Positions 1-64,000 of a stretch of 64,000 bases of DNA are shown here, piece after piece. Under the pieces are notes generated by a model, which was not told the origin of the DNA, did no database searches, and saw nothing but the letters and a program-made list of their open reading frames with translations. This stretch comes from Pararhizobium sp. IMCC3301. Its GTDB lineage: Bacteria > Pseudomonadota > Alphaproteobacteria > Rhizobiales > GCA-2746425. How positions within the stretch are numbered: position 1 is the first letter of the stretch; every line of letters starts with the position of its first letter. Position numbers and translations under genes: made by a program. Where the stretch lies: NCBI RefSeq assembly GCF_030758315.1, contig NZ_CP132336.1, positions 2,881,001 to 2,945,000 on the forward strand, given 5' to 3'.

Positions 1-115
1 CACACTGCTCGGCGATATGTCCCAGCGTATTTGACCCTTCATCGCCGAAGGCGGCAGCATCCGGCGCGCCGCCAATGCCGAAACTGTCCATGACAATCAA
101 AAACACCCGCGCCAT
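1..115 (-). CDS. deoB: Phosphopentomutase, N-terminal fragment (cut by window edge)
   Basis: Only about 38 N-terminal codons are present, on the minus strand, beginning [16 protein letters not shown]. This matches the start of DeoB, with the metal-binding Asp of the alkaline-phosphatase-like fold in VMDSFGIG. The enzyme interconverts (deoxy)ribose-1-phosphate and (deoxy)ribose-5-phosphate in the cytosol, linking nucleoside phosphorolysis to the DeoC aldolase. Its start overlaps the deoA stop by one base (TGATG), so it is very likely the last known gene of the translationally coupled deo operon. The rest of the gene lies outside the window. Confidence 0.9.
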
Positions 116-1461
116 CACAAACCCTCCTGCCCGCCTGCAAAATCCTCCGGTCCAAGACGATGCAGGATAACCGGGTTGTGTTCTACCTCGCCGCCGATTT
201 CATAGCAGGCCTGCAACGCCGCCGCCGCTGCCTCTGCGCGGGCTTGCGAGCTGGCGTGGACCCGGCCGAGCGGCGTCTGATGATCCACCATATCACCAAT
301 CCCGGCCAGAGCCGAAAACCCGACCGAATAGTCGAGCTGGTCATCCGGCGTGGTGCGCCCGCCGCCAAGACCGATGACGGCGAGGCCGATGTCGCGGGTC
401 TTGATCCGGCTGACCGGTCCGGCCTCATCAGCAAACACATCGCGGATAATCGGTGCCACCGGCAGATGTCGTCCAGCTGCGCTGATGAAATCAGCCGGAC
501 CGCCAAGGGCTGCCACCATGCGCTCGAACACTTCAGCCGCCTGGCCATTTTCCCAGACCTTTTGCAACGCCGTGTGGGCGTCCGCTGTATCGCTGTAGAG
601 ACCGCCCAGAACCAGCATTTCCGCACACAGTGCCAGCACAATGCGCTCCATCCGCGGCATCGGCCGGGCGCGGGTCAGGAAGTCCACTGCGTTCTGCACT
701 TCAACTGCATTGCCGGCAGCATTAGCCAGCGGCTGATTCATATCAGTCACCAGGGCCAGGGTCGGCAGGCCAGCGCCATTTGCCACCGTGCCCAGAGAAT
801 TGGCAAGGCCAAGCGCCTGCGCCTCCGTCGCCATAAAGGCGCCATTGCCGCATTTCACATCCAGCACCAGCGCCGAAAGCCCTGCGGCGAGTTTCTTCGA
901 CAGGATTGATGCGGTGATCATGGCTTCCGATTCCACCGTCGCGGTGACATCGCGAATGCCGTAAATCAACTTGTCTGCAGGGGCGAGGTTGGCTGTCTGG
1001 CCGATAATCGCACAGCCGATGTCGCGCACGGTCTTCCGGAACAGGGCATTATCCGGGCTGGTCTGATAGCCGGGAATGGCGTCAAATTTGTCGAGCGTGC
1101 CGCCGGTATGGCCAAGGCCGCGCCCCGAAATCATCGGCACATAGCCGCCGCAGGCCGCTACCAGCGGTGCCAGCATCAGCGACACATTATCGCCGACACC
1201 GCCGGAGGAATGCTTGTCCAGCGCCGGACCCGGCAGATCCGACCAGTCCAGCACATCACCGCTGTCGCGCATCGCCTCGGTCAGGGCCACACGTTCGGCC
1301 ATGGTCATGTCGTTGAAATACACCGCCATGGCGAAGGCGGAAATCTGCTCGGCCTTGACGCTTTGCCCGACCAGTCCGTTGATCAGAAACTTGATTTCAT
1401 CGGCTTCCAGCGCAAATCCATCACGCTTTTTGCGGATCAACTCTTGAGGCAGATAGCTCAA
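115..1461 (-). CDS. deoA: Thymidine phosphorylase
   Basis: A 448-residue cytosolic enzyme that phosphorolyses thymidine or deoxyuridine to the base plus 2-deoxyribose-1-phosphate. The pyrimidine-nucleoside-phosphorylase signature is visible: KHSSGGVGD (about residues 83-91, phosphate binding), followed by the glycine-rich [13 protein letters not shown] segment. Length equals that of well-known DeoA proteins (about 440). The start overlaps the deoC stop by four bases (ATGA), indicating coupled translation. Its product is passed to DeoB and then DeoC, both in the same operon. Confidence 0.95.
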
Positions 1462-2213
1462 TAGCCCGTTCCCCTGGTTTCCTCGCGCCCTTCTATGGCG
1501 GCGATCAGGGCATTCAGCACGCTGCTGGCGCCAAGGCGGAATGTGTCGGGATCGGGCACCTTGTCACCACGGACCCGCTGTGCCACTTCAAAATAGGCAA
1601 CCGCATCCGCTGCGGACTTCATGCCGCCGGCGGGTTTGAAGCCTTTTGTCGCACCGCTGTCGGCGATTACTGACAACAGGATTTCCGCCGCTTCCAGCGT
1701 GGCATTGACCGCGACTTTGCCGGTTGAAGTTTTCAAAAAGTCCGCGCCTGCCGCAAGCGCCAATTCAGAGGCTGCTCGTATCAGTTCGGGCGTCTTCAAC
1801 GCGCCGGTCTCCAGAATGACTTTCAGCACTTTCTCACCGCAAATGCGCTTGATCCTCACAATCTGCGTTTCGGCAAACCCGGCACGGCCTTCAGCCAGTG
1901 CCTGATAGGCCATCACCAGGTCGATCTCATCGGCACCGTCGCTCAGGGCCTGACGGGTTTCTTCTTCCACCGCCAGCGTGGCTTCGCCGCCTTGCGGGAA
2001 ATTCACCACGGTTACGACCTTGATGCCGGTTCCGGCGAGCAGCTTTTTTGCCTCATTGACAAAGCGCGGCCAGATACAGACCGCAGCGACATTGCCGTGC
2101 GGCGTCTGTGCTTTTTTGCACAGTTCGGCCAGTGCCGCTGAATCGCAATCATCATTCAGATTTGTCAGATCGAGACAGCGAATCAGACCTTTCAGCAATC
2201 CGGTATCAGTCAT
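1458..2213 (-). CDS. deoC: Deoxyribose-phosphate aldolase
   Basis: A 251-residue class I aldolase that cleaves 2-deoxyribose-5-phosphate to acetaldehyde and glyceraldehyde-3-phosphate. The Schiff-base lysine is in the ADFLKTSTGK motif (Lys near residue 161), and the DEIDLVM segment and the early CLDLTNLN segment match the DeoC/FbaB fold. The start overlaps the upstream phosphorylase stop by four bases. Together with DeoA, DeoB, the purine phosphorylase and cytidine deaminase it completes degradation of deoxynucleosides to central carbon metabolites. Confidence 0.95.
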   Translation of the reverse strand: MTDTGLLKGLIRCLDLTNLNDDCDSAALAELCKKAQTPHGNVAAVCIWPRFVNEAKKLLAGTGIKVVTVVNFPQGGEATLAVEEETRQALSDGADEIDLVMAYQALAEGRAGFAETQIVRIKRICGEKVLKVILETGALKTPELIRAASELALAAGADFLKTSTGKVAVNATLEAAEILLSVIADSGATKGFKPAGGMKSAADAVAYFEVAQRVRGDKVPDPDTFRLGASSVLNALIAAIEGREETRGTGY

Positions 2214-3043
2214 GTTCTTGCCAGTTCCTCCAACACACCACCAATCAGCGCTTTCAGCTTTTCCGTCGCTTTCGGCGCATTCTCTTTGGTTTCATCATGT
2301 GACAGTTCCTGCCCGGTCATCCCGGCAGCCAGATTGGTGATAGCAGACAGCGCCACCACGCGCATATCGAAAAAGCGCGCCAGAATGGCTTCCGGAACAG
2401 TTGACATGCCCACCGCGTCAGCGCCGACAATTCGCGCCATGTTGATTTCCGCCGGGGTTTCGAAGGACGGGCCGGAAAACCACATATAGACGCCATGGTG
2501 AAGCGTGATGGACTGACGTTCTGCGATCCGGTCAAACCGGTCGCGCAGGCTCTTGTCATAGGCTTCGGTCAGGCCGACAAACCGCCGGTCCGACGACTCC
2601 CGGAACAGCGGGTTGGAGCCGGAGAAATTAATGTGATCGGTAATCAGCATTGCGGAACCCGGAGCCATTTTTGGGTGCAGCGATCCGGCGGAATTGGTCA
2701 GCACAACCATGTCACAGCCCAGCGCCTTCATCAGAGCGATCGGTCGGCGCATCACCGCTGCGTCTTCCTGCTCGTAAAAATGCGAACGCCCGGAATACAG
2801 CACCACCGGCAAGCCGGCCAGATCCCCCGCAATCATCATGCCGGCATGGCCGGAAACGCCGGATGCGGGAAATCCGGGCAACTCGGTAAAGGGGATTTCA
2901 ATGCGGTTCTCCACCATGTCGGCGAGCCCGCCCAGACCGGAGCCGAGGATGAGACCGGCTGAAAAGCGTCGCCCGGTCGACTGGCGCACCAGTCTCAATG
3001 CGTCAGTCGCCTCGGCGCTGGCAAGATCGGATATCTCGCTCAT
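2210..3043 (-). CDS. Purine nucleoside phosphorylase (PunA/XapA type)
   Basis: A 277-residue member of the trimeric purine nucleoside phosphorylase family (PNP/MTAP family 2). Visible signatures are ILGSGLGGLAD near the N-terminus (phosphate-binding loop), GRSHFYEQ, VLTNSAGSL and the MSTVPEAILAR region. It splits purine (deoxy)nucleosides into base and (deoxy)ribose-1-phosphate. The start overlaps the cdd stop by four bases and its stop overlaps the deoC start, so it is embedded in the deo operon. Whether it prefers inosine/guanosine or xanthosine cannot be told from sequence alone. Confidence 0.92.
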   Translation of the reverse strand: MSEISDLASAEATDALRLVRQSTGRRFSAGLILGSGLGGLADMVENRIEIPFTELPGFPASGVSGHAGMMIAGDLAGLPVVLYSGRSHFYEQEDAAVMRRPIALMKALGCDMVVLTNSAGSLHPKMAPGSAMLITDHINFSGSNPLFRESSDRRFVGLTEAYDKSLRDRFDRIAERQSITLHHGVYMWFSGPSFETPAEINMARIVGADAVGMSTVPEAILARFFDMRVVALSAITNLAAGMTGQELSHDETKENAPKATEKLKALIGGVLEELART

Positions 3044-3429
3044 GAGCGGTCCAGTTCAAAGCTGGCGGGCAGCAGATCACCCAGTGTGAAGGTCTCGACA
3101 ATGCCACTATCTTTCGCGATGTGCACCGGCACATCTGCCGAGCCGAATTCGGCAAGGCGCTGACGGCAGCCACCGCAGGGAGTGCAGAACACATCGCCCG
3201 TGCCGATGACACAGACTTCGGCAATGCTTTGTTCGCCATCCATCACCATGTGGGAAATGGCTGAGGTTTCCGCGCACCAGCCTTCCGGATAGGCGGCATT
3301 TTCAATATTGCAGCCCGCATAGATTTTTCCGTTGCGACCGCGAATCGCAGCCCCGACCGAAAACTGCGAAGCCGGCGCATAGGCTTTGGCCCGCGCAGCA
3401 AGGGCTGCTTCAAACAGATCCCTGGACAT
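3040..3429 (-). CDS. cdd: Cytidine deaminase
   Basis: A 129-residue homotetrameric-type (short form) cytidine/deoxycytidine deaminase. The zinc site is visible as WCAETSAISH (zinc Cys and proton-shuttle Glu in CAE) and PCGGCRQ (two further zinc cysteines); NIENAAYPEG is the substrate-binding segment. It converts cytidine to uridine so that pyrimidines can enter phosphorolysis. It sits three bases after the permease gene and overlaps the purine phosphorylase gene by four bases, joining uptake and catabolism in one transcription unit. Confidence 0.95.
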   Translation of the reverse strand: MSRDLFEAALAARAKAYAPASQFSVGAAIRGRNGKIYAGCNIENAAYPEGWCAETSAISHMVMDGEQSIAEVCVIGTGDVFCTPCGGCRQRLAEFGSADVPVHIAKDSGIVETFTLGDLLPASFELDRS

Positions 3430-3432
3430 CGT

Positions 3433-4407
3433 TCAGCGCTCCTTGACGTAGGGCACGCCTCCCGCCTTTGGCGGCGTTGCCTTTCCAATGAAACCAGCCA
3501 ACAGCACAACTGTCAGCACATAGGGCAGGGCCTGCATCACCTGTCCGGGAACAATGCCGATGCCCGGCAGCGAGATTTGCGGATACTGGATCGGGATCGC
3601 CTGCAGCAGCCCGAACAACAGGCAGGCCATCATCACCGGAACCGGCTTCCATTTGGCAAAGATCAGCGCGGCCAGTGCGATAAAGCCCCGGCCCGCCGTC
3701 ATGTCCTTGGTAAAGCCGGAGGCTTGAGCGATCGACAGATAGGCACCGGCAAACCCGCACAGCACACCGCAGACGATAACCGCGCGATAGCGCAGCCAGA
3801 TCACCGATATTCCAGCTGTATCAACCGCCGCCGGGTTCTCGCCAACGGCGCGCAGGCGCAGGCCGAAGCGGGTGCGGAACAGCACCCACCACGACAGCGG
3901 CACCGACAGAAATGCCAGATACACCAGAATATTGTGACCCGACAGAATGCCTTCATAGAGCGGGCCGATGAAGGGTATGTCTGACAGCGTGTCGGCAAAT
4001 GGCAGGGTCAATTCGCCAAAGCGGCCATTGGCGCTGAGCTGCGGCGTGCGTCCGCCCTGGGAAAACCATGCCTGTCCGAGCAAAACCGTCAGGCCGAGTG
4101 CGATGAAATTAATCGCGACACCGGACACGATCTGGTTGCCGCGCTGACTGATGGAGGCAAACCCGTGCACCAGTGCCAGTGCAACCGAGACCAGAATCCC
4201 GGCCAGCAGCCCAAGGGTTGCTGAATCGGTGACACCGGCTGCCGCTGCGGCGCCAAAGGCAGCACCCAGCATTTTGCCTTCCAGGCTGATGTCGAAAATA
4301 CCCGACCGCTCGGAAAAAAGCCCGGCCAGAGCGGCGAACAACAGCGGGACGCTGAGCCGCACCATGGAATCCAGCAACAGCGGCAGTTTGATCAGGAAAT
4401 CGTCCAT
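3433..4407 (-). CDS. Nucleoside ABC transporter permease (YufQ/BmpC type)
   Basis: A 324-residue, highly hydrophobic inner-membrane protein of the branched-chain-amino-acid/ribose-type permease family (BPD_transp_2). The N-terminal FAALAGLFSERSGIFDISLEG segment and the central AVGENPAAVDTAGISV segment (the cytoplasmic EAA-like coupling loop) are characteristic of BMP-family nucleoside importers. About 8-10 membrane segments are visible. It partners with the permease at 4692-5789, the ATPase at 5786-7360 and the binding protein at 7425-8423. A repeat element of about 277 bp separates it from the other permease gene. Confidence 0.9.
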   Translation of the reverse strand: MDDFLIKLPLLLDSMVRLSVPLLFAALAGLFSERSGIFDISLEGKMLGAAFGAAAAAGVTDSATLGLLAGILVSVALALVHGFASISQRGNQIVSGVAINFIALGLTVLLGQAWFSQGGRTPQLSANGRFGELTLPFADTLSDIPFIGPLYEGILSGHNILVYLAFLSVPLSWWVLFRTRFGLRLRAVGENPAAVDTAGISVIWLRYRAVIVCGVLCGFAGAYLSIAQASGFTKDMTAGRGFIALAALIFAKWKPVPVMMACLLFGLLQAIPIQYPQISLPGIGIVPGQVMQALPYVLTVVLLAGFIGKATPPKAGGVPYVKER

Positions 4408-4417
4408 CGCGGCCTCC

Positions 4418-4694
4418 TAGAGCGTCTCATGGTTACATTGCATCATTTGACCGGTTTTGCGCGTTTGCCGGCGAGGCACACTTCGCGCCGTGGTCTTCAT
4501 GACCACAAGTGGAGTGTAACGACGTCCGGCGGGCGTGCAAAGCCGGCCTTCGGTGCTCCATATCAGCCCACCGGACAGCGTTAGCCAACTTGCCCGATGC
4601 GCCGCCCCAAGTCGTAATGGGAGCGGCGTTGACTGCCTTGCCGATGAACTGATCTGGAGCATCAAATGGTTCAATGTAACCATGAAACGCTCTA
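4418..4694. repeat. MITE-like intergenic element with about 22-bp terminal inverted repeats
   Basis: The gap between the two nucleoside permease genes is almost entirely one structured element. Its left end at 4419-4440 (AGAGCGTCTCATGGTTACAT...) is mirrored by 4672-4693 (...ATGTAACCATGAAACGCTCT), with one mismatch over 22 bp. Internally, GCCAACTTGCCCGATGCGCC (4584-4603) and GCGGCGTTGAC (4624-4634) form a second inverted pair that recurs at 46734-46771. There is no credible coding capacity. The right end overlaps the TAG stop of the permease at 4692-5789. It lies inside an operon and could fold as a long hairpin in the transcript; a MITE or RIME-like repeat is the best description. Confidence 0.75.
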
Positions 4695-5789
4695 TTCCGC
4701 CGGTACAAGCGGGGGTTCGCGTCCAGCAAACAACCGCGTCAGGCCGGGACGGAACATATGTTCAAGAGCCCCGGCAAACAGAATCACCAGTCCTTGAATG
4801 ACAACAATCATGTCGCGGGTGATAGCGGGCATGGCAAAGGCCAGTTCCGCACCGCCCTGATATAAAATGCCGAACAACAGGGCCGCCAGCACGATGCCGA
4901 CAGGGTGGGAGCGACCCATCAGCGCCACGGCAATTCCGACAAAGCCGTAGCCAGCGGTGAAATTATCCTGCAGTTTCTGGGCCTGACCCATCACTTCATT
5001 GAGCGCCATCATTCCCGCCAGAGCGCCGGAGATCAGCATCGTCACGACAATGATCTTGGTTGGAGAAATCCCGGCATAGATGGCTGCAGTCTGGTTGAAT
5101 CCAAAAGTCCGCATTTCATAGCCAAGCCGCGTGCGCCAGATCAGAATATAGACAAAGAGACAACACGCCAGAGCCCAGAAGATCGAAATATTGGCCGGCG
5201 AAAAGCCGAAGGCGGGAATGATTTCGCGCAGGAACGGCAAGGTGCCGCCCGCAGCGAAACGGGCCGTGGCGGGTTCCATCGAACCGGGGACTTTCAGCAC
5301 ATTGACCAGTAGATAGACCATCAACGACGCTGCGATAAAATTGAACATAATGGTGGTAATCACAATATGGCTGCCGCGCGTCGCCTGAAGCCAGGCCGGG
5401 ATCAGCGCCCATGCCGCGCCGAACAGGCCGGCACCGATAATGGCAATGGGAAAGGTGATCCACCACGGGAAGATGTCGCCAAAGGACAGGGCCACCAATG
5501 CGACACCCAACCCGCCAATATAGGCCTGGCCTTCACCGCCAATGTTGAACAGCCCGGCATGAAACGCGACCGCCACCGCCAGCCCGGTGAAGATGAAATT
5601 GGTGGTGTAGTAAAGCGTGAAGCCGAAGCCTTCGCCATAGCCCAGCGCACCAAAGATCATTTCCTGGACCGCCTGGATCGGGTTTTCACCAATGAACAGC
5701 ACCACCAGTCCGGACACCAGAAATGCAGCGGTCACATTGAGCAGCGGGATCAGGCCGAAATCCACCCAGCGCGGTAAATCGTTCTTCAT
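4692..5789 (-). CDS. Nucleoside ABC transporter permease (YufP/BmpB type)
   Basis: A 365-residue hydrophobic inner-membrane permease of the BPD_transp_2 family, the longer of the two permeases normally found in BMP-type nucleoside importers. The cytoplasmic coupling loop TFGFNQTAAIYAGIS and the FNIGGEGQ motif near the second membrane segment are typical. About 9-10 membrane segments are visible. Its start overlaps the ATPase stop by four bases (ATGA). The stop codon is contributed by the end of the intergenic repeat, so the extreme C-terminus may have been remodelled by that insertion. Confidence 0.9.
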   Translation of the reverse strand: MKNDLPRWVDFGLIPLLNVTAAFLVSGLVVLFIGENPIQAVQEMIFGALGYGEGFGFTLYYTTNFIFTGLAVAVAFHAGLFNIGGEGQAYIGGLGVALVALSFGDIFPWWITFPIAIIGAGLFGAAWALIPAWLQATRGSHIVITTIMFNFIAASLMVYLLVNVLKVPGSMEPATARFAAGGTLPFLREIIPAFGFSPANISIFWALACCLFVYILIWRTRLGYEMRTFGFNQTAAIYAGISPTKIIVVTMLISGALAGMMALNEVMGQAQKLQDNFTAGYGFVGIAVALMGRSHPVGIVLAALLFGILYQGGAELAFAMPAITRDMIVVIQGLVILFAGALEHMFRPGLTRLFAGREPPLVPAE

Positions 5790-7360
5790 TGTGCGGCCTT
5801 CGGGCGTTCAATGCCGGCCATCAGCATGCCGATTTCGCCTTCCGGTGTTTCCGGGGCGCACTCGCCGACAATACGGCCTGCAAACATCACCAGAACCCGG
5901 TCGGCCAGAGACCGGATTTCATCCAGCTCGACAGACACCAGCAGGATAGCCTTTCCCGCATCCCGCATTTCCACAATGCGCTTGTGGATGAATTCAATCG
6001 CGCCGATATCGACACCGCGCGTCGGCTGCCCGATGATCAGCACATCGGGGTCCTGTTCCATTTCCCGCGCCAGAACGATTTTCTGCTGGTTTCCTCCGGA
6101 AAAACTGGCGGTTTTGAGCCGGCAATTCGGTGGCCGGATATCATATTTCTCGATCTTCTCGGCGGCGTCCCGGCGCATTGCCGTGATGTCGAGGAAAGGT
6201 CCGTTTACATAGGGATCACGCGTCTGATAGCCCAGAATACTGTTTTCGTTTTCCTCAAATGGCAGCACAAGACCCATCTGGTGGCGGTCCTCGGGAACGT
6301 GCGCCATACCCTTTTCACGCAACAGCGCCGGGTCAGCTTTGCCGGTGACATGTATTGGTTCGCCTTTCAGCAGAACCCGCCCGCTCTTGGCCGGAAAGAT
6401 GCCGGAAATTGCCTCAAGCAGTTCCGACTGGCCATTGCCGGCAACGCCGGCAATGCCGACAATTTCCCCGGCGCGCACCTGGAAGGAAACATTATCGACC
6501 ATGATGACGCCGCGCTCGTCGCGCACCGTCAGGCCGTCCACCTCCAGCAGCACGTCTTGCGGCGCCGCAGGCGCTTTTTCCACATTCAGCAGCACACTGC
6601 GCCCGACCATCAATTCGGCCAGCTCCGCCAGACTTGTCTCAGCGGTGGTGACTGTTGCTACCATCTCGCCGCGGCGCATCACCGACACCGTGTCTGTAAT
6701 TGCCATGATCTCGCGCAGTTTGTGGGTGATCAGAATAATTGTCTTCCCCTGCTCTTTCAACTGCTCAAGAATGCGGAACAGATGGTCTGCTTCCGCAGGG
6801 GTCAAAACGCCGGTTGGCTCGTCGAGAATGAGAATATCAGCGCCGCGATACAGCGCCTTCAGGATTTCGACACGCTGCTGAAGCCCAACGGGAAGGTCTT
6901 CGATGATCGCATCGGGGTCCACATCGAGCTGATATTCTTCCTCCAGATGCTTCAGATCCTTGCGGGCTTTACCGATGGCTCCGGCCAGCACCGCACCGCC
7001 TTCGGCACCAAGTATGATATTTTCCAGCACTGAGAAATTTTCCACCAGCATGAAATGCTGATGCACCATGCCGATACCCGCGGAAATTGCGGCCTGGCTG
7101 TCCTTGATTGTGATCGGCTCGCCCTTGATCCGGAGTTCACCGGAATCGGCCTGATAAAAGCCGTAGATAATCGACATCAATGTGGATTTTCCAGCGCCGT
7201 TTTCACCGATAATGCCGTGGATCGACCCCTGTTCCACAGACAGGTTGATGTCCTTGTTGGCATGGACCGAACCGAAGCGCTTGTTGATCGCGATCAACTC
7301 GATGGCACGCGGAGCGGTTTCCGCAGAGGCGGCCTGGGGATTGGATGGGGTCTGTGACAT
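5786..7360 (-). CDS. Nucleoside ABC transporter ATP-binding protein (two ABC domains)
   Basis: A 524-residue cytoplasmic ATPase with tandem ABC domains, like YufO and sugar importers of the RbsA class. Domain 1 has Walker A GENGAGKSTL, an LPVGLQQRVEIL signature region and Walker B LILDEPTGVL. Domain 2 has a degenerate Walker A (GVAGNGQSEL, lacking the Lys) and an intact-looking FSGGNQQKIVLARE signature. One canonical and one degenerate site is usual for this class. It powers the two adjacent permeases. It lies 64 bp downstream of the binding-protein gene, separated from it by a strong hairpin terminator. Confidence 0.93.
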   Translation of the reverse strand: MSQTPSNPQAASAETAPRAIELIAINKRFGSVHANKDINLSVEQGSIHGIIGENGAGKSTLMSIIYGFYQADSGELRIKGEPITIKDSQAAISAGIGMVHQHFMLVENFSVLENIILGAEGGAVLAGAIGKARKDLKHLEEEYQLDVDPDAIIEDLPVGLQQRVEILKALYRGADILILDEPTGVLTPAEADHLFRILEQLKEQGKTIILITHKLREIMAITDTVSVMRRGEMVATVTTAETSLAELAELMVGRSVLLNVEKAPAAPQDVLLEVDGLTVRDERGVIMVDNVSFQVRAGEIVGIAGVAGNGQSELLEAISGIFPAKSGRVLLKGEPIHVTGKADPALLREKGMAHVPEDRHQMGLVLPFEENENSILGYQTRDPYVNGPFLDITAMRRDAAEKIEKYDIRPPNCRLKTASFSGGNQQKIVLAREMEQDPDVLIIGQPTRGVDIGAIEFIHKRIVEMRDAGKAILLVSVELDEIRSLADRVLVMFAGRIVGECAPETPEGEIGMLMAGIERPKAAQ

Positions 7361-7387
7361 GACTGTTAAATTACAGGCAAATGTAAA

Positions 7388-7414
7388 AAACCCCCGCGCC
7401 TGGCGCGGGGGTTT
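7388..7414 (-). terminator. Rho-independent terminator/attenuator between bmp and the ABC genes
   Basis: AAACCCCCGCGCC at 7388-7400 is exactly complementary to GGCGCGGGGGTTT at 7402-7414. Read on the minus strand, the GC-rich stem is followed by a run of six T (7385-7390). It lies just after the binding-protein stop and before the ATPase start. It would therefore cut most transcripts after the binding-protein gene, giving the usual excess of binding protein over membrane components. Confidence 0.85.
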
Positions 7415-7424
7415 CTGACACTGC

Positions 7425-8423
7425 CTACATCACAGGGCAGGAATCGCTGGTGTTGTAATCATGCACAGCAACTTTGCCGGCGATGATATCCGCCCTGGCC
7501 TGATCGACCGCCTGTTTCATCTCCTCGGTAATCAAGGACTCGTTGTTTTCATCAAGTGCCCAGCCGACACCGTCTTCTTCCAGACCCACCGCAACGAAGC
7601 CGGTCGCAAAGTCATTGTTCTTGCCATCCATGAAGGCATCATAGACAGCCACATCAACGCGCTTCAGCATGGATGTCAGAATGCTGCCGGGATGCATATA
7701 ATTCTGATTGCTGTCCACACCGATTGAGAACTTGCCTTCATCAGCGGCTTTCTGCAACACACCGACGCCGGTACCGCCTGCTGCCGCATAGACAACATCC
7801 GCACCGGCATCGATCTGCGCTTTGGTAATCTCTGCGCCCTTCACAGGATCATTCCAGGCAGCCGGGGTTTCACCAGTCATGTTCTGGATAATTTTGGCAT
7901 CGGGATTCGCAGCTTTCACGCCCTGGACATATCCACAGGCAAAGTTGCGGATCAATGGAATATCCATTCCGCCAACAAATCCGACTGTGCCGGTTTGCGA
8001 TTTCATACCCGCCAGCAGACCGACCAGAAATGATCCTTCATGTGCCTTGAAGACAACAGAGCGCACATTCGGCTGATCAACCACTTCGTCGATAATGGCG
8101 AATTTCAGATCAGGAAATTCGGCTGAAACCTTGTTCATTGCTTCAGCCTGGGTAAAGCCCATCACCACAATGGGATTGTAACCCCGGCGCGCAAAATTGC
8201 GCAGCGCCTGTTCACGCTGGGAGGCATTGGTGATTTCAAACTCACCATATTCGATGCCCGTGTCTGCCTTGAATTTTTCCGCGCCATTATAGGCCGCTTC
8301 ATTGAACGATTTGTCGAACTTGCCGCCCATATCGAAGATCAAGGCAGGTTTGAATTCCTGTGCAAAGGCTGTCGTCGCCATCATCGCTGCGGCAGCCAAA
8401 GTCGCAAAGAGTTTGAGTTTCAT
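7425..8423 (-). CDS. BMP-family nucleoside-binding protein of the ABC importer
   Basis: About 332 residues from the chosen start MKLKLFATLAAAAMMATTAFA, a clean signal peptide with an AFA-Q cleavage site. The upstream in-frame ATG at 8468 would add 15 residues before the signal and is unlikely; GAGAG lies seven bases before the chosen ATG. The mature protein shows the BMP (PnrA-like) family pattern: ALIFDMGGKFDKSFNEAAYNG, GFTQAEAMNKV, VGFVGGMDIP, and YAAAGGTGVGV. There is no lipobox cysteine, so it should be a free periplasmic protein rather than a lipoprotein. It is the first gene of the nucleoside locus. Confidence 0.93.
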   Translation of the reverse strand: MKLKLFATLAAAAMMATTAFAQEFKPALIFDMGGKFDKSFNEAAYNGAEKFKADTGIEYGEFEITNASQREQALRNFARRGYNPIVVMGFTQAEAMNKVSAEFPDLKFAIIDEVVDQPNVRSVVFKAHEGSFLVGLLAGMKSQTGTVGFVGGMDIPLIRNFACGYVQGVKAANPDAKIIQNMTGETPAAWNDPVKGAEITKAQIDAGADVVYAAAGGTGVGVLQKAADEGKFSIGVDSNQNYMHPGSILTSMLKRVDVAVYDAFMDGKNNDFATGFVAVGLEEDGVGWALDENNESLITEEMKQAVDQARADIIAGKVAVHDYNTSDSCPVM

Positions 8424-8450
8424 AACAATGCTCTCTTGTTTCGGCTTTCG

Positions 8451-8475
8451 GTCCACTGGACACAGCATCTGATGC
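8451..8475. promoter_or_regulatory. Two short palindromes upstream of the nucleoside operon
   Basis: GTCCACTGGAC (8451-8461) and GCATCTGATGC (8465-8475) are each perfect 5+1+5 palindromes, side by side, 28-52 bp upstream of the bmp start. They may be operators for a nucleoside-responsive regulator. Short palindromes also arise by chance, and no regulator gene is nearby, so this is a weak call. Confidence 0.25.
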
Positions 8476-8686
8476 GTCTCAAAGGTCCGTCAGCGCTTGG
8501 TTTCTCCAATAAAAGTGTAGTCAGCTTTGCACGGCTTTCGAAAATTTGCATCGCTTTTTTTATAAAGACGTGGTCATTTGGAAAATCGGAGACAGGCACC
8601 TTGGACGCCGGTGCAGGCCTGTGCACGCTTGGTCACCGTCATCGGGCGAAAATTGCGCCACAGGCGAACCAGAAGTGGAATTGGAC

Positions 8687-9115
8687 ATGATTGTGCGGCC
8701 GGCAAGGGCAAGACTGGCTTTGATTGCTCATGATGAGAAAAAAGACGCTCTGGTGGAATTTGCCAAGCGGCATCTGACAGCTTTGCAGCAGTTTGATATC
8801 GTCGCGACCGGCACGACCGGCACCAGATTGCTCAAAGCCTGCCCGGCATTGTCCGTCACGCCAATGCGCAGCGGCCCGCTGGGCGGCGATCAGCAGATCG
8901 GTGCCATGATTGCCGAGGGCAAGATACAGGGCCTGATTTTCTTCATCGATCCCCTGACGCCAATGCCTCATGATGTGGATGTCAAGGCGTTGATGCGCCT
9001 CGCCGTCGTCTATGATGTGGCAACGGCGTTGAATGAAGCGACTGCCGAGTTGCTGATTGCGGATCCCTCACGTCTGACCAACCCGTGCAAGCCGGCTCAG
9101 GAAAGTGTCTCATGA
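8687..9115 (+). CDS. mgsA: Methylglyoxal synthase
   Basis: A 142-residue enzyme converting dihydroxyacetone phosphate to methylglyoxal and phosphate, a bypass of lower glycolysis. Family motifs are present: [11 protein letters not shown] at the N-terminus, TGTTGTRL (phosphate binding), [12 protein letters not shown], and [14 protein letters not shown] containing the catalytic Asp/His set. The ATG at 8687 gives the usual family length; upstream in-frame codons encode nothing conserved. It is followed by glucokinase on the same strand about 130 bp later, consistent with a sugar-phosphate theme. Confidence 0.92.
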
Positions 9116-9243
9116 CAGAATTCAAATTGCCGTCTTGACGGGCATCCATCAAAACCATTCGCCCATTATCTGCCTCTCGCAGTTGACGGTCCAGGCGCTT
9201 TTTGGTTTGTGTTCTGCACAGTTGAAACGAATAAGTTAGCGCC

Positions 9244-10275
9244 ATGACCACGTCAGTCCAAAGTCACGAAAATCTTCCCTATCCGGTCCTTGTCGCAGAT
9301 ATTGGCGGGACCAATGCACGCTTTGGTATACTCACCGATGCCCATGCGGAACTGAAAGAATTCCAGACCGCCAAGACTGCCGATTATGCCGGCCTTGAAG
9401 AGGCGGCGGAAGCTATGGTTCTGTCCCGCACCGCCACCACGCCCCGCTCTGCGGTTCTGGCAGTGGCAGGTCCGATCAGCGGCGATGAAGTTCCCCTGAC
9501 CAATTGTCATTGGGTGATCCGCCCCCACGCGCTGATGCAAGCGCTGCAGCTCGACGAAGTTGTTCTGGTCAATGATTTTGAAGCCCAGTCTCTGGCACTG
9601 CCTTCGCTGCGAGACGACGATCTTGAACTGATCGGCGATGTCGAGATGGCTTCCACCGGAACCAAGGTCGTGGTCGGACCGGGAACCGGGCTCGGTGCGG
9701 CGGGCATGATTCATACCGGAGCGCTTTGGGTGCCGGTGCCCGGCGAGGGTGGTCATATTGATCTGGGCCCCGTCACCGAAGATGAATTTGCGCTGTGGCC
9801 GCATTTTGAAAAAGAGCATGGCCGTATTTCCGCCGAGGCGCTGTTATGCGGTCGCGGTCTGGTGCGGCTCTATAAAGGCGTCGCCAGCTGGCGCAACCGG
9901 CCGGTCACATTCGATGGCCCCAGCGAGATCACCTCAGCGGCTCTTGCCGGGTCCGACGAGACAGCAAAGGAATCGCTGGATATTTTCTGCAGATTGCTTG
10001 GTCGTGTCGCCGGAAATCTCGCCATTGCCTTCATGGCAACCGGCGGTGTCTATCTGGCCGGCGGCATTTCCAAAAAGATCGCCGGTTTTCTCGCTGAATC
10101 CGATTTCCGCGCTGCCTTTATTGCCAAAGCGCCGCATGAGGAGTTGATGAACACCATGGCAACCGCCGTCATCACCCATGAAAAGCCGGCGCTTTTGGGA
10201 TTGGCCGCTTTTGCCCGCACACCGCAATTATTCGGCGTTGATCTGAATGGTAGGCGCTGGCACAACGGCGAATAG
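9244..10275 (+). CDS. glk: Glucokinase
   Basis: A 343-residue cytosolic ROK-unrelated glucokinase (Glk family) that phosphorylates glucose with ATP. Visible motifs are LVADIGGTNARFGI (phosphate-1 site), VLAVAGPISGDEVPLTN, VNDFEAQ (catalytic Asp region) and GPGTGLGAAGM, then GGVYLAGGISKK near the C-terminus. The TAG stop coincides with the first bases of a TAGATTGTTTCATG motif that resembles the dispersed repeat ends seen elsewhere in the window. It converges with hrpB, 42 bp away. Confidence 0.93.
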   Translation: MTTSVQSHENLPYPVLVADIGGTNARFGILTDAHAELKEFQTAKTADYAGLEEAAEAMVLSRTATTPRSAVLAVAGPISGDEVPLTNCHWVIRPHALMQALQLDEVVLVNDFEAQSLALPSLRDDDLELIGDVEMASTGTKVVVGPGTGLGAAGMIHTGALWVPVPGEGGHIDLGPVTEDEFALWPHFEKEHGRISAEALLCGRGLVRLYKGVASWRNRPVTFDGPSEITSAALAGSDETAKESLDIFCRLLGRVAGNLAIAFMATGGVYLAGGISKKIAGFLAESDFRAAFIAKAPHEELMNTMATAVITHEKPALLGLAAFARTPQLFGVDLNGRRWHNGE

Positions 10276-10286
10276 ATTGTTTCATG
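10273..10286. repeat. Possible terminus of the dispersed TAGAGCGTTTCATG repeat
   Basis: TAGATTGTTTCATG matches the end of the repeats at 4418-4694 and 46674-46835 at most positions and overlaps the glk stop codon. Only one end is recognisable, so this may be a decayed copy. Confidence 0.3.
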
Positions 10287-10317
10287 AAATGCGCTCGGCC
10301 GAAGCAAGGCATGCACG

Positions 10318-12732
10318 TTACGCCTTGCCGGCAGGGTTTTCCGGCCAGTCATGTTTGGGATAGCGGCCGCGCATTTCGGCGCGCACATCGCGCCATGACC
10401 CTTTCCAGAAGGCAGGCAGGTTTTGGGTGATCTGAATGCTGCGCCGTGCCGGAGACAGCAGATCCAGAATCAGCGGAACATGACCGGCAATGGCCGGATG
10501 TTCATCAAGACCGAAAAAATCCTGCACCCGGGCCCGCAGCACCGGTCCGTTTTCATCGCTGTAGTCAATTGCCACACTGCGATTGCCGGGCAGCTGAAAC
10601 CGCTCTGGTGCCAAGGTGTCGATCTGGTGGATTTGCGGCGTGCGAAATTTCAGCGCGCCGATGATCGCATCTTGCGTCAGATCGGACAGCGCCACAGCAC
10701 CGGGCACAAATGGCCGCAGCCAGGTTTCAAGTGTAGTTCCCAGAGTGCTGCGGCTGGTATCCGGCCATGGAGCGCCAATGGCGCGGTGAAGGAATTGCAG
10801 ACGCTGCATCAGCGCATTTGCCTTCGGTGAAAAAACAATTGCATCGATGCCGCGCTCCGCTATTGCCTGCCACAGCACAGCTTCCGCCTTTGACCTGTCG
10901 AACTGCTTCAGGGGTCTGCGCTCCAGAACCAGCGCGCCGAGCCGGGTCACACGCTCTGCCTTCACCCGCGCATCGGCAGCGTTATAGCTCAGTAATTCTT
11001 CAGCGACCGAATGCCGGTCGGCATGCGCGGCAAAACTTGTTGCGTCCAGCGCAGCGGCTGACAGCAGCCGCAGATTGCCCGCTTCACCCATCATGTCGGC
11101 GACCACCAGATAAGGCTCGCCGGCAATCGGATGATCGGTGGAGACGGCCACTCTTTGCCCGGCGGCAAGCTGAAACTGTCCGCCGCCGCGGGTGATCGCC
11201 ACCCATTGTGGAAATGCGATCAGCAGCAAAGCGCCAATTTCGTCGCGTGGCAGTGTCGGGCCTCTGGCGGAAATCGACAGCAGCCGGCAGAGACGCTCGA
11301 AGCTTTGCTTCACCGTGCCTTCTGCGCGCGCGGCTGCGCGGCTGTACAACACACCCAGATCAGGCTCGCGCTGGCGCTGGGTATCGCTCAGCAGCGCCGC
11401 CACCAGCAGCGCGCTCCGCAATTCGGTTGCGCCGCGCTCTGACGCCTTCAGCACCATCGCGCCCAGATGCGGATCAAGCGGCAGTGCCTGCAGGCGACGC
11501 CCGAGTGGCGTGATGTGATTGGCCTTTGTCAGCGCGCCGAATGATCTCAGCTGGCTTTGCGCTGCGGCAAATTTGCCGCTCGCCGGATAATCCAGAAATG
11601 CCAGCTGCTTTGGATCGGACACTCCCCATTCTGCCAGATCCAGGGCAAATCGCGTCAAATTCGCTTCCAGAAGTTCAGGCTGATCCTGCGCCTCCAGCGT
11701 GCGCATCCACTGCTCCGGCCAGAGCCGGTAACACACTCCCGGCTCGGTCCGCCCGGCGCGTCCGGCACGCTGGTCCGCTGCCGCCTTGCTGACAAATACG
11801 GTTTCCAGGCGCGATACGCCGGTTTGCGGGTTGAAGCGGGGACGGCGGGACAGGCCGCCATCGACAACCACGCGAACCCCCTCAATGGTCATCGAGGTCT
11901 GGGCAAGGTTGGTGGACAACACGATTTTGCGCTTGCCCGCCGGTGCTGGCTGCAGCGCGGCAATTTGGGCCTTTTGCGGCAGGCCGGCATAAAGTGGTGC
12001 AATCAGGACAGTCGGGTCTTCGCCAAGAGCATCCTGAAGCTGACGGCGCGCCGCTTCAATTTCGCTGCGGCCGGGCAGGAACACCAGCACGCTGCCGCTT
12101 TGCTGCTTGAGCGCCAACAGCACCGCATCCACAATTTGCGGCACGATCATCCGGCGCGGGTGTCGCGGCAGATAATGCATCTCGATCGGAAAGCCGCGCC
12201 CGCTCGATGCAATCACCGGCGCATCATCCATGATCGCGGACACCGCCTTTGCATCAATCGTCGCCGACAGCACCATCAGCTTCAGATCGTCGCGCAAAGC
12301 GGCCTGCACATCGAGCGCCAGAGCCAGGCCAAGATCGGCGTCGAGCGAGCGCTCATGAAATTCGTCAAACAGCACGGCAGCGATGCCTGGCAGTGTTGTA
12401 TCGTCAAGGATCATCCGGGAGAACACGCCCTCCGTGACAACTTCCAAACGGGTCGCGGCGCTGACTCTGGTTTCCGCCCGCATCCGCAGGCCAACGGTCT
12501 GTCCGACCTCTTCACCGAGCAGGCTGGCCATGCGATGTGCAGCGGCGCGGGCCGCAATCCGGCGCGGTTCAAGCAGGATGATTTTGCCGCCCTTCAGCAC
12601 CGCCTCGTCCAACAGCCATAATGGCACCTGTGTAGTTTTACCGGCGCCCGGTTCAGCCACAAGCACCAGATTGGAATGCGCCCGGAACTGCGTCAGGAGT
12701 TCGGCCCTGACCGCCTCGATCGGCAGTGTCAT
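10318..12732 (-). CDS. hrpB: ATP-dependent RNA helicase HrpB
   Basis: An 804-residue DEAH/DExH-box helicase of the HrpB family, near the usual 800-830 residues. Motif I is VAEPGAGKTTQVPL (about residues 23-36), motif II is DEFHERSLDADL, motif III SAT is present, and motif VI QRAGRAGRTEPG is intact. The HA2 region and the bacterial HrpB C-terminal domain follow. Its cellular substrate is poorly known in this family. Its start overlaps the ynjD-like stop by four bases, but it is functionally unrelated to that transporter. Confidence 0.93.
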   Translation of the reverse strand: MTLPIEAVRAELLTQFRAHSNLVLVAEPGAGKTTQVPLWLLDEAVLKGGKIILLEPRRIAARAAAHRMASLLGEEVGQTVGLRMRAETRVSAATRLEVVTEGVFSRMILDDTTLPGIAAVLFDEFHERSLDADLGLALALDVQAALRDDLKLMVLSATIDAKAVSAIMDDAPVIASSGRGFPIEMHYLPRHPRRMIVPQIVDAVLLALKQQSGSVLVFLPGRSEIEAARRQLQDALGEDPTVLIAPLYAGLPQKAQIAALQPAPAGKRKIVLSTNLAQTSMTIEGVRVVVDGGLSRRPRFNPQTGVSRLETVFVSKAAADQRAGRAGRTEPGVCYRLWPEQWMRTLEAQDQPELLEANLTRFALDLAEWGVSDPKQLAFLDYPASGKFAAAQSQLRSFGALTKANHITPLGRRLQALPLDPHLGAMVLKASERGATELRSALLVAALLSDTQRQREPDLGVLYSRAAARAEGTVKQSFERLCRLLSISARGPTLPRDEIGALLLIAFPQWVAITRGGGQFQLAAGQRVAVSTDHPIAGEPYLVVADMMGEAGNLRLLSAAALDATSFAAHADRHSVAEELLSYNAADARVKAERVTRLGALVLERRPLKQFDRSKAEAVLWQAIAERGIDAIVFSPKANALMQRLQFLHRAIGAPWPDTSRSTLGTTLETWLRPFVPGAVALSDLTQDAIIGALKFRTPQIHQIDTLAPERFQLPGNRSVAIDYSDENGPVLRARVQDFFGLDEHPAIAGHVPLILDLLSPARRSIQITQNLPAFWKGSWRDVRAEMRGRYPKHDWPENPAGKA

Positions 12733-13421
12733 GGTTGTGAATCGCGCGCCGATTCAAGCGGAATGATGACCCGCCCGCCCGCAGCTTTTGCGTCCGCTGC
12801 ATCATGGGTGACCAGCAGCACCGGCAGATTGCGCGCTTTCGCCAGATCAAACACGATTTTGCGGATACTCAGACGGCGGTCCGCATCAAGCTTGGAAAAA
12901 GGTTCATCGAGCAACAGCGCCTTGGGCGACGACAGCAGCACCCTTATCAGCGCGACACGCGCTTCCTGGCCGCCGGACAGGGTTGCCGGATCGCGGTCAA
13001 ACAGGCCCGCCAGTCCGACTTCTTGCAGAGCCTCTTCCGCCAGCCTGCGGCGCTCGGCCCGGTCCTTGATCTTTGCCGGTATGGCAAACAGCAGGTTCTG
13101 GCCGACACTCATATGGGGAAACAGCAGCGCATCCTGAAACAGAATGCCGACATGACGTTGTTCCGCCGGCTGATGTTCAATCGATTGACCGTTCAGATAG
13201 ACTTTGCCCATCCCCTTAAAAGCGCCATCCAGAAAGCCGCCAATATAGGCCAGAAAAGTCGATTTTCCCGAACCGGAAGGCCCCATGATGGTCAGCACAT
13301 CGCCCGGTGCCACATGGGCGCTGACATGAACCATGGGCCGGCCATCCAGCATGATGCAGACATCTTCAAGGGTCAGGCCTTGCGCAGCGATAGTCATGGG
13401 CGTTCTTGTCGCATCAGGCAT
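12729..13421 (-). CDS. ynjD: ABC transporter ATP-binding protein, YnjD type
   Basis: A 230-residue single-domain ABC ATPase: Walker A MGPSGSGKSTFL, signature LSGGQEARVALIRVL, Walker B ALLLDEPFSKLD and switch His in LLVTHDAADA. It resembles the YnjD/ThiQ branch rather than large amino-acid importers. The start overlaps the permease stop by eight bases. The trio binding protein (15145), fused permease (13414) and ATPase matches the YnjBCD order; its substrate is not established, with thiamine-like or other small solutes being only an analogy to ThiBPQ. Confidence 0.85.
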   Translation of the reverse strand: MPDATRTPMTIAAQGLTLEDVCIMLDGRPMVHVSAHVAPGDVLTIMGPSGSGKSTFLAYIGGFLDGAFKGMGKVYLNGQSIEHQPAEQRHVGILFQDALLFPHMSVGQNLLFAIPAKIKDRAERRRLAEEALQEVGLAGLFDRDPATLSGGQEARVALIRVLLSSPKALLLDEPFSKLDADRRLSIRKIVFDLAKARNLPVLLVTHDAADAKAAGGRVIIPLESARDSQP

Positions 13422-15096
13422 TGGCTCTCATGTCGCGGCGATTGCGGTACAGCAGCGCCGGCAGGGCAAGTGCCGCGGCAAACCCGGCAAAGGGCAGCGC
13501 CGCCTGTATCAGCGCATATACGCCGATCACCCGTCTGTCACCCCCGGAAGCCAGCGCCACAGCCTCCGTTGTGATCGTCGGAACCCGTCCCCCGCCAATC
13601 AGCAGGGTGGCCAGATACTGGCCGATCGATACGGCAAATCCGACTGCCGCGGCCGTCAGGACTGCTCTCAGCAGCATCGGCAGGCGCACCGACCAGAACA
13701 CTCGGTTGGCGCCATGGCCCATGCCATGGGCAATCGCTGCATAGCGCCGGTCCCAGGCCCGCCACGGATCAGCCAGCGAGAGATAGACATAGGGCAGCAC
13801 GAAAATCACATGGGTCAGCACCACCTGCAGAATATGGGCTTTGCCGCCCAGTTGCAGCGTCAGAATGTTCAGCCCGAACAAAAAACTGACCTGCGGCACG
13901 ATCAGTGGAATGTAGAGCAGCACCAGAGCGCGGTTGGTGGCGGTCTTGCCGGAGCGCACTTCCTGCTCCAGACAGGCCAGTGTCAGGACCACGGCCAGAG
14001 CGGTTGCGGCAACACCGATCAGCAGCGTGTTTTGCAGCGGCGTTTCCAGCCCCATCCCCTGCCGCGTCCAGTTGGCCAGAGTGAAACTGACCGGCAGGGC
14101 GTCAGGAAACCGCCAGTAACCGGCCACTGACCAGATGCCAAGAACGATGATCCCTGCCAGCACCATGGCCGAAGATGCGACAGTCAGAACCGCGATCAGC
14201 CGGCGCAGCGCGGAATCGGCACAGTGACGGCGGCCACGGCCGATGGCGTGCATGCCGAACTGTCGCACAATGCGCTCTCCGGCAAACCAGACCAGCAGGG
14301 CAAAAGCGGTGACGCCCAGTTGCAGCATGGCACCGGCGGACGCCCTGAAGCGCTCTGTTATGTCCGGATCATTCATCCATTGCAGCAACCGCACCGACAG
14401 CGGCGGCGGAGTCGAGGGGCCCAGAATAATCGCCACATCAACAACCGAGGTGGCATAGGCCAGCACCGCAAGAACCGGCAGCCGGATCTGCCGGTAGACC
14501 AGCGGAAATGTGGTTTTGAAGAAGCCGTTGACAGGGCCATAGCCAAGGGTCGCGGCCAGTGCGGCCTTGCGCCGCAAATCGCTTTGCGGCAGCGCCGCCA
14601 GCGAGACCAGCAAAATAAACGGCATTTCCTTGGTAATCAGTCCCGCCATCATCGACAGCGCCAGCGGGTCATTGACGATCAGCCAGTCCGGCGGCCGCTC
14701 CAGACCGCTGGCCCAAGGCGAGACCAGCCGCATCAGCCAGCCGGAAGGCGCAATCAGGAATGCAAGTCCGAAGGCCGCGGCGGCATGCGGCACCGACAGC
14801 AGCGGCGACAGCAGGCTTTGCAGTATCCTGAAGAACCGTGTGCCCTGCCAGCCGGCAATCAGCAGCATCACCATCGCCAGTGATACGCCGGTGGTGACGA
14901 GCCCGACAGCCAGGCTCAGCGCGGCGGAGCGCAGCACGCCTGGCGTGTTCAGAACATCGCTGAAAAACTCCAGCGTCAGCCTGGTGCCGCCAAGGCTTGG
15001 CAGCACACCCAGAGCCGGCAGCAGAACGCCGAACAATCCGGCCAGAACCGGACCGACCAGAAAAAACAGGGTGAGGGCGGGAACATGCTTCAGCAT
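13414..15096 (-). CDS. ynjC: ABC transporter permease, fused two-domain YnjC type
   Basis: A 560-residue inner-membrane protein with two binding-protein-dependent permease halves (about residues 1-280 and 300-560), roughly 12 membrane segments in all. The coupling loops ALAATLGYGPVNGFFKTTFP in the first half and AIAHGMGHGANRVFWSVRLP in the second are classic EAA motifs. This duplicated architecture matches YnjC, ThiP and FbpB-like permeases, so no second permease gene is needed. It lies 48 bp after the binding-protein gene. Confidence 0.88.
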   Translation of the reverse strand: MLKHVPALTLFFLVGPVLAGLFGVLLPALGVLPSLGGTRLTLEFFSDVLNTPGVLRSAALSLAVGLVTTGVSLAMVMLLIAGWQGTRFFRILQSLLSPLLSVPHAAAAFGLAFLIAPSGWLMRLVSPWASGLERPPDWLIVNDPLALSMMAGLITKEMPFILLVSLAALPQSDLRRKAALAATLGYGPVNGFFKTTFPLVYRQIRLPVLAVLAYATSVVDVAIILGPSTPPPLSVRLLQWMNDPDITERFRASAGAMLQLGVTAFALLVWFAGERIVRQFGMHAIGRGRRHCADSALRRLIAVLTVASSAMVLAGIIVLGIWSVAGYWRFPDALPVSFTLANWTRQGMGLETPLQNTLLIGVAATALAVVLTLACLEQEVRSGKTATNRALVLLYIPLIVPQVSFLFGLNILTLQLGGKAHILQVVLTHVIFVLPYVYLSLADPWRAWDRRYAAIAHGMGHGANRVFWSVRLPMLLRAVLTAAAVGFAVSIGQYLATLLIGGGRVPTITTEAVALASGGDRRVIGVYALIQAALPFAGFAAALALPALLYRNRRDMRANA

Positions 15097-15144
15097 GGTT
15101 TCCCGCCCTTGCCTATATGATACATCATCAACGGTGCCGGCGGC

Positions 15145-16389
15145 TCAAACGCCGTAGCGTGCAAGCCAGGCCTTTTCCAGCGCCACCATCCACGACGAAT
15201 GCGGTTCGGGAAGCACGATGCCCAATTCGCTCGGTCCCAATGTGGCAATGCCCAGATCGAGCGCTTCAAACGCGCTTTGCGCGTCATCTGGCAGCCGGGT
15301 GACGTCAAGCACTGTCGGATCGCCCCACACAGTCGGGTCCTGCTTGCGCAACTGCGCTTCCGGCGACATCAGGAAATCCGCCAGAACCATTGCTCCCGCC
15401 TTGGCATTGGCATTGAAGGGAATGGCCACGAAATGGGTGTTGCCGATGGTGCCTTTATCGAGAACGAAGGAGCGCACCGTATCGGGCAGTTCATTATTGG
15501 CAATGGCGTTCGACGCCGCAGACGGATTGAAGGCAAAGCCGATATCCAGCTCGCCATCGGCCAGCAACTGGCGCAGACTTGCTGTATTTTGCGGAAATGC
15601 GCGGCCGGAGCGCCACATGGCAGGGTGAAGTTGGTCGAGATAGGCAAACAGCGGCGCGGTGACGGCGTCAAAATCCGCCTCATCCGCCGGTTGCTGCAAC
15701 ACGGTCGGATCGCCGACCAGTTCATACAGCGCCTGCTTCAGAAAGGTCGATCCAACATAATCGGGCGGTTGCGGATAGGAAAAACGGCCCGGATTGTTCT
15801 GCGCCCATTGCAGCAGACCGGCCATGCTTTTCGGCATCTCATTGCTGATCGCAGTGTCGTTGTAAAACACCAGTTGCGCCATGCCCCAGGGCGCTTCCAG
15901 CCCGTCTGTCGGCACGGTGAAATCATTGATTACCGTCGGTTTGCCGCTGATATCGACATACTGGAAATTCGGCAGAAGGTTGGCCCAACCCTGCGCCAGC
16001 AGCAGGCCTTCGCGCTTCATGGCGGCAAAATTTTCGCCATTGATCCAGATCAGATCAACCGAGCCGCCCTCCACGGTTCCGGCGGTTTTTTCCGCCAGCA
16101 CCTGGGAGACCACGGCTCCGGTATCATTGACCTTGACATGCACCAGTTTGACGCCGAAGCGCTCTTCAACCTCGCGGCCCGCCCAGGCGATATAATCATT
16201 GATGCGCGGCTCGCCGCCCCAGGCATGCCAGTACACCGTCTGTCCTTTGGCCGTGGCCAGAACCTGCGGCCAGTCCGCCGCATCGGGCGCGCTGTCAGCC
16301 TGTGCGGTTCCGGTTTGTGCGATTCCGGTCTGTGCGATTCCGGCCAGTAGCAAGCCGGCCATCACGGCCCGTATCAGAAATTTCAGCAT
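15145..16389 (-). CDS. ynjB: ABC transporter substrate-binding protein, YnjB type
   Basis: About 414 residues from the ATG at 16389, chosen because it starts a signal peptide (MLKFLIRAVMAGLLLAGIAQ) and has AAGGGAGAG at a good distance upstream; an earlier in-frame ATG at 16470 would prepend unrelated sequence. The mature part fits the COG4134-like family: VYWHAWGGEPRINDYIAW, VDLIWINGENFAAM, and APWGMAQLVFYND. It should be a periplasmic protein delivering substrate to the YnjC/YnjD pair. The signal-peptide end carries three 15-bp tandem units encoding an IAQTG-like repeat. Confidence 0.87.
   Translation of the reverse strand: MLKFLIRAVMAGLLLAGIAQTGIAQTGTAQADSAPDAADWPQVLATAKGQTVYWHAWGGEPRINDYIAWAGREVEERFGVKLVHVKVNDTGAVVSQVLAEKTAGTVEGGSVDLIWINGENFAAMKREGLLLAQGWANLLPNFQYVDISGKPTVINDFTVPTDGLEAPWGMAQLVFYNDTAISNEMPKSMAGLLQWAQNNPGRFSYPQPPDYVGSTFLKQALYELVGDPTVLQQPADEADFDAVTAPLFAYLDQLHPAMWRSGRAFPQNTASLRQLLADGELDIGFAFNPSAASNAIANNELPDTVRSFVLDKGTIGNTHFVAIPFNANAKAGAMVLADFLMSPEAQLRKQDPTVWGDPTVLDVTRLPDDAQSAFEALDLGIATLGPSELGIVLPEPHSSWMVALEKAWLARYGV
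16301..16345 (-). repeat. Three in-frame 15-bp tandem repeats in the ynjB signal region
   Basis: On the plus strand TGTGCGGTTCCGGTT (16301-16315), TGTGCGATTCCGGTC (16316-16330) and TGTGCGATTCCGGCC (16331-16345) follow each other without a gap. They encode IAQTG-type pentapeptides at the end of the signal peptide, so copy-number change would keep the frame. Confidence 0.85.
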
Positions 16390-16732
16390 TGTGCTCTCCC
16401 TTGAAAGCCGGGCGCCCATCTCCGGCTGTGTGTGCCATAGCAAATGGCGCGCTGCCATGGCTCCGGTCAACTAACATTTTTTTGATCAACGCGCGATCAC
16501 CCCTCAGGCCACACTCGGCAACCCGATTGCAGCCCGGCCTTTGCCGCAGCGGGCAAATCGGGTTTTTCCGCGACCGCCGGCAGGGTGCCGTAGAAAGGGC
16601 GCTTTCAATGTGCATAGGATTGCGATCCGGCAAGGTCGGCCGGCCGTCTGGCGGCGCCAGCGCTTTGAAGTCAAGATCAACAACCGGATTCGGTGCCGGA
16701 TTCGGTGCCGGATTTGGTGAGTGAGAATTGCC
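16390..16732. other. Divergent intergenic region between ynjB and apaG
   Basis: About 340 bp containing the presumed divergent promoters for ynjB (minus) and apaG (plus). No gene is supported here. The only clear structure is a set of three 12-bp direct repeats next to apaG. Confidence 0.6.
16684..16719. repeat. Three 12-bp direct repeats upstream of apaG
   Basis: CCGGATTCGGTG at 16684-16695 and 16696-16707, then CCGGATTTGGTG at 16708-16719. The block ends 13 bp before the apaG ATG and its last unit supplies part of the probable ribosome-binding region (GGTGAGTGAG). Confidence 0.85.
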
Positions 16733-17134
16733 ATGATCCATCCCTACCATTCCAGGACAAACGGAATTGCGGTCTCTGTCGCGCCGCGATTTCTGGAAGA
16801 TCAGTCCGATCCGCTGGAAAGCCGCTATGTCTGGTCCTATGCCATCGAGATCGTCAATTACGGCGATGAAGTGGTTCTACTGGAAGCCCGCCACTGGGTC
16901 ATCACCGATGGCAATGGCTGGCAGCATCAGGTCGACGGCGAGGGCGTGGTCGGCGAGCAGCCGGTGCTCAACCCCGGCGACAGCTATTCCTATATGAGCG
17001 GCTGCCCGCTGATGACGCCTAACGGACTGATGGTCGGCAGCTACACCATGCGCACCCCGGACGGCGAGCGGTTTCAGGCGGATATCCCGGCATTCTCGCT
17101 CGACAGTCCCTATACCAGACGGATGCTGAATTAG
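16733..17134 (+). CDS. apaG: ApaG domain protein
   Basis: A 133-residue protein of the ApaG (DUF525) family, a small fibronectin-III-like beta-sandwich. Matching features are YVWSYAIEIVNYGDEVVLLEARHW (shown in part by YVWSYAIEI), WQHQVDGEGVVGEQPVL and MVGSYTMRTPDGERF. The ATG at 16733 gives the usual length; a GTG at 16721 would add four residues. Its biochemical role is uncertain: it has been linked to diadenosine tetraphosphate metabolism and Co/Mg phenotypes in other bacteria. The TAG stop overlaps a TAGAGCG repeat-like end. Confidence 0.9.
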   Translation: MIHPYHSRTNGIAVSVAPRFLEDQSDPLESRYVWSYAIEIVNYGDEVVLLEARHWVITDGNGWQHQVDGEGVVGEQPVLNPGDSYSYMSGCPLMTPNGLMVGSYTMRTPDGERFQADIPAFSLDSPYTRRMLN

Positions 17135-17149
17135 AGCGCTGTAACACTG

Positions 17150-18415
17150 TCACGGTCGCACAAGCGGCAGTGGTGGTGCAGCGGAGGGCGCGCCAGCAGC
17201 ACCGCTCTGATTGCCCTGAAGCTGCGCCAGCAGATCGCGGGTTGGCCAGGCATCGGCGGGAAGGCCGAGTTCCATCTGCACGGCGCGCACCGCGGCCCTT
17301 GTGCCCGAGCCGATAATGCCGTCGATTTCCCCCACATCATAGCCGCGCGCCTGCAACAGGGTCTGCAGTGCTTTGGTCTGATCGACCGACAGAATATCGC
17401 CGGGATTGCCGCGCTCCAGCTTCGGCGCGCCATTGATGCGCGTTGCCAGATAGGCCGCGCTGACGGTGTAGACCAGCGACTGGTTCCACTCCAGAAACAC
17501 ACCGAAATTCGGATAGGCCAGAAACGCCGGCCCGTTGCGGCCCATCGGCAGGATCAGCGAGGCCGGCAGTGCAGTGCCTTCCAGCGCCGGGCCGTTGCGC
17601 GCGGCAACTCCCATCGCCGCCCACTCGCTGGCCGGCATTGTGGTGTAGATCCCGGCCTGTTCCCAGCGCAAACTGCCCGGCACACTGACTTCCTGCAGCC
17701 ATGGCTCGCCGCGCCGCCAGCCCAGAACGTTCAAAAGTTTGCCTCCGGTGGCCAGCACATCGCCGGTATTTTTCAGCAGATCAACGCGCCCGTCGCTGTC
17801 GTAATCGACGCCGTTTTCCAGATAATCTGACGGCAGTATCTGTAATTGTCCCAGCTCTCCCGCCCACGCGCCTTGCATCTGAGCCGCTGTCAGATCGCCC
17901 CGGTCGAGCAGTTTCAATGCGGCAATCAGTTGCGGGCGGAACAGCTCCGGCCGGCGGCAATCATAAGCAAGGGTGGCCAGCGCATTCAGCGTGTTGAAAT
18001 TGCCCAGCACCGCGCCGAAATCCGTCTCCAGCGCCCAGAATGCCGAAATCACCGCGCCCGGAACGCCATATTCCGCCTCGATCCGCCGGAAAATGTCGCC
18101 ATGGCGCTGCAACCGCTCGCGCCCGCCACTGACGCGGTAGGGCGCCACCATCCGGTCTGAAAACTCCAGAAAACTCTGCGCAAACACACCCTGTTTGCGG
18201 TCGGCTGCAATGACGCTGTCAGAATAGCTCAGCCCCGGCACGATGCGCTGTACCACATTTGCGCCAACGCCGGCCGCGATTGCCTCTTCGGCGATGCTTG
18301 TCTTGAAGGCTTCAAACCCGGCACCGGCCGGACAGCTCTGGCCATAGGCCACGCCCGCACCTGCAAGCGAAACAACAGCAGCAAAAACCAGTTTCATGCA
18401 CCGAAAACCATTCAT
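17150..18415 (-). CDS. MltB-type lytic murein transglycosylase with peptidoglycan-binding domain
   Basis: About 421 residues from the chosen start (MNGFRCMK...), giving a signal peptide ending in GVAYG-Q; an ATG six codons later (18397) is also possible. The SLT_2/MltB catalytic domain is visible, with the catalytic Glu in SAFWALETDFGAVLG and the GQLQILPSDYLENGVDYD and GWRRGEPW motifs. A C-terminal PG_binding_1 module follows (about residues 350-405: SVDQTKALQTLLQARGYDVG then IGSGTRAAVRAVQ). It cleaves glycan strands to 1,6-anhydro ends in the periplasm. Confidence 0.9.
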   Translation of the reverse strand: MNGFRCMKLVFAAVVSLAGAGVAYGQSCPAGAGFEAFKTSIAEEAIAAGVGANVVQRIVPGLSYSDSVIAADRKQGVFAQSFLEFSDRMVAPYRVSGGRERLQRHGDIFRRIEAEYGVPGAVISAFWALETDFGAVLGNFNTLNALATLAYDCRRPELFRPQLIAALKLLDRGDLTAAQMQGAWAGELGQLQILPSDYLENGVDYDSDGRVDLLKNTGDVLATGGKLLNVLGWRRGEPWLQEVSVPGSLRWEQAGIYTTMPASEWAAMGVAARNGPALEGTALPASLILPMGRNGPAFLAYPNFGVFLEWNQSLVYTVSAAYLATRINGAPKLERGNPGDILSVDQTKALQTLLQARGYDVGEIDGIIGSGTRAAVRAVQMELGLPADAWPTRDLLAQLQGNQSGAAGAPSAAPPLPLVRP

Positions 18416-18679
18416 GATATTGTCCATCTGTCTTGAAAACATATCTGCGACAAGCGCTGCATCCCGCGATCAGCGGCAGGGAATCACACCGCCGCAGAAT
18501 CACAGTTTTACAAATTTAAAGCAAGAGTTTGACCGGGCCGTAAAAGCGCCGGAATTGGGCCCGCCCCGTACGCCCGACATGAAACAGACCCGCTGCCCCA
18601 CCAGGGCGATGAAATTCGCCCCTCCGCCTCAATCGTCATTTGACGGACCCGCCCCCAATGCGCTATTTCCCGCGCCAGT

Positions 18680-18755
18680 GCCGCTTTAGCTCAGTTGGTA
18701 GAGCACATCATTCGTAATGATGGGGTCGTAGGTTCGAATCCTATAAGCGGCACCA
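18680..18755 (+). tRNA. tRNA-Thr (anticodon CGU)
   Basis: A 76-nt cloverleaf including encoded CCA. The acceptor arm GCCGCTT (18680-18686) pairs with AAGCGGC (18745-18751), the D-arm contains AGCTCAGTTGGTAGAGC, the anticodon loop reads TTCGTAA, and the T-arm contains GGTTCGAATCC. The anticodon CGU reads ACG threonine codons. The gene lies at the left boundary of the accessory region. Confidence 0.97.
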
Positions 18756-18780
18756 TTTTTCCCAATGAAAACAGTATGTT

Positions 18781-19075
18781 GTGCGTGGGCTGTTTGCCGA
18801 TGGCGAATACGTAGACGAGAAGTTGGAACTGACTCTCGCACAGCGCCTTTAGGCGTTGTTGTTGAAATCGTCAAGCGTTCTGATCAGGCCAAAGATCTTG
18901 TCGTCTTGTCCAAACGCTAGCCGAAACACTGGATTGTGGAGCGGGTTTTTGCTTGGCTTTGCCGCTACCGCCGGGTTGTAAAAACCGGGAAGCTTCAATC
19001 GCAAAGCCTTGTATATGCGTAGTGCGAAATGCGAGGCTGGCTTTTAAAGTCCATTTTCGCAAAAATACAATCACG
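18781..19075 (+). pseudogene. Decayed IS5-family transposase fragment
   Basis: Translation in shifting frames gives recognisable pieces of the C-terminal half of an IS5-type DDE transposase: LFADGEYVDEKLE from about 18793, then in another frame VEIVKRSDQAKDLVVLSKR, a TAG stop, and HWIVERVFAWLCRYRRV (compare the conserved RWIVERTFAWL...RRL block carrying the catalytic Glu). Frame changes and a stop show it is dead. It begins about 25 bp after the tRNA-Thr gene. No ends or target duplications are recognisable. The last 80 bp of this interval up to the porin-like gene hold nothing else identifiable. Confidence 0.75.
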
Positions 19076-19160
19076 AGTGTTGCTTTCAAGGCACACCTAA
19101 AACGTTAGAACGTCGCTATAGTTTCCTCACACAAGAATCAATTTTGGGGACTTCTTTCGT

Positions 19161-20081
19161 ATGAAACGGTTATTTTTCGCTGCAGCACTGCTTCTCACGG
19201 CAAACGGCAATGGCTTTGCCGCCGATTTCAACACGGCGTTTGCAGAAGAGCCACCCGTCAGTGCGCCCGAAGGTTTGCTGGCAGGAGGGATCCTGAGCAT
19301 CTACGGTGGCTATCTTGCCTATGAGAAGGAAGAGATAGACATCGACGATCAGGATCAGGGGATTGTGGGAGCCCGGGGTGCCTATTCGCTGCCACTGTCT
19401 TCGATGTTCAGCGCACAATTCGATCTTCTCGGTGAGCGCAACATCACCGGATCCAACGGTAATAATGATCTGACCCGCGGCGATTACATGGGCGCGATCC
19501 ATCTCGACGCACGCGACCCCTCGTCATATCTGCTTGGTGCATTCGCTGGCGGCGGCCAGTCGTTTGACGATGGTGACAATGACGGTGATTCCATTCCGTT
19601 TTGGTTTGCCGGGCTCGAAGGCCAGGCTTACCTCAACAATCTGACCCTTGGTGGCCAGATCGGCTATGTGGATTCGGACGATAATTACGACGAGACAATC
19701 AGCAATGCCTGGTTTGCGCGCGCTGCCACCAGCTATTATTTCGGGGAGGATACCAAGCTTTCCGGCGATCTGGCTTTCTTCACCGGTGATCGCGCGAATG
19801 GCAATTCGAGCGGTTCGATGGACGTCATCAGTTGGGGTGCCCGCCTGGATCATTTCTTTCCAGACTTTCCAGTCGGCTTGATGCTTGCCTATAACGGCTT
19901 CGACTATGAGGGCGATGCAGCATCCAACGAAAGCGATGCGCCTGTTGTTCACGAATTCAGGATCGGAGCTTCGCTCCTGTTCGGTGCAGGCAGCATAATG
20001 GAGAATGATCGTCGCGCTGCTGGTGCCGACCTTCCCCCAATCAACCGCTGGATTTCTACATCGGCCAACGAAATCGAATAG
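19161..20081 (+). CDS. Putative outer-membrane beta-barrel protein
   Basis: A 306-residue protein with a clear signal peptide (MKRLFFAAALLLTANGNGFA, cleavage near A-ADF). The mature part has alternating polar/hydrophobic strands with aromatic residues (ILSIYGGYLAY, FWFAGLEGQAYL, AWFARAATSYYF, FPVGLMLAYNGFDYE, HEFRIGASLLFG) typical of a barrel with about 8-12 strands. Turns are strikingly acidic (DDGDNDGD, DSDDNYDE). The protein does not end in the usual C-terminal Phe; it has a 35-residue polar tail instead. No specific family is assigned. It stands alone between two IS5-type fragments. Confidence 0.6.
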   Translation: MKRLFFAAALLLTANGNGFAADFNTAFAEEPPVSAPEGLLAGGILSIYGGYLAYEKEEIDIDDQDQGIVGARGAYSLPLSSMFSAQFDLLGERNITGSNGNNDLTRGDYMGAIHLDARDPSSYLLGAFAGGGQSFDDGDNDGDSIPFWFAGLEGQAYLNNLTLGGQIGYVDSDDNYDETISNAWFARAATSYYFGEDTKLSGDLAFFTGDRANGNSSGSMDVISWGARLDHFFPDFPVGLMLAYNGFDYEGDAASNESDAPVVHEFRIGASLLFGAGSIMENDRRAAGADLPPINRWISTSANEIE

Positions 20082-20087
20082 CTGGCG

Positions 20088-20240
20088 CCTGTGGATCGGG
20101 ATTTTGCGGTTGGCATTCGAGAGAATGCCGGCCGCGATCCCGCGTTTGACCAAAATGCCGCGCAACCAGTCCACGTCGTATCTGGTGTCGCCGGGCATGG
20201 ATCTGGCCTGCGCGCATGCGTCGATCATTAACCCGATTTG
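20088..20240 (-). pseudogene. IS5-family transposase fragment
   Basis: The minus strand encodes ARSMPGDTRYDVDWLRGIL followed by VKRGIAAGILSNANRKIPIH, matching the conserved central block of IS5/IS427-type transposases (ADKGYDADWFR...RGI...IPSKANRK). Only about 50 codons survive. It overlaps a longer open frame on the minus strand that is otherwise antisense to the barrel protein and is not a gene. Orientation is opposite to the fragment at 18.8 kb. Confidence 0.65.
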
Positions 20241-20623
20241 AAAGCTGAAGGCTGCGAAATCATACGATATGAAAAGCTCTCGGCTGCGGGCGCGAATGTC
20301 GTGCGGAACTCAAGCAGTTATCGCATTTTAGACAGCTGGTGACGAACTGAGAATCACTCGGATTGATCACCTTGGGCGTGACCCAATAGATGCGCTGAAC
20401 ATCATACAGGAATGTCAGCTACGCGGCGTTCTATACAATTTATGACTCTCGGTTATCAATGCGAGAGGATACGTGGTTTTGCAGTGCACAGGGCCATCCT
20501 CCGGGAACTATCATCGTCAAGAGGCGTTAACCCTTATTGGCTTGGCTACACGGCCCGAACTGCTTCCGGCCGTTCCTCGTGCTGGGCCCCGTGAAACTCC
20601 GGCCCCTTTAGGACAATCGCGCC
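20241..20623. other. Intergenic region without recognisable gene
   Basis: About 380 bp between the IS5 fragment and the transglutaminase gene. Short open frames occur but encode nothing recognisable. Part of it may be further IS debris; the promoter of the next gene should be at its right end. Confidence 0.4.
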
Positions 20624-21403
20624 ATGACAAGGCTCAAAATTGACGTGAATCTGCATTACGGTCTGTCACAGACGACTGATATTCTGTCGCAGATACGGGT
20701 TGCGGATATGGCCGATCAGGTCGTCTCATCGGAGAGCGTTGCCTTGCCCGATACGATCCATACCGCCGATGTAGCAGCGGAGAACGGCATCGGAGTGCGA
20801 ACCTGGATTCGCGTGGCCGAGGATTTCCGCTGCGACTATTCCTGCATCGTTGCCATTGACCGTCCGGCGCTTGATATCGCCCGGCTCGACGCTGTGCCGC
20901 CGCATCTGCTGCCCGGCGATACGGTTCGGTATCTGATGCCCTCGCGTTATTGCCCCTCCGACGAATTCCAGAGCTTTGTGGCGGCAGATTTTGGCCATCT
21001 GTCAGGCGGCCGTCGTGTCGACACCATGCGCCAGTGGCTGTTTGACAAATTTCGCTATGCAAGCGGCTCCAGCAACGCTCAGACAACAGCGCTCGACACC
21101 TTTGTCCAGCGCCAGGGCGTGTGCCGGGATTTTGCCCATGTTCTGATCGCGCTGTGCCGCGCCTCAGCTATTCCGGCCCGATTTGTCAGCGCCTATGCGC
21201 CGGATGTCATGCCCCAGGATTTCCATGCCGTTGTCGAAGTGTATCTCGACGGCACCTGGCATCTGATCGACCCGACCAACATGTCCAACGCCACCAACAT
21301 CGCCCGCATCGGCGTCGGCTCCGACGCCGCAGAAGTCGCCTTCCTCTCAGCCTTCGCCCCGATTACATTGCAGACCCAGCAGGTGTCCGTGACGAGACTT
21401 TGA
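20624..21403 (+). CDS. Transglutaminase-like family protein
   Basis: A 259-residue cytosolic protein with an N-terminal Bact_transglu_N-like region and a C-terminal transglutaminase-like cysteine-protease fold. The catalytic triad is visible: Cys in RQGVCRDFAHVLIALCRA, His in DFHAVVEVYLDG and Asp in HLIDPTN. Family members may act as proteases, cross-linking enzymes or amide hydrolases, so the reaction is unknown. It is a single gene with no obvious partner. Confidence 0.85.
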   Translation: MTRLKIDVNLHYGLSQTTDILSQIRVADMADQVVSSESVALPDTIHTADVAAENGIGVRTWIRVAEDFRCDYSCIVAIDRPALDIARLDAVPPHLLPGDTVRYLMPSRYCPSDEFQSFVAADFGHLSGGRRVDTMRQWLFDKFRYASGSSNAQTTALDTFVQRQGVCRDFAHVLIALCRASAIPARFVSAYAPDVMPQDFHAVVEVYLDGTWHLIDPTNMSNATNIARIGVGSDAAEVAFLSAFAPITLQTQQVSVTRL

Positions 21404-21575
21404 GGGCATGCCAGCGCCGGCAGAACGAATTTGGAGTGTCCGGGTGGGCTCTGAATCGATAGGCTAAGGCGCAGAGCGGGCGAATTATACAGTAGGAAAC
21501 GCGCAGGTTGAGTTTGTCGAACAAATTGATCGAATTTGTGGTAGTTGGGTCCAGTCATTTGGGTTGTAGTAATTT

Positions 21576-21603
21576 TTGTTTGGCCGGATTGCTCTGGTAT
21601 GAT
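21576..21603 (+). promoter_or_regulatory. Candidate promoter for the methyltransferase relic
   Basis: TTGTTT (21576-21581) and TATGAT (21598-21603) are separated by 16 bp and lie 36 bp before the ATG at 21639. The -10 matches 5/6 of the sigma-70 consensus, the -35 only 3/6. Confidence 0.35.
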
Positions 21604-21638
21604 CGATTTCGAAGTCACCGGATACTTATTCGCGGCGC

Positions 21639-22055
21639 ATGACAGCAAGAAAACCGAGACCGGTCATGGCTTAGAACAGGTATCCCGTAGTTGATTTGTT
21701 TGCGGGACCAGGCGGGCTGGGCGAAGGGTTTGCGTCCCTGGAGGACGAATCGGGACGCCCTCGGTTTGAGAGCGCCGCCTCAATTGAACGCGATCAATTT
21801 TCTTTCAGAACGCTCCATTTGCGACATTTTCTTCGTACATTTCAGCATGGCTTTCCCGAGGAATATTACCGGAGCCTCAAGGGTGAATTGGCTCTGGAAG
21901 AACTTTATGGTCTCTTTCCAGAGAACCGGACACATACCGATGAAACAGCACTTCAGATTTTACTCGGACCCGAAAATCATGAAAATGTGCGATCTCTCAT
22001 TGGAACGAGACTCGAGAGCAAATCCGAATGGGCGTTGGTCAGATCGCATGGATAG
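21639..22055 (+). pseudogene. Truncated DNA (cytosine-5) methyltransferase
   Basis: From the ATG at 21639 the frame runs eleven codons, hits a TAG at 21672-21674, then continues NRYPVVDLFAGPGGLGEGFASL, the SAM-binding motif I of C5 methyltransferases. The next segment (IERDQFSFRTLHLRHFLRTF) fits motif II and the region after it. The frame stops at 22055 just where the catalytic PCQ motif IV would be expected, and no PCQ or later motifs are found downstream. It is therefore a dead N-terminal remnant of a restriction-modification or solitary methyltransferase gene, sitting immediately before the fusion gene at 22270. Confidence 0.75.
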
Positions 22056-22205
22056 CGGGCGAATTTGCGACTCTGTCAGGCGCGGGAAATATCAGTCCAG
22101 AGCATCGTGGTCTCCATCGAATCTTCAACAAATCCGACGGAATCGTATTCCCCTGGTATCACTCAACAACTTTTAAATCGAGTTCTAAGATTGACTTCTT
22201 CACTT

Positions 22206-22219
22206 TTGATTGCAATCAA
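22206..22219. promoter_or_regulatory. 14-bp perfect palindrome upstream of the MPE-RelA fusion gene
   Basis: TTGATTGCAATCAA is a perfect inverted repeat ending 50 bp before the ATG at 22270, in an AT-rich stretch where a promoter is expected. It could be an operator or half of a -35 region; no regulator gene is adjacent. Confidence 0.35.
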
Positions 22220-22269
22220 TTATCTACACACCAAACATTTTCGATATTATTGCAATGGGGCTGCGATAA

Positions 22270-25191
22270 ATGAGTAAATTGTTACCTTCAGATTACGAAA
22301 TAACTATTCTTCACATTTCAGACGCTCACTTTGGGTCACCCGATGAAAAAGGTGAACAAGATCGCCTCACAAATTCATTGATTACGAGCGCGCATGATCA
22401 TGGATGGGAGCCAGAACTACTGGTTTTCAGCGGAGACCTTTCCTTCTCAGGGACTGGAGAAGAATTCGAAAAAGGACAGGATTGGCTACTACGGTTACTC
22501 TCGAAATGGCCTAACTGTAAGCTATTTATCGTACCTGGAAATCATGATGTCACGCGAAATGCAGCACTGTTACATCTCCGCCGAGCCTTTGAGGACGCGG
22601 AAAAATTTAACAGTATTCGCAACGAGATTCAGACTAGGCACCCGCACCTCGAGAATTTCTTCAACTGGCACAAAGAACTCAGAGACGAAATTGGAGATCG
22701 GGTAGTATCGAATTGGAATGAAAATCCATTCTGCACTCATAACGTACTCGATTTCCACGCGGCAAAAATTCGGCTTGTCGGACTGAATACTTCTCTTATG
22801 TCTTGCGATAGCGAAGATGAATTTAGCCTAGTCCAAGACATAAAATCTCTAAATGCTGCACTCGACAAACCTGAAGAAATACGGGACGAGTGCGTAATCG
22901 CGGTTGGGCACCATCCTCTGTCTTGGCTAATAGACTGGAATTCAAGCGAAGTCGACCGATTGTTGAACCAATCCATTGGGGCTCACGTCTATCTTCACGG
23001 CCACAACCACAACCAAACGCTGCAATCAATCTCAAAGGGGAGCGGTGAAAGCTTGTCCACTCTGGAGTGTGGCGCAGCATATCAAGGTTCACAATGGCCT
23101 CAATTTTATGCATTCTATAAACTGGATTTCCTTAATCGCGAAATTAAAAGCGCGGTAATGTCTTATTCCCTTAGCACCGGACGCTGGCTGACAGATACAG
23201 CAAGGTCGCAGGAAATAGTATCGCAGTTGCCGCAACTACAAAGAAAAACTCGGAAAGTGAATTCCGTCGACGACGCGGAATCGGAACCAATTTCATACCC
23301 TCTAACCGAGCCAATTTCGCTCAATGGATCGAAGCCGTCGACTGTGGTTCCAGACGAACTGCGTCGACGAGTCGAGAAAGACATTGAGCGTTTAACACCC
23401 AATATTGATCAAGATGCAGAACGTGTCCGTACAGAAATTGCATCGTATATGCAGGCGCAGCTTGCAAATAAGGTTGACCTGTATCGGCATGCAGACAGAA
23501 TAAAGGCAAGAATAAGCCTGACCGACAAAATATGCCGGCAGATTATTTCGGGGAAGAAAGATTATACGGTATTGAATGTAGATGATGTCTGTGGTTTTAG
23601 ATTTGTTACTTTATTTCAGAGTGACTTGCCATTGTTGGCTAACGAACTCTTCAAGTCGGCTTACAACACAGGATCGGGCACCCTGTTTCGGCCAGCGACT
23701 GAAGCAAGAATAACAATTCATACATCGAGACCTGACGTTGATCCTCTCTCAGTAGTTCCGCACATAAAAGACAGTTTGAGAGAGTGGATTGGCCCAAGCC
23801 AGATCGAGATTAGGCAACGATCTACTTCATATTCGGCAGTTCATATTGTTTTGAGGCATATGATAAAACGCAGCGAATCTGATTTGGAAGGGATGCCGGT
23901 AGAGTTTCAACTTCGAAGCGGTCTTGAGGAGTTTTGGGCGCATGTCGACAGTCAGTTACGGTACGCGCTAAGCAAGGAGAAGGGTCGTGTTGCAGGAGAA
24001 GGCGGTTGGCATCAACACCTAAATGTTCTCAAAACGCAGTTCGACGGAATAATACAATACGTTGACTTGATTAAAGATATAGCATCAGGAAACGATTCCA
24101 ACAATCAACACTCCAATAAAAAACAATTCCAATCCGGGTGGACAGCTTATGATGAGAGCGCCCTAAGTCTTTCGAATGTTGACGAGCAAATCGCTAAGCT
24201 GAGTGAACTACCCGCTGATGTGTTTAACAGCGTCCGAAAGGCGTATGACTTATGGGAACAAGCTGACATTAGTCGTCAATTTGGGGGTGATGCAGCCCGA
24301 TTTCGTGAAGCCGCAAAAGCCTTTGAATCATTGTCGAACGGGCATTCTGAAGAAGTTTCCGATCTGACGCTTTTAGAGCTTCTTCGCAACATCGCCAAAC
24401 AAGAGCGTGCATATATGTTGCTCTGCGCTGGCTCAGAAAAGGATTTGAATACGGCACACCAAATTTACACTGATCTCTTGTCCGCCTGCCCGTCAGATAG
24501 CATTTTGCTTTTGAGAATGGGCCAGCTCATGATTGAACAGCAGGATCTTCAAAAAGGAATCGAGTACCTAGATCAAACAATTCATAATTTGGATAAACCA
24601 CCAATTCATGACGCCGATACCAATAATAGAATTCGCGACCTTGCGCTTCTTCGAAAGGGATTGGCGAATTTCCGTATATTTGAGAGTGGAGATTACGCAG
24701 AAAATGATCGTATCAAGGGTTTGGAAAATGCGATTTCGGATGCCTCAATAGTATACGAGGTTGGGAGAAATCAGGCTGTTAAGAAGCAAGCATTGAACGA
24801 TCTAGTTTATTATTCATGGGAAGAACGACATCAATCTGGATCACTCCGCTCCAAACCTAGCTTGAGTGACGAGGAGTACAAGCGTCTGGCGATTGAGTTG
24901 GTCAAATGTTACGAAAACACGGATATTCCTAGCTATCGTACTGCTGACACCCTAGCTCGAGTATGCGTTGATGTAGGCATGATGCATGAAGCCATGCGGG
25001 CTGCAACGGTCGTTTGCAACTTATTGGAAAAGGCTGCTAGCGAACGAAGCGGTGTACGAAAAGTGTTGGATAAGATTCGTTACTCGGATAGCTGGCTCGT
25101 CAGGGTGATGAAATGGCTCAACGATGTTGATGAAATAGACTCTTTACTATTTGCTCATAAAGTGGTGAATAATTATGCATCAGACAACTAA
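22270..25191 (+). CDS. Metallophosphoesterase - RelA/SpoT synthetase domain - TPR-like fusion protein
   Basis: A 973-residue soluble protein with no signal or membrane segment. Residues 8-300 are a calcineurin-like phosphoesterase with all metal-ligand blocks: SDAHFG (Asp18, His20), GDLSFSG (Asp56), GNHD (100-103), GHH (213-215) and HGHNH (243-247). Residues about 365-600 resemble the (p)ppGpp synthetase fold: RIKARISLTDK (Arg410, Lys412, Ser416, Lys420), DVCGFR (439-444), STSYSAVH (Tyr521, His525) and VEFQLRS (Glu545, Gln547) followed by FWAHVDSQLRY. Residues about 650-960 are helical with TPR-like spacing. A weak GGGG ribosome site precedes the ATG. The gene is visibly AT-richer than its neighbours, lies beside a methyltransferase relic and is followed by insertion sequences, suggesting transfer. 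Function is unknown; nucleotide-alarmone metabolism, possibly defence, is inferred. Confidence 0.88.
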   Translation: MSKLLPSDYEITILHISDAHFGSPDEKGEQDRLTNSLITSAHDHGWEPELLVFSGDLSFSGTGEEFEKGQDWLLRLLSKWPNCKLFIVPGNHDVTRNAALLHLRRAFEDAEKFNSIRNEIQTRHPHLENFFNWHKELRDEIGDRVVSNWNENPFCTHNVLDFHAAKIRLVGLNTSLMSCDSEDEFSLVQDIKSLNAALDKPEEIRDECVIAVGHHPLSWLIDWNSSEVDRLLNQSIGAHVYLHGHNHNQTLQSISKGSGESLSTLECGAAYQGSQWPQFYAFYKLDFLNREIKSAVMSYSLSTGRWLTDTARSQEIVSQLPQLQRKTRKVNSVDDAESEPISYPLTEPISLNGSKPSTVVPDELRRRVEKDIERLTPNIDQDAERVRTEIASYMQAQLANKVDLYRHADRIKARISLTDKICRQIISGKKDYTVLNVDDVCGFRFVTLFQSDLPLLANELFKSAYNTGSGTLFRPATEARITIHTSRPDVDPLSVVPHIKDSLREWIGPSQIEIRQRSTSYSAVHIVLRHMIKRSESDLEGMPVEFQLRSGLEEFWAHVDSQLRYALSKEKGRVAGEGGWHQHLNVLKTQFDGIIQYVDLIKDIASGNDSNNQHSNKKQFQSGWTAYDESALSLSNVDEQIAKLSELPADVFNSVRKAYDLWEQADISRQFGGDAARFREAAKAFESLSNGHSEEVSDLTLLELLRNIAKQERAYMLLCAGSEKDLNTAHQIYTDLLSACPSDSILLLRMGQLMIEQQDLQKGIEYLDQTIHNLDKPPIHDADTNNRIRDLALLRKGLANFRIFESGDYAENDRIKGLENAISDASIVYEVGRNQAVKKQALNDLVYYSWEERHQSGSLRSKPSLSDEEYKRLAIELVKCYENTDIPSYRTADTLARVCVDVGMMHEAMRAATVVCNLLEKAASERSGVRKVLDKIRYSDSWLVRVMKWLNDVDEIDSLLFAHKVVNNYASDN

Positions 25192-25438
25192 TTCGCTTGA
25201 ATTTTGACTCTTTTCGAGACAGCATATCAACTAAAAGTCGTATCTTTGGAGAGCAGCATGACGAAAATTTTGAAAGTTGAGTTTGTAAGAAAACCGATTG
25301 TTCCGAACTCGTTCGTAGGAAAACCGATAATCCCTCAAGCTAGATAGCTTTCCTGCATAAAGCATAAAATTTAAGGCGGAAGCTGGCGAATTGGCAATTT
25401 CTCCCAGTGTTTTGAGGAATTTTGTGCGCTGCCGATTG
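25192..25438. other. Intergenic region downstream of the fusion gene
   Basis: About 250 AT-rich bases with no supported gene. An imperfect direct repeat, GTAAGAAAACCGATTG (about 25286-25301) and GTAGGAAAACCGATAA (about 25316-25331), is present. A 73-codon minus-strand frame over it has no recognisable product. Confidence 0.4.
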
Positions 25439-26128
25439 TGACCTGCCCCCATTAGAGTCAGCTGTCATGATTTCGCTCTGTTCAGGTTTTGGTCTTTCTT
25501 TGACCGATTAGCATATTCCCGCGGTGTCATGCCAGCTAGCCCAGAATTCGGGCGATGTTGGTTGAAGTCGGTGCGCCATGCCGCCACTAAATTTTGGGCA
25601 TGGTGCAAGTTGTCAAACAGGTGTTTTTTCAAAAGTTTGTCCCGCATCCGGCCATTGAAAGATTTAACAAAGCCGTTTTGCATCGGTTTTCCGGGGACGA
25701 TGTAGTGCCATTCGACCTTGCATCTTCTTACCATTGCAGGATCGCGTTAGACGTCAACTCGGTGCCATTGTCGCCGACCTCCAAACTGGGATACCCTCGT
25801 ATCTCAGCAATCCGGTCTAGTTCCCGCGTCACGCGTATACCTGACAGTGACGTATCAACAACTGCAGCCAGACGTTCTCTGCTGAAGTCGTGGATGACGT
25901 TCAGAATTCGGAAGCTTCTGCCGCAAGACAGGCTGTTAGATACGAAGTCCAAGCTCCATCGTTGGTTTTGCCCCTGCGGGATCGTCATAGGCGTTCTGGT
26001 GCTCAAGGCACGCTTCCTTCCGCCACGTTTGCGTACGGTGAGCCCTTCCTCTTTGTAAATCCTATTCAGCTTCTACCAATTCGCCTGCCAGCCTTCGCGC
26101 TTCAGCAGAAAGTGCAGCCGGCGATATC
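25439..26128 (-). pseudogene. Degenerate IS3-family (IS407-like) element with broken transposase orfB
   Basis: TGACCTGCCCCC at 25439-25450 looks like an IS3-family terminus. The minus strand then encodes, in two frames that change near 25730, the rve integrase core of an IS3 orfB: QRWSLDFVSNSLSCGRSFRI (first Asp), LEVGDNGTELTSNAILQW (second Asp), then GKPMQNGFVKSFNGRMRD (catalytic Glu block region) and PREYANRS at the end. A stop interrupts the upstream part near 26080. The 5' half and orfA are missing because the next element begins at 26129. It is inactive. Confidence 0.82.
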
Positions 26129-26199
26129 TGAGCTGCTGCTGGTTTTGTGGACGGCAACTTAAGCTTTCATCGCTCTCTCCTCGTATTTCATAGGGCTTA

Positions 26200-27360
26200 T
26201 ACCAACATCAGCAAATTCTGACTCAGGTGGGATTCCCAAGGCTCTGATTTTGTGATTCATCATGGCAAAGGAGATTTGCCATGCCTACTGCCATACCGCT
26301 TCGCTGTGATTTTGATGCTCCTACTCTGCGCCGGCTTGCGCGTCGATGTCGTGACAACCGTCAGATACGCCGGTTGCTTGCGTTGGCCGCTGTGTACGAA
26401 GGTATGAACCGGACAGATGCGGCGCGGATTGGCGGGATGGATCGTCAAACGCTGCGCGATTGGGTGCATCGCTTCAACGAAGATGGCCCTGATGGATTGA
26501 CCAACCGCTCAGGAGCCGGACGCCCTCGTTTGCTGAGCGATGAGCAAATGCTGGAACTGGCGCAGATTGTCGAAACGGGACCAGAGCGAAAGATAAATGG
26601 TGTTGTGCGGTGGCGGCGCATTGATCTGGTTCGGATGATCAGCGAACGGTTCGGGGTAATGTGCTCTCAAAGCGTCGTCTCCGATTATCTGGCTGAGCTC
26701 GGCTTTTCCCATATCTCAGGCCGTCCGCAGCATCCTGCTCAAAATCCGCAGGTGATCGAGGCTTTCAAAAAAACTTCGCCAATACGCTCGCAGCCCACAT
26801 AGCCGACCTGCCGGAGGGCACTCCAGTTGAGGTGTGGTTCCAGGACGAAGCTCGTATTGGACAAAAGAACGGACGCGTCCGTATCTGGGCGAAGAAAGGA
26901 ACTCGACCACGCCTGCCTGCCGACCAGCGTTACCAGAACACCTACCTGTTCGGTGCCATTTGTCCCAAGCGCGGAACAGGTGCGGCTTTGGTCCTGCCCT
27001 CCGCCAATACCGAAGCGATGCAATTGCACCTCGATGAGATCAGCAAATATGTCGCCCGCAAGGCCCATGCAGTGGTGCTGATGGATCGCGCAGGCTGGCA
27101 CACGACAAGCAAACTCAACGTACCCAAAAACATCACCATCATCTTGCTGCCGTCAAAGTCGCCAGAGCTGAACCCGGTCGAAAACATCTGGCAATACCTT
27201 CGGGCAAACTGGCTCTCAAACTGCGTCTTCAAAGACTACACCGCTATCGTCGATGCAGCATGCGATGCATGGAACAATCTCATCCATCATCCAGAAGTCA
27301 TCACATCAATCGGAATGAGAAACTGGGCTCATGTGGGTCAGTGATTTCTGACTTTGGTAT
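26200..27360 (+). mobile_element. IS630-family insertion sequence
   Basis: About 1.16 kb, bounded by inverted ends TACCAACATCAG (26200-26211) and, complemented, ATACCAAAGTCAG (27348-27360), and flanked by TA on both sides (26198-26199 and 27361-27362), the TA target typical of IS630. Removing it precisely restores the IS3 orfB reading frame. The transposase reads on the plus strand. Confidence 0.88.
26281..27344 (+). CDS. IS630-family transposase, probably made by -1 frameshifting
   Basis: Two overlapping frames. The first (ATG 26281, running to 26802) carries the HTH region DAARIGGMDRQTLRDWVHRF. The second carries the DDE domain: VEVWFQDEARIGQKNG (first Asp), AVVLMDRAGWH (second Asp) and LPSKSPELNPVENIWQYLR (Glu). 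An A7 run at 26767-26773 followed by C lets a -1 slip after Lys-Lys continue as Asn-Phe-Ala-Asn into the second frame, giving about 354 residues, the normal family length. A deletion that disabled it would look the same, but an A-run at this boundary is common in IS630 elements. Confidence 0.85.
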
Positions 27361-28215
27361 TAGATATCCGATGGTCGAGTGGCGCCGTGTCGGATTGTAG
27401 AAACGCTCGATGTAATCAAAGACGTCTGCAAGGGCTTGATCGCGTGCTCTGTAGACTTTGCGCTTCACCCGCTCGATCTTGAGCGATGAGGAGAAGCTTT
27501 CCATCGCGGCGTTATCCCAGACGTTCCCGGAACGGCTCATCGAACAGGTGACGCCATTGTCGGCCATCAGTCGCTGGAACGGTTCGCTGCTGTATTGGCT
27601 GCCCTGATCGGAGTGATGTAGCAACTCCTTTGGCCGCCCCCTGCGCCAGATTGCCATCATCAGGGCATCTGTGACCATCTGCGCTGTCATGGCATTCTTC
27701 ATTGACCAACCAACAACGCGGCGTGAGAACAGATCGATGACGACCGCCACATAAAGCCAACCCTCAGCGGTCCAGATGTAAGTGAAGTCGGCAACCCATT
27801 TCTGGTTCGGTGCGGCCGCCCCGAACTCCCGTTCAAGCACGTTTGGGGCGACGATGGATCGCTTTCCCTGATCCTTGGGAAGCTGGCGACGCCTCGGCCG
27901 CGCCCTGAGGGCGTTCAGTTGCATCAGCCGTTTAATGCCATGGAGGCCGCATTCAAAGCCCTCAGCAAGGACGTCATGCCAAACGCGGCGCGCGCCATAA
28001 GTCCGATCAGATCGGACAAAGCTTGCCCGCACCACAGCGCCGAGCATCTCATCCTTACGGGCCCGCGCACTTTGTGGTCGTATCAGCCACGCGTGGAAAC
28101 CGCTTCGAGACACACCGAGCGCGTCACACATCCAACTGACCGGCCAAACCCCTCGGTGTTTCGCGACGAACCCAAACATCACAGTTGGTCCCTGGCGAAG
28201 TAGGCTGCGGCCTTC

Positions 28216-29586
28216 CTAAGAAACAGACATCTCAGTCTCATTGGTCAACGCTTGCAAATCATAGCCGAGCGACTTTGCTCTTCGCTTAAGATTGCCGAGG
28301 ACGCGGCTGCGATATCGTTCTTCATAGTGCGACGCGCCTGGGTCCTGATAGGTCATGCCGTGCCGCAAGGTATTGTAGAACAAGACGGCGATCTTTCGAG
28401 CGGTGGCTGTGACTGCTTTTGCTTTGCCTGCCCGTGCAGCCAAGCGACGATAGAAGGCACCCAGAGCAGTATCGCTGCGTCCGATCGTGACGGCAGCCAG
28501 TCGGAGTAAGGCGGCAGCGCGGCTGGAGGATCGCCTCGTGCGCGATGACAGTATTTTACCGCCCGATATCTTGTTGCCCGGTGCCAGACAGAGCCACGAT
28601 GTGAAGTGCTTTGCGCTTGGCCAGGCGCGCAGATCAGTCCCACATTCACCAACCAGTTTGAGGGACAGGGACGGCCCCAACCCATGGATTTGGGTCAGAT
28701 CGATCCCGAGGACGCCAAAGAGTGCAGCACGTACATCGAAGGAGGGCGTGCCCACCTGCTTGGTCTTGGTTCGTACGCGTGGCAATTGACTGGCGTCATG
28801 ATTCTGATCAGCAGCCAGAACGCCCAGCACGGCTTCAAGGTTGCGATCACACTCGAGCATCTTGGCCTTATAATAGTCGTAGAGGTCCAACGACTGGGTA
28901 AGGGCGAAGATGTGCTCTGGTCGGTCATTCCCGTTCAGTGCCGCTTTGATCGTTTCGACAGAGGCATGGCACCGGACGTCCCGATAGGAGGCCAGCACAT
29001 CCAGGTCCCGCTCGCCCGCAACGATGGCGCGGATGATCCGTATCCCTGTCACGCCGGTGATGTCTGACACGACATGGTGCAGCTGCAGATTCATCTCCAT
29101 CAACGCCTTTTGCATGTGCTGGATGTGGGCCGCCGCATATTCGACCAAGCGCTCTCGCTGGCGCAGGTAAGCCCGCAGGGTAGCAATCTGGGCGGATGGT
29201 CTGAAGCTACCGCGTAAAAGGCCATAGGAGTGAAGCTGTCGCAGCCAACTGGCGTCGCTGACATCCGTCTTTCGGCCCGGCACGTTCTTAGCGTACCGGG
29301 CGTTCACCAGAATAACCTCAAAGCCATGCTGCTCGAGAATCTCGTAGGCCGGGATCCAATACACTCCTGTAGATTCCATTGCGATGCTGGTGACACCGTG
29401 GGATTTGAACCAAGCCGCCAAATCATGCAGATCGTGCGTGAAGGTTCCAAACGCCCGAACCGGCATATCTGCTACGTCAGGGTTCACGGCTGCCATGTGC
29501 ATCCTTGAACCGATGTCGATGGCAGCAGCGCCAGTGTTCACAGTCTCAATTGCGGGGTTCTTTCGGGTCGTCTTTCTGGCCATCAT
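28216..29586 (-). CDS. IS110-family DEDD transposase (copy 1)
   Basis: 456 residues. The N-terminal RuvC-like DEDD domain is visible: AAIDIGSRMHMAAV (Asp), IAMESTGVYW (Glu) and GRKTDVSDASWL (Asp pair), followed by a coiled region and the C-terminal Tnp_20 domain with IHGLGPSLSLKLVGECG and APGNKISGGKILSSRTRR (conserved Ser region). AACAGGAGG precedes the ATG at a good ribosome-binding distance. The protein sequence is identical to the second copy. Such recombinases act with an element-encoded bridge RNA. Confidence 0.95.
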   Translation of the reverse strand: MMARKTTRKNPAIETVNTGAAAIDIGSRMHMAAVNPDVADMPVRAFGTFTHDLHDLAAWFKSHGVTSIAMESTGVYWIPAYEILEQHGFEVILVNARYAKNVPGRKTDVSDASWLRQLHSYGLLRGSFRPSAQIATLRAYLRQRERLVEYAAAHIQHMQKALMEMNLQLHHVVSDITGVTGIRIIRAIVAGERDLDVLASYRDVRCHASVETIKAALNGNDRPEHIFALTQSLDLYDYYKAKMLECDRNLEAVLGVLAADQNHDASQLPRVRTKTKQVGTPSFDVRAALFGVLGIDLTQIHGLGPSLSLKLVGECGTDLRAWPSAKHFTSWLCLAPGNKISGGKILSSRTRRSSSRAAALLRLAAVTIGRSDTALGAFYRRLAARAGKAKAVTATARKIAVLFYNTLRHGMTYQDPGASHYEERYRSRVLGNLKRRAKSLGYDLQALTNETEMSVS

Positions 29587-29829
29587 CTATCCTCCTGTTG
29601 GCAGCAGAAGGGCGTGGGCTATGCAAATCCGTCATCTTCCTAATCGGGATCACCGCAGCGCGGCGTCACCACTCTCAAGTTCGCATCAACCCATGGGCCA
29701 CGTTTTTTAACGGGGTCCCCGACATAGGCGGGGCCTCCAATAAGCTAACGGCCGCTACCCTCCATCGCACAACGGTAGCACAGGCTGTTTCTACCGCGCA
29801 CAGGCGGGCCCCAACCCGGGACGGTTTTT
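29587..29829 (-). ncRNA. Putative bridge-RNA region of IS110 copy 1
   Basis: The 243-bp 5' non-coding part of the element, where IS110-group elements encode their bridge RNA. On the minus strand it contains a stem of the GGCCCCGCC...GGGGACC type around 29715-29740 and further GC-rich inverted segments. The same sequence is present at 31202-31444 in copy 2. Assignment rests on position and family knowledge; the folded loops were not computed. Confidence 0.5.
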
Positions 29830-29830
29830 C

Positions 29831-31201
29831 CTAAGAAACAGACATCTCAGTCTCATTGGTCAACGCTTGCAAATCATAGCCGAGCGACTTTGCTCTTCGC
29901 TTAAGATTGCCGAGGACGCGGCTGCGATATCGTTCTTCATAGTGCGACGCGCCTGGGTCCTGATAGGTCATGCCGTGCCGCAAGGTATTGTAGAACAAGA
30001 CGGCGATCTTTCGAGCGGTGGCTGTGACTGCTTTTGCTTTGCCTGCCCGTGCAGCCAAGCGACGATAGAAGGCACCCAGAGCAGTATCGCTGCGTCCGAT
30101 CGTGACGGCAGCCAGTCGGAGTAAGGCGGCAGCGCGGCTGGAGGATCGCCTCGTGCGCGATGACAGTATTTTACCGCCCGATATCTTGTTGCCCGGTGCC
30201 AGACAGAGCCACGATGTGAAGTGCTTTGCGCTTGGCCAGGCGCGCAGATCAGTCCCACATTCACCAACCAGTTTGAGGGACAGGGACGGCCCCAACCCAT
30301 GGATTTGGGTCAGATCGATCCCGAGGACGCCAAAGAGTGCAGCACGTACATCGAAGGAGGGCGTGCCCACCTGCTTGGTCTTGGTTCGTACGCGTGGCAA
30401 TTGACTGGCGTCATGATTCTGATCAGCAGCCAGAACGCCCAGCACGGCTTCAAGGTTGCGATCACACTCGAGCATCTTGGCCTTATAATAGTCGTAGAGG
30501 TCCAACGACTGGGTAAGGGCGAAGATGTGCTCTGGTCGGTCATTCCCGTTCAGTGCCGCTTTGATCGTTTCGACAGAGGCATGGCACCGGACGTCCCGAT
30601 AGGAGGCCAGCACATCCAGGTCCCGCTCGCCCGCAACGATGGCGCGGATGATCCGTATCCCTGTCACGCCGGTGATGTCTGACACGACATGGTGCAGCTG
30701 CAGATTCATCTCCATCAACGCCTTTTGCATGTGCTGGATGTGGGCCGCCGCATATTCGACCAAGCGCTCTCGCTGGCGCAGGTAAGCCCGCAGGGTAGCA
30801 ATCTGGGCGGATGGTCTGAAGCTACCGCGTAAAAGGCCATAGGAGTGAAGCTGTCGCAGCCAACTGGCGTCGCTGACATCCGTCTTTCGGCCCGGCACGT
30901 TCTTAGCGTACCGGGCGTTCACCAGAATAACCTCAAAGCCATGCTGCTCGAGAATCTCGTAGGCCGGGATCCAATACACTCCTGTAGATTCCATTGCGAT
31001 GCTGGTGACACCGTGGGATTTGAACCAAGCCGCCAAATCATGCAGATCGTGCGTGAAGGTTCCAAACGCCCGAACCGGCATATCTGCTACGTCAGGGTTC
31101 ACGGCTGCCATGTGCATCCTTGAACCGATGTCGATGGCAGCAGCGCCAGTGTTCACAGTCTCAATTGCGGGGTTCTTTCGGGTCGTCTTTCTGGCCATCA
31201 T
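29831..31201 (-). CDS. IS110-family DEDD transposase (copy 2)
   Basis: A 456-residue protein identical to that of copy 1, with the same AGGAGG ribosome-binding site and 243-bp upstream region (31202-31444). In this copy the upstream flank is the IS3 orfA remnant, whereas copy 1 has the 3' end of copy 2 upstream, so only copy 1 carries an end-to-end element junction in front of it. Confidence 0.95.
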   Translation of the reverse strand: MMARKTTRKNPAIETVNTGAAAIDIGSRMHMAAVNPDVADMPVRAFGTFTHDLHDLAAWFKSHGVTSIAMESTGVYWIPAYEILEQHGFEVILVNARYAKNVPGRKTDVSDASWLRQLHSYGLLRGSFRPSAQIATLRAYLRQRERLVEYAAAHIQHMQKALMEMNLQLHHVVSDITGVTGIRIIRAIVAGERDLDVLASYRDVRCHASVETIKAALNGNDRPEHIFALTQSLDLYDYYKAKMLECDRNLEAVLGVLAADQNHDASQLPRVRTKTKQVGTPSFDVRAALFGVLGIDLTQIHGLGPSLSLKLVGECGTDLRAWPSAKHFTSWLCLAPGNKISGGKILSSRTRRSSSRAAALLRLAAVTIGRSDTALGAFYRRLAARAGKAKAVTATARKIAVLFYNTLRHGMTYQDPGASHYEERYRSRVLGNLKRRAKSLGYDLQALTNETEMSVS

Positions 31202-31444
31202 CTATCCTCCTGTTGGCAGCAGAAGGGCGTGGGCTATGCAAATCCGTCATCTTCCTAATCGGGATCACCGCAGCGCGGCGTCACCACTCTCAAGTTCGCA
31301 TCAACCCATGGGCCACGTTTTTTAACGGGGTCCCCGACATAGGCGGGGCCTCCAATAAGCTAACGGCCGCTACCCTCCATCGCACAACGGTAGCACAGGC
31401 TGTTTCTACCGCGCACAGGCGGGCCCCAACCCGGGACGGTTTTT
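31202..31444 (-). ncRNA. Putative bridge-RNA region of IS110 copy 2
   Basis: Sequence-identical to 29587-29829; 5' non-coding part of the second IS110 copy. Same reasoning and limits as for the first copy. Confidence 0.45.
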
Positions 31445-31743
31445 TAAGATATCGCGTTCCGCCTTCAGCTTTGCGACTTCACGCCTCAAGCTGCGGAGCT
31501 CTTCGTCATCCGGCTTTAACTGACCTTTGCCCGGGAAGGCATCTGGGCCACTTGATCCAAACTCGCGCACCCATCTGCGCAGCACTGTCGCATGCACATC
31601 CAGATCTCTGGCAGCCTGTGCAACGCTCACACCGCGCATCGTCACAAGTTGCGCAGCTTCGCGTTTATACTCACGGCTGTAAACTCTTCTCGTCATCGCT
31701 GATCTGAACCGCCCCGGGTTTGCCGGAGGCTGTTTGGTTTAAA

Positions 31744-32649
31744 TTATGCGGCCATGGCAGGTTCGTCCAGCATTGTGTAGTAGCGTTTTTCTGCCTCGGC
31801 CGGCGGGATGTTGCCGATGGGTTCCAGCAGGCGGCGGTTATTGAACCAGTCGACCCATTCCAGCGTTGCAAACTCGACGGCTTCAAAGTTGCGCCAGGGG
31901 CCACACCGGTGAATCACCTCGGCCTTGTAGAGACCGTTGATGGTCTCGGCCAATGCATTGTCATATGAATCTCCGACGCTGCCGACGGATGGCTCAATAC
32001 CAGCCTCTGCCAGACGCTCTGTATACCTTATCGATACATATTGACTGCCCCTGTCACTGTGATGGACAAGACCTCCCCGATGAACGGGCCGGCGCTCATG
32101 CAGTGCCTGTTCCAAGGCATCGAGGACGAAACCTGTATCGGCCGTGCGCGAGACACGCCAGCCGACGATGTAGCGGGCATAAACGTCGATGACGAAGGCG
32201 ACGTAGACAAACCCTTTCCAGGTGGTGACATAGGTAAAGTCGGAAACCCACAGCATGTTTGGTCCTGGCGCGTGGAATTGCCGGTTGACGTGATCAAGCG
32301 GACAAGGTGCGGCTTTGTTGCTGATCGTGGTTCGCACGGGTTTGCCGCGGATAACCCCCTGCAACCCCATTCTTCCCATCAACCTTGCCACCGTGCAGCG
32401 GGCAACATCAAAACCCTCCCGCTGCATTTGCCGCCACACCTTGCGCACGCCATAGACGCCAAAGTTGTCGTCAAACACACGCCTGACTTCGCCTTGCAAA
32501 TCCCGGTCACGCTTGGCACGGGCCGACAAATGGGCAGGATCCCGTCGCTTCGCCGCATGCAGATGGAAGGTGGAGGGGGCAATCGGCAATACCTTGCAGA
32601 TCGGCTCGACCCCGTATGCACCGCGATGTTCGTCGATAAACGCGATCAT
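31744..32649 (-). CDS. IS3-family transposase OrfB
   Basis: 301 residues: HTH_21 region ([20 protein letters not shown]), then the rve integrase core with [14 protein letters not shown] (first Asp), [15 protein letters not shown] (second Asp) and [15 protein letters not shown] (Glu), ending [20 protein letters not shown]. Its ATG overlaps the orfA stop by four bases (ATGA), so coupled translation or a frameshift with orfA is likely. Confidence 0.94.
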
Positions 32650-32975
32650 CGTCTGAACGGGCGGTCGAGCTCCGCCTGGGCAAAATATGCGGACGCCTTG
32701 CGCAATATCTCGTTGGCCTGCCTCAGTTCCCGAACCTCCCGCTCAAGAGCCTTGACCTTGTCAGCCATATCGGTGGGAACGCCGGCACGCTGACCGCTGT
32801 CCACCTCAACCCTCTTTACCCATTCATTCAGCGTCTGCGGCACACAGCCGATCTTCTGGGATATCGAGACAATCGCTGCCCAGCGTGACGGGTGATCGCC
32901 TTCGTGATCCAGTACCATACGCACCGCACGGGCACGTACTTCAGATGAAAATTTGTTCGTTGTCTTGCTTGTCAT
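32646..32975 (-). CDS. IS3-family transposase OrfA
   Basis: 109 residues with an N-terminal HTH ([20 protein letters not shown], ...[20 protein letters not shown]) and a C-terminal leucine-zipper helix ([20 protein letters not shown]) ending [18 protein letters not shown]. It is the DNA-binding partner of OrfB in the same element. Confidence 0.93.
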
Positions 32976-33081
32976 TGCTCTATCCTACTCAGGAGTTAGA
33001 GCCTCCGACAATCCCGGGGCGGTTCAATCTCCAATCTCATAAACACCTTATCTCGGTGTCCACGAAACCGGCAGCAGCTCA

Positions 33082-33502
33082 AAGGTAACAGCGCCGCCAT
33101 CTATTCGTTTCTGCATCGTCTCGAACGAAGTTCATAGAATTAGATCGCACCCCGACTTTCGTATTGCTAGACGAGCTCTCATCATTTCAAGACTGGCTCA
33201 GGTCATCTCTGAACGAAAGGTTCATGGAGGATTGCGGCGGGTCTTGTTGACGCAGGCCAAGCGTCTCCAATGGTTGGCAGAGCGCAGGTACCTTGCATTG
33301 GGCGGAGCCGCGTCTGTTGAAATAGAACATGGGGAGAACGGCGAAGTTGAAAATTGACTTACTTAAATGAAGCATAGCCCATAAAGTCGCCGAAAAGCTC
33401 TGCATCCCCCCAAACATCTTCTGCGTGCGTTTCCGCTGCAAATGCCTATATTAGCCTGCAGCACATTTAGCTGACGAAAATTTTCGCTTTCAGGGGGACC
33501 AT
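33082..33502. other. Intergenic region before the AAA+ cluster
   Basis: About 420 bp from the end of the IS stack to the first gene of the 33.5-40.3 kb cluster. An 84-codon minus-strand frame at 33187-33441 has no recognisable product. The right end holds a TATATT -10-like hexamer (33447-33452) and a palindrome described separately. The sequence just right of the IS3 end matches nothing known to me. Confidence 0.45.
33475..33486. promoter_or_regulatory. Palindrome CGAAAATTTTCG ahead of the AAA+ cluster
   Basis: A perfect 12-bp palindrome between the TATATT hexamer at 33447-33452 and the AGGGGG ribosome-binding site, 17 bp before the ATG at 33503. It could be an operator overlapping the transcription start or just an AT-rich coincidence. 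Confidence 0.3.
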
Positions 33503-34591
33503 ATGGCCGGCAATCAGGAATTTGATCAGGAAATCGAGACAACCCGCGAGATGGTCGAGGCGATGCGCTCGAAGATCGATCAGTCCTCCGAAGTGCTCGA
33601 CACCCTGGCCGCCAGCGACAGCATCATGGAGGTCGATTTCGACATCGAGAACGCCCGCATTCAGGATGTGCTGAACCAGCAGAAACTGATGGAAGGCAAT
33701 ATTGCCGATCTGATCCTCAGCCTGGAAGATGTCACAAATTCCTTCGGCGCCGAATTCAAGAATATGCAGAGCTTTTCCGGCATCGAGCAATTCGTCGGCA
33801 TGTTTTCCAAGAACAAGGCCAAATCGATGCGCAACGAGCGGGTCCGCACCACGTCTCTGGGCGGCAATCTGCAGGATCTTCTGTCGAAATCGGACACGAT
33901 TGTCGGCATTCTGACCAATCAGAAAACCGTGCTGGAAACGCGCTATGCCACCTCCGAGACCAGCCTGCGCACGGTGCTGGAGCGGCGTCAGGCCGCCACC
34001 GATGCGTTGCTGGAAACCCAGAACAGGATCGAGGAACTCAACCCGGAGCTGATGGATCTGGAAAACCGCATTGCCGCCACCACCGATCAGCAGCAGCGTA
34101 CCGAACTGGAAACCAAACGCTCTGAAACGGCAACCGAGTATAATCAGGCTCAGGCCAGAGAGCAGGAACTGCTCGCCGCCTCGCAGACGCTGGAGCGCTA
34201 CACCTCGATGTTCCAGACCTTCATTGACAGTCTGAACAATCAGATTGCGGCGCAGAACACGTTGATCAACAAGCTGAAGATCGACACCGAGCAGCGCATC
34301 GTGCTGTATAAAGCACTCGAGGATTCCCTCAAAACCGCCGCCCAGCAGGATGTCGCCCACAAGATCAACACGCTTGGCTCGAAGGTCGATCTGGCTGCCG
34401 AGCAGACCATGGCTGGCATTGGCGCGGCGGCCCAGTCGCATATTGCCGATCTGCTGGAAATGCACGAGCAGTCGATGGTCAATTCCGCTGAAATCCAGCG
34501 CCGCAAGAAATTGGCCGATGATGCCTTCACACGGCGCTTTTCCGACGTCATGAAGCAGCATCAGACGGCAGATTATAAAGCGTCCTCCTGA
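33503..34591 (+). CDS. Coiled-coil protein of unknown function, first gene of AAA+ cluster
   Basis: 362 residues, strongly charged and rich in Gln/Glu/Leu/Ala heptads. Coiled-coil segments are apparent at about residues 5-80 (EIETTREMVEAMRSKIDQSS), 150-235 (LERRQAATDALLETQNRIEEL) and 240-290. No signal peptide or membrane segment is visible. The ATG follows AGGGGG at ideal spacing. I do not recognise the family; a structural or adaptor role for the neighbouring AAA+ ATPase is a guess from context. The next gene starts 20 bp later. Confidence 0.8.
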   Translation: MAGNQEFDQEIETTREMVEAMRSKIDQSSEVLDTLAASDSIMEVDFDIENARIQDVLNQQKLMEGNIADLILSLEDVTNSFGAEFKNMQSFSGIEQFVGMFSKNKAKSMRNERVRTTSLGGNLQDLLSKSDTIVGILTNQKTVLETRYATSETSLRTVLERRQAATDALLETQNRIEELNPELMDLENRIAATTDQQQRTELETKRSETATEYNQAQAREQELLAASQTLERYTSMFQTFIDSLNNQIAAQNTLINKLKIDTEQRIVLYKALEDSLKTAAQQDVAHKINTLGSKVDLAAEQTMAGIGAAAQSHIADLLEMHEQSMVNSAEIQRRKKLADDAFTRRFSDVMKQHQTADYKASS

Positions 34592-34611
34592 CGGGAGCTC
34601 GGGAGTTGCCT

Positions 34612-35799
34612 GTGACGGCGCAAACAGTTCTGATACGCTATTTCAATGCGCTGAAAGCCGCCATTGTGTTTCTCGAACGCGCCGTGGTGGCGCGCGATCA
34701 GGGGCCGTGGGGCGCGCGCCCGCATGATATTCTGGGCGCGGTGATGAGCGCCAATCTGGCGCGGCTTGAAAACGCCACCAGCGCATTCGCGTTGCAGGCG
34801 CGCTATCAGGACCGCTTCCGCATTGATCTGCAGGAAAGCGGCTTTCCGGTGCTGCAGGAAATCATGGCGCTGGCCGAAGCGGAACAGCAGGCAAGCGCCC
34901 GGCTGGAGGCCCTGGCCGATCCCACCGCCATCAAGCGCAAGATGGTCGATCAGATGCTGGCCAGCCGCAACAAGCCGCACGCCCTGCAAAAGCAGATGGC
35001 CGAGCGGCTGTTTTACCAGGAATTGCGCCGCACCGCCGCGGCCGATGGTATTTTCCCCGCTTTCACAGCACCGAAAACCATTCGCCTGTCGAGCAATCCG
35101 AAAAACGGCCGGCCCTATTATGTGGTCTACTGGTCGGTCTATGACGGCACCGCCAATCTGCCCTTGCTGTATACGCTGGTGGTCGAGGATTCTGCCGCAT
35201 CGGTCGCTGATGGCAGGGCCGAGGCGGTGTTTGAGGCGGCCATGCGTCCGCCCGCCGGCAAGCCGTTGCGCGCCAGGGCCGAGCAAGGCATGGAGGGCCT
35301 GCCGAACACGGCAGTGTCAAAGGCATTCTCCGGTTTTGTCGAGGCCAATTCCGCTTACAGCCTGACCCTCACAACCATTGCCACGGCGATGGATCAGCAG
35401 TTTGACGCATTGCACCCCAAACAATTGCGCCGTTTCGTGCTGGGGCCGTTTTACGCCGGCGGCATCACCACCCATAACGAGTTGATGCAGGGCCTGCTCG
35501 ACAAGGTTGATGCCAGTGCCGACAGCTGGGTTTTGACATGGACCATGCAAGAGCTGTTTTCGGAAAGCGAAAAACCGGGTCAAAGACGGTTCTGGAGCCA
35601 AAGCCCGCCGCAGCAGATTTTTTATATCAACACCGATGATATCGATTGCGTGCAGCAGGGCGTCAGTGCGGTGGAATATCATGCGCTGATACCTCACGCC
35701 GCCTATCAGGCGGTCTATGCCAGCGGCCAGGCGGCAGAGGTTTTCGGGCGCTATCAGTGCTCCATCGTCAGTGAAGACGATATTATCCGTCAAATTTAA
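34612..35799 (+). CDS. Protein of unknown function in AAA+ cluster
   Basis: About 395 residues from the GTG at 34612, chosen because CGGGAG lies six bases upstream; a TTG at 34606 is too close to that site. The N-terminal part is helical (TVLIRYFNALKAAIVFLERA), the middle has a beta-rich stretch (PYYVVYWSVYDGTANLPLLY) and the C-terminus is mixed. No membrane segment, no known catalytic motif. It sits 20 bp after the coiled-coil gene and 12 bp before the AAA+ gene, so it is almost certainly co-transcribed with both. Confidence 0.82.
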   Translation: MTAQTVLIRYFNALKAAIVFLERAVVARDQGPWGARPHDILGAVMSANLARLENATSAFALQARYQDRFRIDLQESGFPVLQEIMALAEAEQQASARLEALADPTAIKRKMVDQMLASRNKPHALQKQMAERLFYQELRRTAAADGIFPAFTAPKTIRLSSNPKNGRPYYVVYWSVYDGTANLPLLYTLVVEDSAASVADGRAEAVFEAAMRPPAGKPLRARAEQGMEGLPNTAVSKAFSGFVEANSAYSLTLTTIATAMDQQFDALHPKQLRRFVLGPFYAGGITTHNELMQGLLDKVDASADSWVLTWTMQELFSESEKPGQRRFWSQSPPQQIFYINTDDIDCVQQGVSAVEYHALIPHAAYQAVYASGQAAEVFGRYQCSIVSEDDIIRQI

Positions 35800-35811
35800 A
35801 GGAAAAGAGCG

Positions 35812-37728
35812 ATGGATATCGGATTGACCACCTTGTCGGAAAACGACATTGCCGGACATATCGGCATCATGCAGGCGATGCTGGAGCGCGCCAGCATTGT
35901 CGTGACCGAAGACCGCAGCCGCTCTGCCACCGAGCTGGCCGGCACGCGGCGGCGCTTTGTCAGCACCGTGTCCACCGCGCCGCAGCGCCAGGCCAGGGAT
36001 ATCCGCTTTCTGCATCGGCTTCAGGCGATCCATCCCGATGATACGCTGCTGACGCCGGAAGAACATGCGCTGGCCTATAAATTGCGCCGCGGCATGGCGG
36101 TCGGTCACGCCGTCGCGGATGTCTTTGCGCGTCAGACCGAGCTGGAAAAACTGCAGCAGCAGAACCGTGCCGGGGCCCTCGGTGGCGAGACGGCGCAACG
36201 CTTCCACACTCTGCAGAACACTGCCGCTTTTGTCGCCGCCTTTACCGCCGCGCGGTTTGTGCTCGACGCCTTGCCGGCCAATGGCGAGAGCCAGAGCGAC
36301 CAGCCCGACCCGATCCTGCAATTCGACACAGTGCGTGATGCGCTGAAAGGCTTTGTCGCAACCCTTGATGAAGCGCTGGAGGGTGCCGACAGCGATGCCG
36401 TCATGACGTCCCGCGCCCGGGCCGCGACGCAGCATTTTCTTCAGGCCCTGTCGGCCCGCGCCCGGCGGTTTGACGAGATCGGCACATTCGAAGCGATGCA
36501 TATCCGCCTCGATGCCGATGATTTTACCCTCGATGGCCTCGAAACCGGCCCCTCAAAGGCCACCAAACCTTTGACCATGAGTTTCAAGAAACCCCATGAG
36601 GTGGTCGGCAATCACATCGCCAAGCATCAGGCGGTAAAATTGTCGAAAATGCTGATGGCTTATGATTTCGACCGCCAGATGAACCCGTTTGTCGAACTCG
36701 GCGGCTTCATTTTCACCTTTATCGGTGACGGCTTTCCCGGCACCGGCAAGACTACCTTGATCCAGATGATCGCCGGATTGATGCATGAATACAGCCTGAT
36801 CGGCGGCTACCGCTTTCACTATCAGAATTTCGGCGTCGACCAGATTTCGTCCTATCAGGGTAAATCCGGCCAGAACTGCCGCGCCTTCATCGACGCGGTG
36901 CTGGAGCCGCGCTCGATCGGATTTGGCACCATTGATGATATCGATCAGGTGGCAGCCAAACGCTCCGACGCCAACAACACTTCGGCCGGTCAGCAGGAAA
37001 TCACCGCCGTTCTGATGGATGCGTTTTCCGGGGCCAACACGGTGGTGCGCGGCAATTGCAGCTTCGGCATGTTCTCCAATTATCCGGAAATGGTCGATGA
37101 TGCGCTGCGCCAGCGCGCCGGAGCCCGCTGGCTGGTGGACGGGCCGCAAAGCCGCGAGGATTATGTCGATATTTTCACGCTGCTGCTTGGCGGTAACCAC
37201 AATCTGCAACTCGGCGATCACGAGCTTTATGCCAACCAGAATATCCAGCGCGCCGCCACCGAAGCCTATGGCGATCTGCTGGTGCCGCAGGAAGACGGCC
37301 TGAAACAGGTGTTCGATCATGTCATGGCGGTCAATGGCAGTCCGCAGACCCTGGCCGATATCGGGCGCTATCTCCATGCCATCAAGCAGGCCCAGCCGCG
37401 CTTTACTGGCCGCGCCATCAAGAATGTCACCGATGCCATCAAGATGCGCGCTTTCGATGTGGAACTGCCGGATGAGTGGTTTGAGACGCCGGGGCAATTC
37501 ATGCACCGCTCCTATGACGATAAATTGGCCATGATCAAGGAGTTGCAGAGCCCGATCACGATGGAAATGGTGCTGCAGGAAATCAACCGCTATGCGGCGT
37601 CCGAATTCCGCTATTCGGACAAGTCGGATGAGGCGGCGACGGAAAAAATCCTCCGCGAGCAGCGTGTCCGCGAGCGCGCCGCCCGGGAAATGGAACAGCT
37701 GAAACGGGATGGCCAATGGAACGCCTGA
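35812..37728 (+). CDS. AAA+ ATPase of unknown role
   Basis: 638 residues. Residues about 1-260 are a helical N-terminal domain without recognised family. The AAA+ module follows: Walker A GFPGTGKTT (307-315), Walker B GTIDDIDQV with DDID at 375-378, sensor-like FGMFSNYPEM, and an arginine-finger candidate in ALRQRAGARW (Arg433/Arg435). A helical C-terminus ends in a charged, Glu/Arg-rich tail. AAGGAAAAGAG precedes the ATG. It overlaps the next gene by 13 bp, implying coupled translation. The ATPase motifs are complete, so it should be active; its substrate is unknown. Confidence 0.88.
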   Translation: MDIGLTTLSENDIAGHIGIMQAMLERASIVVTEDRSRSATELAGTRRRFVSTVSTAPQRQARDIRFLHRLQAIHPDDTLLTPEEHALAYKLRRGMAVGHAVADVFARQTELEKLQQQNRAGALGGETAQRFHTLQNTAAFVAAFTAARFVLDALPANGESQSDQPDPILQFDTVRDALKGFVATLDEALEGADSDAVMTSRARAATQHFLQALSARARRFDEIGTFEAMHIRLDADDFTLDGLETGPSKATKPLTMSFKKPHEVVGNHIAKHQAVKLSKMLMAYDFDRQMNPFVELGGFIFTFIGDGFPGTGKTTLIQMIAGLMHEYSLIGGYRFHYQNFGVDQISSYQGKSGQNCRAFIDAVLEPRSIGFGTIDDIDQVAAKRSDANNTSAGQQEITAVLMDAFSGANTVVRGNCSFGMFSNYPEMVDDALRQRAGARWLVDGPQSREDYVDIFTLLLGGNHNLQLGDHELYANQNIQRAATEAYGDLLVPQEDGLKQVFDHVMAVNGSPQTLADIGRYLHAIKQAQPRFTGRAIKNVTDAIKMRAFDVELPDEWFETPGQFMHRSYDDKLAMIKELQSPITMEMVLQEINRYAASEFRYSDKSDEAATEKILREQRVRERAAREMEQLKRDGQWNA

Positions 37729-39008
37729 TCGCCAGCAAGATGATTTACGGCGGGCTGATGCAGGTCTCCCAGCCGCATCTGGTGAAGAATTACAACACCG
37801 CGCTGACCCAGTTCGGCTTCAAGCCGGTGGCACCAGCCTCATTCTTCATTGATGCGATGGGGTTCTCGCCGCAGATTGCCGAAATTCTCGACGATCCGCA
37901 GTATCTCAATCCGCACCGGGTCAATCCGCGTTTCATCATTCTGACGCCGAAGCAGCATGATCTGCCCTATATTCAGGTGTCGTTTTCTTCGACACCGGAA
38001 CTGATGCGGTCGTTTTACCGGGCGAACCGGATGGCGCTCGATATTCTGACGCTGAAAGACGTGATTTTTGGCGAGATTGAGGATGATACCTATACGGTCT
38101 CCACGATTGAGGATCTGCTGTCGATCCGCAATGTGGTGTTTGATCTGAACAGCGCCAATGGCGTTCTGGAAGCGGCCTACAAGCTGGAAGGTCTGATTGC
38201 CCGGTTTGAGCGGGAAACCACGTCCTGGGACAATGATGAGCTGATGGGCGAGATCATCAGCCTCGCCGCGCTGACCGGCGATATCCGCAAGAATGACCCG
38301 GTGCCGCGCACCACCCGCTTCACCAAAAACGCCTTCTGGGCGGATCATTTCGGCGGCGTATATGTTCTGCGCGATGAGGACGGCCACATCGTTGTCGGCG
38401 AGCCGGAAGAGCCGCCTTTCCCCAGCAAAAACCGAGCTGTCGACTGGTATCTGTCATTGGCCGATCCCAAAACGCTGCATACTTATCTGACTGAAACCGA
38501 CCGGCTGGAGCCGCTCAACCGCGATTGGCTGTTGAATTCGGGCGTGCTGGATAGCCGCATCGAACAGCATATCAGGGCGCTGATGGGCCTGTCCGGCAAC
38601 GGCGCGGATCTTGGCAAATTATCCCCGGCCAATGTCAAAAAATGGGTCAATGCCCATGCTGCCGATGTCTCCAATGACCGCATCCTGTCGTTCCTGACCC
38701 GCAGCAAAAAGACGCTTCTTGCCGGGCAGAAAATTGATCTGGGTGGAATAGCGCCGGATTTGCGTTTTCTGCTGCAGCGGGCAAAACCGGATCACCCCGA
38801 TGCCGGGTTGATCAACCGCCTGATCGCCGAATTCGTGCCGTTTGATTTTGTGCTGCGCTTCATGGTCAACAAGGAAGCTTTCTACCGCGATTATGAAACC
38901 TATCCCAACAATCTGCGCGACTATGTGGTCGCCCTGATAGAGGCAACCTATTTCAGGGACAAGGAAGTTCACTGGCAGAAATTGTTCGGCGATAACGGGT
39001 CGCAGTGA
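37716..39008 (+). CDS. Protein of unknown function in AAA+ cluster
   Basis: 430 residues, soluble by composition, overlapping the AAA+ gene by 13 bp. The beginning (MERLIASKMIYGGLMQVSQP) and a central region with FTKNAFWADHFGGVYVLRDE look like a conserved folded protein, but no catalytic motif is recognised. Helical C-terminal half (LLQRAKPDHPDAGLINRL). It has the feel of a Rhizobiales-restricted DUF family; I cannot name it with confidence. Tight coupling suggests a stoichiometric partner of the ATPase. Confidence 0.82.
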   Translation: MERLIASKMIYGGLMQVSQPHLVKNYNTALTQFGFKPVAPASFFIDAMGFSPQIAEILDDPQYLNPHRVNPRFIILTPKQHDLPYIQVSFSSTPELMRSFYRANRMALDILTLKDVIFGEIEDDTYTVSTIEDLLSIRNVVFDLNSANGVLEAAYKLEGLIARFERETTSWDNDELMGEIISLAALTGDIRKNDPVPRTTRFTKNAFWADHFGGVYVLRDEDGHIVVGEPEEPPFPSKNRAVDWYLSLADPKTLHTYLTETDRLEPLNRDWLLNSGVLDSRIEQHIRALMGLSGNGADLGKLSPANVKKWVNAHAADVSNDRILSFLTRSKKTLLAGQKIDLGGIAPDLRFLLQRAKPDHPDAGLINRLIAEFVPFDFVLRFMVNKEAFYRDYETYPNNLRDYVVALIEATYFRDKEVHWQKLFGDNGSQ

Positions 39009-39131
39009 GATCATCAGCAGCCCCGAGCGCGGCGCGGCGCCTGCGGTCTTTCTTGTGAATCACCGCCAAAAATCCTATGTCTTCAGCGCCAATGCCCGAA
39101 ACCAGGAAGCCGAATCAAGGAAGATTGTACT

Positions 39132-40265
39132 ATGCTGGACCCGTTGATTGAAGGGCTGAAGGCCTTGTGGGCTGGTCTTGTGGCCTTGGCCAAGGGACTG
39201 TGGCATTCGATTCTGTGGCCGTTTCGTGCAGCGCATCGTTTCGTCATGCGGCGCAAAATATGGATACGGATCGTCATTGCCTTGCTTATCCTTCCGGTCG
39301 TCATCGGTTACGCGCTGCTGATCTGGAACGCGGCCTGGATTCGCGACTATGATCCGGCCTATCCCGACAGTTTCGACACAGCATCGCGCACGGTTTCAGC
39401 CGGCGATCAGGTGGCCGTGGAGGCTACCGGTAATGCCGCCCAGACCTGCGGCCGGTCCTACACCGTCGATGCAGTTGCCTATCTGACGGATTTCAATGTC
39501 AACAAGAACAACTGGATGTCGAGTAATCCGCTCTACAAGCTCGGCTTTTTCGGCATTGACTGGGACCGCACCTGGATTCTCGACAACAAGGCGGCGTTTC
39601 AGCGCGGCATTCATCAGGCCATCGGCAGAACCGCCATTGAAATGTCCGACCGGCTCGGCCGGGTGCGCGGCACCTCGCAGATCGATCCCAATTTGAAATC
39701 CGCCCGCGGCTCGCTGCAATTCGACCAGTATACCTGGTTTATCAATCCCGTTGGTGATCGGCCTTTTGGCCCGACCACCAGAAGCCAGACATATTATCGC
39801 AGCGCCATCAAATCGCTGAATGCCTATCAGAGCGATCTGGTATCATGTAAAGCCACCTTTGATGCCAGAGCCGACAATTTGATGCAGTTCATCGACCGCA
39901 TTGCCAATGATATTGGCTCCACCTCGGCCAGTCTGAAAACCCGGGCGGAGGCCTATAATGCGGGCTGGTTCGACACCAGGGCCGACGATATTTTCTGGAA
40001 CGCCAAGGGTCAGCTTTACGCCTATTACGGTATTCTCAAAGGCGCGCGCGCCGATTTTTCAGACATTATCACCTCACGCGGCCTTGGTACCCTGTGGGAC
40101 GAAATGGAGGCGCAGACCCTCAGTGCCATCAATCTTGATCCGCTGATTGTCTCCAATGGCAAGGAGGATGGCTGGCTGATGCCAACCCATCTGACCACTA
40201 TCGGGTTCTACATTTTGCGGGTGCGGTCGAATCTGGTCGAACTGCGCTCAATTCTTGATCGCTGA
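39132..40265 (+). CDS. DUF2333-like membrane-anchored protein
   Basis: 377 residues with one strong membrane helix at about residues 43-68 (WIRIVIALLILPVVIGYALL) after a basic segment (MRRKIWIR), so a short cytoplasmic N-terminus and a large periplasmic domain are expected. The periplasmic part has repeated Trp/Tyr-rich conserved stretches (NKNNWMSSNPLYKLGFFGID, NAKGQLYAYYGILKGARADF) that recall the DUF2333 family; this assignment is from memory. It lies 123 bp after the previous gene and could be the membrane anchor of the AAA+ cluster. The flavoprotein gene follows after 3 bp. Confidence 0.75.
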   Translation: MLDPLIEGLKALWAGLVALAKGLWHSILWPFRAAHRFVMRRKIWIRIVIALLILPVVIGYALLIWNAAWIRDYDPAYPDSFDTASRTVSAGDQVAVEATGNAAQTCGRSYTVDAVAYLTDFNVNKNNWMSSNPLYKLGFFGIDWDRTWILDNKAAFQRGIHQAIGRTAIEMSDRLGRVRGTSQIDPNLKSARGSLQFDQYTWFINPVGDRPFGPTTRSQTYYRSAIKSLNAYQSDLVSCKATFDARADNLMQFIDRIANDIGSTSASLKTRAEAYNAGWFDTRADDIFWNAKGQLYAYYGILKGARADFSDIITSRGLGTLWDEMEAQTLSAINLDPLIVSNGKEDGWLMPTHLTTIGFYILRVRSNLVELRSILDR

Positions 40266-40268
40266 ATT

Positions 40269-41474
40269 ATGACTGATGTCGCCGTTATCGGCGCAGGTCC
40301 CGCCGGGTTGATGGCAGCGGAAATGATGGCCGGGGCCGGTCATCAAGTGACGCTGTTTGAGCAAATGCCAAGTCCGGCGCGCAAGTTCCTGATGGCCGGT
40401 CTGGGCGGTCTGAATATCACCCATAGCGGCACTGCAGATGATATCAAACAGGCGTATTTTCACGCTTCGCCGGCCTTGCGCAGCGCGATTGACGCATTTC
40501 CGCCGGACGCTGTCCGTGCCTGGATGGAAGCGCTCGGCGAGCCGGGTTTTACCGGCTCAAGCGGCAAGATCTTCCCGCGCAGTTTCAAGACCTCGCCGCT
40601 GTTGCGCAAATGGCTGCGGCGCCTGGAAAGCAGCAACGTCCGGCTGCTGACCCGCCATAGCTGGATCGGCTTCGATGAGGATGGCGCGCTTCTGTTTCAA
40701 ACCGGGAATGGCGAGTGCCTGACCTTTCAAAGTGCAGCAACAGTATTTGCCATGGGCGGTGCCAGTTGGCCGCGCCTTGGCAGCGATGGCAAATGGGTTG
40801 ACCATCTGGCCGCACTGGCCCCGGTCGAACCGCTGGTGCCGTCCAATATGGGCATCAATATCGCCTGGAGCGATTTTATCAAATCCGGCTTTGCCGGCAC
40901 GCCGTTAAAGGCAATCCGGCTTCATTTGGGAGACAGGTCTGTTGCCGGGGAAGTTGTGGTGACGAATTACGGCCTCGAGGGAACCGCCATCTATGCACTC
41001 AGCGCAGATCTGCGGCAGGCCCTCAGCCAGGGACCGGCCACACTGCGCATTGATCTGCGCCCGGCGCTGTCGCAACAGGCCATTGCCGAGCGCCTCGCCC
41101 GAACGCCGGCGAAACACTCCCTCGCCAACCGGCTGCGTCGGGCGTTGAAATTTTCCGCCCATGAACGGGCCTTGCTGCATGAGGCCGGACCACCGCCAGA
41201 CCTTGCCCGTGACCTTGCGGCTCTGGTGAAAAATCTGCCACTTGAAGTCAGCGGTCATCAGGGGCTGGAGCGGGCGATTTCATCGGCCGGCGGCATCGCC
41301 GCCACTGCGCTGACAGACAGCTTTATGCTGGTTGCAAAGCCCGGTCTGTTCGTGGCCGGAGAAATGCTTGATTTTGATGCCCCGACCGGCGGATATCTGC
41401 TGCAGGCTGCTCTGGCTTCCGGCCGCATGGCCGGGCAGGGGGCGGTGGAATTTCTTGCACGCAAGGAAGATTGA
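40269..41474 (+). CDS. FAD-dependent oxidoreductase, HI0933/BaiN-like (TIGR03862 type)
   Basis: 401 residues. The N-terminal Rossmann dinucleotide motif VIGAGPAGLMAAEMMAGAG binds FAD, followed by RKFLMAGLGGLNITHS and GSSGKIFPRS, typical of the HI0933-like flavoprotein family. The C-terminus has the second FAD-contact GLFVAGEMLDFDAPTGGYLLQ. The physiological substrate of this branch is unknown. It begins three bases after the DUF2333-like gene, so it may be co-transcribed, but it is also found elsewhere as a housekeeping gene. Confidence 0.88.
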   Translation: MTDVAVIGAGPAGLMAAEMMAGAGHQVTLFEQMPSPARKFLMAGLGGLNITHSGTADDIKQAYFHASPALRSAIDAFPPDAVRAWMEALGEPGFTGSSGKIFPRSFKTSPLLRKWLRRLESSNVRLLTRHSWIGFDEDGALLFQTGNGECLTFQSAATVFAMGGASWPRLGSDGKWVDHLAALAPVEPLVPSNMGINIAWSDFIKSGFAGTPLKAIRLHLGDRSVAGEVVVTNYGLEGTAIYALSADLRQALSQGPATLRIDLRPALSQQAIAERLARTPAKHSLANRLRRALKFSAHERALLHEAGPPPDLARDLAALVKNLPLEVSGHQGLERAISSAGGIAATALTDSFMLVAKPGLFVAGEMLDFDAPTGGYLLQAALASGRMAGQGAVEFLARKED

Positions 41475-41539
41475 CTTACATCTGGATAACGCGCCGCCCG
41501 CAAAATCACTCTCCATCCCAACCGTTTCAGGAAATCTAA

Positions 41540-43597
41540 ATGTCCGACAATCCACTGCTTGCCAAATGGTCCACACCTTTTGAAATTCCGCCCTTTGGTC
41601 AGATAAAGACGGCGCATTTCAACGACGGGTTTGACCGGGCTATGGTGTCGAACCGCGCCGAAATCGATGCAATTGCTGATAATCCGGATGCGCCGACATT
41701 CGACAATACCATCGTGGAGCTGGAAAAATCCGGCGATAAACTCGATAAAGTGGCCAGCACATTCTTCAATCTCACCGGTGCCAACACCAATGATGCCTTG
41801 CAGAAGATCGAGCGCGAGATCGCCCCGCGCTTGTCACGCCATTCCAGCGCCACCGTCATGAACGCAAGATTATTCGGGCGCATCAAGACGCTGTTCGATG
41901 CCATCGAGAGCCTCGCGCTCGGCTCGGAAGAAAGCCGGGTTCTGAGCAAATATTACGAGAGCTTTGTTCGCTCCGGTGCCGCATTGACCGGGAATGATCG
42001 CGAGCGCATGTCTGAAATTTCCGCACGTCTGTCAGAGTTGGGCACGCAGTTTTCGCAAAATGTGCTGGCCGACGAAAAGGCCTATCAACTGGTTCTGGAG
42101 GATGAATCCGATCTTGCCGGCTTGCCGGATTTTCTAATTTCCGCGGCGCGCTCTGCGGCGCAGGAACGCGGCCTTGAGGGCAAGCATGTCATCACTTTGT
42201 CGCGGTCTCTGATCGAGCCATTTCTTCAGTTTTCCAGCCGCCGTGATTTGCGTGAAACAGCTTTCAAGGCCTGGACCTCCCGCGGCGAGAACGGCAATGA
42301 CAGCGACAACCGGGCGATCATTTCCGAAATCCTGCAATTGCGGGACGAACGCGCCAGGCTGCTCGGCTTTGACGGTTTTGCTCATTTCAAACTCGACAAT
42401 CAGATGGCCAAAACGCCAGACGCGGTGCGCGATCTGCTGGAAAATGTCTGGACCCCGGCAAAAGCCCGCGCTGAAAAAGAGGCGGTGGCATTATCCGACC
42501 TTGCCCGCGGCCTTGGCGACAATGCGCAGATTGCGCCATGGGACTGGCGCTATTATTCGCAAAAACTGCGGATGCGTGACCACGCTCTGGATGAGGCGGA
42601 AATCAAGCCTTATTTCCAGTTGGACAACATGATTGAAGCGGCCTTTGCCGCTGCCAACCGCCTGTTTGGTGTCTGGTTTCGCGAAGTCACGGATCTTCAG
42701 CTGTATCATCCCGATGTCCGGGCATGGGAAGTCAGGGATGCCGCCGGCCATCATGTCGGCCTGTTCCTGGGGGACTATTTTGCCCGCTCCTCAAAGCGCT
42801 CCGGCGCGTGGATGAGCGCGTTTCGCTCGCAGGAAAAATTGTCAGGCGATATCCGCCCGATCATCGTCAATGTGATGAATTTTGCCAAGGCCCCTGCCGG
42901 TGAGCCCAACCTTCTGACATTTGATGATGCCCATACCTTGTTTCACGAATTCGGCCATGCCCTGCATGGATTGCTGTCTGATGTGAACTACCCTCTCCTA
43001 TCGGGAACCAGTGTTGCACGGGATTTTGTCGAATTGCCCAGCCAGCTGTTTGAGCACTGGCTGACAACGCCGGAGATTCTCACCAAATATGCCCGCCATG
43101 CCCGCACCGGCGAGCCACTGCCGCAGGTTCTGATGCAGCGGCTGCTGGCGGCGCGGACCTTCAATCAGGGCTTTTCCACGGTTGAATATGTCTCTTCGGC
43201 GCTGGTCGATCTGGAAATGCATCTCAACGCTCAGGAAGCGGCAGCGGACCCGTTGGCTTTCGAAGCCCGCACGCTGGACAGGATTGGCATGCCGAAACAG
43301 ATCACGATGCGTCACCGCAGCCCGCATTTCATGCATATCTTTTCCGGTGATGGCTATTCTTCCGGCTATTATTCCTATCTGTGGTCCGAGGTCATGGATG
43401 CCGACGCCTTCGTTGCCTTTGAAGAAGCCGGAGATGCCTTTGATGCGGGCCTTGCCAGCAAGCTGAAGCAGCACATCTACAGTGCCGGCAACAGCGCCGA
43501 CCCGGCAGAGCTGTACACCCGTTTCCGGGGCCGGATGCCCGCCATTGATGCCTTGCTTGAAAAACGCGGACTTCAAAGCGCGGCGTCAACAGGTTAA
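41540..43597 (+). CDS. M3-family metallopeptidase (oligopeptidase A / peptidyl-dipeptidase Dcp type)
   Basis: 685 residues, cytosolic, no signal peptide. The zinc motif HEFGHALHGLL (HExxH) is followed by the downstream Glu ligand region (GTSVARDFVELPSQLFEHW). The N-terminal helical half and YYSYLWSEVMDADAF near the C-terminus are standard for the thimet-oligopeptidase family. It trims peptides produced by ATP-dependent proteases. Dcp and OpdA cannot be separated reliably by eye. GGAAATCTAA precedes the ATG. Confidence 0.93.
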   Translation: MSDNPLLAKWSTPFEIPPFGQIKTAHFNDGFDRAMVSNRAEIDAIADNPDAPTFDNTIVELEKSGDKLDKVASTFFNLTGANTNDALQKIEREIAPRLSRHSSATVMNARLFGRIKTLFDAIESLALGSEESRVLSKYYESFVRSGAALTGNDRERMSEISARLSELGTQFSQNVLADEKAYQLVLEDESDLAGLPDFLISAARSAAQERGLEGKHVITLSRSLIEPFLQFSSRRDLRETAFKAWTSRGENGNDSDNRAIISEILQLRDERARLLGFDGFAHFKLDNQMAKTPDAVRDLLENVWTPAKARAEKEAVALSDLARGLGDNAQIAPWDWRYYSQKLRMRDHALDEAEIKPYFQLDNMIEAAFAAANRLFGVWFREVTDLQLYHPDVRAWEVRDAAGHHVGLFLGDYFARSSKRSGAWMSAFRSQEKLSGDIRPIIVNVMNFAKAPAGEPNLLTFDDAHTLFHEFGHALHGLLSDVNYPLLSGTSVARDFVELPSQLFEHWLTTPEILTKYARHARTGEPLPQVLMQRLLAARTFNQGFSTVEYVSSALVDLEMHLNAQEAAADPLAFEARTLDRIGMPKQITMRHRSPHFMHIFSGDGYSSGYYSYLWSEVMDADAFVAFEEAGDAFDAGLASKLKQHIYSAGNSADPAELYTRFRGRMPAIDALLEKRGLQSAASTG

Positions 43598-43606
43598 ACT
43601 TATTGA

Positions 43607-44089
43607 ATGCTGGTACGCGGTGAAGATTCCCTGGCGCGGCAACTTGCCGATGGCCGTCAAAGTGACAGGGCGCTGATGATCCAGCGTGGGGTCGGACGCA
43701 TGCTGTTCGGCCAGAGATTTTCCATTGTCAGTGAACTGACGCTGGCTTCCGGACGGCGTGCCGACATCATGGCGCTGTCGCCCAGGGGTGATGTCTGGAT
43801 TGTCGAGATCAAATCATCGGTCGCCGATTTCAAGGCTGACACGAAATGGCCTGACTATAAGGATTATTGCGACCGGATGTTCTTTGCCAGCCATGAAGAT
43901 GTGCCCTCGGAGCTGTTTCCGCCGGAGCAGGGTCTGATCATGGCCGATGCATTCGGTGCAGATATTCTGCGCGATGCGCCCGAACACCGCCTGTCAGCTG
44001 CCCGCCGCAAGGCAGTGATGCTGCGGTTTGCATCGGCAGCGGCCACTCGGTTGCACCATCTTTCAGATCCGGGCCTCAACGGACTTTGA
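43607..44089 (+). CDS. mmcB: MmcB-family DNA-repair protein
   Basis: 160 residues with a PD-(D/E)xK nuclease-like core: ELTLASGRRADIMALSPRGD carries the Asp, and VWIVEIKSSVADF carries the ExK pair, followed by DYKDYCDRMFFA. This matches the MmcB family, implicated in DNA-damage tolerance with ImuABC mutasome in Caulobacter. No LexA box (GTTC-N7-GTTC type) was seen upstream. The gene starts ten bases after the peptidase stop. Confidence 0.85.
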   Translation: MLVRGEDSLARQLADGRQSDRALMIQRGVGRMLFGQRFSIVSELTLASGRRADIMALSPRGDVWIVEIKSSVADFKADTKWPDYKDYCDRMFFASHEDVPSELFPPEQGLIMADAFGADILRDAPEHRLSAARRKAVMLRFASAAATRLHHLSDPGLNGL

Positions 44090-44113
44090 CAGGTGCGTCA
44101 GCCCGACCGCCGA

Positions 44114-44656
44114 TCAGCGCGGCGCGCGTTTAGACAAAATGCGCTGCAGGGTGCGGCGGTGCATTGACAGGCGTCGCGCCGTCTCCGAGACATTACGATC
44201 GCAAGCTTCGAATATGCGTTGAATATGCTCCCACCGCACCCGGTCAGCTGACATCGGGTTTTCTGGTGGGGTTGGCATTTCATCTTCGGTTCGCGTCAGG
44301 GCGCCATAGAGCTGCTCCGCATCGGCAGGCTTTTCCAGATAGTCAAATGCCCCCAGTTTGACCGCCGCCACCGCCGTGGCAATGCTGCCATAGCCAGTCA
44401 GAATGACGATCCGCGCCTTCGGGTTGCGGTCGCGAAGCCGGGCCACCAGATCAAGTCCGTGGCCATCCGGCAGTCGAATATCAATGATTGCAAAATCCGG
44501 TGCATCCCGGTCGACGACCACATTAGCATGAGCCATGGTTTCAACCGGCGTGACGGAAAAACCCTGGCTCTCAAGCGTGCGTGCAATGCGGTTTGAAAAA
44601 ATGGAATCGTCATCAACCAGCAATAATTCTCTGACTGACTGCTTTGACGACGCCAT
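44114..44656 (-). CDS. regA: ActR/RegA-type response regulator
   Basis: About 180 residues from the ATG at 44656 (MASSKQSVRELLLVDDD); a longer frame to 44746 adds unrelated residues. The receiver domain has the acidic LLVDDDS pocket, phospho-acceptor Asp in IIDIRLPDGHGLDL, Thr in ILTGYGS and Lys in YLEKP. A proline-rich linker leads to the Fis-type HTH NVSETARRLSMHRRTLQRIL, nearly invariant in RegA/ActR/PrrA. It globally controls redox-responsive genes. The cognate RegB/ActS kinase is not adjacent in this window. Confidence 0.93.
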   Translation of the reverse strand: MASSKQSVRELLLVDDDSIFSNRIARTLESQGFSVTPVETMAHANVVVDRDAPDFAIIDIRLPDGHGLDLVARLRDRNPKARIVILTGYGSIATAVAAVKLGAFDYLEKPADAEQLYGALTRTEDEMPTPPENPMSADRVRWEHIQRIFEACDRNVSETARRLSMHRRTLQRILSKRAPR

Positions 44657-44844
44657 AATGTCTTTCGAAAAGTCCAATGTACCACCCCGGATAGAATAAA
44701 TTCGGGTCGCAACGTGCGACATGCTGACCTTGGTTATATGGCGCAAAATGTGGACGGCAAATAATCACCCGCAACTGCGACAATACGGCGCAGATGGGTG
44801 TGAATTATTGAGACTATGGCGTTAAATAGCGGGCCGCAGCGGGT

Positions 44845-46662
44845 CTAGTCGCTCATTTTCAGGGCCGCAATGAATGCGTCCTGCGGAATGTCGACCTTGC
44901 CGAACTGGCGCATTTTCTTTTTGCCCGCTTTCTGCTTCTCCAGCAGCTTGCGTTTGCGGGTCACATCGCCGCCATAACATTTGGCGGTGACATCCTTACG
45001 CAGGGCGGCAATGGTTTCCCGGGCAATGATTTTTCCGCCAATGGCAGCCTGGATCGGAATTTTGAACATGTGGCGCGGGATCAGCTCTTTCAGCGTCTCG
45101 CACATATCGCGGCCGCGCCGTTCCGACTGGCTGCGATGGACCAGCATGGCCAGCGCATCCACCGGTTCCGCATTCACCAGCAATGACAGTTTGACCAGAT
45201 CGCCGGCCCGGTATTCGTTGATCTGATAATCGAAGCTGGCATAGCCTTTGGAGATCGATTTAAGCCGGTCATAGAAGTCGAAGACAACTTCGTTGAGCGG
45301 CAGATCATATTGAACCATCGCCCGGCTGCCGACATAGGACAGATCAATCTGCAGGCCGCGGCGGTCCTGGCACAGTTTCAGGATCGGACCGAGATATTCA
45401 TCAGGGGTCAGGATGGTTGCCCGAATCCAGGGTTCGCGGATTTCCTCGATTTTCATCACGTCCGGCAGATCAGCGGGATTGTGAAGCTGGGCTTCCGTGC
45501 CGTCAATCATGGTCAGTTCATAGACCACGCTTGGCGCGGTTGCGATCAGATCCAGATTGAATTCACGTTCCAGCCGTTCCTGGATGATTTCCAGATGCAG
45601 CAGGCCGAGAAAGCCGCAGCGAAAGCCGAATCCAAGCGCCGCAGAAGTTTCCATTTCGAACGAGAAACTTGCATCATTCAGGCGCAATTTTCCCATTGCA
45701 GCCCGCAAATCTTCAAATTCGCCCGCATCGACAGGAAACAGCCCGCAGAATACAACCGGCTGGGCCGGCTTGAAACCCGGCAGCGCCTTGCTCGTCGGAC
45801 GGCGATCCTCGGTAATCGTATCGCCAACCCGTGTGTCGGCGACTTCTTTGATGGATGCCGTCAGAAAGCCGATTTCACCGGGTCCAAGCTCGTCTACGGT
45901 CACCAGTTTCGGCGTGAACACGCCCACCCTGTCAACATCATAGGCGGCATTGGTGCCCATCATCCGGATTTTCTGACCCCTTTTAAGTTTGCCATCGACA
46001 ATCCGCACCAGCACGATGACGCCAAGATAAGCATCATAGTAACTGTCAACCAGCATCGCTTTCAGCGTGGCATCAGGGTCGCCCGCAAGCTTGCCCTTTG
46101 CCGGTGAGGGCAGTCGGGCCACAATGGCTTCCAGAACCTTGTCGATGCCAAAGCCTGTTTTCGCGGAAATTTCGATTGCGTTCGACGCATCCAGCCCGAT
46201 CACTTCCTCGATCTGTTCCTTGACCCGCTCGACATCGGCTGCCGGCAGATCAACCTTGTTCAGAACCGGCACAATTTCATGATCGTTGTCGATCGCCTGA
46301 TAGACATTGGCCAGGGTCTGTGCCTCGACGCCCTGGCTGGCATCGACCACCAGCAGCGAGCCTTCACAGGCGGCCAGTGAGCGGCTGACTTCATAGCCAA
46401 AATCAACATGGCCGGGCGTATCAATCAGGTTCAGAATATAGGTGATGCCGTCCAGCGCCTTATAGTGCAGCCGTACAGTCTGCGCCTTGATGGTGATGCC
46501 GCGTTCACGCTCGATATCCATACTGTCGAGCACCTGGGCCTTCATCTCGCGGATTTCCAGCCCGCCGGTGAGTTGAATCAGCCGGTCGGCAAGCGTCGAC
46601 TTGCCATGATCGATATGGGCAACGATGGAAAAATTTCGGATGGTCTCGATAGGTGTTGTCAT
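44845..46662 (-). CDS. lepA: Elongation factor 4 (LepA) GTPase
   Basis: 605 residues, the usual length. G1 is [14 protein letters not shown]3 is DTPGHVDF, G4 is NKVDLP, and the LepA-specific C-terminal domain with [13 protein letters not shown] and [20 protein letters not shown] is complete. It is a ribosome-associated translational GTPase that influences initiation and back-translocation. It is a single minus-strand gene followed by the regA-like gene. Confidence 0.97.
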
Positions 46663-46673
46663 GGGCGGCTAAT

Positions 46674-46835
46674 GAGATCGTTTCATGGTTGTATTGAATA
46701 TGGTTGTATTGAATTATGTGACCCGGTTTGCGAGTCAACTTGCCCGATGCGCCGCATCGCGCGGCGTTGACAGTCTCGCCGGAGCATAGGGTCGGTAATT
46801 ACAGTTGCTGTAAAGCAGCCGTGGAACGATCTAGC
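46674..46835. repeat. Dispersed intergenic repeat, second copy
   Basis: Begins AGATCGTTTCATGGTTGTAT (46675-46694), related to the ends of the element at 4418-4694. It contains GTCAACTTGCCCGATGCGCC (46734-46753) and GCGGCGTTGAC (46761-46771), the same internal inverted pair, and ends with GTGGAACGATCTA, an imperfect complement of its start. A 15-bp unit ATGGTTGTATTGAAT is tandemly duplicated at 46685-46714. It lies between lepA and trmB. Confidence 0.7.
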
Positions 46836-46881
46836 ACCGGCTGTGTGTCCGGCAAAGCTTTTTGTGCACATGTCCGGGACG

Positions 46882-47583
46882 TCATTCCACGCGCTCAAAC
46901 GTCAGATAGCTCGGTTGACGGCCAGCGCGTATCGCTTTGGCCTCGTAACGGGTGCCGGGCCAGCCGTCAAAGGCACCGCCTTCGGTCTGCGACCAGTCAT
47001 TGGCGCGACTTGCGACCCATCGGAAGCTTTGATGATCATGGCACTGATTCAGCGTCCAGCCGACATAATGCTCAATGTCACTCGCAAACAGGAACAGCCC
47101 GCCCGGCTTCAGCGCCCGCTCGATACGATCCAGATTGCGCTGCGAGACAAAGCGCCGCTTCCAGTGTTTGAATTTCGGCCAGGGATCAGGATATAACAGA
47201 AACACACGCCCAAGCGAACCGGCCGGCAGCCAGTCCAGCAATGCGCCCGCATCATCATCATGCAGGCGAATATTGCCGGGTTTGGCAGCATCGATTTTTA
47301 CCAGCGCCTGGGAGAGGCCGTTGACAAACGGCTCAACGCCAATGAAGCCGACAGCAGGGTTGGCTTCAGCGCGCTGCAACAGATGTTCGCCACTGCCAAA
47401 CCCGATTTCCAGAAAGACAGAATCTGCGCCGTTGAACAGAGTGGTCAGTTCGGCCGGGGCCGGCTTCGCGGTGTCCAGCTTCAATTGCGGCAACAGTTGA
47501 TCCATCAGCGCAGCGGCGGCAGGTTTCAGCGGTTTGGTTTTCCGCCGGCCGATGAACTCGCTTCTTTTTGTCCGTCGGATCAT
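46882..47583 (-). CDS. trmB: tRNA (guanine-N7-)-methyltransferase
   Basis: 233 residues. The SAM-binding motif VFLEIGFGSGEHLLQRA and the TrmB signature RVFLLYPDPWPKFKHWKRRFV are intact, as is the C-terminal GTRYEAKAIRAGR. It makes m7G46 in the variable loop of tRNAs. It lies seven bases after the metK stop, and metK-trmB adjacency is common in Rhizobiales. Confidence 0.95.
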   Translation of the reverse strand: MIRRTKRSEFIGRRKTKPLKPAAAALMDQLLPQLKLDTAKPAPAELTTLFNGADSVFLEIGFGSGEHLLQRAEANPAVGFIGVEPFVNGLSQALVKIDAAKPGNIRLHDDDAGALLDWLPAGSLGRVFLLYPDPWPKFKHWKRRFVSQRNLDRIERALKPGGLFLFASDIEHYVGWTLNQCHDHQSFRWVASRANDWSQTEGGAFDGWPGTRYEAKAIRAGRQPSYLTFERVE

Positions 47584-47590
47584 TCAGAAA

Positions 47591-48760
47591 TCAGAAAGCG
47601 GACTGCAAAGCGTCCACCAGATCGGTTTTTTCCCACGAGAACCCGCCATCGGAATCAGGTGTGCGGCCGAAATGTCCATAGGCAGCAGAGCGCGCATAGA
47701 TCGGACGGTTGAGGGCGAGGTGTTCGCGGATGCCCCGCGGTGTCAGGTCCATCAACTCCCTGAGCACGCTGGCCAGCTTTTGTTCATCGACTTCGCCGGT
47801 GTCGTGCAGATTGACGTAAAGTGACAATGGCTGCGGCACACCAATGGCATAGGACAGTTGCAGTGTGCAGCGTTCGGCCATCCCGGCGGCCACGACGTTT
47901 TTCGCCAGATATCGTGCTGCATAGGCCGCAGAGCGGTCCACCTTGGTGGGGTCCTTGCCGGAAAACGCGCCGCCGCCATGGGGTGCAGCGCCGCCATAGG
48001 TATCTACAATGATTTTGCGTCCGGTCAGGCCGCAATCGCCATCGGGGCCGCCAATGACGAATTTTCCGGTCGGGTTGACATGCCAGACGGTTTCATCGGT
48101 CAGCCAGCCATCGGGAAGGGTCCGGCGGATATGGGGTTCAACTATGCCGCGCACATCATCGGACGACAGGTTTTCATCCAGATGCTGTGTTGACAGCACC
48201 AGCGATGTTGCCCGCACAGGCCGGGAGTCCTCATAGGCCAGGGTAATCTGGGTTTTTGCATCCGGTCCCAACACAGCGGCATCGCCGCTTTTGCGGGCCT
48301 GCGCCAGATTCTGAAGAATTCGGTGGGCATAGTGGATCGGAGCCGGCATCAAATCCGGTGTTTCCAGGCAGGCATAGCCGAACATGATGCCCTGGTCACC
48401 CGCGCCCTCATCCTTGTTGCCATTGGCATCAACGCCCTGGGCAATATGGTCGGATTGTTTGTGGACAAGTACTTCCACATCGCAGGTCTGCCAGTGAAAG
48501 CCTTCCTGTTCATAGCCGATGTCGCGAATGGCCTTGCGCGCCAGCGAGACCATCACCTCGCTGTCGATCTCTTCAGGTCCGCGGCTTTCCCCGGCAATGA
48601 CAACGCGGTTGGTTGTCGCCAGTGTTTCAATCGCTGTGCGCGACTGGTCATAAGCCGCCAGATAGGCGTCAACGATTTCATCGGAAATCCGATCACAGAC
48701 TTTGTCGGGATGGCCTTCGGACACGGATTCACTGGTGAACAGATAATTTTTCAGGGACAC
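47591..48760 (-). CDS. metK: S-adenosylmethionine synthetase
   Basis: About 389 residues from the GTG at 48760, which gives the conserved start [20 protein letters not shown]; the longer in-frame extension to 48841 ([10 protein letters not shown]...) is not family-like. Motifs: [12 protein letters not shown] (His, ATP), [12 protein letters not shown] (ATP-binding hexapeptide region), [20 protein letters not shown] (phosphate loop). It makes SAM from methionine and ATP, supplying TrmB, MiaB and other methylases encoded nearby. I looked for a SAM-type riboswitch in 48761-48957 and did not recognise one. Confidence 0.95.
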
Positions 48761-48960
48761 GAAATGGCTGCCTTTGCATTTGTCGCGGCCGGTGCGCCGC
48801 ACACATAACAATCCGGCCCCGCACGGAACTTGCGAGGCCATATAAGGAATTCGTTATGTGCCGGTTTTTGGGATGATCGTCAAGGCTTGTCTGCCGCTTG
48901 AAATACACTGGCTCACACCGGGTCTATTTGAACAGGCCGCCAGCCCGACAGAACGCTCCG

Positions 48961-49392
48961 TTATTCTTCCGGTTCGCCTGCCATGGAGCGGACGAGATCG
49001 ACCACGCGTTTGCGCAGTTTCGGGTCCTGTATTTTCACGAAGGCCCGGTTTAACTGCAAACCCTCGCTGGAGGACAGGAATTCCATGACATGGCTGGTGG
49101 CACCGGATTCGACCAGGTCCTTTGTCGCAATCGGTGATACATCCGGCGCATCTTCAAAGAAGAACGCAACAGGCGCCTGGAGGATATTGGCAATCGCCTG
49201 CAGGCGGCTGGCACCAATACGGTTGGTGCCCTTTTCATATTTCTGGACCTGCTGGAAGGTGATGCCAAGTTGCTCGCCGAGCTTTTCCTGGCTCATATTC
49301 AGCATCATCCGACGCAACCGCACCCGGCTTCCCACATGAGCATCAATTGGATTTGGGCGTTTTTTATTAATTGGCTTTGGTTTGTCATTCAT
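48961..49392 (-). CDS. XRE-family transcriptional regulator (PraR-like)
   Basis: 143 residues from the ATG at 49392; a start six codons earlier (49410) is less likely. The helix-turn-helix is visible as RVRLRRMMLNMSQEKLGEQL plus GITFQQVQKYEKGTNRIGAS, followed by a C-terminal sensor-less region. The sequence closely resembles the small rhizobial regulator between lnt and metK (PraR-type), linked to quorum sensing and biofilm control in Rhizobium. A 21-bp palindrome lies 120 bp upstream and may be its own operator. Confidence 0.88.
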   Translation of the reverse strand: MNDKPKPINKKRPNPIDAHVGSRVRLRRMMLNMSQEKLGEQLGITFQQVQKYEKGTNRIGASRLQAIANILQAPVAFFFEDAPDVSPIATKDLVESGATSHVMEFLSSSEGLQLNRAFVKIQDPKLRKRVVDLVRSMAGEPEE

Positions 49393-49410
49393 GGCGCGCA
49401 CTTTAATCAT

Positions 49411-49532
49411 AACTGTAAAATCAGGATCGATAGACTGGCCTCATGCGACGCAGTTGCACCGCAGAACTACTGATCGTCGCGAAATATGTCGTAACTTACA
49501 GTTCCTTCTTTATCGTGCGAAATTCGCACGAT
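49411..49532. promoter_or_regulatory. Operator-like inverted repeats upstream of the XRE regulator
   Basis: A perfect 21-bp palindrome at 49512-49532 has arms ATCGTGCGAA and TTCGCACGAT around a central A. Closer to the gene, AACTGTAA (49411-49418) and TTACAGTT (49496-49503) form a spaced inverted pair. Both lie in the 234-bp region between lnt and the XRE gene, where only the XRE promoter is expected, suggesting autoregulation. Confidence 0.55.
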
Positions 49533-49626
49533 CAATGAAAAAACTGCGATATTTGCAAATCACAACTTGTGATGTCCGGGTAGGGTCAGGAGAACCTTGG
49601 CGTTTCATCTTAGAGATGTGTTGGTT

Positions 49627-51360
49627 TTACTTGGAGCTATGTGGCTTCCCAAAAATCCGTCCGCAAATCAGTATCGTGCTCAAAAGAGTCATCAGCAAGG
49701 CGAAGGGAATATCTCTGAAGCGGCTGTAAAACGTGTCGGCAAGCACTTCCGGCAAGGCAGTGTCGATGATGCCTTCAGTGCCGAGCGGCAGACTTTGCTC
49801 AACGCGTCCGAACCCGTCCACGACAGCGCTGATACCGGTATTGGCCACCCGGATCAGGGGCAGTCCTTCTTCGACCGCCCGCATTCTGGCCTGCTGGAAA
49901 TGCTGGTACGGCCCTGCGAGACGGCCAAACCAGGCATCATTGGTCAGATTCACAATCCATTGCGCAGATCTGGCGCCTGAACCTGTGGCGCGGATGTCGC
50001 GATCAGAAAACCCGTCATGATCGGCTGCGGAAAATCCTGGAAAAATCGCTTCATAGCAAATCAACACACGCATTGGCGGCAATGCCACATCGAGCGGGTC
50101 GGAAGCTGCAGCTGGGCCGGGATCCATCAGGTTGCTGCCTGTCCCGGATGCAAACCCACCCGGAACAGTCACCAGATTGGCAATTCCGAAGCGCTCCAGA
50201 AGGTCCATGAAAGGCATGAATTCACCAAATGGCACGAGACGCTGCTTGTCATAAAATCCCACCGGCTCGGCGCGGTCATTAAAGGCGATCATTGAGTTGT
50301 AGAATTTCAGATCCGGAGGTGCCGGAGGTGCCGGAGATGCCAGAGCTAATTGTGACAAAGCTGAATCCAGCGGCCTGACGCGGACAGCACCGGCCAGAAG
50401 CATCACCCCTTTCGGCAACAATGCATCGATCCGTGACAAGGCATTGGAATTCTGCAGCACCAGAAATGGAAAGGCCGATTCCGGCCAGATCAGAGCATCG
50501 ATCTGGTCCAGTCCGGGTGCGGCACTCAGATCGAGATGGGTTTGAAAAACCGCCTCTTCATTGCCCTGACGCCATTTGTCCCGCTGACTGATGTTGGGTT
50601 GCAGCAGCCGCAGCATGACCGGAGCGGTGTCACTTCCCGCAGGTAGCGGCTGTGCAAGCCGCCAGAAGCCGAACGTGGTATGACCCGCGAGCGCCGCTGC
50701 CGCGACCAGCAGCACCGCCAAAGACGGCCAATTTCTGGACCCGTTGACTGGCAAAAAAAATAGCGCGGGACTCGATGCCACAAGAACCGTCAGCAAGGTA
50801 ACGCCCCACAGCCCGAGCACACTTGCGCTCTGCATGAACAGCGGGGTCGGCATCGCGGCGTAACCAAGCGCGTTCCACGGAAACCCCGTCAGAATATGGC
50901 CGCGCAGATATTCAGCCAGTGTGAAAAACACCACCAGGCTGAGAATTTTCTCCGCATTGGAGCGCCACAACAGAACGCTTCCTGCCGCCGCAAGGCCCCA
51001 GAACAATCCCAGGCCCGCCGGAATTCCGGCCACAGCAAATGGCAGGGCCCAGGCAAATGTCCAGCCATCGACCAGCACCGCCGAGCCAATCCACCACAGA
51101 CCTGCAAGGAAATAACCGAAACCGAAACACCAGCCGAGCCAGGCCGCCATCCGTATTTTCCGGCCCAATGTCCCGCAAATTGTCTGGTCGGCAACGGCGC
51201 TGTCGAGAATCAGGCAGAATCCGCTGAACGAGATCAGAAGCGCCGGCGAGAAATGAACCGGCGCCATTGCCAGCGCCGCGAATGCTCCGAGCAGGATCAC
51301 ACTTGCCGCTCTGCGTCTGCCGCGCAGCGAGAGCAGCGATTTCAACATGGAGTGCACCAT
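49627..51360 (-). CDS. lnt: Apolipoprotein N-acyltransferase
   Basis: About 577 residues from ATG 51360; 51348 is also possible. Six or more N-terminal membrane segments precede the nitrilase-like periplasmic domain. The catalytic triad is visible: Glu in ALIWPESAFPF, Lys in FYDKQRLVPFGE and Cys in RVLICYEAIFPG. It transfers the third acyl chain to lipoproteins in the inner membrane. It follows the CorC-like gene after about 100 bp, as in most Rhizobiales. Confidence 0.93.
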   Translation of the reverse strand: MVHSMLKSLLSLRGRRRAASVILLGAFAALAMAPVHFSPALLISFSGFCLILDSAVADQTICGTLGRKIRMAAWLGWCFGFGYFLAGLWWIGSAVLVDGWTFAWALPFAVAGIPAGLGLFWGLAAAGSVLLWRSNAEKILSLVVFFTLAEYLRGHILTGFPWNALGYAAMPTPLFMQSASVLGLWGVTLLTVLVASSPALFFLPVNGSRNWPSLAVLLVAAAALAGHTTFGFWRLAQPLPAGSDTAPVMLRLLQPNISQRDKWRQGNEEAVFQTHLDLSAAPGLDQIDALIWPESAFPFLVLQNSNALSRIDALLPKGVMLLAGAVRVRPLDSALSQLALASPAPPAPPDLKFYNSMIAFNDRAEPVGFYDKQRLVPFGEFMPFMDLLERFGIANLVTVPGGFASGTGSNLMDPGPAAASDPLDVALPPMRVLICYEAIFPGFSAADHDGFSDRDIRATGSGARSAQWIVNLTNDAWFGRLAGPYQHFQQARMRAVEEGLPLIRVANTGISAVVDGFGRVEQSLPLGTEGIIDTALPEVLADTFYSRFRDIPFALLMTLLSTILICGRIFGKPHSSK

Positions 51361-51456
51361 ATTACAGCACCTGTCTTGATTGACGGGCCTGCACAATTGG
51401 ACTCAGTCAGCCAACAGGCCGCTAACGGCCAAGGGGAAGTGGCGTCGGTGAAAAGC

Positions 51457-52641
51457 CTATTGCGGAGTGCTCGGGGTTTCAGTGTGCGGCAAATTCGCCG
51501 GCTCCTGGGCGCTGGGATCGGAAGTCGTCGGTTCCCGGTTACGATTGGTGGCAATCTTGCTGCCGATCTTGCGGCGTCGGCGGTGGATACGCAGCCGTTT
51601 GATGCGCCGTGGATCAGCTTCCAGAACTTCAATCTCAAACGGTCCGGGTGCCGGAATAAGCTCGCCGCGAATTGGAATTCTGCCGACCAGTCCGTAGACC
51701 AGCCCACCAAGGGTATCGGCATCCTCGGAATATTCGCCAAGTGTGAATTCCGGTCCGATAACCCTGACAACTTCATCCAGATCGGTTTTTGCGTCGGCAA
51801 CAAAACTGGTCTCGCTTTCGGCGACAATTGTGGGCTTTTCATCCTCGTCATGCTCATCTTCAATGTCACCGACAATGGTTTCCACAAGGTCTTCCATCGA
51901 GACAAGCCCGTCCGTACCGCCATATTCATCAATGACCAGCGCCATCTGAATACGGGCCACCTGCATTTTTGCCAGCAACGCCGATGCTTTCATTGATGGC
52001 GGGACAAACAGCACCGGCCGAATGAGTGCGGTGTCTTCCAGAGAGGCCGCCAGATCAATCTGCCGCAAATCCAGATCACCCGCCATTTTGCGCCGTCGCT
52101 TGACACCGGGATCCGGTTTGTAATCCGCTGTCTTGGTCATGTAGACCAGCACATCCTTGATGTGGACCATGCCGCGCGGATCATCCAGCGTGTCACCGAA
52201 CACCGGCATGCGGGAATGCCCTGCATTGCGGAACAGGTGCAGTAATTCGGCCAGATTGGTGGTGATGGAAACTGCATCAACATCGCCGCGAGGCACCATG
52301 ACATGCTCTACCCGCACATCGCGCAACGCCAGAATATTGCTCAGGAACATCCGTTCATCGGCGCTGAAATGGCCGTCATCGAAACTGTCATCAGACAGCG
52401 CGAATTGCAGGTCCTGGCGGATGCTGCCATTTTTGATGCCAAGGATTTTCTTGAACCGGCCCAGAATGCCATCCCGGCTGGAGCCGTTCAATGTTTCCGG
52501 GTTGGTGTTTTCCTGGGGCAGGGGAACTGAAGAAACGCTCAAACTGGGTGCGGACTCGCCAGATTGGTCAGATGAACTTTCAGCAGAGCTGTCAGATTTT
52601 CTGACAGAATTTGAAGAGGCGGGCATTTCTGCGATTCTCAA
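51457..52641 (-). CDS. CorC/HlyC-family CBS-domain protein
   Basis: 394 residues: a Ser-rich disordered N-terminus (about 1-60), then two CBS domains (VRVEHVMVPRGDVDAVSI and the following repeat with IRPVLFVPPSMKASALL), VIDEYGGTDGLVSMEDLVE and a C-terminal CorC_HlyC (transporter-associated) domain (TLGGLVYGLVGRIPIRGELI). No membrane segment is present, as in E. coli CorC/YbeX. The ybeY-corC-lnt order is conserved widely; the family is linked to Mg/Co efflux and to ribosome function. The start could be one of several near 52641. Confidence 0.9.
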   Translation of the reverse strand: MRIAEMPASSNSVRKSDSSAESSSDQSGESAPSLSVSSVPLPQENTNPETLNGSSRDGILGRFKKILGIKNGSIRQDLQFALSDDSFDDGHFSADERMFLSNILALRDVRVEHVMVPRGDVDAVSITTNLAELLHLFRNAGHSRMPVFGDTLDDPRGMVHIKDVLVYMTKTADYKPDPGVKRRRKMAGDLDLRQIDLAASLEDTALIRPVLFVPPSMKASALLAKMQVARIQMALVIDEYGGTDGLVSMEDLVETIVGDIEDEHDEDEKPTIVAESETSFVADAKTDLDEVVRVIGPEFTLGEYSEDADTLGGLVYGLVGRIPIRGELIPAPGPFEIEVLEADPRRIKRLRIHRRRRKIGSKIATNRNREPTTSDPSAQEPANLPHTETPSTPQ

Positions 52642-52720
52642 TGTGTCTTATTTCAAAAAATGTAGGCCATGCTTGGCGTTTTGACACGTCCTTTGTGGCG
52701 GATTTCCGATCCGCACGGCT

Positions 52721-53230
52721 TTACACTGCCATATAAGGGTCAACAATTCCCAAACCTAGAAGAATTTCCACTTCCTGCCCTTCCATGTCCTCGGCCTCTG
52801 CATCGTCTTCATGATCAAAACCTGCCAGATGCAGAACGCCGTGGACAATCAGATGGGTCAGATGGTCCTGCAGGGATTTGCCGGTCTCGTCAGCTTCACG
52901 CAACACGGTATCATAGCTGATTGCAATATCGCCAAGATAAAGCGCCCCGCTGTCTGCATCCGGTTGTTCGTCCTCATTGGCAAAGGAAAGCACATTGGTC
53001 GGCTTGTCCTGATTGCGAAAGCGGGCATTCAGATCCTGCACCTGGGCGTCATCGGTCAGCAGCACCGTGGCTTCAAGGGCACCTGAATAATTGATCACCG
53101 GCTGACAGGCCTGTGCCACCCTTGCGCAAAGACCGGCAGGATCGGGAACATCCTGCCAGCGCGGATCGCCGGCCACACAGTTCAACCGGAACTGTCCCGG
53201 TTCCGGTTCAGGCGCAGTTCCGTCAGGCAT
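52721..53230 (-). CDS. ybeY: Endoribonuclease YbeY
   Basis: 169 residues from ATG 53230. The longer in-frame extension overlaps phoH by nearly 90 bp and is not family-like. The zinc motif HLIVHGVLHLAGFDHEDD (HGxLHLxGxDH) and NVLSFANEDEQ are present. It is a single-strand RNase for 16S rRNA 3' end maturation and ribosome quality control. It overlaps phoH by eight bases and precedes corC, the standard phoH-ybeY-corC-lnt arrangement. Confidence 0.95.
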   Translation of the reverse strand: MPDGTAPEPEPGQFRLNCVAGDPRWQDVPDPAGLCARVAQACQPVINYSGALEATVLLTDDAQVQDLNARFRNQDKPTNVLSFANEDEQPDADSGALYLGDIAISYDTVLREADETGKSLQDHLTHLIVHGVLHLAGFDHEDDAEAEDMEGQEVEILLGLGIVDPYMAV

Positions 53231-54338
53231 TTTTCCTGCCGCGGGCGATCTGAGCGCCGGCCTTGTCATATGCGCGGACAATGCGGGCCACCAGCTGGTG
53301 GCGCACCACATCCTGATCAGTGAAGCGGATCATTGAAATGCCCTCGACATTTTCCAGCAACCCTGTGGCTTCAACCAGCCCGGAAACCTGTCCCGGCGGC
53401 AAATCCACCTGGCTGGAATCGCCGGTGACGATCATTTTCGAATTTTCCCCAAGGCGGGTCAGGAACATTTTCATCTGCATCGAAGTCGTGTTCTGCGCCT
53501 CATCGAGAATGACAATGGCATCGGCCAGGGTGCGCCCGCGCATGAACGCCAGAGGGGCCACTTCAATCATGCCCGATTGCAGGCCCCGCTCCACCCGTTC
53601 CGGCGGCATCATGTCATACAGCGCATCATACAGGGGACGCAGATAGGGATCGACCTTTTCGCGCATGTCACCGGGCAGAAAGCCAAGCCGTTCCCCGGCT
53701 TCCACGGCCGGACGCGACAGGATCAGCCGCGACGCCTCGCCGCGCTCCAGAAGCGCGGCCGCATAGGCAACCGCCAGATAGGTCTTGCCAGTTCCCGCGG
53801 GTCCAAGACCGAACACCAGCTCATTGCGCTGCATCGCCCTGATATAGGCATCCTGGGTCGGCGTGCGGGCAATCACGGTTTTGCGCCGTGTCGAAATCTG
53901 CGACATGGCAACACGGGCGCCCTTGCCGCGATTGTCGTCTTCCAGGATCGGCAGCGAGGGTTGCGCGGTTTCAGCGCGCACCATGCGGATCACGCCATCC
54001 ACATCGCCGGGCGACAATTCATCACCAGCGGCAAGACGCTGATACAGGGTTTCCAGCACATCGCGGGCTTCGCCACAGGCTTCCTTGCTGCCGCGCAGGG
54101 TTACCTGGTTGCCGCGCGCCAGCGCTTCGACGTTCAGCAATTGCTCCAGCAATGCCAGATTCTGATCAAATTGCCCGAACAGGTCTCCAACCAGACGATT
54201 ATCGTCGAACACCAGAACAATCTGGTCCTTTTCTGTCGCTGGAATTGCCAAATCGCGAATGGCATCGCCGCGCATGTCAGCCGGGGCGAAAAAGAACATT
54301 GGGTTCAAATCAGAATCTCTCAGGTTTGGGCGACTCAC
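53223..54338 (-). CDS. phoH: PhoH-family ATPase
   Basis: 371 residues from a GTG at 54338 that overlaps the miaB stop by one base; an ATG 13 codons later (MFFFAPADMRG) is an alternative. The ATPase core has Walker A LGPAGTGKTYLAVAYA, the PhoH signature LSRPAVEAGERLGFLPGDM and Walker B AIVILDEAQNTT. N-terminal KH-like region. It probably acts with YbeY in RNA metabolism. Confidence 0.93.
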   Translation of the reverse strand: MSRPNLRDSDLNPMFFFAPADMRGDAIRDLAIPATEKDQIVLVFDDNRLVGDLFGQFDQNLALLEQLLNVEALARGNQVTLRGSKEACGEARDVLETLYQRLAAGDELSPGDVDGVIRMVRAETAQPSLPILEDDNRGKGARVAMSQISTRRKTVIARTPTQDAYIRAMQRNELVFGLGPAGTGKTYLAVAYAAALLERGEASRLILSRPAVEAGERLGFLPGDMREKVDPYLRPLYDALYDMMPPERVERGLQSGMIEVAPLAFMRGRTLADAIVILDEAQNTTSMQMKMFLTRLGENSKMIVTGDSSQVDLPPGQVSGLVEATGLLENVEGISMIRFTDQDVVRHQLVARIVRAYDKAGAQIARGRKNA

Positions 54339-55765
54339 TAGGCCGCACTGGCATTAGGTGATGCTATCAGTTCCGCAGACAAGCTGAATTTTGTAATACC
54401 GGTAATCCGCACCGGCTGCAAAGTGCCGATCAGCTGATCCGAGGCCATGACATGCACCGGCTGCAGCCATGGCGAGCGTCCGCCCAGCTGGCCCGGTTCA
54501 CGGCCCTTGCGCTCCAGAAGGATCTCCATCGTGCTGCCGACCTTGGAAGCGTTGAAGGCAATCTGCTGGTCGTTGAGCAGGGCCTGCAGCCGCTGCAACC
54601 GCGCTGATTTTACATCTTCGGGCACTTGCTCGTCATGGCCTGCGGCCGGTGTGCCGGGGCGCGGGCTGTATTTGAACGAATAGGCCTGGGCGTAGCCGAT
54701 CTCGCGGATGAGCGACAAAGTGTCTTCAAAATCCGCCTCGGTTTCGCCGGGAAATCCGACAATGAAATCGCCCGACAAGGCCAGATCAGGCCGCGCGGCG
54801 CGGATTTTTCCGATCAGTTCCACATAATCGCGCCGCGTGTGGCGCCGGTTCATCGCCGCCAGCATCCGGTCGGAGCCGGACTGGATCGGCAGGTGCAGAT
54901 AAGGCATCACGCAGGCAATATCGCGGTGCGCCGCAATCAGGCTTTCATCCATATCGCGCGGATGGCTGGTGGTGTAACGCAGCCGCGCCAGACCATCGAT
55001 CACCGCCAGCTCCTGCAGCAACCGGCCAAGGCCCTGGCTGGAGCCATCGGCGGCTTTGCCGTGATAGGCATTGACGTTCTGCCCCAGAAGGGTGATTTCC
55101 TTCACCCCGGCAGCTACCAGAGCGCGCGCCTCGGCCACAATATCAGCCACCGGGCGCGAGACTTCTGCGCCGCGCGTATAGGGCACCACGCAAAAGGTGC
55201 AGAACTTGTCGCAGCCTTCCTGCACGGTCAGAAAGGCAGTAAAGCCTCGTGCCCTTGTGACAGCCGGTTTTGCTGCCGGAAGGTGCTTGAACTTGTCTTC
55301 TTCGGGAAATTCGGTTTCGACCACCGAATGCCCCGCCTCGACCTGCTTCAAAAGGCCCGGCAGACGGTGATAGCTTTGCGGGCCGAACACCAGATCCACC
55401 ACTGGCGCCCGGCGCATGATCTCTTCGCCCTCCGCCTGGGCCACGCAGCCCGCCACGCCGATTTTCATCACTTTGGCATCGGCACCGCGCGCATCGCGGA
55501 TTTTGCGGATGCGGCCGATTTCCGAATAGACTTTTTCCGCAGCCTTTTCACGAATGTGGCAGGTGTTGAGGATCACCAGATCCGCTTCTTCCAGCTTTGT
55601 CGTCTCGGCATAGCCTTCCGGCGCGAGCGCATCGGTCATCCGCGTGGAATCATAGACATTCATCTGGCAGCCATAGGTTTTGATGAAAACCTTCTTGCCG
55701 CGCGCCGTCGCATCCGCTTCCGGGTGCGGGTTGATCTCTGTCTGGTTTGTGCCGGTCTCGACCAT
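54338..55765 (-). CDS. miaB: tRNA-2-methylthio-N6-dimethylallyladenosine synthase
   Basis: About 475 residues from ATG 55765; the longer frame to 55855 adds 30 atypical residues. The N-terminal UPF0004 domain has cysteines in [19 protein letters not shown] and [11 protein letters not shown]; the radical-SAM cluster is CDKFCTFC; the C-terminal TRAM region follows. It adds a methylthio group to i6A37 of tRNAs reading UNN codons, using two Fe-S clusters and SAM. Confidence 0.95.
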
Positions 55766-55865
55766 GCTGAAGTCCTGCGGTTCAGCGCTTGTGCGCCAAA
55801 AATTCTGTTCTGGATACTGTTTCCGGCGTTCTAACGCGTTTTGTCCCGGTGGCAAAGGATAGAGT

Positions 55866-55896
55866 TAGATCGTGTCATGATTACAGTGAACCATTT
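55866..55896. repeat. Partial copy of the dispersed repeat at the plsC 3' end
   Basis: TAGATCGTGTCATGATTACA begins here and continues GTGAACCATTT, matching the complemented right end of the 4418-4694 element (TAGAGCGTTTCATGGTTACA, then TTGAACCATTT). The plsC stop codon (TAA, 55881-55883) lies inside it, so the last residues of PlsC are repeat-encoded. Confidence 0.55.
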
Positions 55897-56702
55897 GTCT
55901 TGGAGTGCTGACGGCCCGGTTTGCGCGCCTGCTCCAGCTGTTTCAGCACTTCGGCTTCCATCTGCTTTGCCAGAATCTTGCGGTTGGTGTCCGGGTTCAC
56001 CTCGACCGGATCGCCAAACACGATATGTGCCTGCAGACCGCCGGTGGTGATCACCGACCATAAATGCGGCACCAGATCGACATCGCCGATCCAGGCCGCG
56101 CGGTCGGCTTCCATGCGGCCAAGCGCAATGCCCTTCAAGTGTGTATAGGCCAGTGCAACCGGCTGAACGAAGAGATCGACATCATGCTGATCTTCAAGCC
56201 GCGCCGCAGTCGCCACCACCGCGCCGATCAGGGCGCTTTTGAAGGGCAGGATGCCCCATCCCTCGCTGCTGGTGCCTTCGGGAAACAGCACCAGCGCATC
56301 ATGGCTTTCCAGCCGCTCGACCATGGCGTCAATCGCGACAGCGGTTTTGCTGCGCCGCTCACGCTCGACGAAAATCGTGCGCTGCCATTTCGCCAGCCAG
56401 GAAAACACCGGCCAGGCTGCGACGTCGGCTTTTGCGACGAAGGACAGCGGCGCGGCCCGCGACAGGATGATGATATCGAGCCACGACACATGATTGCACA
56501 GATACAGCACCGGACCCGGTTGCGGCCTGCCCGAAACCTTTGTGCGCACACCCAGCGTCCAGGACGATACAATGTGCCACAGACAGGCAGATTTGTTCGC
56601 AGATTTGGGAGCAAACAACAGCAACAAGAGGTGGAAAGGCAGCAGCAGGAGCGTGAAGAGGATCAGCAGCAGAACCCGCAAGACTGCAAAAAGGCTTGCC
56701 AA
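55881..56702 (-). CDS. plsC: 1-acyl-sn-glycerol-3-phosphate acyltransferase
   Basis: 273 residues. An N-terminal membrane helix (VLRVLLLILFTLLLLPFHLL) precedes the acyltransferase domain: catalytic NHVSWLDIIIL (HX4D), FVERERRSKT and FPEGTSSEGWGI. It makes phosphatidic acid at the inner membrane. The C-terminal ...KTNGSL is encoded by a dispersed repeat. It lies ten bases after the fur/mur stop. Confidence 0.92.
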   Translation of the reverse strand: MASLFAVLRVLLLILFTLLLLPFHLLLLLFAPKSANKSACLWHIVSSWTLGVRTKVSGRPQPGPVLYLCNHVSWLDIIILSRAAPLSFVAKADVAAWPVFSWLAKWQRTIFVERERRSKTAVAIDAMVERLESHDALVLFPEGTSSEGWGILPFKSALIGAVVATAARLEDQHDVDLFVQPVALAYTHLKGIALGRMEADRAAWIGDVDLVPHLWSVITTGGLQAHIVFGDPVEVNPDTNRKILAKQMEAEVLKQLEQARKPGRQHSKTNGSL

Positions 56703-56711
56703 TGCCGGGCC

Positions 56712-57179
56712 CTATTCCAGATCGCTGCGGTTGGGCTTTTTCATCGGCACGGCATAGAGTTCAAGCCGGTGATCAACCAGCCGATAGCCCAGTTCTTCGG
56801 CAATCAGTTCCTGCAATTGTTCAATCCGCTCATTGCGGAATTCGATGACATGGCCGTTTTTGACATCGATCAGATGATCGTGATGTTCGTCGGGCACGGT
56901 TTCATAGCGTGACCGGCCGTCGCGGAAATCATGACGCGCGATAATGCCCTGTTCTTCAAACAGCCGCATCGTGCGATACACCGTCGAGACCGAAATATTT
57001 GCATCGATGGCCGCAGTGCGGGCATGCAGTTCTTCCACATCGGGATGATCGTCAGACTGTTCCAGCACGCGCGCAATGACACGGCGCTGTTCGGTCAAGC
57101 GCAGGCCTTTTTCGCCGCATTGCTGTTCAAGCAGGGACGTTTTGTGGGCATCGATCAGTCTGGGTGCCATTGCAGCCAT
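56712..57179 (-). CDS. Fur-family metalloregulator (rhizobial Fur/Mur type)
   Basis: 155 residues. The winged-helix half contains KGLRLTEQRRVIARVLEQS and ISVSTVYRTMRLFEEQGII; the metal-sensing half has RHDFRDGRSRYETVPDEHHD with the HHDH cluster. This sequence type is the manganese/iron regulator called Mur or Fur in rhizobia rather than Irr, which lacks this arrangement. It controls metal uptake genes. It belongs to the tsaB-rimI-fur-plsC-miaB run. Confidence 0.9.
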   Translation of the reverse strand: MAAMAPRLIDAHKTSLLEQQCGEKGLRLTEQRRVIARVLEQSDDHPDVEELHARTAAIDANISVSTVYRTMRLFEEQGIIARHDFRDGRSRYETVPDEHHDHLIDVKNGHVIEFRNERIEQLQELIAEELGYRLVDHRLELYAVPMKKPNRSDLE

Positions 57180-57209
57180 CCGCCAGAGATGTGTTGCTTC
57201 AAGTTTCGA

Positions 57210-57725
57210 TTAACGAACATTGCAGGCCATGACAAGCGCTGTGCCGCCGGAGACGCCCTCACGTTTTTGTGCAGGAGTATAATAGCCCTTGCGCACACCG
57301 ACCTGCTCAAAACCCAAATCCCGGTAGAGATGCAAAGCCGATTGATTGTTTTCATCGACCTCCAGAATCAGCTTGTTGATGCGATCTGCATAGAGTTTGC
57401 GCAGCGCCTCATTCATCAACAGGCGTCCCACACCGCGCCCTCTGGCGTGAGGGCTGACGGCAATGGTCAGGATTTCCGCCTCATCGGCGGCGTGGCGCAG
57501 CAGTACAAAGCCGGCAGGCCGGTTGCGGATCAGCGCCCCGGATTCAAAAGCGAGAAAACCGAAAACATTGCTCTGCCGCAGCAGCCCCATCATATCTTCC
57601 GTTCCCCAGGCCGGATCAAAGCCGGTGGCATGGATATCCGAAATTGCCGTAGCATCCTCCACGTCAAGCGGGCGCAGCAGGATTTCCCGGGTAATCAGGC
57701 GGGCAGGGTTGAGGAACGAGATCAC
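57210..57725 (-). CDS. rimI: Ribosomal-protein-alanine N-acetyltransferase (RimI-like)
   Basis: 171 residues from a GTG at 57725 that overlaps the tsaB stop by four bases (GTGA); the longer frame to 57965 is an overlap artefact. It is a GNAT acetyltransferase: ILTIAVSPHARGRGVGRLLM is the acetyl-CoA motif A, ILEVDENNQSALHLYRDLGF motif B with the terminal YRDLGFEQVGVRKGYY. It acetylates the N-terminal Ala of S18. The tsaB-rimI pair is near universal. Confidence 0.9.
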   Translation of the reverse strand: MISFLNPARLITREILLRPLDVEDATAISDIHATGFDPAWGTEDMMGLLRQSNVFGFLAFESGALIRNRPAGFVLLRHAADEAEILTIAVSPHARGRGVGRLLMNEALRKLYADRINKLILEVDENNQSALHLYRDLGFEQVGVRKGYYTPAQKREGVSGGTALVMACNVR

Positions 57726-58450
57726 AGCGACACCTCGTGATGAGCGGTTGCGACAGGACGCAATACATGTTTTGCCGATTGCGGCTTTGCGTCGGCGCCA
57801 CGCAGATAAAGCGGCCTGGCCGGGTTGTCTGCGGCGTTCATGGTGTGGCCGAGTTCGGCTATTGTGGCAATGTCGGGAAAGGCGGTATCCAGGCACTGTC
57901 GGCCCGGCGATTGTGCCAACTCTGTCGCGGCTTCTATCAATGACACGCCGGAGCCGATCAGGCACAGTGGGTGCGGCAGGGCGTCGATCCGCGCCGTCAG
58001 ATCGCTGATCTGGATCAGGCTGGCCTCAATGCGCACCGCTCCATCCCGGTCAACCGCCTTGACATAGGCAGCATCGCGCCGCGCATCGCAGATAGCGCAA
58101 AATGTTCGCGCAGACGGATTTTTTCCAGCCGCCTGCCGCACCAGGGCATCAAGCACACCGACACCGACAGCTTCAATGTTCAGACTGGCGGAGAGGACAC
58201 GCGCTGCCGCCAATCCGACCCGCTGGCCGGTGAAGGACCCCGGACCCGTCGTCACCGCGATACGTTGCAGATCAGCCGCGCGCAGGCCGCTATCGGCCAG
58301 CAGCCGGGCAATCTGACCGATCAGCACTTCGGCATGACCCCGGCCCAGATCCCGAGTGTCCTGGGCCAGAAGCTGCAGCCTGTCATTCTGCCATCGCGAG
58401 AGCGCGACCGCACACAGGGAATTGCAGGTATCAATGCTGAGCTGAATCAT
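57722..58450 (-). CDS. tsaB: tRNA threonylcarbamoyladenosine biosynthesis protein TsaB
   Basis: 242 residues, ASKHA fold: IQLSIDTCNSLCAVAL at the start, then VTTGPGSFTGQRVGLAAARV, the hallmark of TsaB. It scaffolds TsaD/TsaE in t6A37 synthesis. TsaD and TsaE are not in this window. It shares a coupled overlap with rimI. Upstream, a hairpin terminator separates it from nfu. Confidence 0.94.
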   Translation of the reverse strand: MIQLSIDTCNSLCAVALSRWQNDRLQLLAQDTRDLGRGHAEVLIGQIARLLADSGLRAADLQRIAVTTGPGSFTGQRVGLAAARVLSASLNIEAVGVGVLDALVRQAAGKNPSARTFCAICDARRDAAYVKAVDRDGAVRIEASLIQISDLTARIDALPHPLCLIGSGVSLIEAATELAQSPGRQCLDTAFPDIATIAELGHTMNAADNPARPLYLRGADAKPQSAKHVLRPVATAHHEVSL

Positions 58451-58535
58451 AAGACAGATACGATCTCAAATTCTTTTACGGCGCTGCCAAGCCTTACCTG
58501 GCTGCATGGAGCACAGTCCTGAACCGTGCTCTGAA

Positions 58536-58563
58536 ACAAATGCCGGACCCTGCGGCCCGGCAT
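58536..58563 (-). terminator. Rho-independent terminator of nfu
   Basis: ATGCCGG (58540-58546) pairs with CCGGCAT (58557-58563); on the minus strand the stem is followed by TTTGTTTC. It lies 29 bp after the nfu stop and before tsaB, so nfu is probably a monocistron. A second weaker hairpin (GAGCAC...GTGCTC, 58509-58531) follows. Confidence 0.65.
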
Positions 58564-58591
58564 GAAAACGTCGAAACACGGCGATAGATCA

Positions 58592-59155
58592 TCAGATGAC
58601 GGGACGCACTTCCTGAACATCAGGGACGAAATGGCGCAGCAGGTTTTCAATGCCGTGTTTCAAAGTCGCCGTCGAAGACGGACAACCGGCGCAGGCTCCG
58701 CGCATATGCAGGAACACCACACCGTCTTTGAAACCCTGAAAAGTAATGTCGCCGCCATCATTGGCCACAGCGGGGCGCACCCGCGTTTCGAGCAATTCCT
58801 TGATGACTTTGACCGTTTCCGCATCACTTTCTTCAAAAAACTCGCCACTGGTCTCGTCAACCTGTGCTCCGGTGTCGTTGAGCACCGGCTGGCCGGACAT
58901 GAAATGCTCCATGATCGCGCCCAGAATGGCGGGTTTGATATGGGCCCACTCGACATCCGATTTGGTAACCGAAATGAACTCCTGACCAAAGAATACGCCA
59001 TCAACGCCTTCAACTGAAAACAGTTTCTGCGCCAGAGGGGATTCCTCGGCCTCCGAAACGCTGCGGTAATCGCGCGTCTCCTGTGCCAGAACGGTCTGTC
59101 CCGGCAGGAATTTCAACGTGGCAGGGTTGGGTGTGGCTTCTGTCTGAATAAACAT
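58592..59155 (-). CDS. NifU-family iron-sulfur scaffold/carrier protein (Nfu)
   Basis: 187 residues from ATG 59155 (MFIQTEATPNPATLKFLPG); a longer frame to 59215 is not family-like. The N-terminal Nfu_N domain is followed by the NifU C-terminal domain with the cluster-binding CxxC in MRGACAGCPSS and RPAVANDGGDITFQGF. It delivers 4Fe-4S clusters to apoproteins such as MiaB. An Irr/ICE-like box lies about 100 bp upstream, suggesting iron control. Confidence 0.93.
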   Translation of the reverse strand: MFIQTEATPNPATLKFLPGQTVLAQETRDYRSVSEAEESPLAQKLFSVEGVDGVFFGQEFISVTKSDVEWAHIKPAILGAIMEHFMSGQPVLNDTGAQVDETSGEFFEESDAETVKVIKELLETRVRPAVANDGGDITFQGFKDGVVFLHMRGACAGCPSSTATLKHGIENLLRHFVPDVQEVRPVI

Positions 59156-59251
59156 GGAATCAAACTCCCCGGAGACGGCATCAATCTGCGCCGCATATGT
59201 TTTATCGTCAATCACCGATATAGGCTAAATTTGGCGATGTAAAAGGTCTAA

Positions 59252-59268
59252 ATTAGAACTATTCTAGA
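59252..59268. promoter_or_regulatory. Irr-box / iron-control-element-like palindrome upstream of nfu
   Basis: ATTAGAACTATTCTAGA matches the rhizobial ICE consensus TTTAGAANNNTTCTAAA at 12 of 14 defined positions and is almost palindromic. It ends 97 bp upstream of the nfu ATG. A partial TCTAAATTAGA palindrome overlaps its left edge. Irr binds such boxes to control iron-dependent genes. Confidence 0.6.
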
Positions 59269-59334
59269 CTGGGAGGCGCTTTTCCGCAATATCAAGGTCC
59301 CGTCATTCCGGACCCGTCGCAAACCTGCTCCCGC

Positions 59335-59829
59335 TCAGACAATCGCGTCCATATCCTCATCGGTCAGATCGCCGGGGACAATGGTAACGGGAATCGGAAA
59401 GGCGTCGCTCTTGTTGGCAAGCGATGCAATCAGCGGGCCGGGGCCTTCCGAACCGGCGGCGGCGGCGGCCAGAACCAGAATGGCAATATCCTCGTCTTCC
59501 TCGATCAGTTCCATGATCTGGGGTGCGCGCTGGCCTTCCAGAATCACCAGTTCCGGACGAATGGTTGAAACCGAATTGACCTCGTTTTCATACCGCGCCA
59601 GCACGGCTTCCGCTTCTTCGCGGGCTTCGGCGCGCATAATGTCCTCCACGCCTATCCAGTGCTGAAACTCGCCGGTGGAGATGACATAGAGCAGCACCAG
59701 ACCGCCGCCTGTGTGCTCTGCGCGTCGGGCCGCATAAATCAGAGCGCGGTGACACTCGGGCGTGTCGTCAATCACCACCAGAAACTTGCGGCGGTGACCT
59801 TCTTCTCTACTTTTGCGTTGCTTCATCAT
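59335..59829 (-). CDS. Universal stress protein (UspA family)
   Basis: About 164 residues from ATG 59829 (MMKQRKSREE). The Usp fold starts RRKFLVVIDDTPECHRALIY, and VLLYVIS and ILVLAAAAAGSEGPGPLIAS follow; the final loop lacks the usual G-2X-G-9X-G-S/T ATP motif in recognisable form, so ATP binding is doubtful. The usp-trpS-murJ-glnD order is conserved in Rhizobiales. Confidence 0.85.
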   Translation of the reverse strand: MMKQRKSREEGHRRKFLVVIDDTPECHRALIYAARRAEHTGGGLVLLYVISTGEFQHWIGVEDIMRAEAREEAEAVLARYENEVNSVSTIRPELVILEGQRAPQIMELIEEDEDIAILVLAAAAAGSEGPGPLIASLANKSDAFPIPVTIVPGDLTDEDMDAIV

Positions 59830-59872
59830 GGGCGGATGCTGCCATTGCCTGCTGTTGTCGGCAAGTAATTTG

Positions 59873-60931
59873 TCATGACACAAATCCGAATATGGCTTTG
59901 ACATCGCGCAGAACAGGCGCCGCAAGCACCCGCGCCCGTTCTGCCCCGTCGCGCAGCACAGCATCGACATGATCTGTATCATCCATCAGGCGGCGCATTT
60001 CCTGGGTGATCGGTGACAGCGTCTGCACCGCCAGATCAGCCAGAGCCGGCTTGAAGGTTGAAAACTCGGCACCGGCGAATTCGGACAGCACCTTTTGCGG
60101 CGTTTCGTCGGCAAGCCCGGCATAAATATTGATCAGATTGCGCGCTTCCGGCCGCTCAGCCAACTCCTCAAGAGTGTCCGGCAATGGCGCCGGATCGGTC
60201 TTCGCCTTGCGCACCTTTTTCGCCAGTTCATCGGCATCATCGGTCAGATTGAGCCGTGACAGATCGGAAGCGTCGGAGCTCGACATTTTCTTGCTGCCAT
60301 CCCGCAACGACATCACCCGCGTACCGGCACCGGTAATCAGTGGCTCAGGCAGCGGAAAGAACGTCTTGTCGGCACCGACCCCCAGTCCGAGCCGGTCGAT
60401 TTGCTCAGCAAAATCCATATTGAATTTCTGCGCAATGTCGCGCGCCAGTTCCAGATGCTGCTTCTGATCTTCGCCAACCGGGACCAAAGTTGCGCGATAG
60501 GCCAGTATGTCGGCTGCCATCAGATCGGGATAGGCGAACAGGCCGACGGATACATTTTCGCGATTCTTGCCGGCCTTGTCCTTGAACTGCGTCATGCGGC
60601 TGAGCCAGCCCATGCGGGCAACGCAATTGAACAACCATGCCAGCTCGGCATGTTCCTTGACCTGGCTCTGATTGAACACGATATGTTTCGCCGGATCGAT
60701 GCCCGCAGCCAGAAAGGCAGCGGTCACTTCGCGGGTTTTCTGCCGCAGCACGTCAGGATCCTGCCAGACCGTGACCGCATGCAGGTCGACAACACAATAA
60801 ACGCAATTGTAGCTGTCCTGCACGGCCACAAAGCGCTTGATGGCACCAAGATAATTGCCAAGATGCACGTTACCGCTGGGCTGGATGCCGGAAAACACCC
60901 GAGGTTCAAAACCGGAAGCTGCCGTATTCAT
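59873..60931 (-). CDS. trpS: Tryptophanyl-tRNA synthetase
   Basis: 352 residues, class I synthetase. The HIGH-type motif is [14 protein letters not shown] and the KMSKS-type loop is [22 protein letters not shown] and the [15 protein letters not shown] region (tRNA/Trp binding) are intact. It charges tRNA-Trp. It lies 67 bp after murJ. Confidence 0.96.
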
Positions 60932-60998
60932 GAATAACTCTTGTTACAGGAATTGAAGGACACGCCCTTATGACGAAGCCGGACGTGGCTGGCAAGAC

Positions 60999-62576
60999 TC
61001 AACCTTTGGACCGGCGGCGGATGCGGCGCAAAATCGTCAGCACATTGAGAACTCCGGCGATCTGGCAAAGCAACCCGAACAGGGCCAGGCTGACACTTGC
61101 AAGAATGGCCATGCCGAGAAATTTCTGCACAAACAGCTCATTGACCAGCAACGGCTCCAGCCAGTTGGCACCATAGTAAATCCACACGCCGGTCAGGGCG
61201 GTTGCCAGCAGTAGACGCGGAACGCGCCGATGCAGGCTTTCATCCCAGATAAAATGCCCGCGTTTCCACAGCACGATGCCCAGGCACAGCGCATTGACCC
61301 AGCCGGCCACAGACGTGGCGATTGCAATTCCCACATGCTGGAACAGTGGGAACAGCGCCAGGGAAACCCCGACATTCACCGCAACCCCGATGCCGGCAAA
61401 ATACATCGGTGTCCTGGTATCTTCGCGGGCGAAATAACCTGGTGAAAAAACCTTGATCAGCACGAAGGCGGGTAATCCCCAGGCGAAGGCCGCAAGTGCC
61501 GCTCCGGTCGCCTTTGTGTCGGCGGGGGAGAAATTGCCGCGCTCGAACATCAGCCGGATAACATCATCAGGCACCAGAAACAGCGCCATTGCTGCAGGCA
61601 GGGTCAGCGCCAGCGCCAGTTCGAATGCCCGGTTCTGGGTGTCGCTGGCAATTTGCGCCTCATCTCTGCGAATATGACGAGACAGCACCGGCAGCAGCAC
61701 GACGCCCATGGCGATCCCGACAATCCCGAGTGGAAACTGATACAGCCGGTCGGCATAATACAGAAACGAAACCGCACTGGCCTGGGTTGAGGCGATGATT
61801 GTCCCCACCAGGATATTGACCTGGGTCACGCCGCCGGCAATCACACCCGGCAGGCCAAGTGCCAGCAAGCGCTTCACCGATTTGGTCAGACGCGGCCGTT
61901 TCAGTCGGAATTTGAAGCCGGTTCTGCGGAACGCCCAGTACAACACCCCCAATTGCACAAAGCCGGCAGTGAACACGCCCCAGGCCAGCCAGTAGCCCGA
62001 GATCGGCGTATCGCCAAAACCGCGCAGCCCGATGACAGTCAGAGCCGAAATCAGAATGATGTTCAGCAGAATCGGGCCATAAGCGGCGGCGCGAAAATGC
62101 CCGAATGTGTTCAGCATCCCGCTCAGCATCGCAATCAGGGACATGCACAAAAGATAGGGGAAAGTGATCCGCGTCAGCCAGACAGCCAGATCGAACTTCG
62201 CCGCATCGCCCAGAAACCCCGGCGCCAGCACAGTCACAAACAGCGGTGTTGCAATCTCTGCCAACGCCGTCAGCAGCAACAGTGCAAACAGGAAAACTGC
62301 CAGAACCTCGCTGGCGAAATGGCTTGCCCGGTCGGGCTCATTTGCCGCTTCACTGTCTTCCAGAGAGCGGGCGAATAGCGGCACAAAGGCAGCGTTGAAT
62401 GCCCCTTCGGCGAACAATCTGCGAAACAGGTTGGGCAGCCGGAATGCCACCAGAAATGCGTCGGCGACCGGCCCTGTTCCGACAAAGGCGGCCATCAGCA
62501 GATCGCGGACAAAACCTAGCAGCCGGCTGAGAAGTGTAGCAAAGCCGACGGTAAAAAAGTTGGAGAAGAACCTCAA
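60999..62576 (-). CDS. murJ: Lipid II flippase MurJ
   Basis: 525 residues of a 14-helix MOP-superfamily membrane protein. Starts FFTVGFATLLSRLLGFVRD and contains GAFNAAFVPLFARSLE, SGMLNTFGHFRAAAYGPILL, and the Arg-rich loops expected of MurJ. It moves lipid II across the inner membrane for peptidoglycan synthesis. Its start overlaps the glnD stop by four bases (ATGA). Confidence 0.94.
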   Translation of the reverse strand: MRFFSNFFTVGFATLLSRLLGFVRDLLMAAFVGTGPVADAFLVAFRLPNLFRRLFAEGAFNAAFVPLFARSLEDSEAANEPDRASHFASEVLAVFLFALLLLTALAEIATPLFVTVLAPGFLGDAAKFDLAVWLTRITFPYLLCMSLIAMLSGMLNTFGHFRAAAYGPILLNIILISALTVIGLRGFGDTPISGYWLAWGVFTAGFVQLGVLYWAFRRTGFKFRLKRPRLTKSVKRLLALGLPGVIAGGVTQVNILVGTIIASTQASAVSFLYYADRLYQFPLGIVGIAMGVVLLPVLSRHIRRDEAQIASDTQNRAFELALALTLPAAMALFLVPDDVIRLMFERGNFSPADTKATGAALAAFAWGLPAFVLIKVFSPGYFAREDTRTPMYFAGIGVAVNVGVSLALFPLFQHVGIAIATSVAGWVNALCLGIVLWKRGHFIWDESLHRRVPRLLLATALTGVWIYYGANWLEPLLVNELFVQKFLGMAILASVSLALFGLLCQIAGVLNVLTILRRIRRRSKG

Positions 62577-64000
62577 GCCGACGGTCTTTCATGAGTTGCC
62601 GGCGGAGTGTTGCGTTTCGCTTTGGTTGGCACATGGCCGGCAGTCCCCGGCTTGGTCATGAATACCCGCAACAGCCGGTTCTTGATGGTTCTGTGTTTGC
62701 CCGGGTTAGTGATTTTTTCGCCGATCAGATCGGTGACGTAGAAACCGTCCAGTGCCCGTTCGCCAAAGGTCGCAATATGGGCCGAGGCAATATTCAAATT
62801 GAGGTCTGCCATCGCGGTGGTCAGATCGTAAAGCAGTCCGAGCCGGTCGAGACCGGAGACTTCAACCACTGAAAACAGATTGGAGACCGTATTGTCGATC
62901 GTAACCGTCGGTTCCAGTGAAAACGCTTTCTGACGGCGTGTTTTCTGGCTCTTGCTGGCGAGCACGGCGGGCAGATGCAAAGACCCGTTCAACACGTCTT
63001 CAATCAGTTCTCCGATTCGCGCGCCACGGCGCAGCTCATCAGCATCATCGTTGAATTCACGATTGATGAAAATGGAATCCAGCGCCTTGCCATTGGTCGT
63101 GGTGAAAATCTGCGCGTCGACAATATTGGCGCCGGCCACCGCACAGGCCCCGGTCACATAGGCCAGCAGCCTTGGATGATCCGGCGCGTAGACGGTGATC
63201 TCGGTAATACCTTCAAAGGATTTGGTGTGAACGCCGGTTGCAAAACTGCGTTTGGAAGTTTCCACATCATTGATAAACCGGGCATGGTAGATCATGGTTT
63301 CCGGGTCGACGCGCAGCCAGTAAGCCGGATAATGCAGTTTCTGATAGGCATTGACCTGGCGCTGGTTCCAGACCTTTTCGTCGCCGCGTTTTTCTTCCCT
63401 CAAAGTGCTGCCAAGCCGTTCCATGGCGCGGTGCACGCGTTCGCTCTGTCCAACCTGGGTGAAGCCGCCGGTCAGCAACGGCTCGGTCTCGTAATACAGC
63501 GTGCGCAGCAACTGGCCTTTCCAGCCGTTCCAGACTCCCGGACCCACTGCCTTGATGTCGCAGACTGTCAGGATCACCAGCATTTTCATCCGCTCGAACG
63601 TCTGCATGCAGCCGGCAAAATCCTGAATTGTCTTGCGGTCCGCCAGGTCGCGCGACTGCGCGATGGCGGACATCGTCAGATGTTCCTCAATCAACCAGGC
63701 GACCAGCTCCGTCTGCGCCGCTGTCAGGCCGAAACGCGGACACAGTTTGCGCGCCACTTTTGCGCCAGCGATGGAATGATCCTCATTCCGTCCCTTGGCG
63801 ATGTCATGCAGGAACAGGGCGACATACAGCACCACGCGATCCTTGATTTCCGAAAAAATCTTATTGGCCAGAGGGTGTTCCGCTTCCAGTTCACCGCGGT
63901 CAATTTCCGACAGAATGCCGATTGATCTCAACAAATGCTCATCCACCGTAAAGTGGTGATACATGTTGAACTGCATCATCGCCACGACACGGCCAAAATC
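62573..64000 (-). CDS. glnD: [Protein-PII] uridylyltransferase, C-terminal half (cut by window edge)
   Basis: About 475 C-terminal residues; the frame is open to the window end (reading DFGRVVAMMQFNMYHHFTVDEHL). The HD hydrolase domain is visible as ALFLHDIAKGRNEDHSIAG, and two C-terminal ACT domains as VYAPDHPRLLAYVTGACAV and SGLDRLGLLYDLTTAMADL, which bind glutamine. The nucleotidyltransferase N-terminus is outside. GlnD uridylylates and de-uridylylates PII in nitrogen sensing. Confidence 0.95.
   Translation of the reverse strand, partial: DFGRVVAMMQFNMYHHFTVDEHLLRSIGILSEIDRGELEAEHPLANKIFSEIKDRVVLYVALFLHDIAKGRNEDHSIAGAKVARKLCPRFGLTAAQTELVAWLIEEHLTMSAIAQSRDLADRKTIQDFAGCMQTFERMKMLVILTVCDIKAVGPGVWNGWKGQLLRTLYYETEPLLTGGFTQVGQSERVHRAMERLGSTLREEKRGDEKVWNQRQVNAYQKLHYPAYWLRVDPETMIYHARFINDVETSKRSFATGVHTKSFEGITEITVYAPDHPRLLAYVTGACAVAGANIVDAQIFTTTNGKALDSIFINREFNDDADELRRGARIGELIEDVLNGSLHLPAVLASKSQKTRRQKAFSLEPTVTIDNTVSNLFSVVEVSGLDRLGLLYDLTTAMADLNLNIASAHIATFGERALDGFYVTDLIGEKITNPGKHRTIKNRLLRVFMTKPGTAGHVPTKAKRNTPPATHERPSA

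Follow-up and report, generated by a model that had tools for sequence, protein, structure and literature searches.

An accessory protein joining a metallophosphoesterase, a RelA/SpoT-type synthetase and a TPR superhelix as a candidate anti-phage defence enzyme

A single intact gene in the genome of Pararhizobium sp. IMCC3301 encodes a 973-aa protein in which a calcineurin-like metallophosphoesterase (MPE), a RelA/SpoT-type synthetase (SYNTH) and a TPR superhelix follow one another in that order. It is proposed that the product is an accessory one-protein defence enzyme that has moved horizontally and is most likely directed against phages, in which the TPR arm controls an alarmone-type synthetase and the MPE acts as a second effector; we put the probability of this reading at roughly one half. 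The proposal draws on the observed domain make-up, catalytic residues and family ties of the protein, on the varying N-terminus of its relatives, on the patchy occurrence and low G+C content of the genes, and on the mobile or defence settings in which some of them lie.

The window, that is, the whole stretch of 64,000 nucleotides that was analysed, corresponds to bases 2881001-2945000 of a genome of 4.58 Mb in a single contig, and the gene occupies 22270..25191 on its forward strand. The MPE domain (residues 9-327; 22294..23250, + strand) is connected by a linker (residues 328-372; 23251..23385, + strand), which is of low confidence up to residue 358 (pLDDT <50 in residues 309-358), to the synthetase domain (residues 373-608; 23386..24093, + strand), and the TPR superhelix takes up residues 647-973 (24208..25188, + strand). 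In the Pfam scan of the protein, Metallophos matched residues 12-248 (E 3.2e-13), RelA_SpoT matched residues 410-567 just over its cut-off (E 2.8e-6; 22.6 bits and under the cut-off in a six-frame scan), and the TPR matches were weak; no HD hydrolase, TGS or ACT regulator or NACHT match appeared at E <= 1, and no caspase domain was found. The full AF2 model is of modest confidence (mean pLDDT 61.9, pTM 0.50), with only four sequences in its input. An earlier note on this DNA had claimed a metallophosphoesterase, a synthetase and a TPR-like tail on one chain, with complete catalytic motifs. Three real domains are indeed present, and neither catalytic site is degenerate: both residue sets are there, and 23 of 23 motif residues checked are as stated, although the GNHD motif placed at residues 100-103 in the note actually lies at 90-93, ten positions lower. 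A structure check of residues 365-600, where a missing synthetase fold would have spoken against the note, located that fold at about 373-608.

The expected metal ligands of the MPE are D18, H20, D56, N91, H92, H214, H243 and H245; the ligand and catalytic roles assigned to residues of the MPE and of the synthetase are those generally known for the two folds. The domain is nearest to the DS-8/DS-9 anti-phage phosphoesterases. Its best NCBIfam matches were DS8_antiphage (E 6.2e-31) and DS9_1_antiphage (E 3.6e-12) and its best PADLOC match was PDC-S60 (E 5.3e-34), all of them local to residues 11-328, the N-terminal third of the protein, and the NCBIfam ones far under their whole-family cut-offs; thus the DS-8 profile NF053861 covers residues 15-328 with 107 bits against a cut-off of 790. 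NF053861 is likewise matched (E 5.1e-31) by the protein of L021, a full-architecture relative from a Hyphomonadaceae MAG that is 33% identical to the window protein over its length. Six viral-contig loci matched a two-sequence MPE profile, five of them with proteins of 1011-1185 aa that carry NTPase-type matches behind the MPE (four over the Pfam cut-off; one, L087, only below it, but spanning positions 6-997 of the DS8 profile), the sixth, L088, having no such match. MPEs of this group thus often sit before switch modules, a place that SYNTH-TPR occupies in the window protein. DS-8 and DS-9 are described as protecting against phages, a protection abolished by mutating the predicted MPE catalytic residues, and the substrate of their MPEs is described as not known (PMC13092281). 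DS-8 (MPE-NACHT; DefensePredictor, PMC13092281; NF053861) and the window protein are both single large MPE-first proteins, with homologous N-terminal MPEs of SMPDL3A-like fold; DS-8 differs in carrying a NACHT switch where the window protein carries a RelA/SpoT synthetase and TPR. Two of the viral-contig genes have features of their own: that of L086 (5992-9549) fuses an MPE to a NACHT NTPase, with an FGE-sulfatase (SUMF1) domain at the C-terminus, and the L088 protein (5503-7008) has an N-terminal extension of about 165 residues, receiver-like by eye and without a Pfam family, its gene adjoining a 1553-aa ORF.

SYNTH-TPR is a family of its own. Its N-terminal partner varies: among 16 core genes, 13 have none (one of these, L046, being a frame of only 458 aa close to the end of its contig), two have an MPE (the window gene and L021) and one has an EACC1-type caspase (L045/L004). 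The caspase of L045 matches the NCBIfam family 'caspase, EACC1-associated type' (E 3.9e-22; 78.8 bits, under the cut-off of 140), and the 130-aa gene directly upstream of it has no family match. With its caspase before SYNTH-TPR and its small upstream gene, L045 has by eye a layout like that of the EACC1-caspase two-gene system described by Kaur et al. 2020 (PMC7159879), from which the window protein differs in having no caspase. RelA-type and calcineurin-type domains are named among the parts of EACC1-type systems in that paper (PMC7159879), so these ingredients are known separately. In a tree of the 16 genes, from which the 240-aa frame of G810 and the 645-aa frame of an additional G911 copy were left out, the MPE forms fall within a supported seven-row group (98/97) and the caspase form falls outside it; because the tree leaves the order of the window gene, L021 and L022 unsettled and its end branches are long (median 1.01), the claim taken from it is limited to this placement, which implies that the N-terminal partner was probably acquired or lost on more than one occasion.

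The family is thinly spread. A whole-protein search of 397 genomes of the same order (E <= 1e-5) found the core in three genomes besides the window's, 13 others being matched over the MPE only. With a core profile (E <= 1e-12), the window's own genome was the sole hit among 385 genomes of the class, which leaves association statistics thin, and ten genomes besides it were hit among 398 of the phylum, five at E 1e-53 or better and five more weakly. The core occurs in one of five genomes of the window's family, namely its own, all four other same-genus genomes lacking the gene; in the class of G795 (1/78) and the family of G336 (1/15) the only carrier is again the named genome itself, and in the class of G840 the count is 10/48, nine of these being already in the phylum-wide set. 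Further members came from genome contigs (L021) and from a plasmid search (L020). No close relative of the whole protein was found in 50,697 phage records, and in plasmids 22 of 72,556 records gave only partial matches that all stayed below 80% coverage. No matches came from scanning genome and viral contigs with the window protein as a single query, from searching viral contigs with SYNTH-TPR or SYNTH profiles, or from searching phages with the caspase form and L023; against plasmids, the caspase form matched only a Cupriavidus record, the proteins of L020 and L021 matched 5 and 13 records, respectively, and that of L049 matched 15, all partially and over the SYNTH end.

The varying front end bears on the suggestion of the earlier note that the MPE is a built-in antidote, hydrolysing the product of SYNTH so that the protein would be a self-limiting alarmone switch, a look-alike of the long RSH enzymes with an MPE for the HD hydrolase. 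Rel is ordered as hydrolase, synthetase and C-terminal regulator. The window protein shares this order with the long RSH (Rel/SpoT), which have an HD hydrolase and TGS/ACT where it has an MPE and TPR, and both it and L021 retain, apart from S416, the motif residues of MPE and SYNTH, as such a switch would call for. Hydrolase antidotes of toxSAS also exist, ATfaRel being described as a small alarmone hydrolase of this kind (PMC11782079). The core, however, is usually without an MPE and once has a caspase in its place, which weakens the antidote reading: a profile search of the ORFs at the 13 loci with a bare core, with flanks of 0.4-9.9 kb a side, found no MPE of the window's group on the chain or nearby. 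The profile recovered 7/7 control proteins, all members of its own alignment, and its scope was this MPE group alone. Moreover, the closest MPE families are defence proteins, and DS-8/DS-9 need their MPE residues for defence. We know of no MPE of the DS-8/DS-9-like group that has been shown to cut alarmones. An antidote role is thus conceivable but rather unlikely.

The composition and surroundings of the gene suggest that it was acquired. As the earlier note had it, the gene is AT-rich: at 45.0% G+C it is the lowest of the 50 non-overlapping ORFs of >=150 aa (at least 150 aa) in the window (median 57.4%), and all 16 core genes lie 6.7-23.1 points below the rest of their own locus. A low G+C content of this kind is a mark of transfer rather than of defence. 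The setting is also as claimed. Upstream lies a relic of a DrmMII-like DNA methyltransferase gene, an N-terminal piece (21696..22055, + strand; PADLOC DrmMII E 7.7e-8, profile positions 10-111 of 422; no Pfam match), and downstream lies a cluster of insertion-sequence transposases at 25465..32975 (unstranded), six of whose ORFs were examined with Pfam: an rve_3 fragment, a DDE_3 type, an IS3-like, two identical IS110-type and another IS3-like one. Positions 28213-31444 are a perfect 1617-bp tandem duplication of the IS110-type element, with its two identical 456-aa transposase genes. No empty insertion site was found in the four other same-genus genomes. The block lying beyond about 33.4 kb is conserved in all four, and the genes that precede the MPE gene, in so far as they were found in these genomes, lie elsewhere (tblastn rows of >45% identity in one comparison), so that the border of an insertion cannot be drawn. 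A tRNA-anchored island was considered and rejected: there is a tRNA-Thr at 18680-18755, but it is separated from the MPE gene by two ordinary genes and the methyltransferase fragment.

Relatives lie in settings of several kinds. On plasmid p1 of Cupriavidus necator (L020, 3675-19785), in an apparent defence island, a SYNTH-TPR gene stands between a ZacB-like gene (E 2.4e-7) and an Avs3a-like one (E 1.1e-185), the latter encoding an NTPase of 2171 aa. In L045 (G272, 327-11669), virion, tail-fibre, endolysin and Rz-like genes adjoin the caspase-SYNTH-TPR gene, on the opposite strand. The bare genes of L040, L041, L043, L044 and L023 and the MPE-bearing gene of L021 have ordinary chromosomal neighbours, in a reading by eye that excludes L046-L050 and covers L042 in part.

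The housekeeping surroundings of several bare relatives, as judged by eye, would suit a stress-response alarmone enzyme of the DsRel/SAS-TPR kind, working outside defence, whose MPE trims nucleotides in ordinary regulation. A synthetase with a C-terminal TPR is the DsRel design, combining ppGpp synthesis with a TPR brake (PMC10434055). The nearest characterised SYNTH-TPR enzyme, Tde-SAS of T. denticola, is described as active in ppGpp synthesis and as held back by its TPR domain, its proposed role being the stringent response, not defence (PMC10434055). Like the window protein it has a motif-bearing RelA/SpoT synthetase followed by a TPR arm, a likeness of domain layout and motifs; Tde-SAS, however, is reported at 410 aa, with the catalytic domain first and a TPR of about 180 aa (PMC10434055), whereas the window protein begins with its MPE and has a TPR of about 330 aa, so that the two-domain layout is found in the bare relatives and not in it. 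The patchy, G+C-poor distribution tells against a role in ordinary regulation, as do the copies found next to prophage genes, on a plasmid and close to Avs3a, the absence of the gene from all four other genomes of the genus, and the separate long RSH (753-aa frame) that the host carries elsewhere; we regard this alternative, too, as improbable. The earlier note had spoken of a transferred defence gene. The gene is accessory and probably transferred, being G+C-poor and patchy, and defence would be its likeliest role; on the other side weigh the several relatives among ordinary genes and the window gene's own neighbours, which amount to one short methyltransferase fragment and insertion sequences.

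In the synthetase domain, R410, K412, K420, D439, R444, Y521, H525, E545, Q547 and R549 (window numbering) are invariant in 12 of 12 aligned relatives, the placement of R410, K412 and K420 depending on the alignment: they are invariant in A2, A4 and A5, and in the smaller A1 and A7 the window sequence is displaced by four residues at this point. In a ranking of solved structures by sequence match, the closest are RelP, RelQ and enzymes like them (E 3.6e-15 to 5.4e-10), far ahead of two 'RelA/SpoT family protein' chains (E 0.019), which we take to be CapRel. On the sole basis of this nearness to RelP/RelQ, (p)ppGpp or (p)ppApp is a likelier product than modified tRNA, and the toxSAS-type tRNA activity that the earlier note had entertained is not the first guess. 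A fused toxSAS of the CapRel kind, in which SYNTH pyrophosphorylates tRNA, the TPR arm is both antitoxin and phage sensor, and the MPE is incidental, is accordingly the least probable of the alternatives: the window protein resembles CapRel and other toxSAS in its RelA/SpoT fold, in its same-chain regulator and in its likely use in defence, and CapRelSJ46 is described as a single-chain anti-phage synthetase whose arm inhibits it and senses a phage capsid protein (PMC11782079), but the window synthetase appears by sequence nearer RelP/RelQ, the C-terminal arm is TPR in the predicted model, and an MPE is present as well. RelA-domain proteins were also seen on two other plasmids: Limnohabitans pTEGF4 (L093, 5001-6440), between the toxin-antitoxin genes HigB, PemK/MazF and VbhA-Fic, and Paracoccus sediminicola p6 (L094, 3728-4858), a small plasmid on which a type ISP restriction/modification enzyme is encoded as well.

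For the defence enzyme proposed here, the simplest model consists of a TPR sensor and brake, a SYNTH and an MPE effector, because Tde-SAS has a TPR brake, CapRel has its arm on the same chain and the MPE has ties to DS-8. We infer what would be sensed, made and cut, the order of events and the defensive function itself. Before infection, SYNTH would be restrained by the C-terminal TPR superhelix, the probable sensor and brake. A phage-made or phage-altered partner would bind the TPR arm and release SYNTH, which would then move pyrophosphate from ATP to form an alarmone-type nucleotide, (p)ppGpp or (p)ppApp being likelier than tRNA pyrophosphorylation, and this nucleotide would bring growth and phage production to a stop. 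The N-terminal MPE, a swappable second effector on SYNTH-TPR, would be switched on in the same event and would cut a nucleotide or another phosphoester. A more speculative extension, which we hold only tentatively, is that SYNTH-TPR is an immunity switch module replacing the STAND/NACHT NTPase, the phage-triggered alarmone both stalling the cell and acting in cis on the MPE or caspase; the nucleotide may then be the substrate or the activator of the MPE, giving a one-chain make-and-break signal.

Taken singly, the parts of the window protein are of known kinds; what may be new is their combination and the use of SYNTH-TPR as a module. Among the matches listed in the open-licence literature, none was by its title or the start of its abstract about an MPE-RelA/SpoT-TPR or caspase-RelA/SpoT-TPR protein, which is no proof of absence; the claim of a candidate undescribed architecture may be kept for MPE-SYNTH-TPR and is given up for SYNTH-TPR by itself, which is known from DsRel/SAS-TPR as described (PMC10434055). 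If the proposal is true, an alarmone synthetase with a TPR arm would be an interchangeable sensor-effector core of bacterial immunity, carrying an MPE or a caspase in front, and the chemistry of the stringent response would be linked to an NLR-like defence design. The window protein would also offer a one-protein system for seeking the substrate of the DS-8/DS-9 phosphoesterases, with the product of the attached synthetase as the first candidate.
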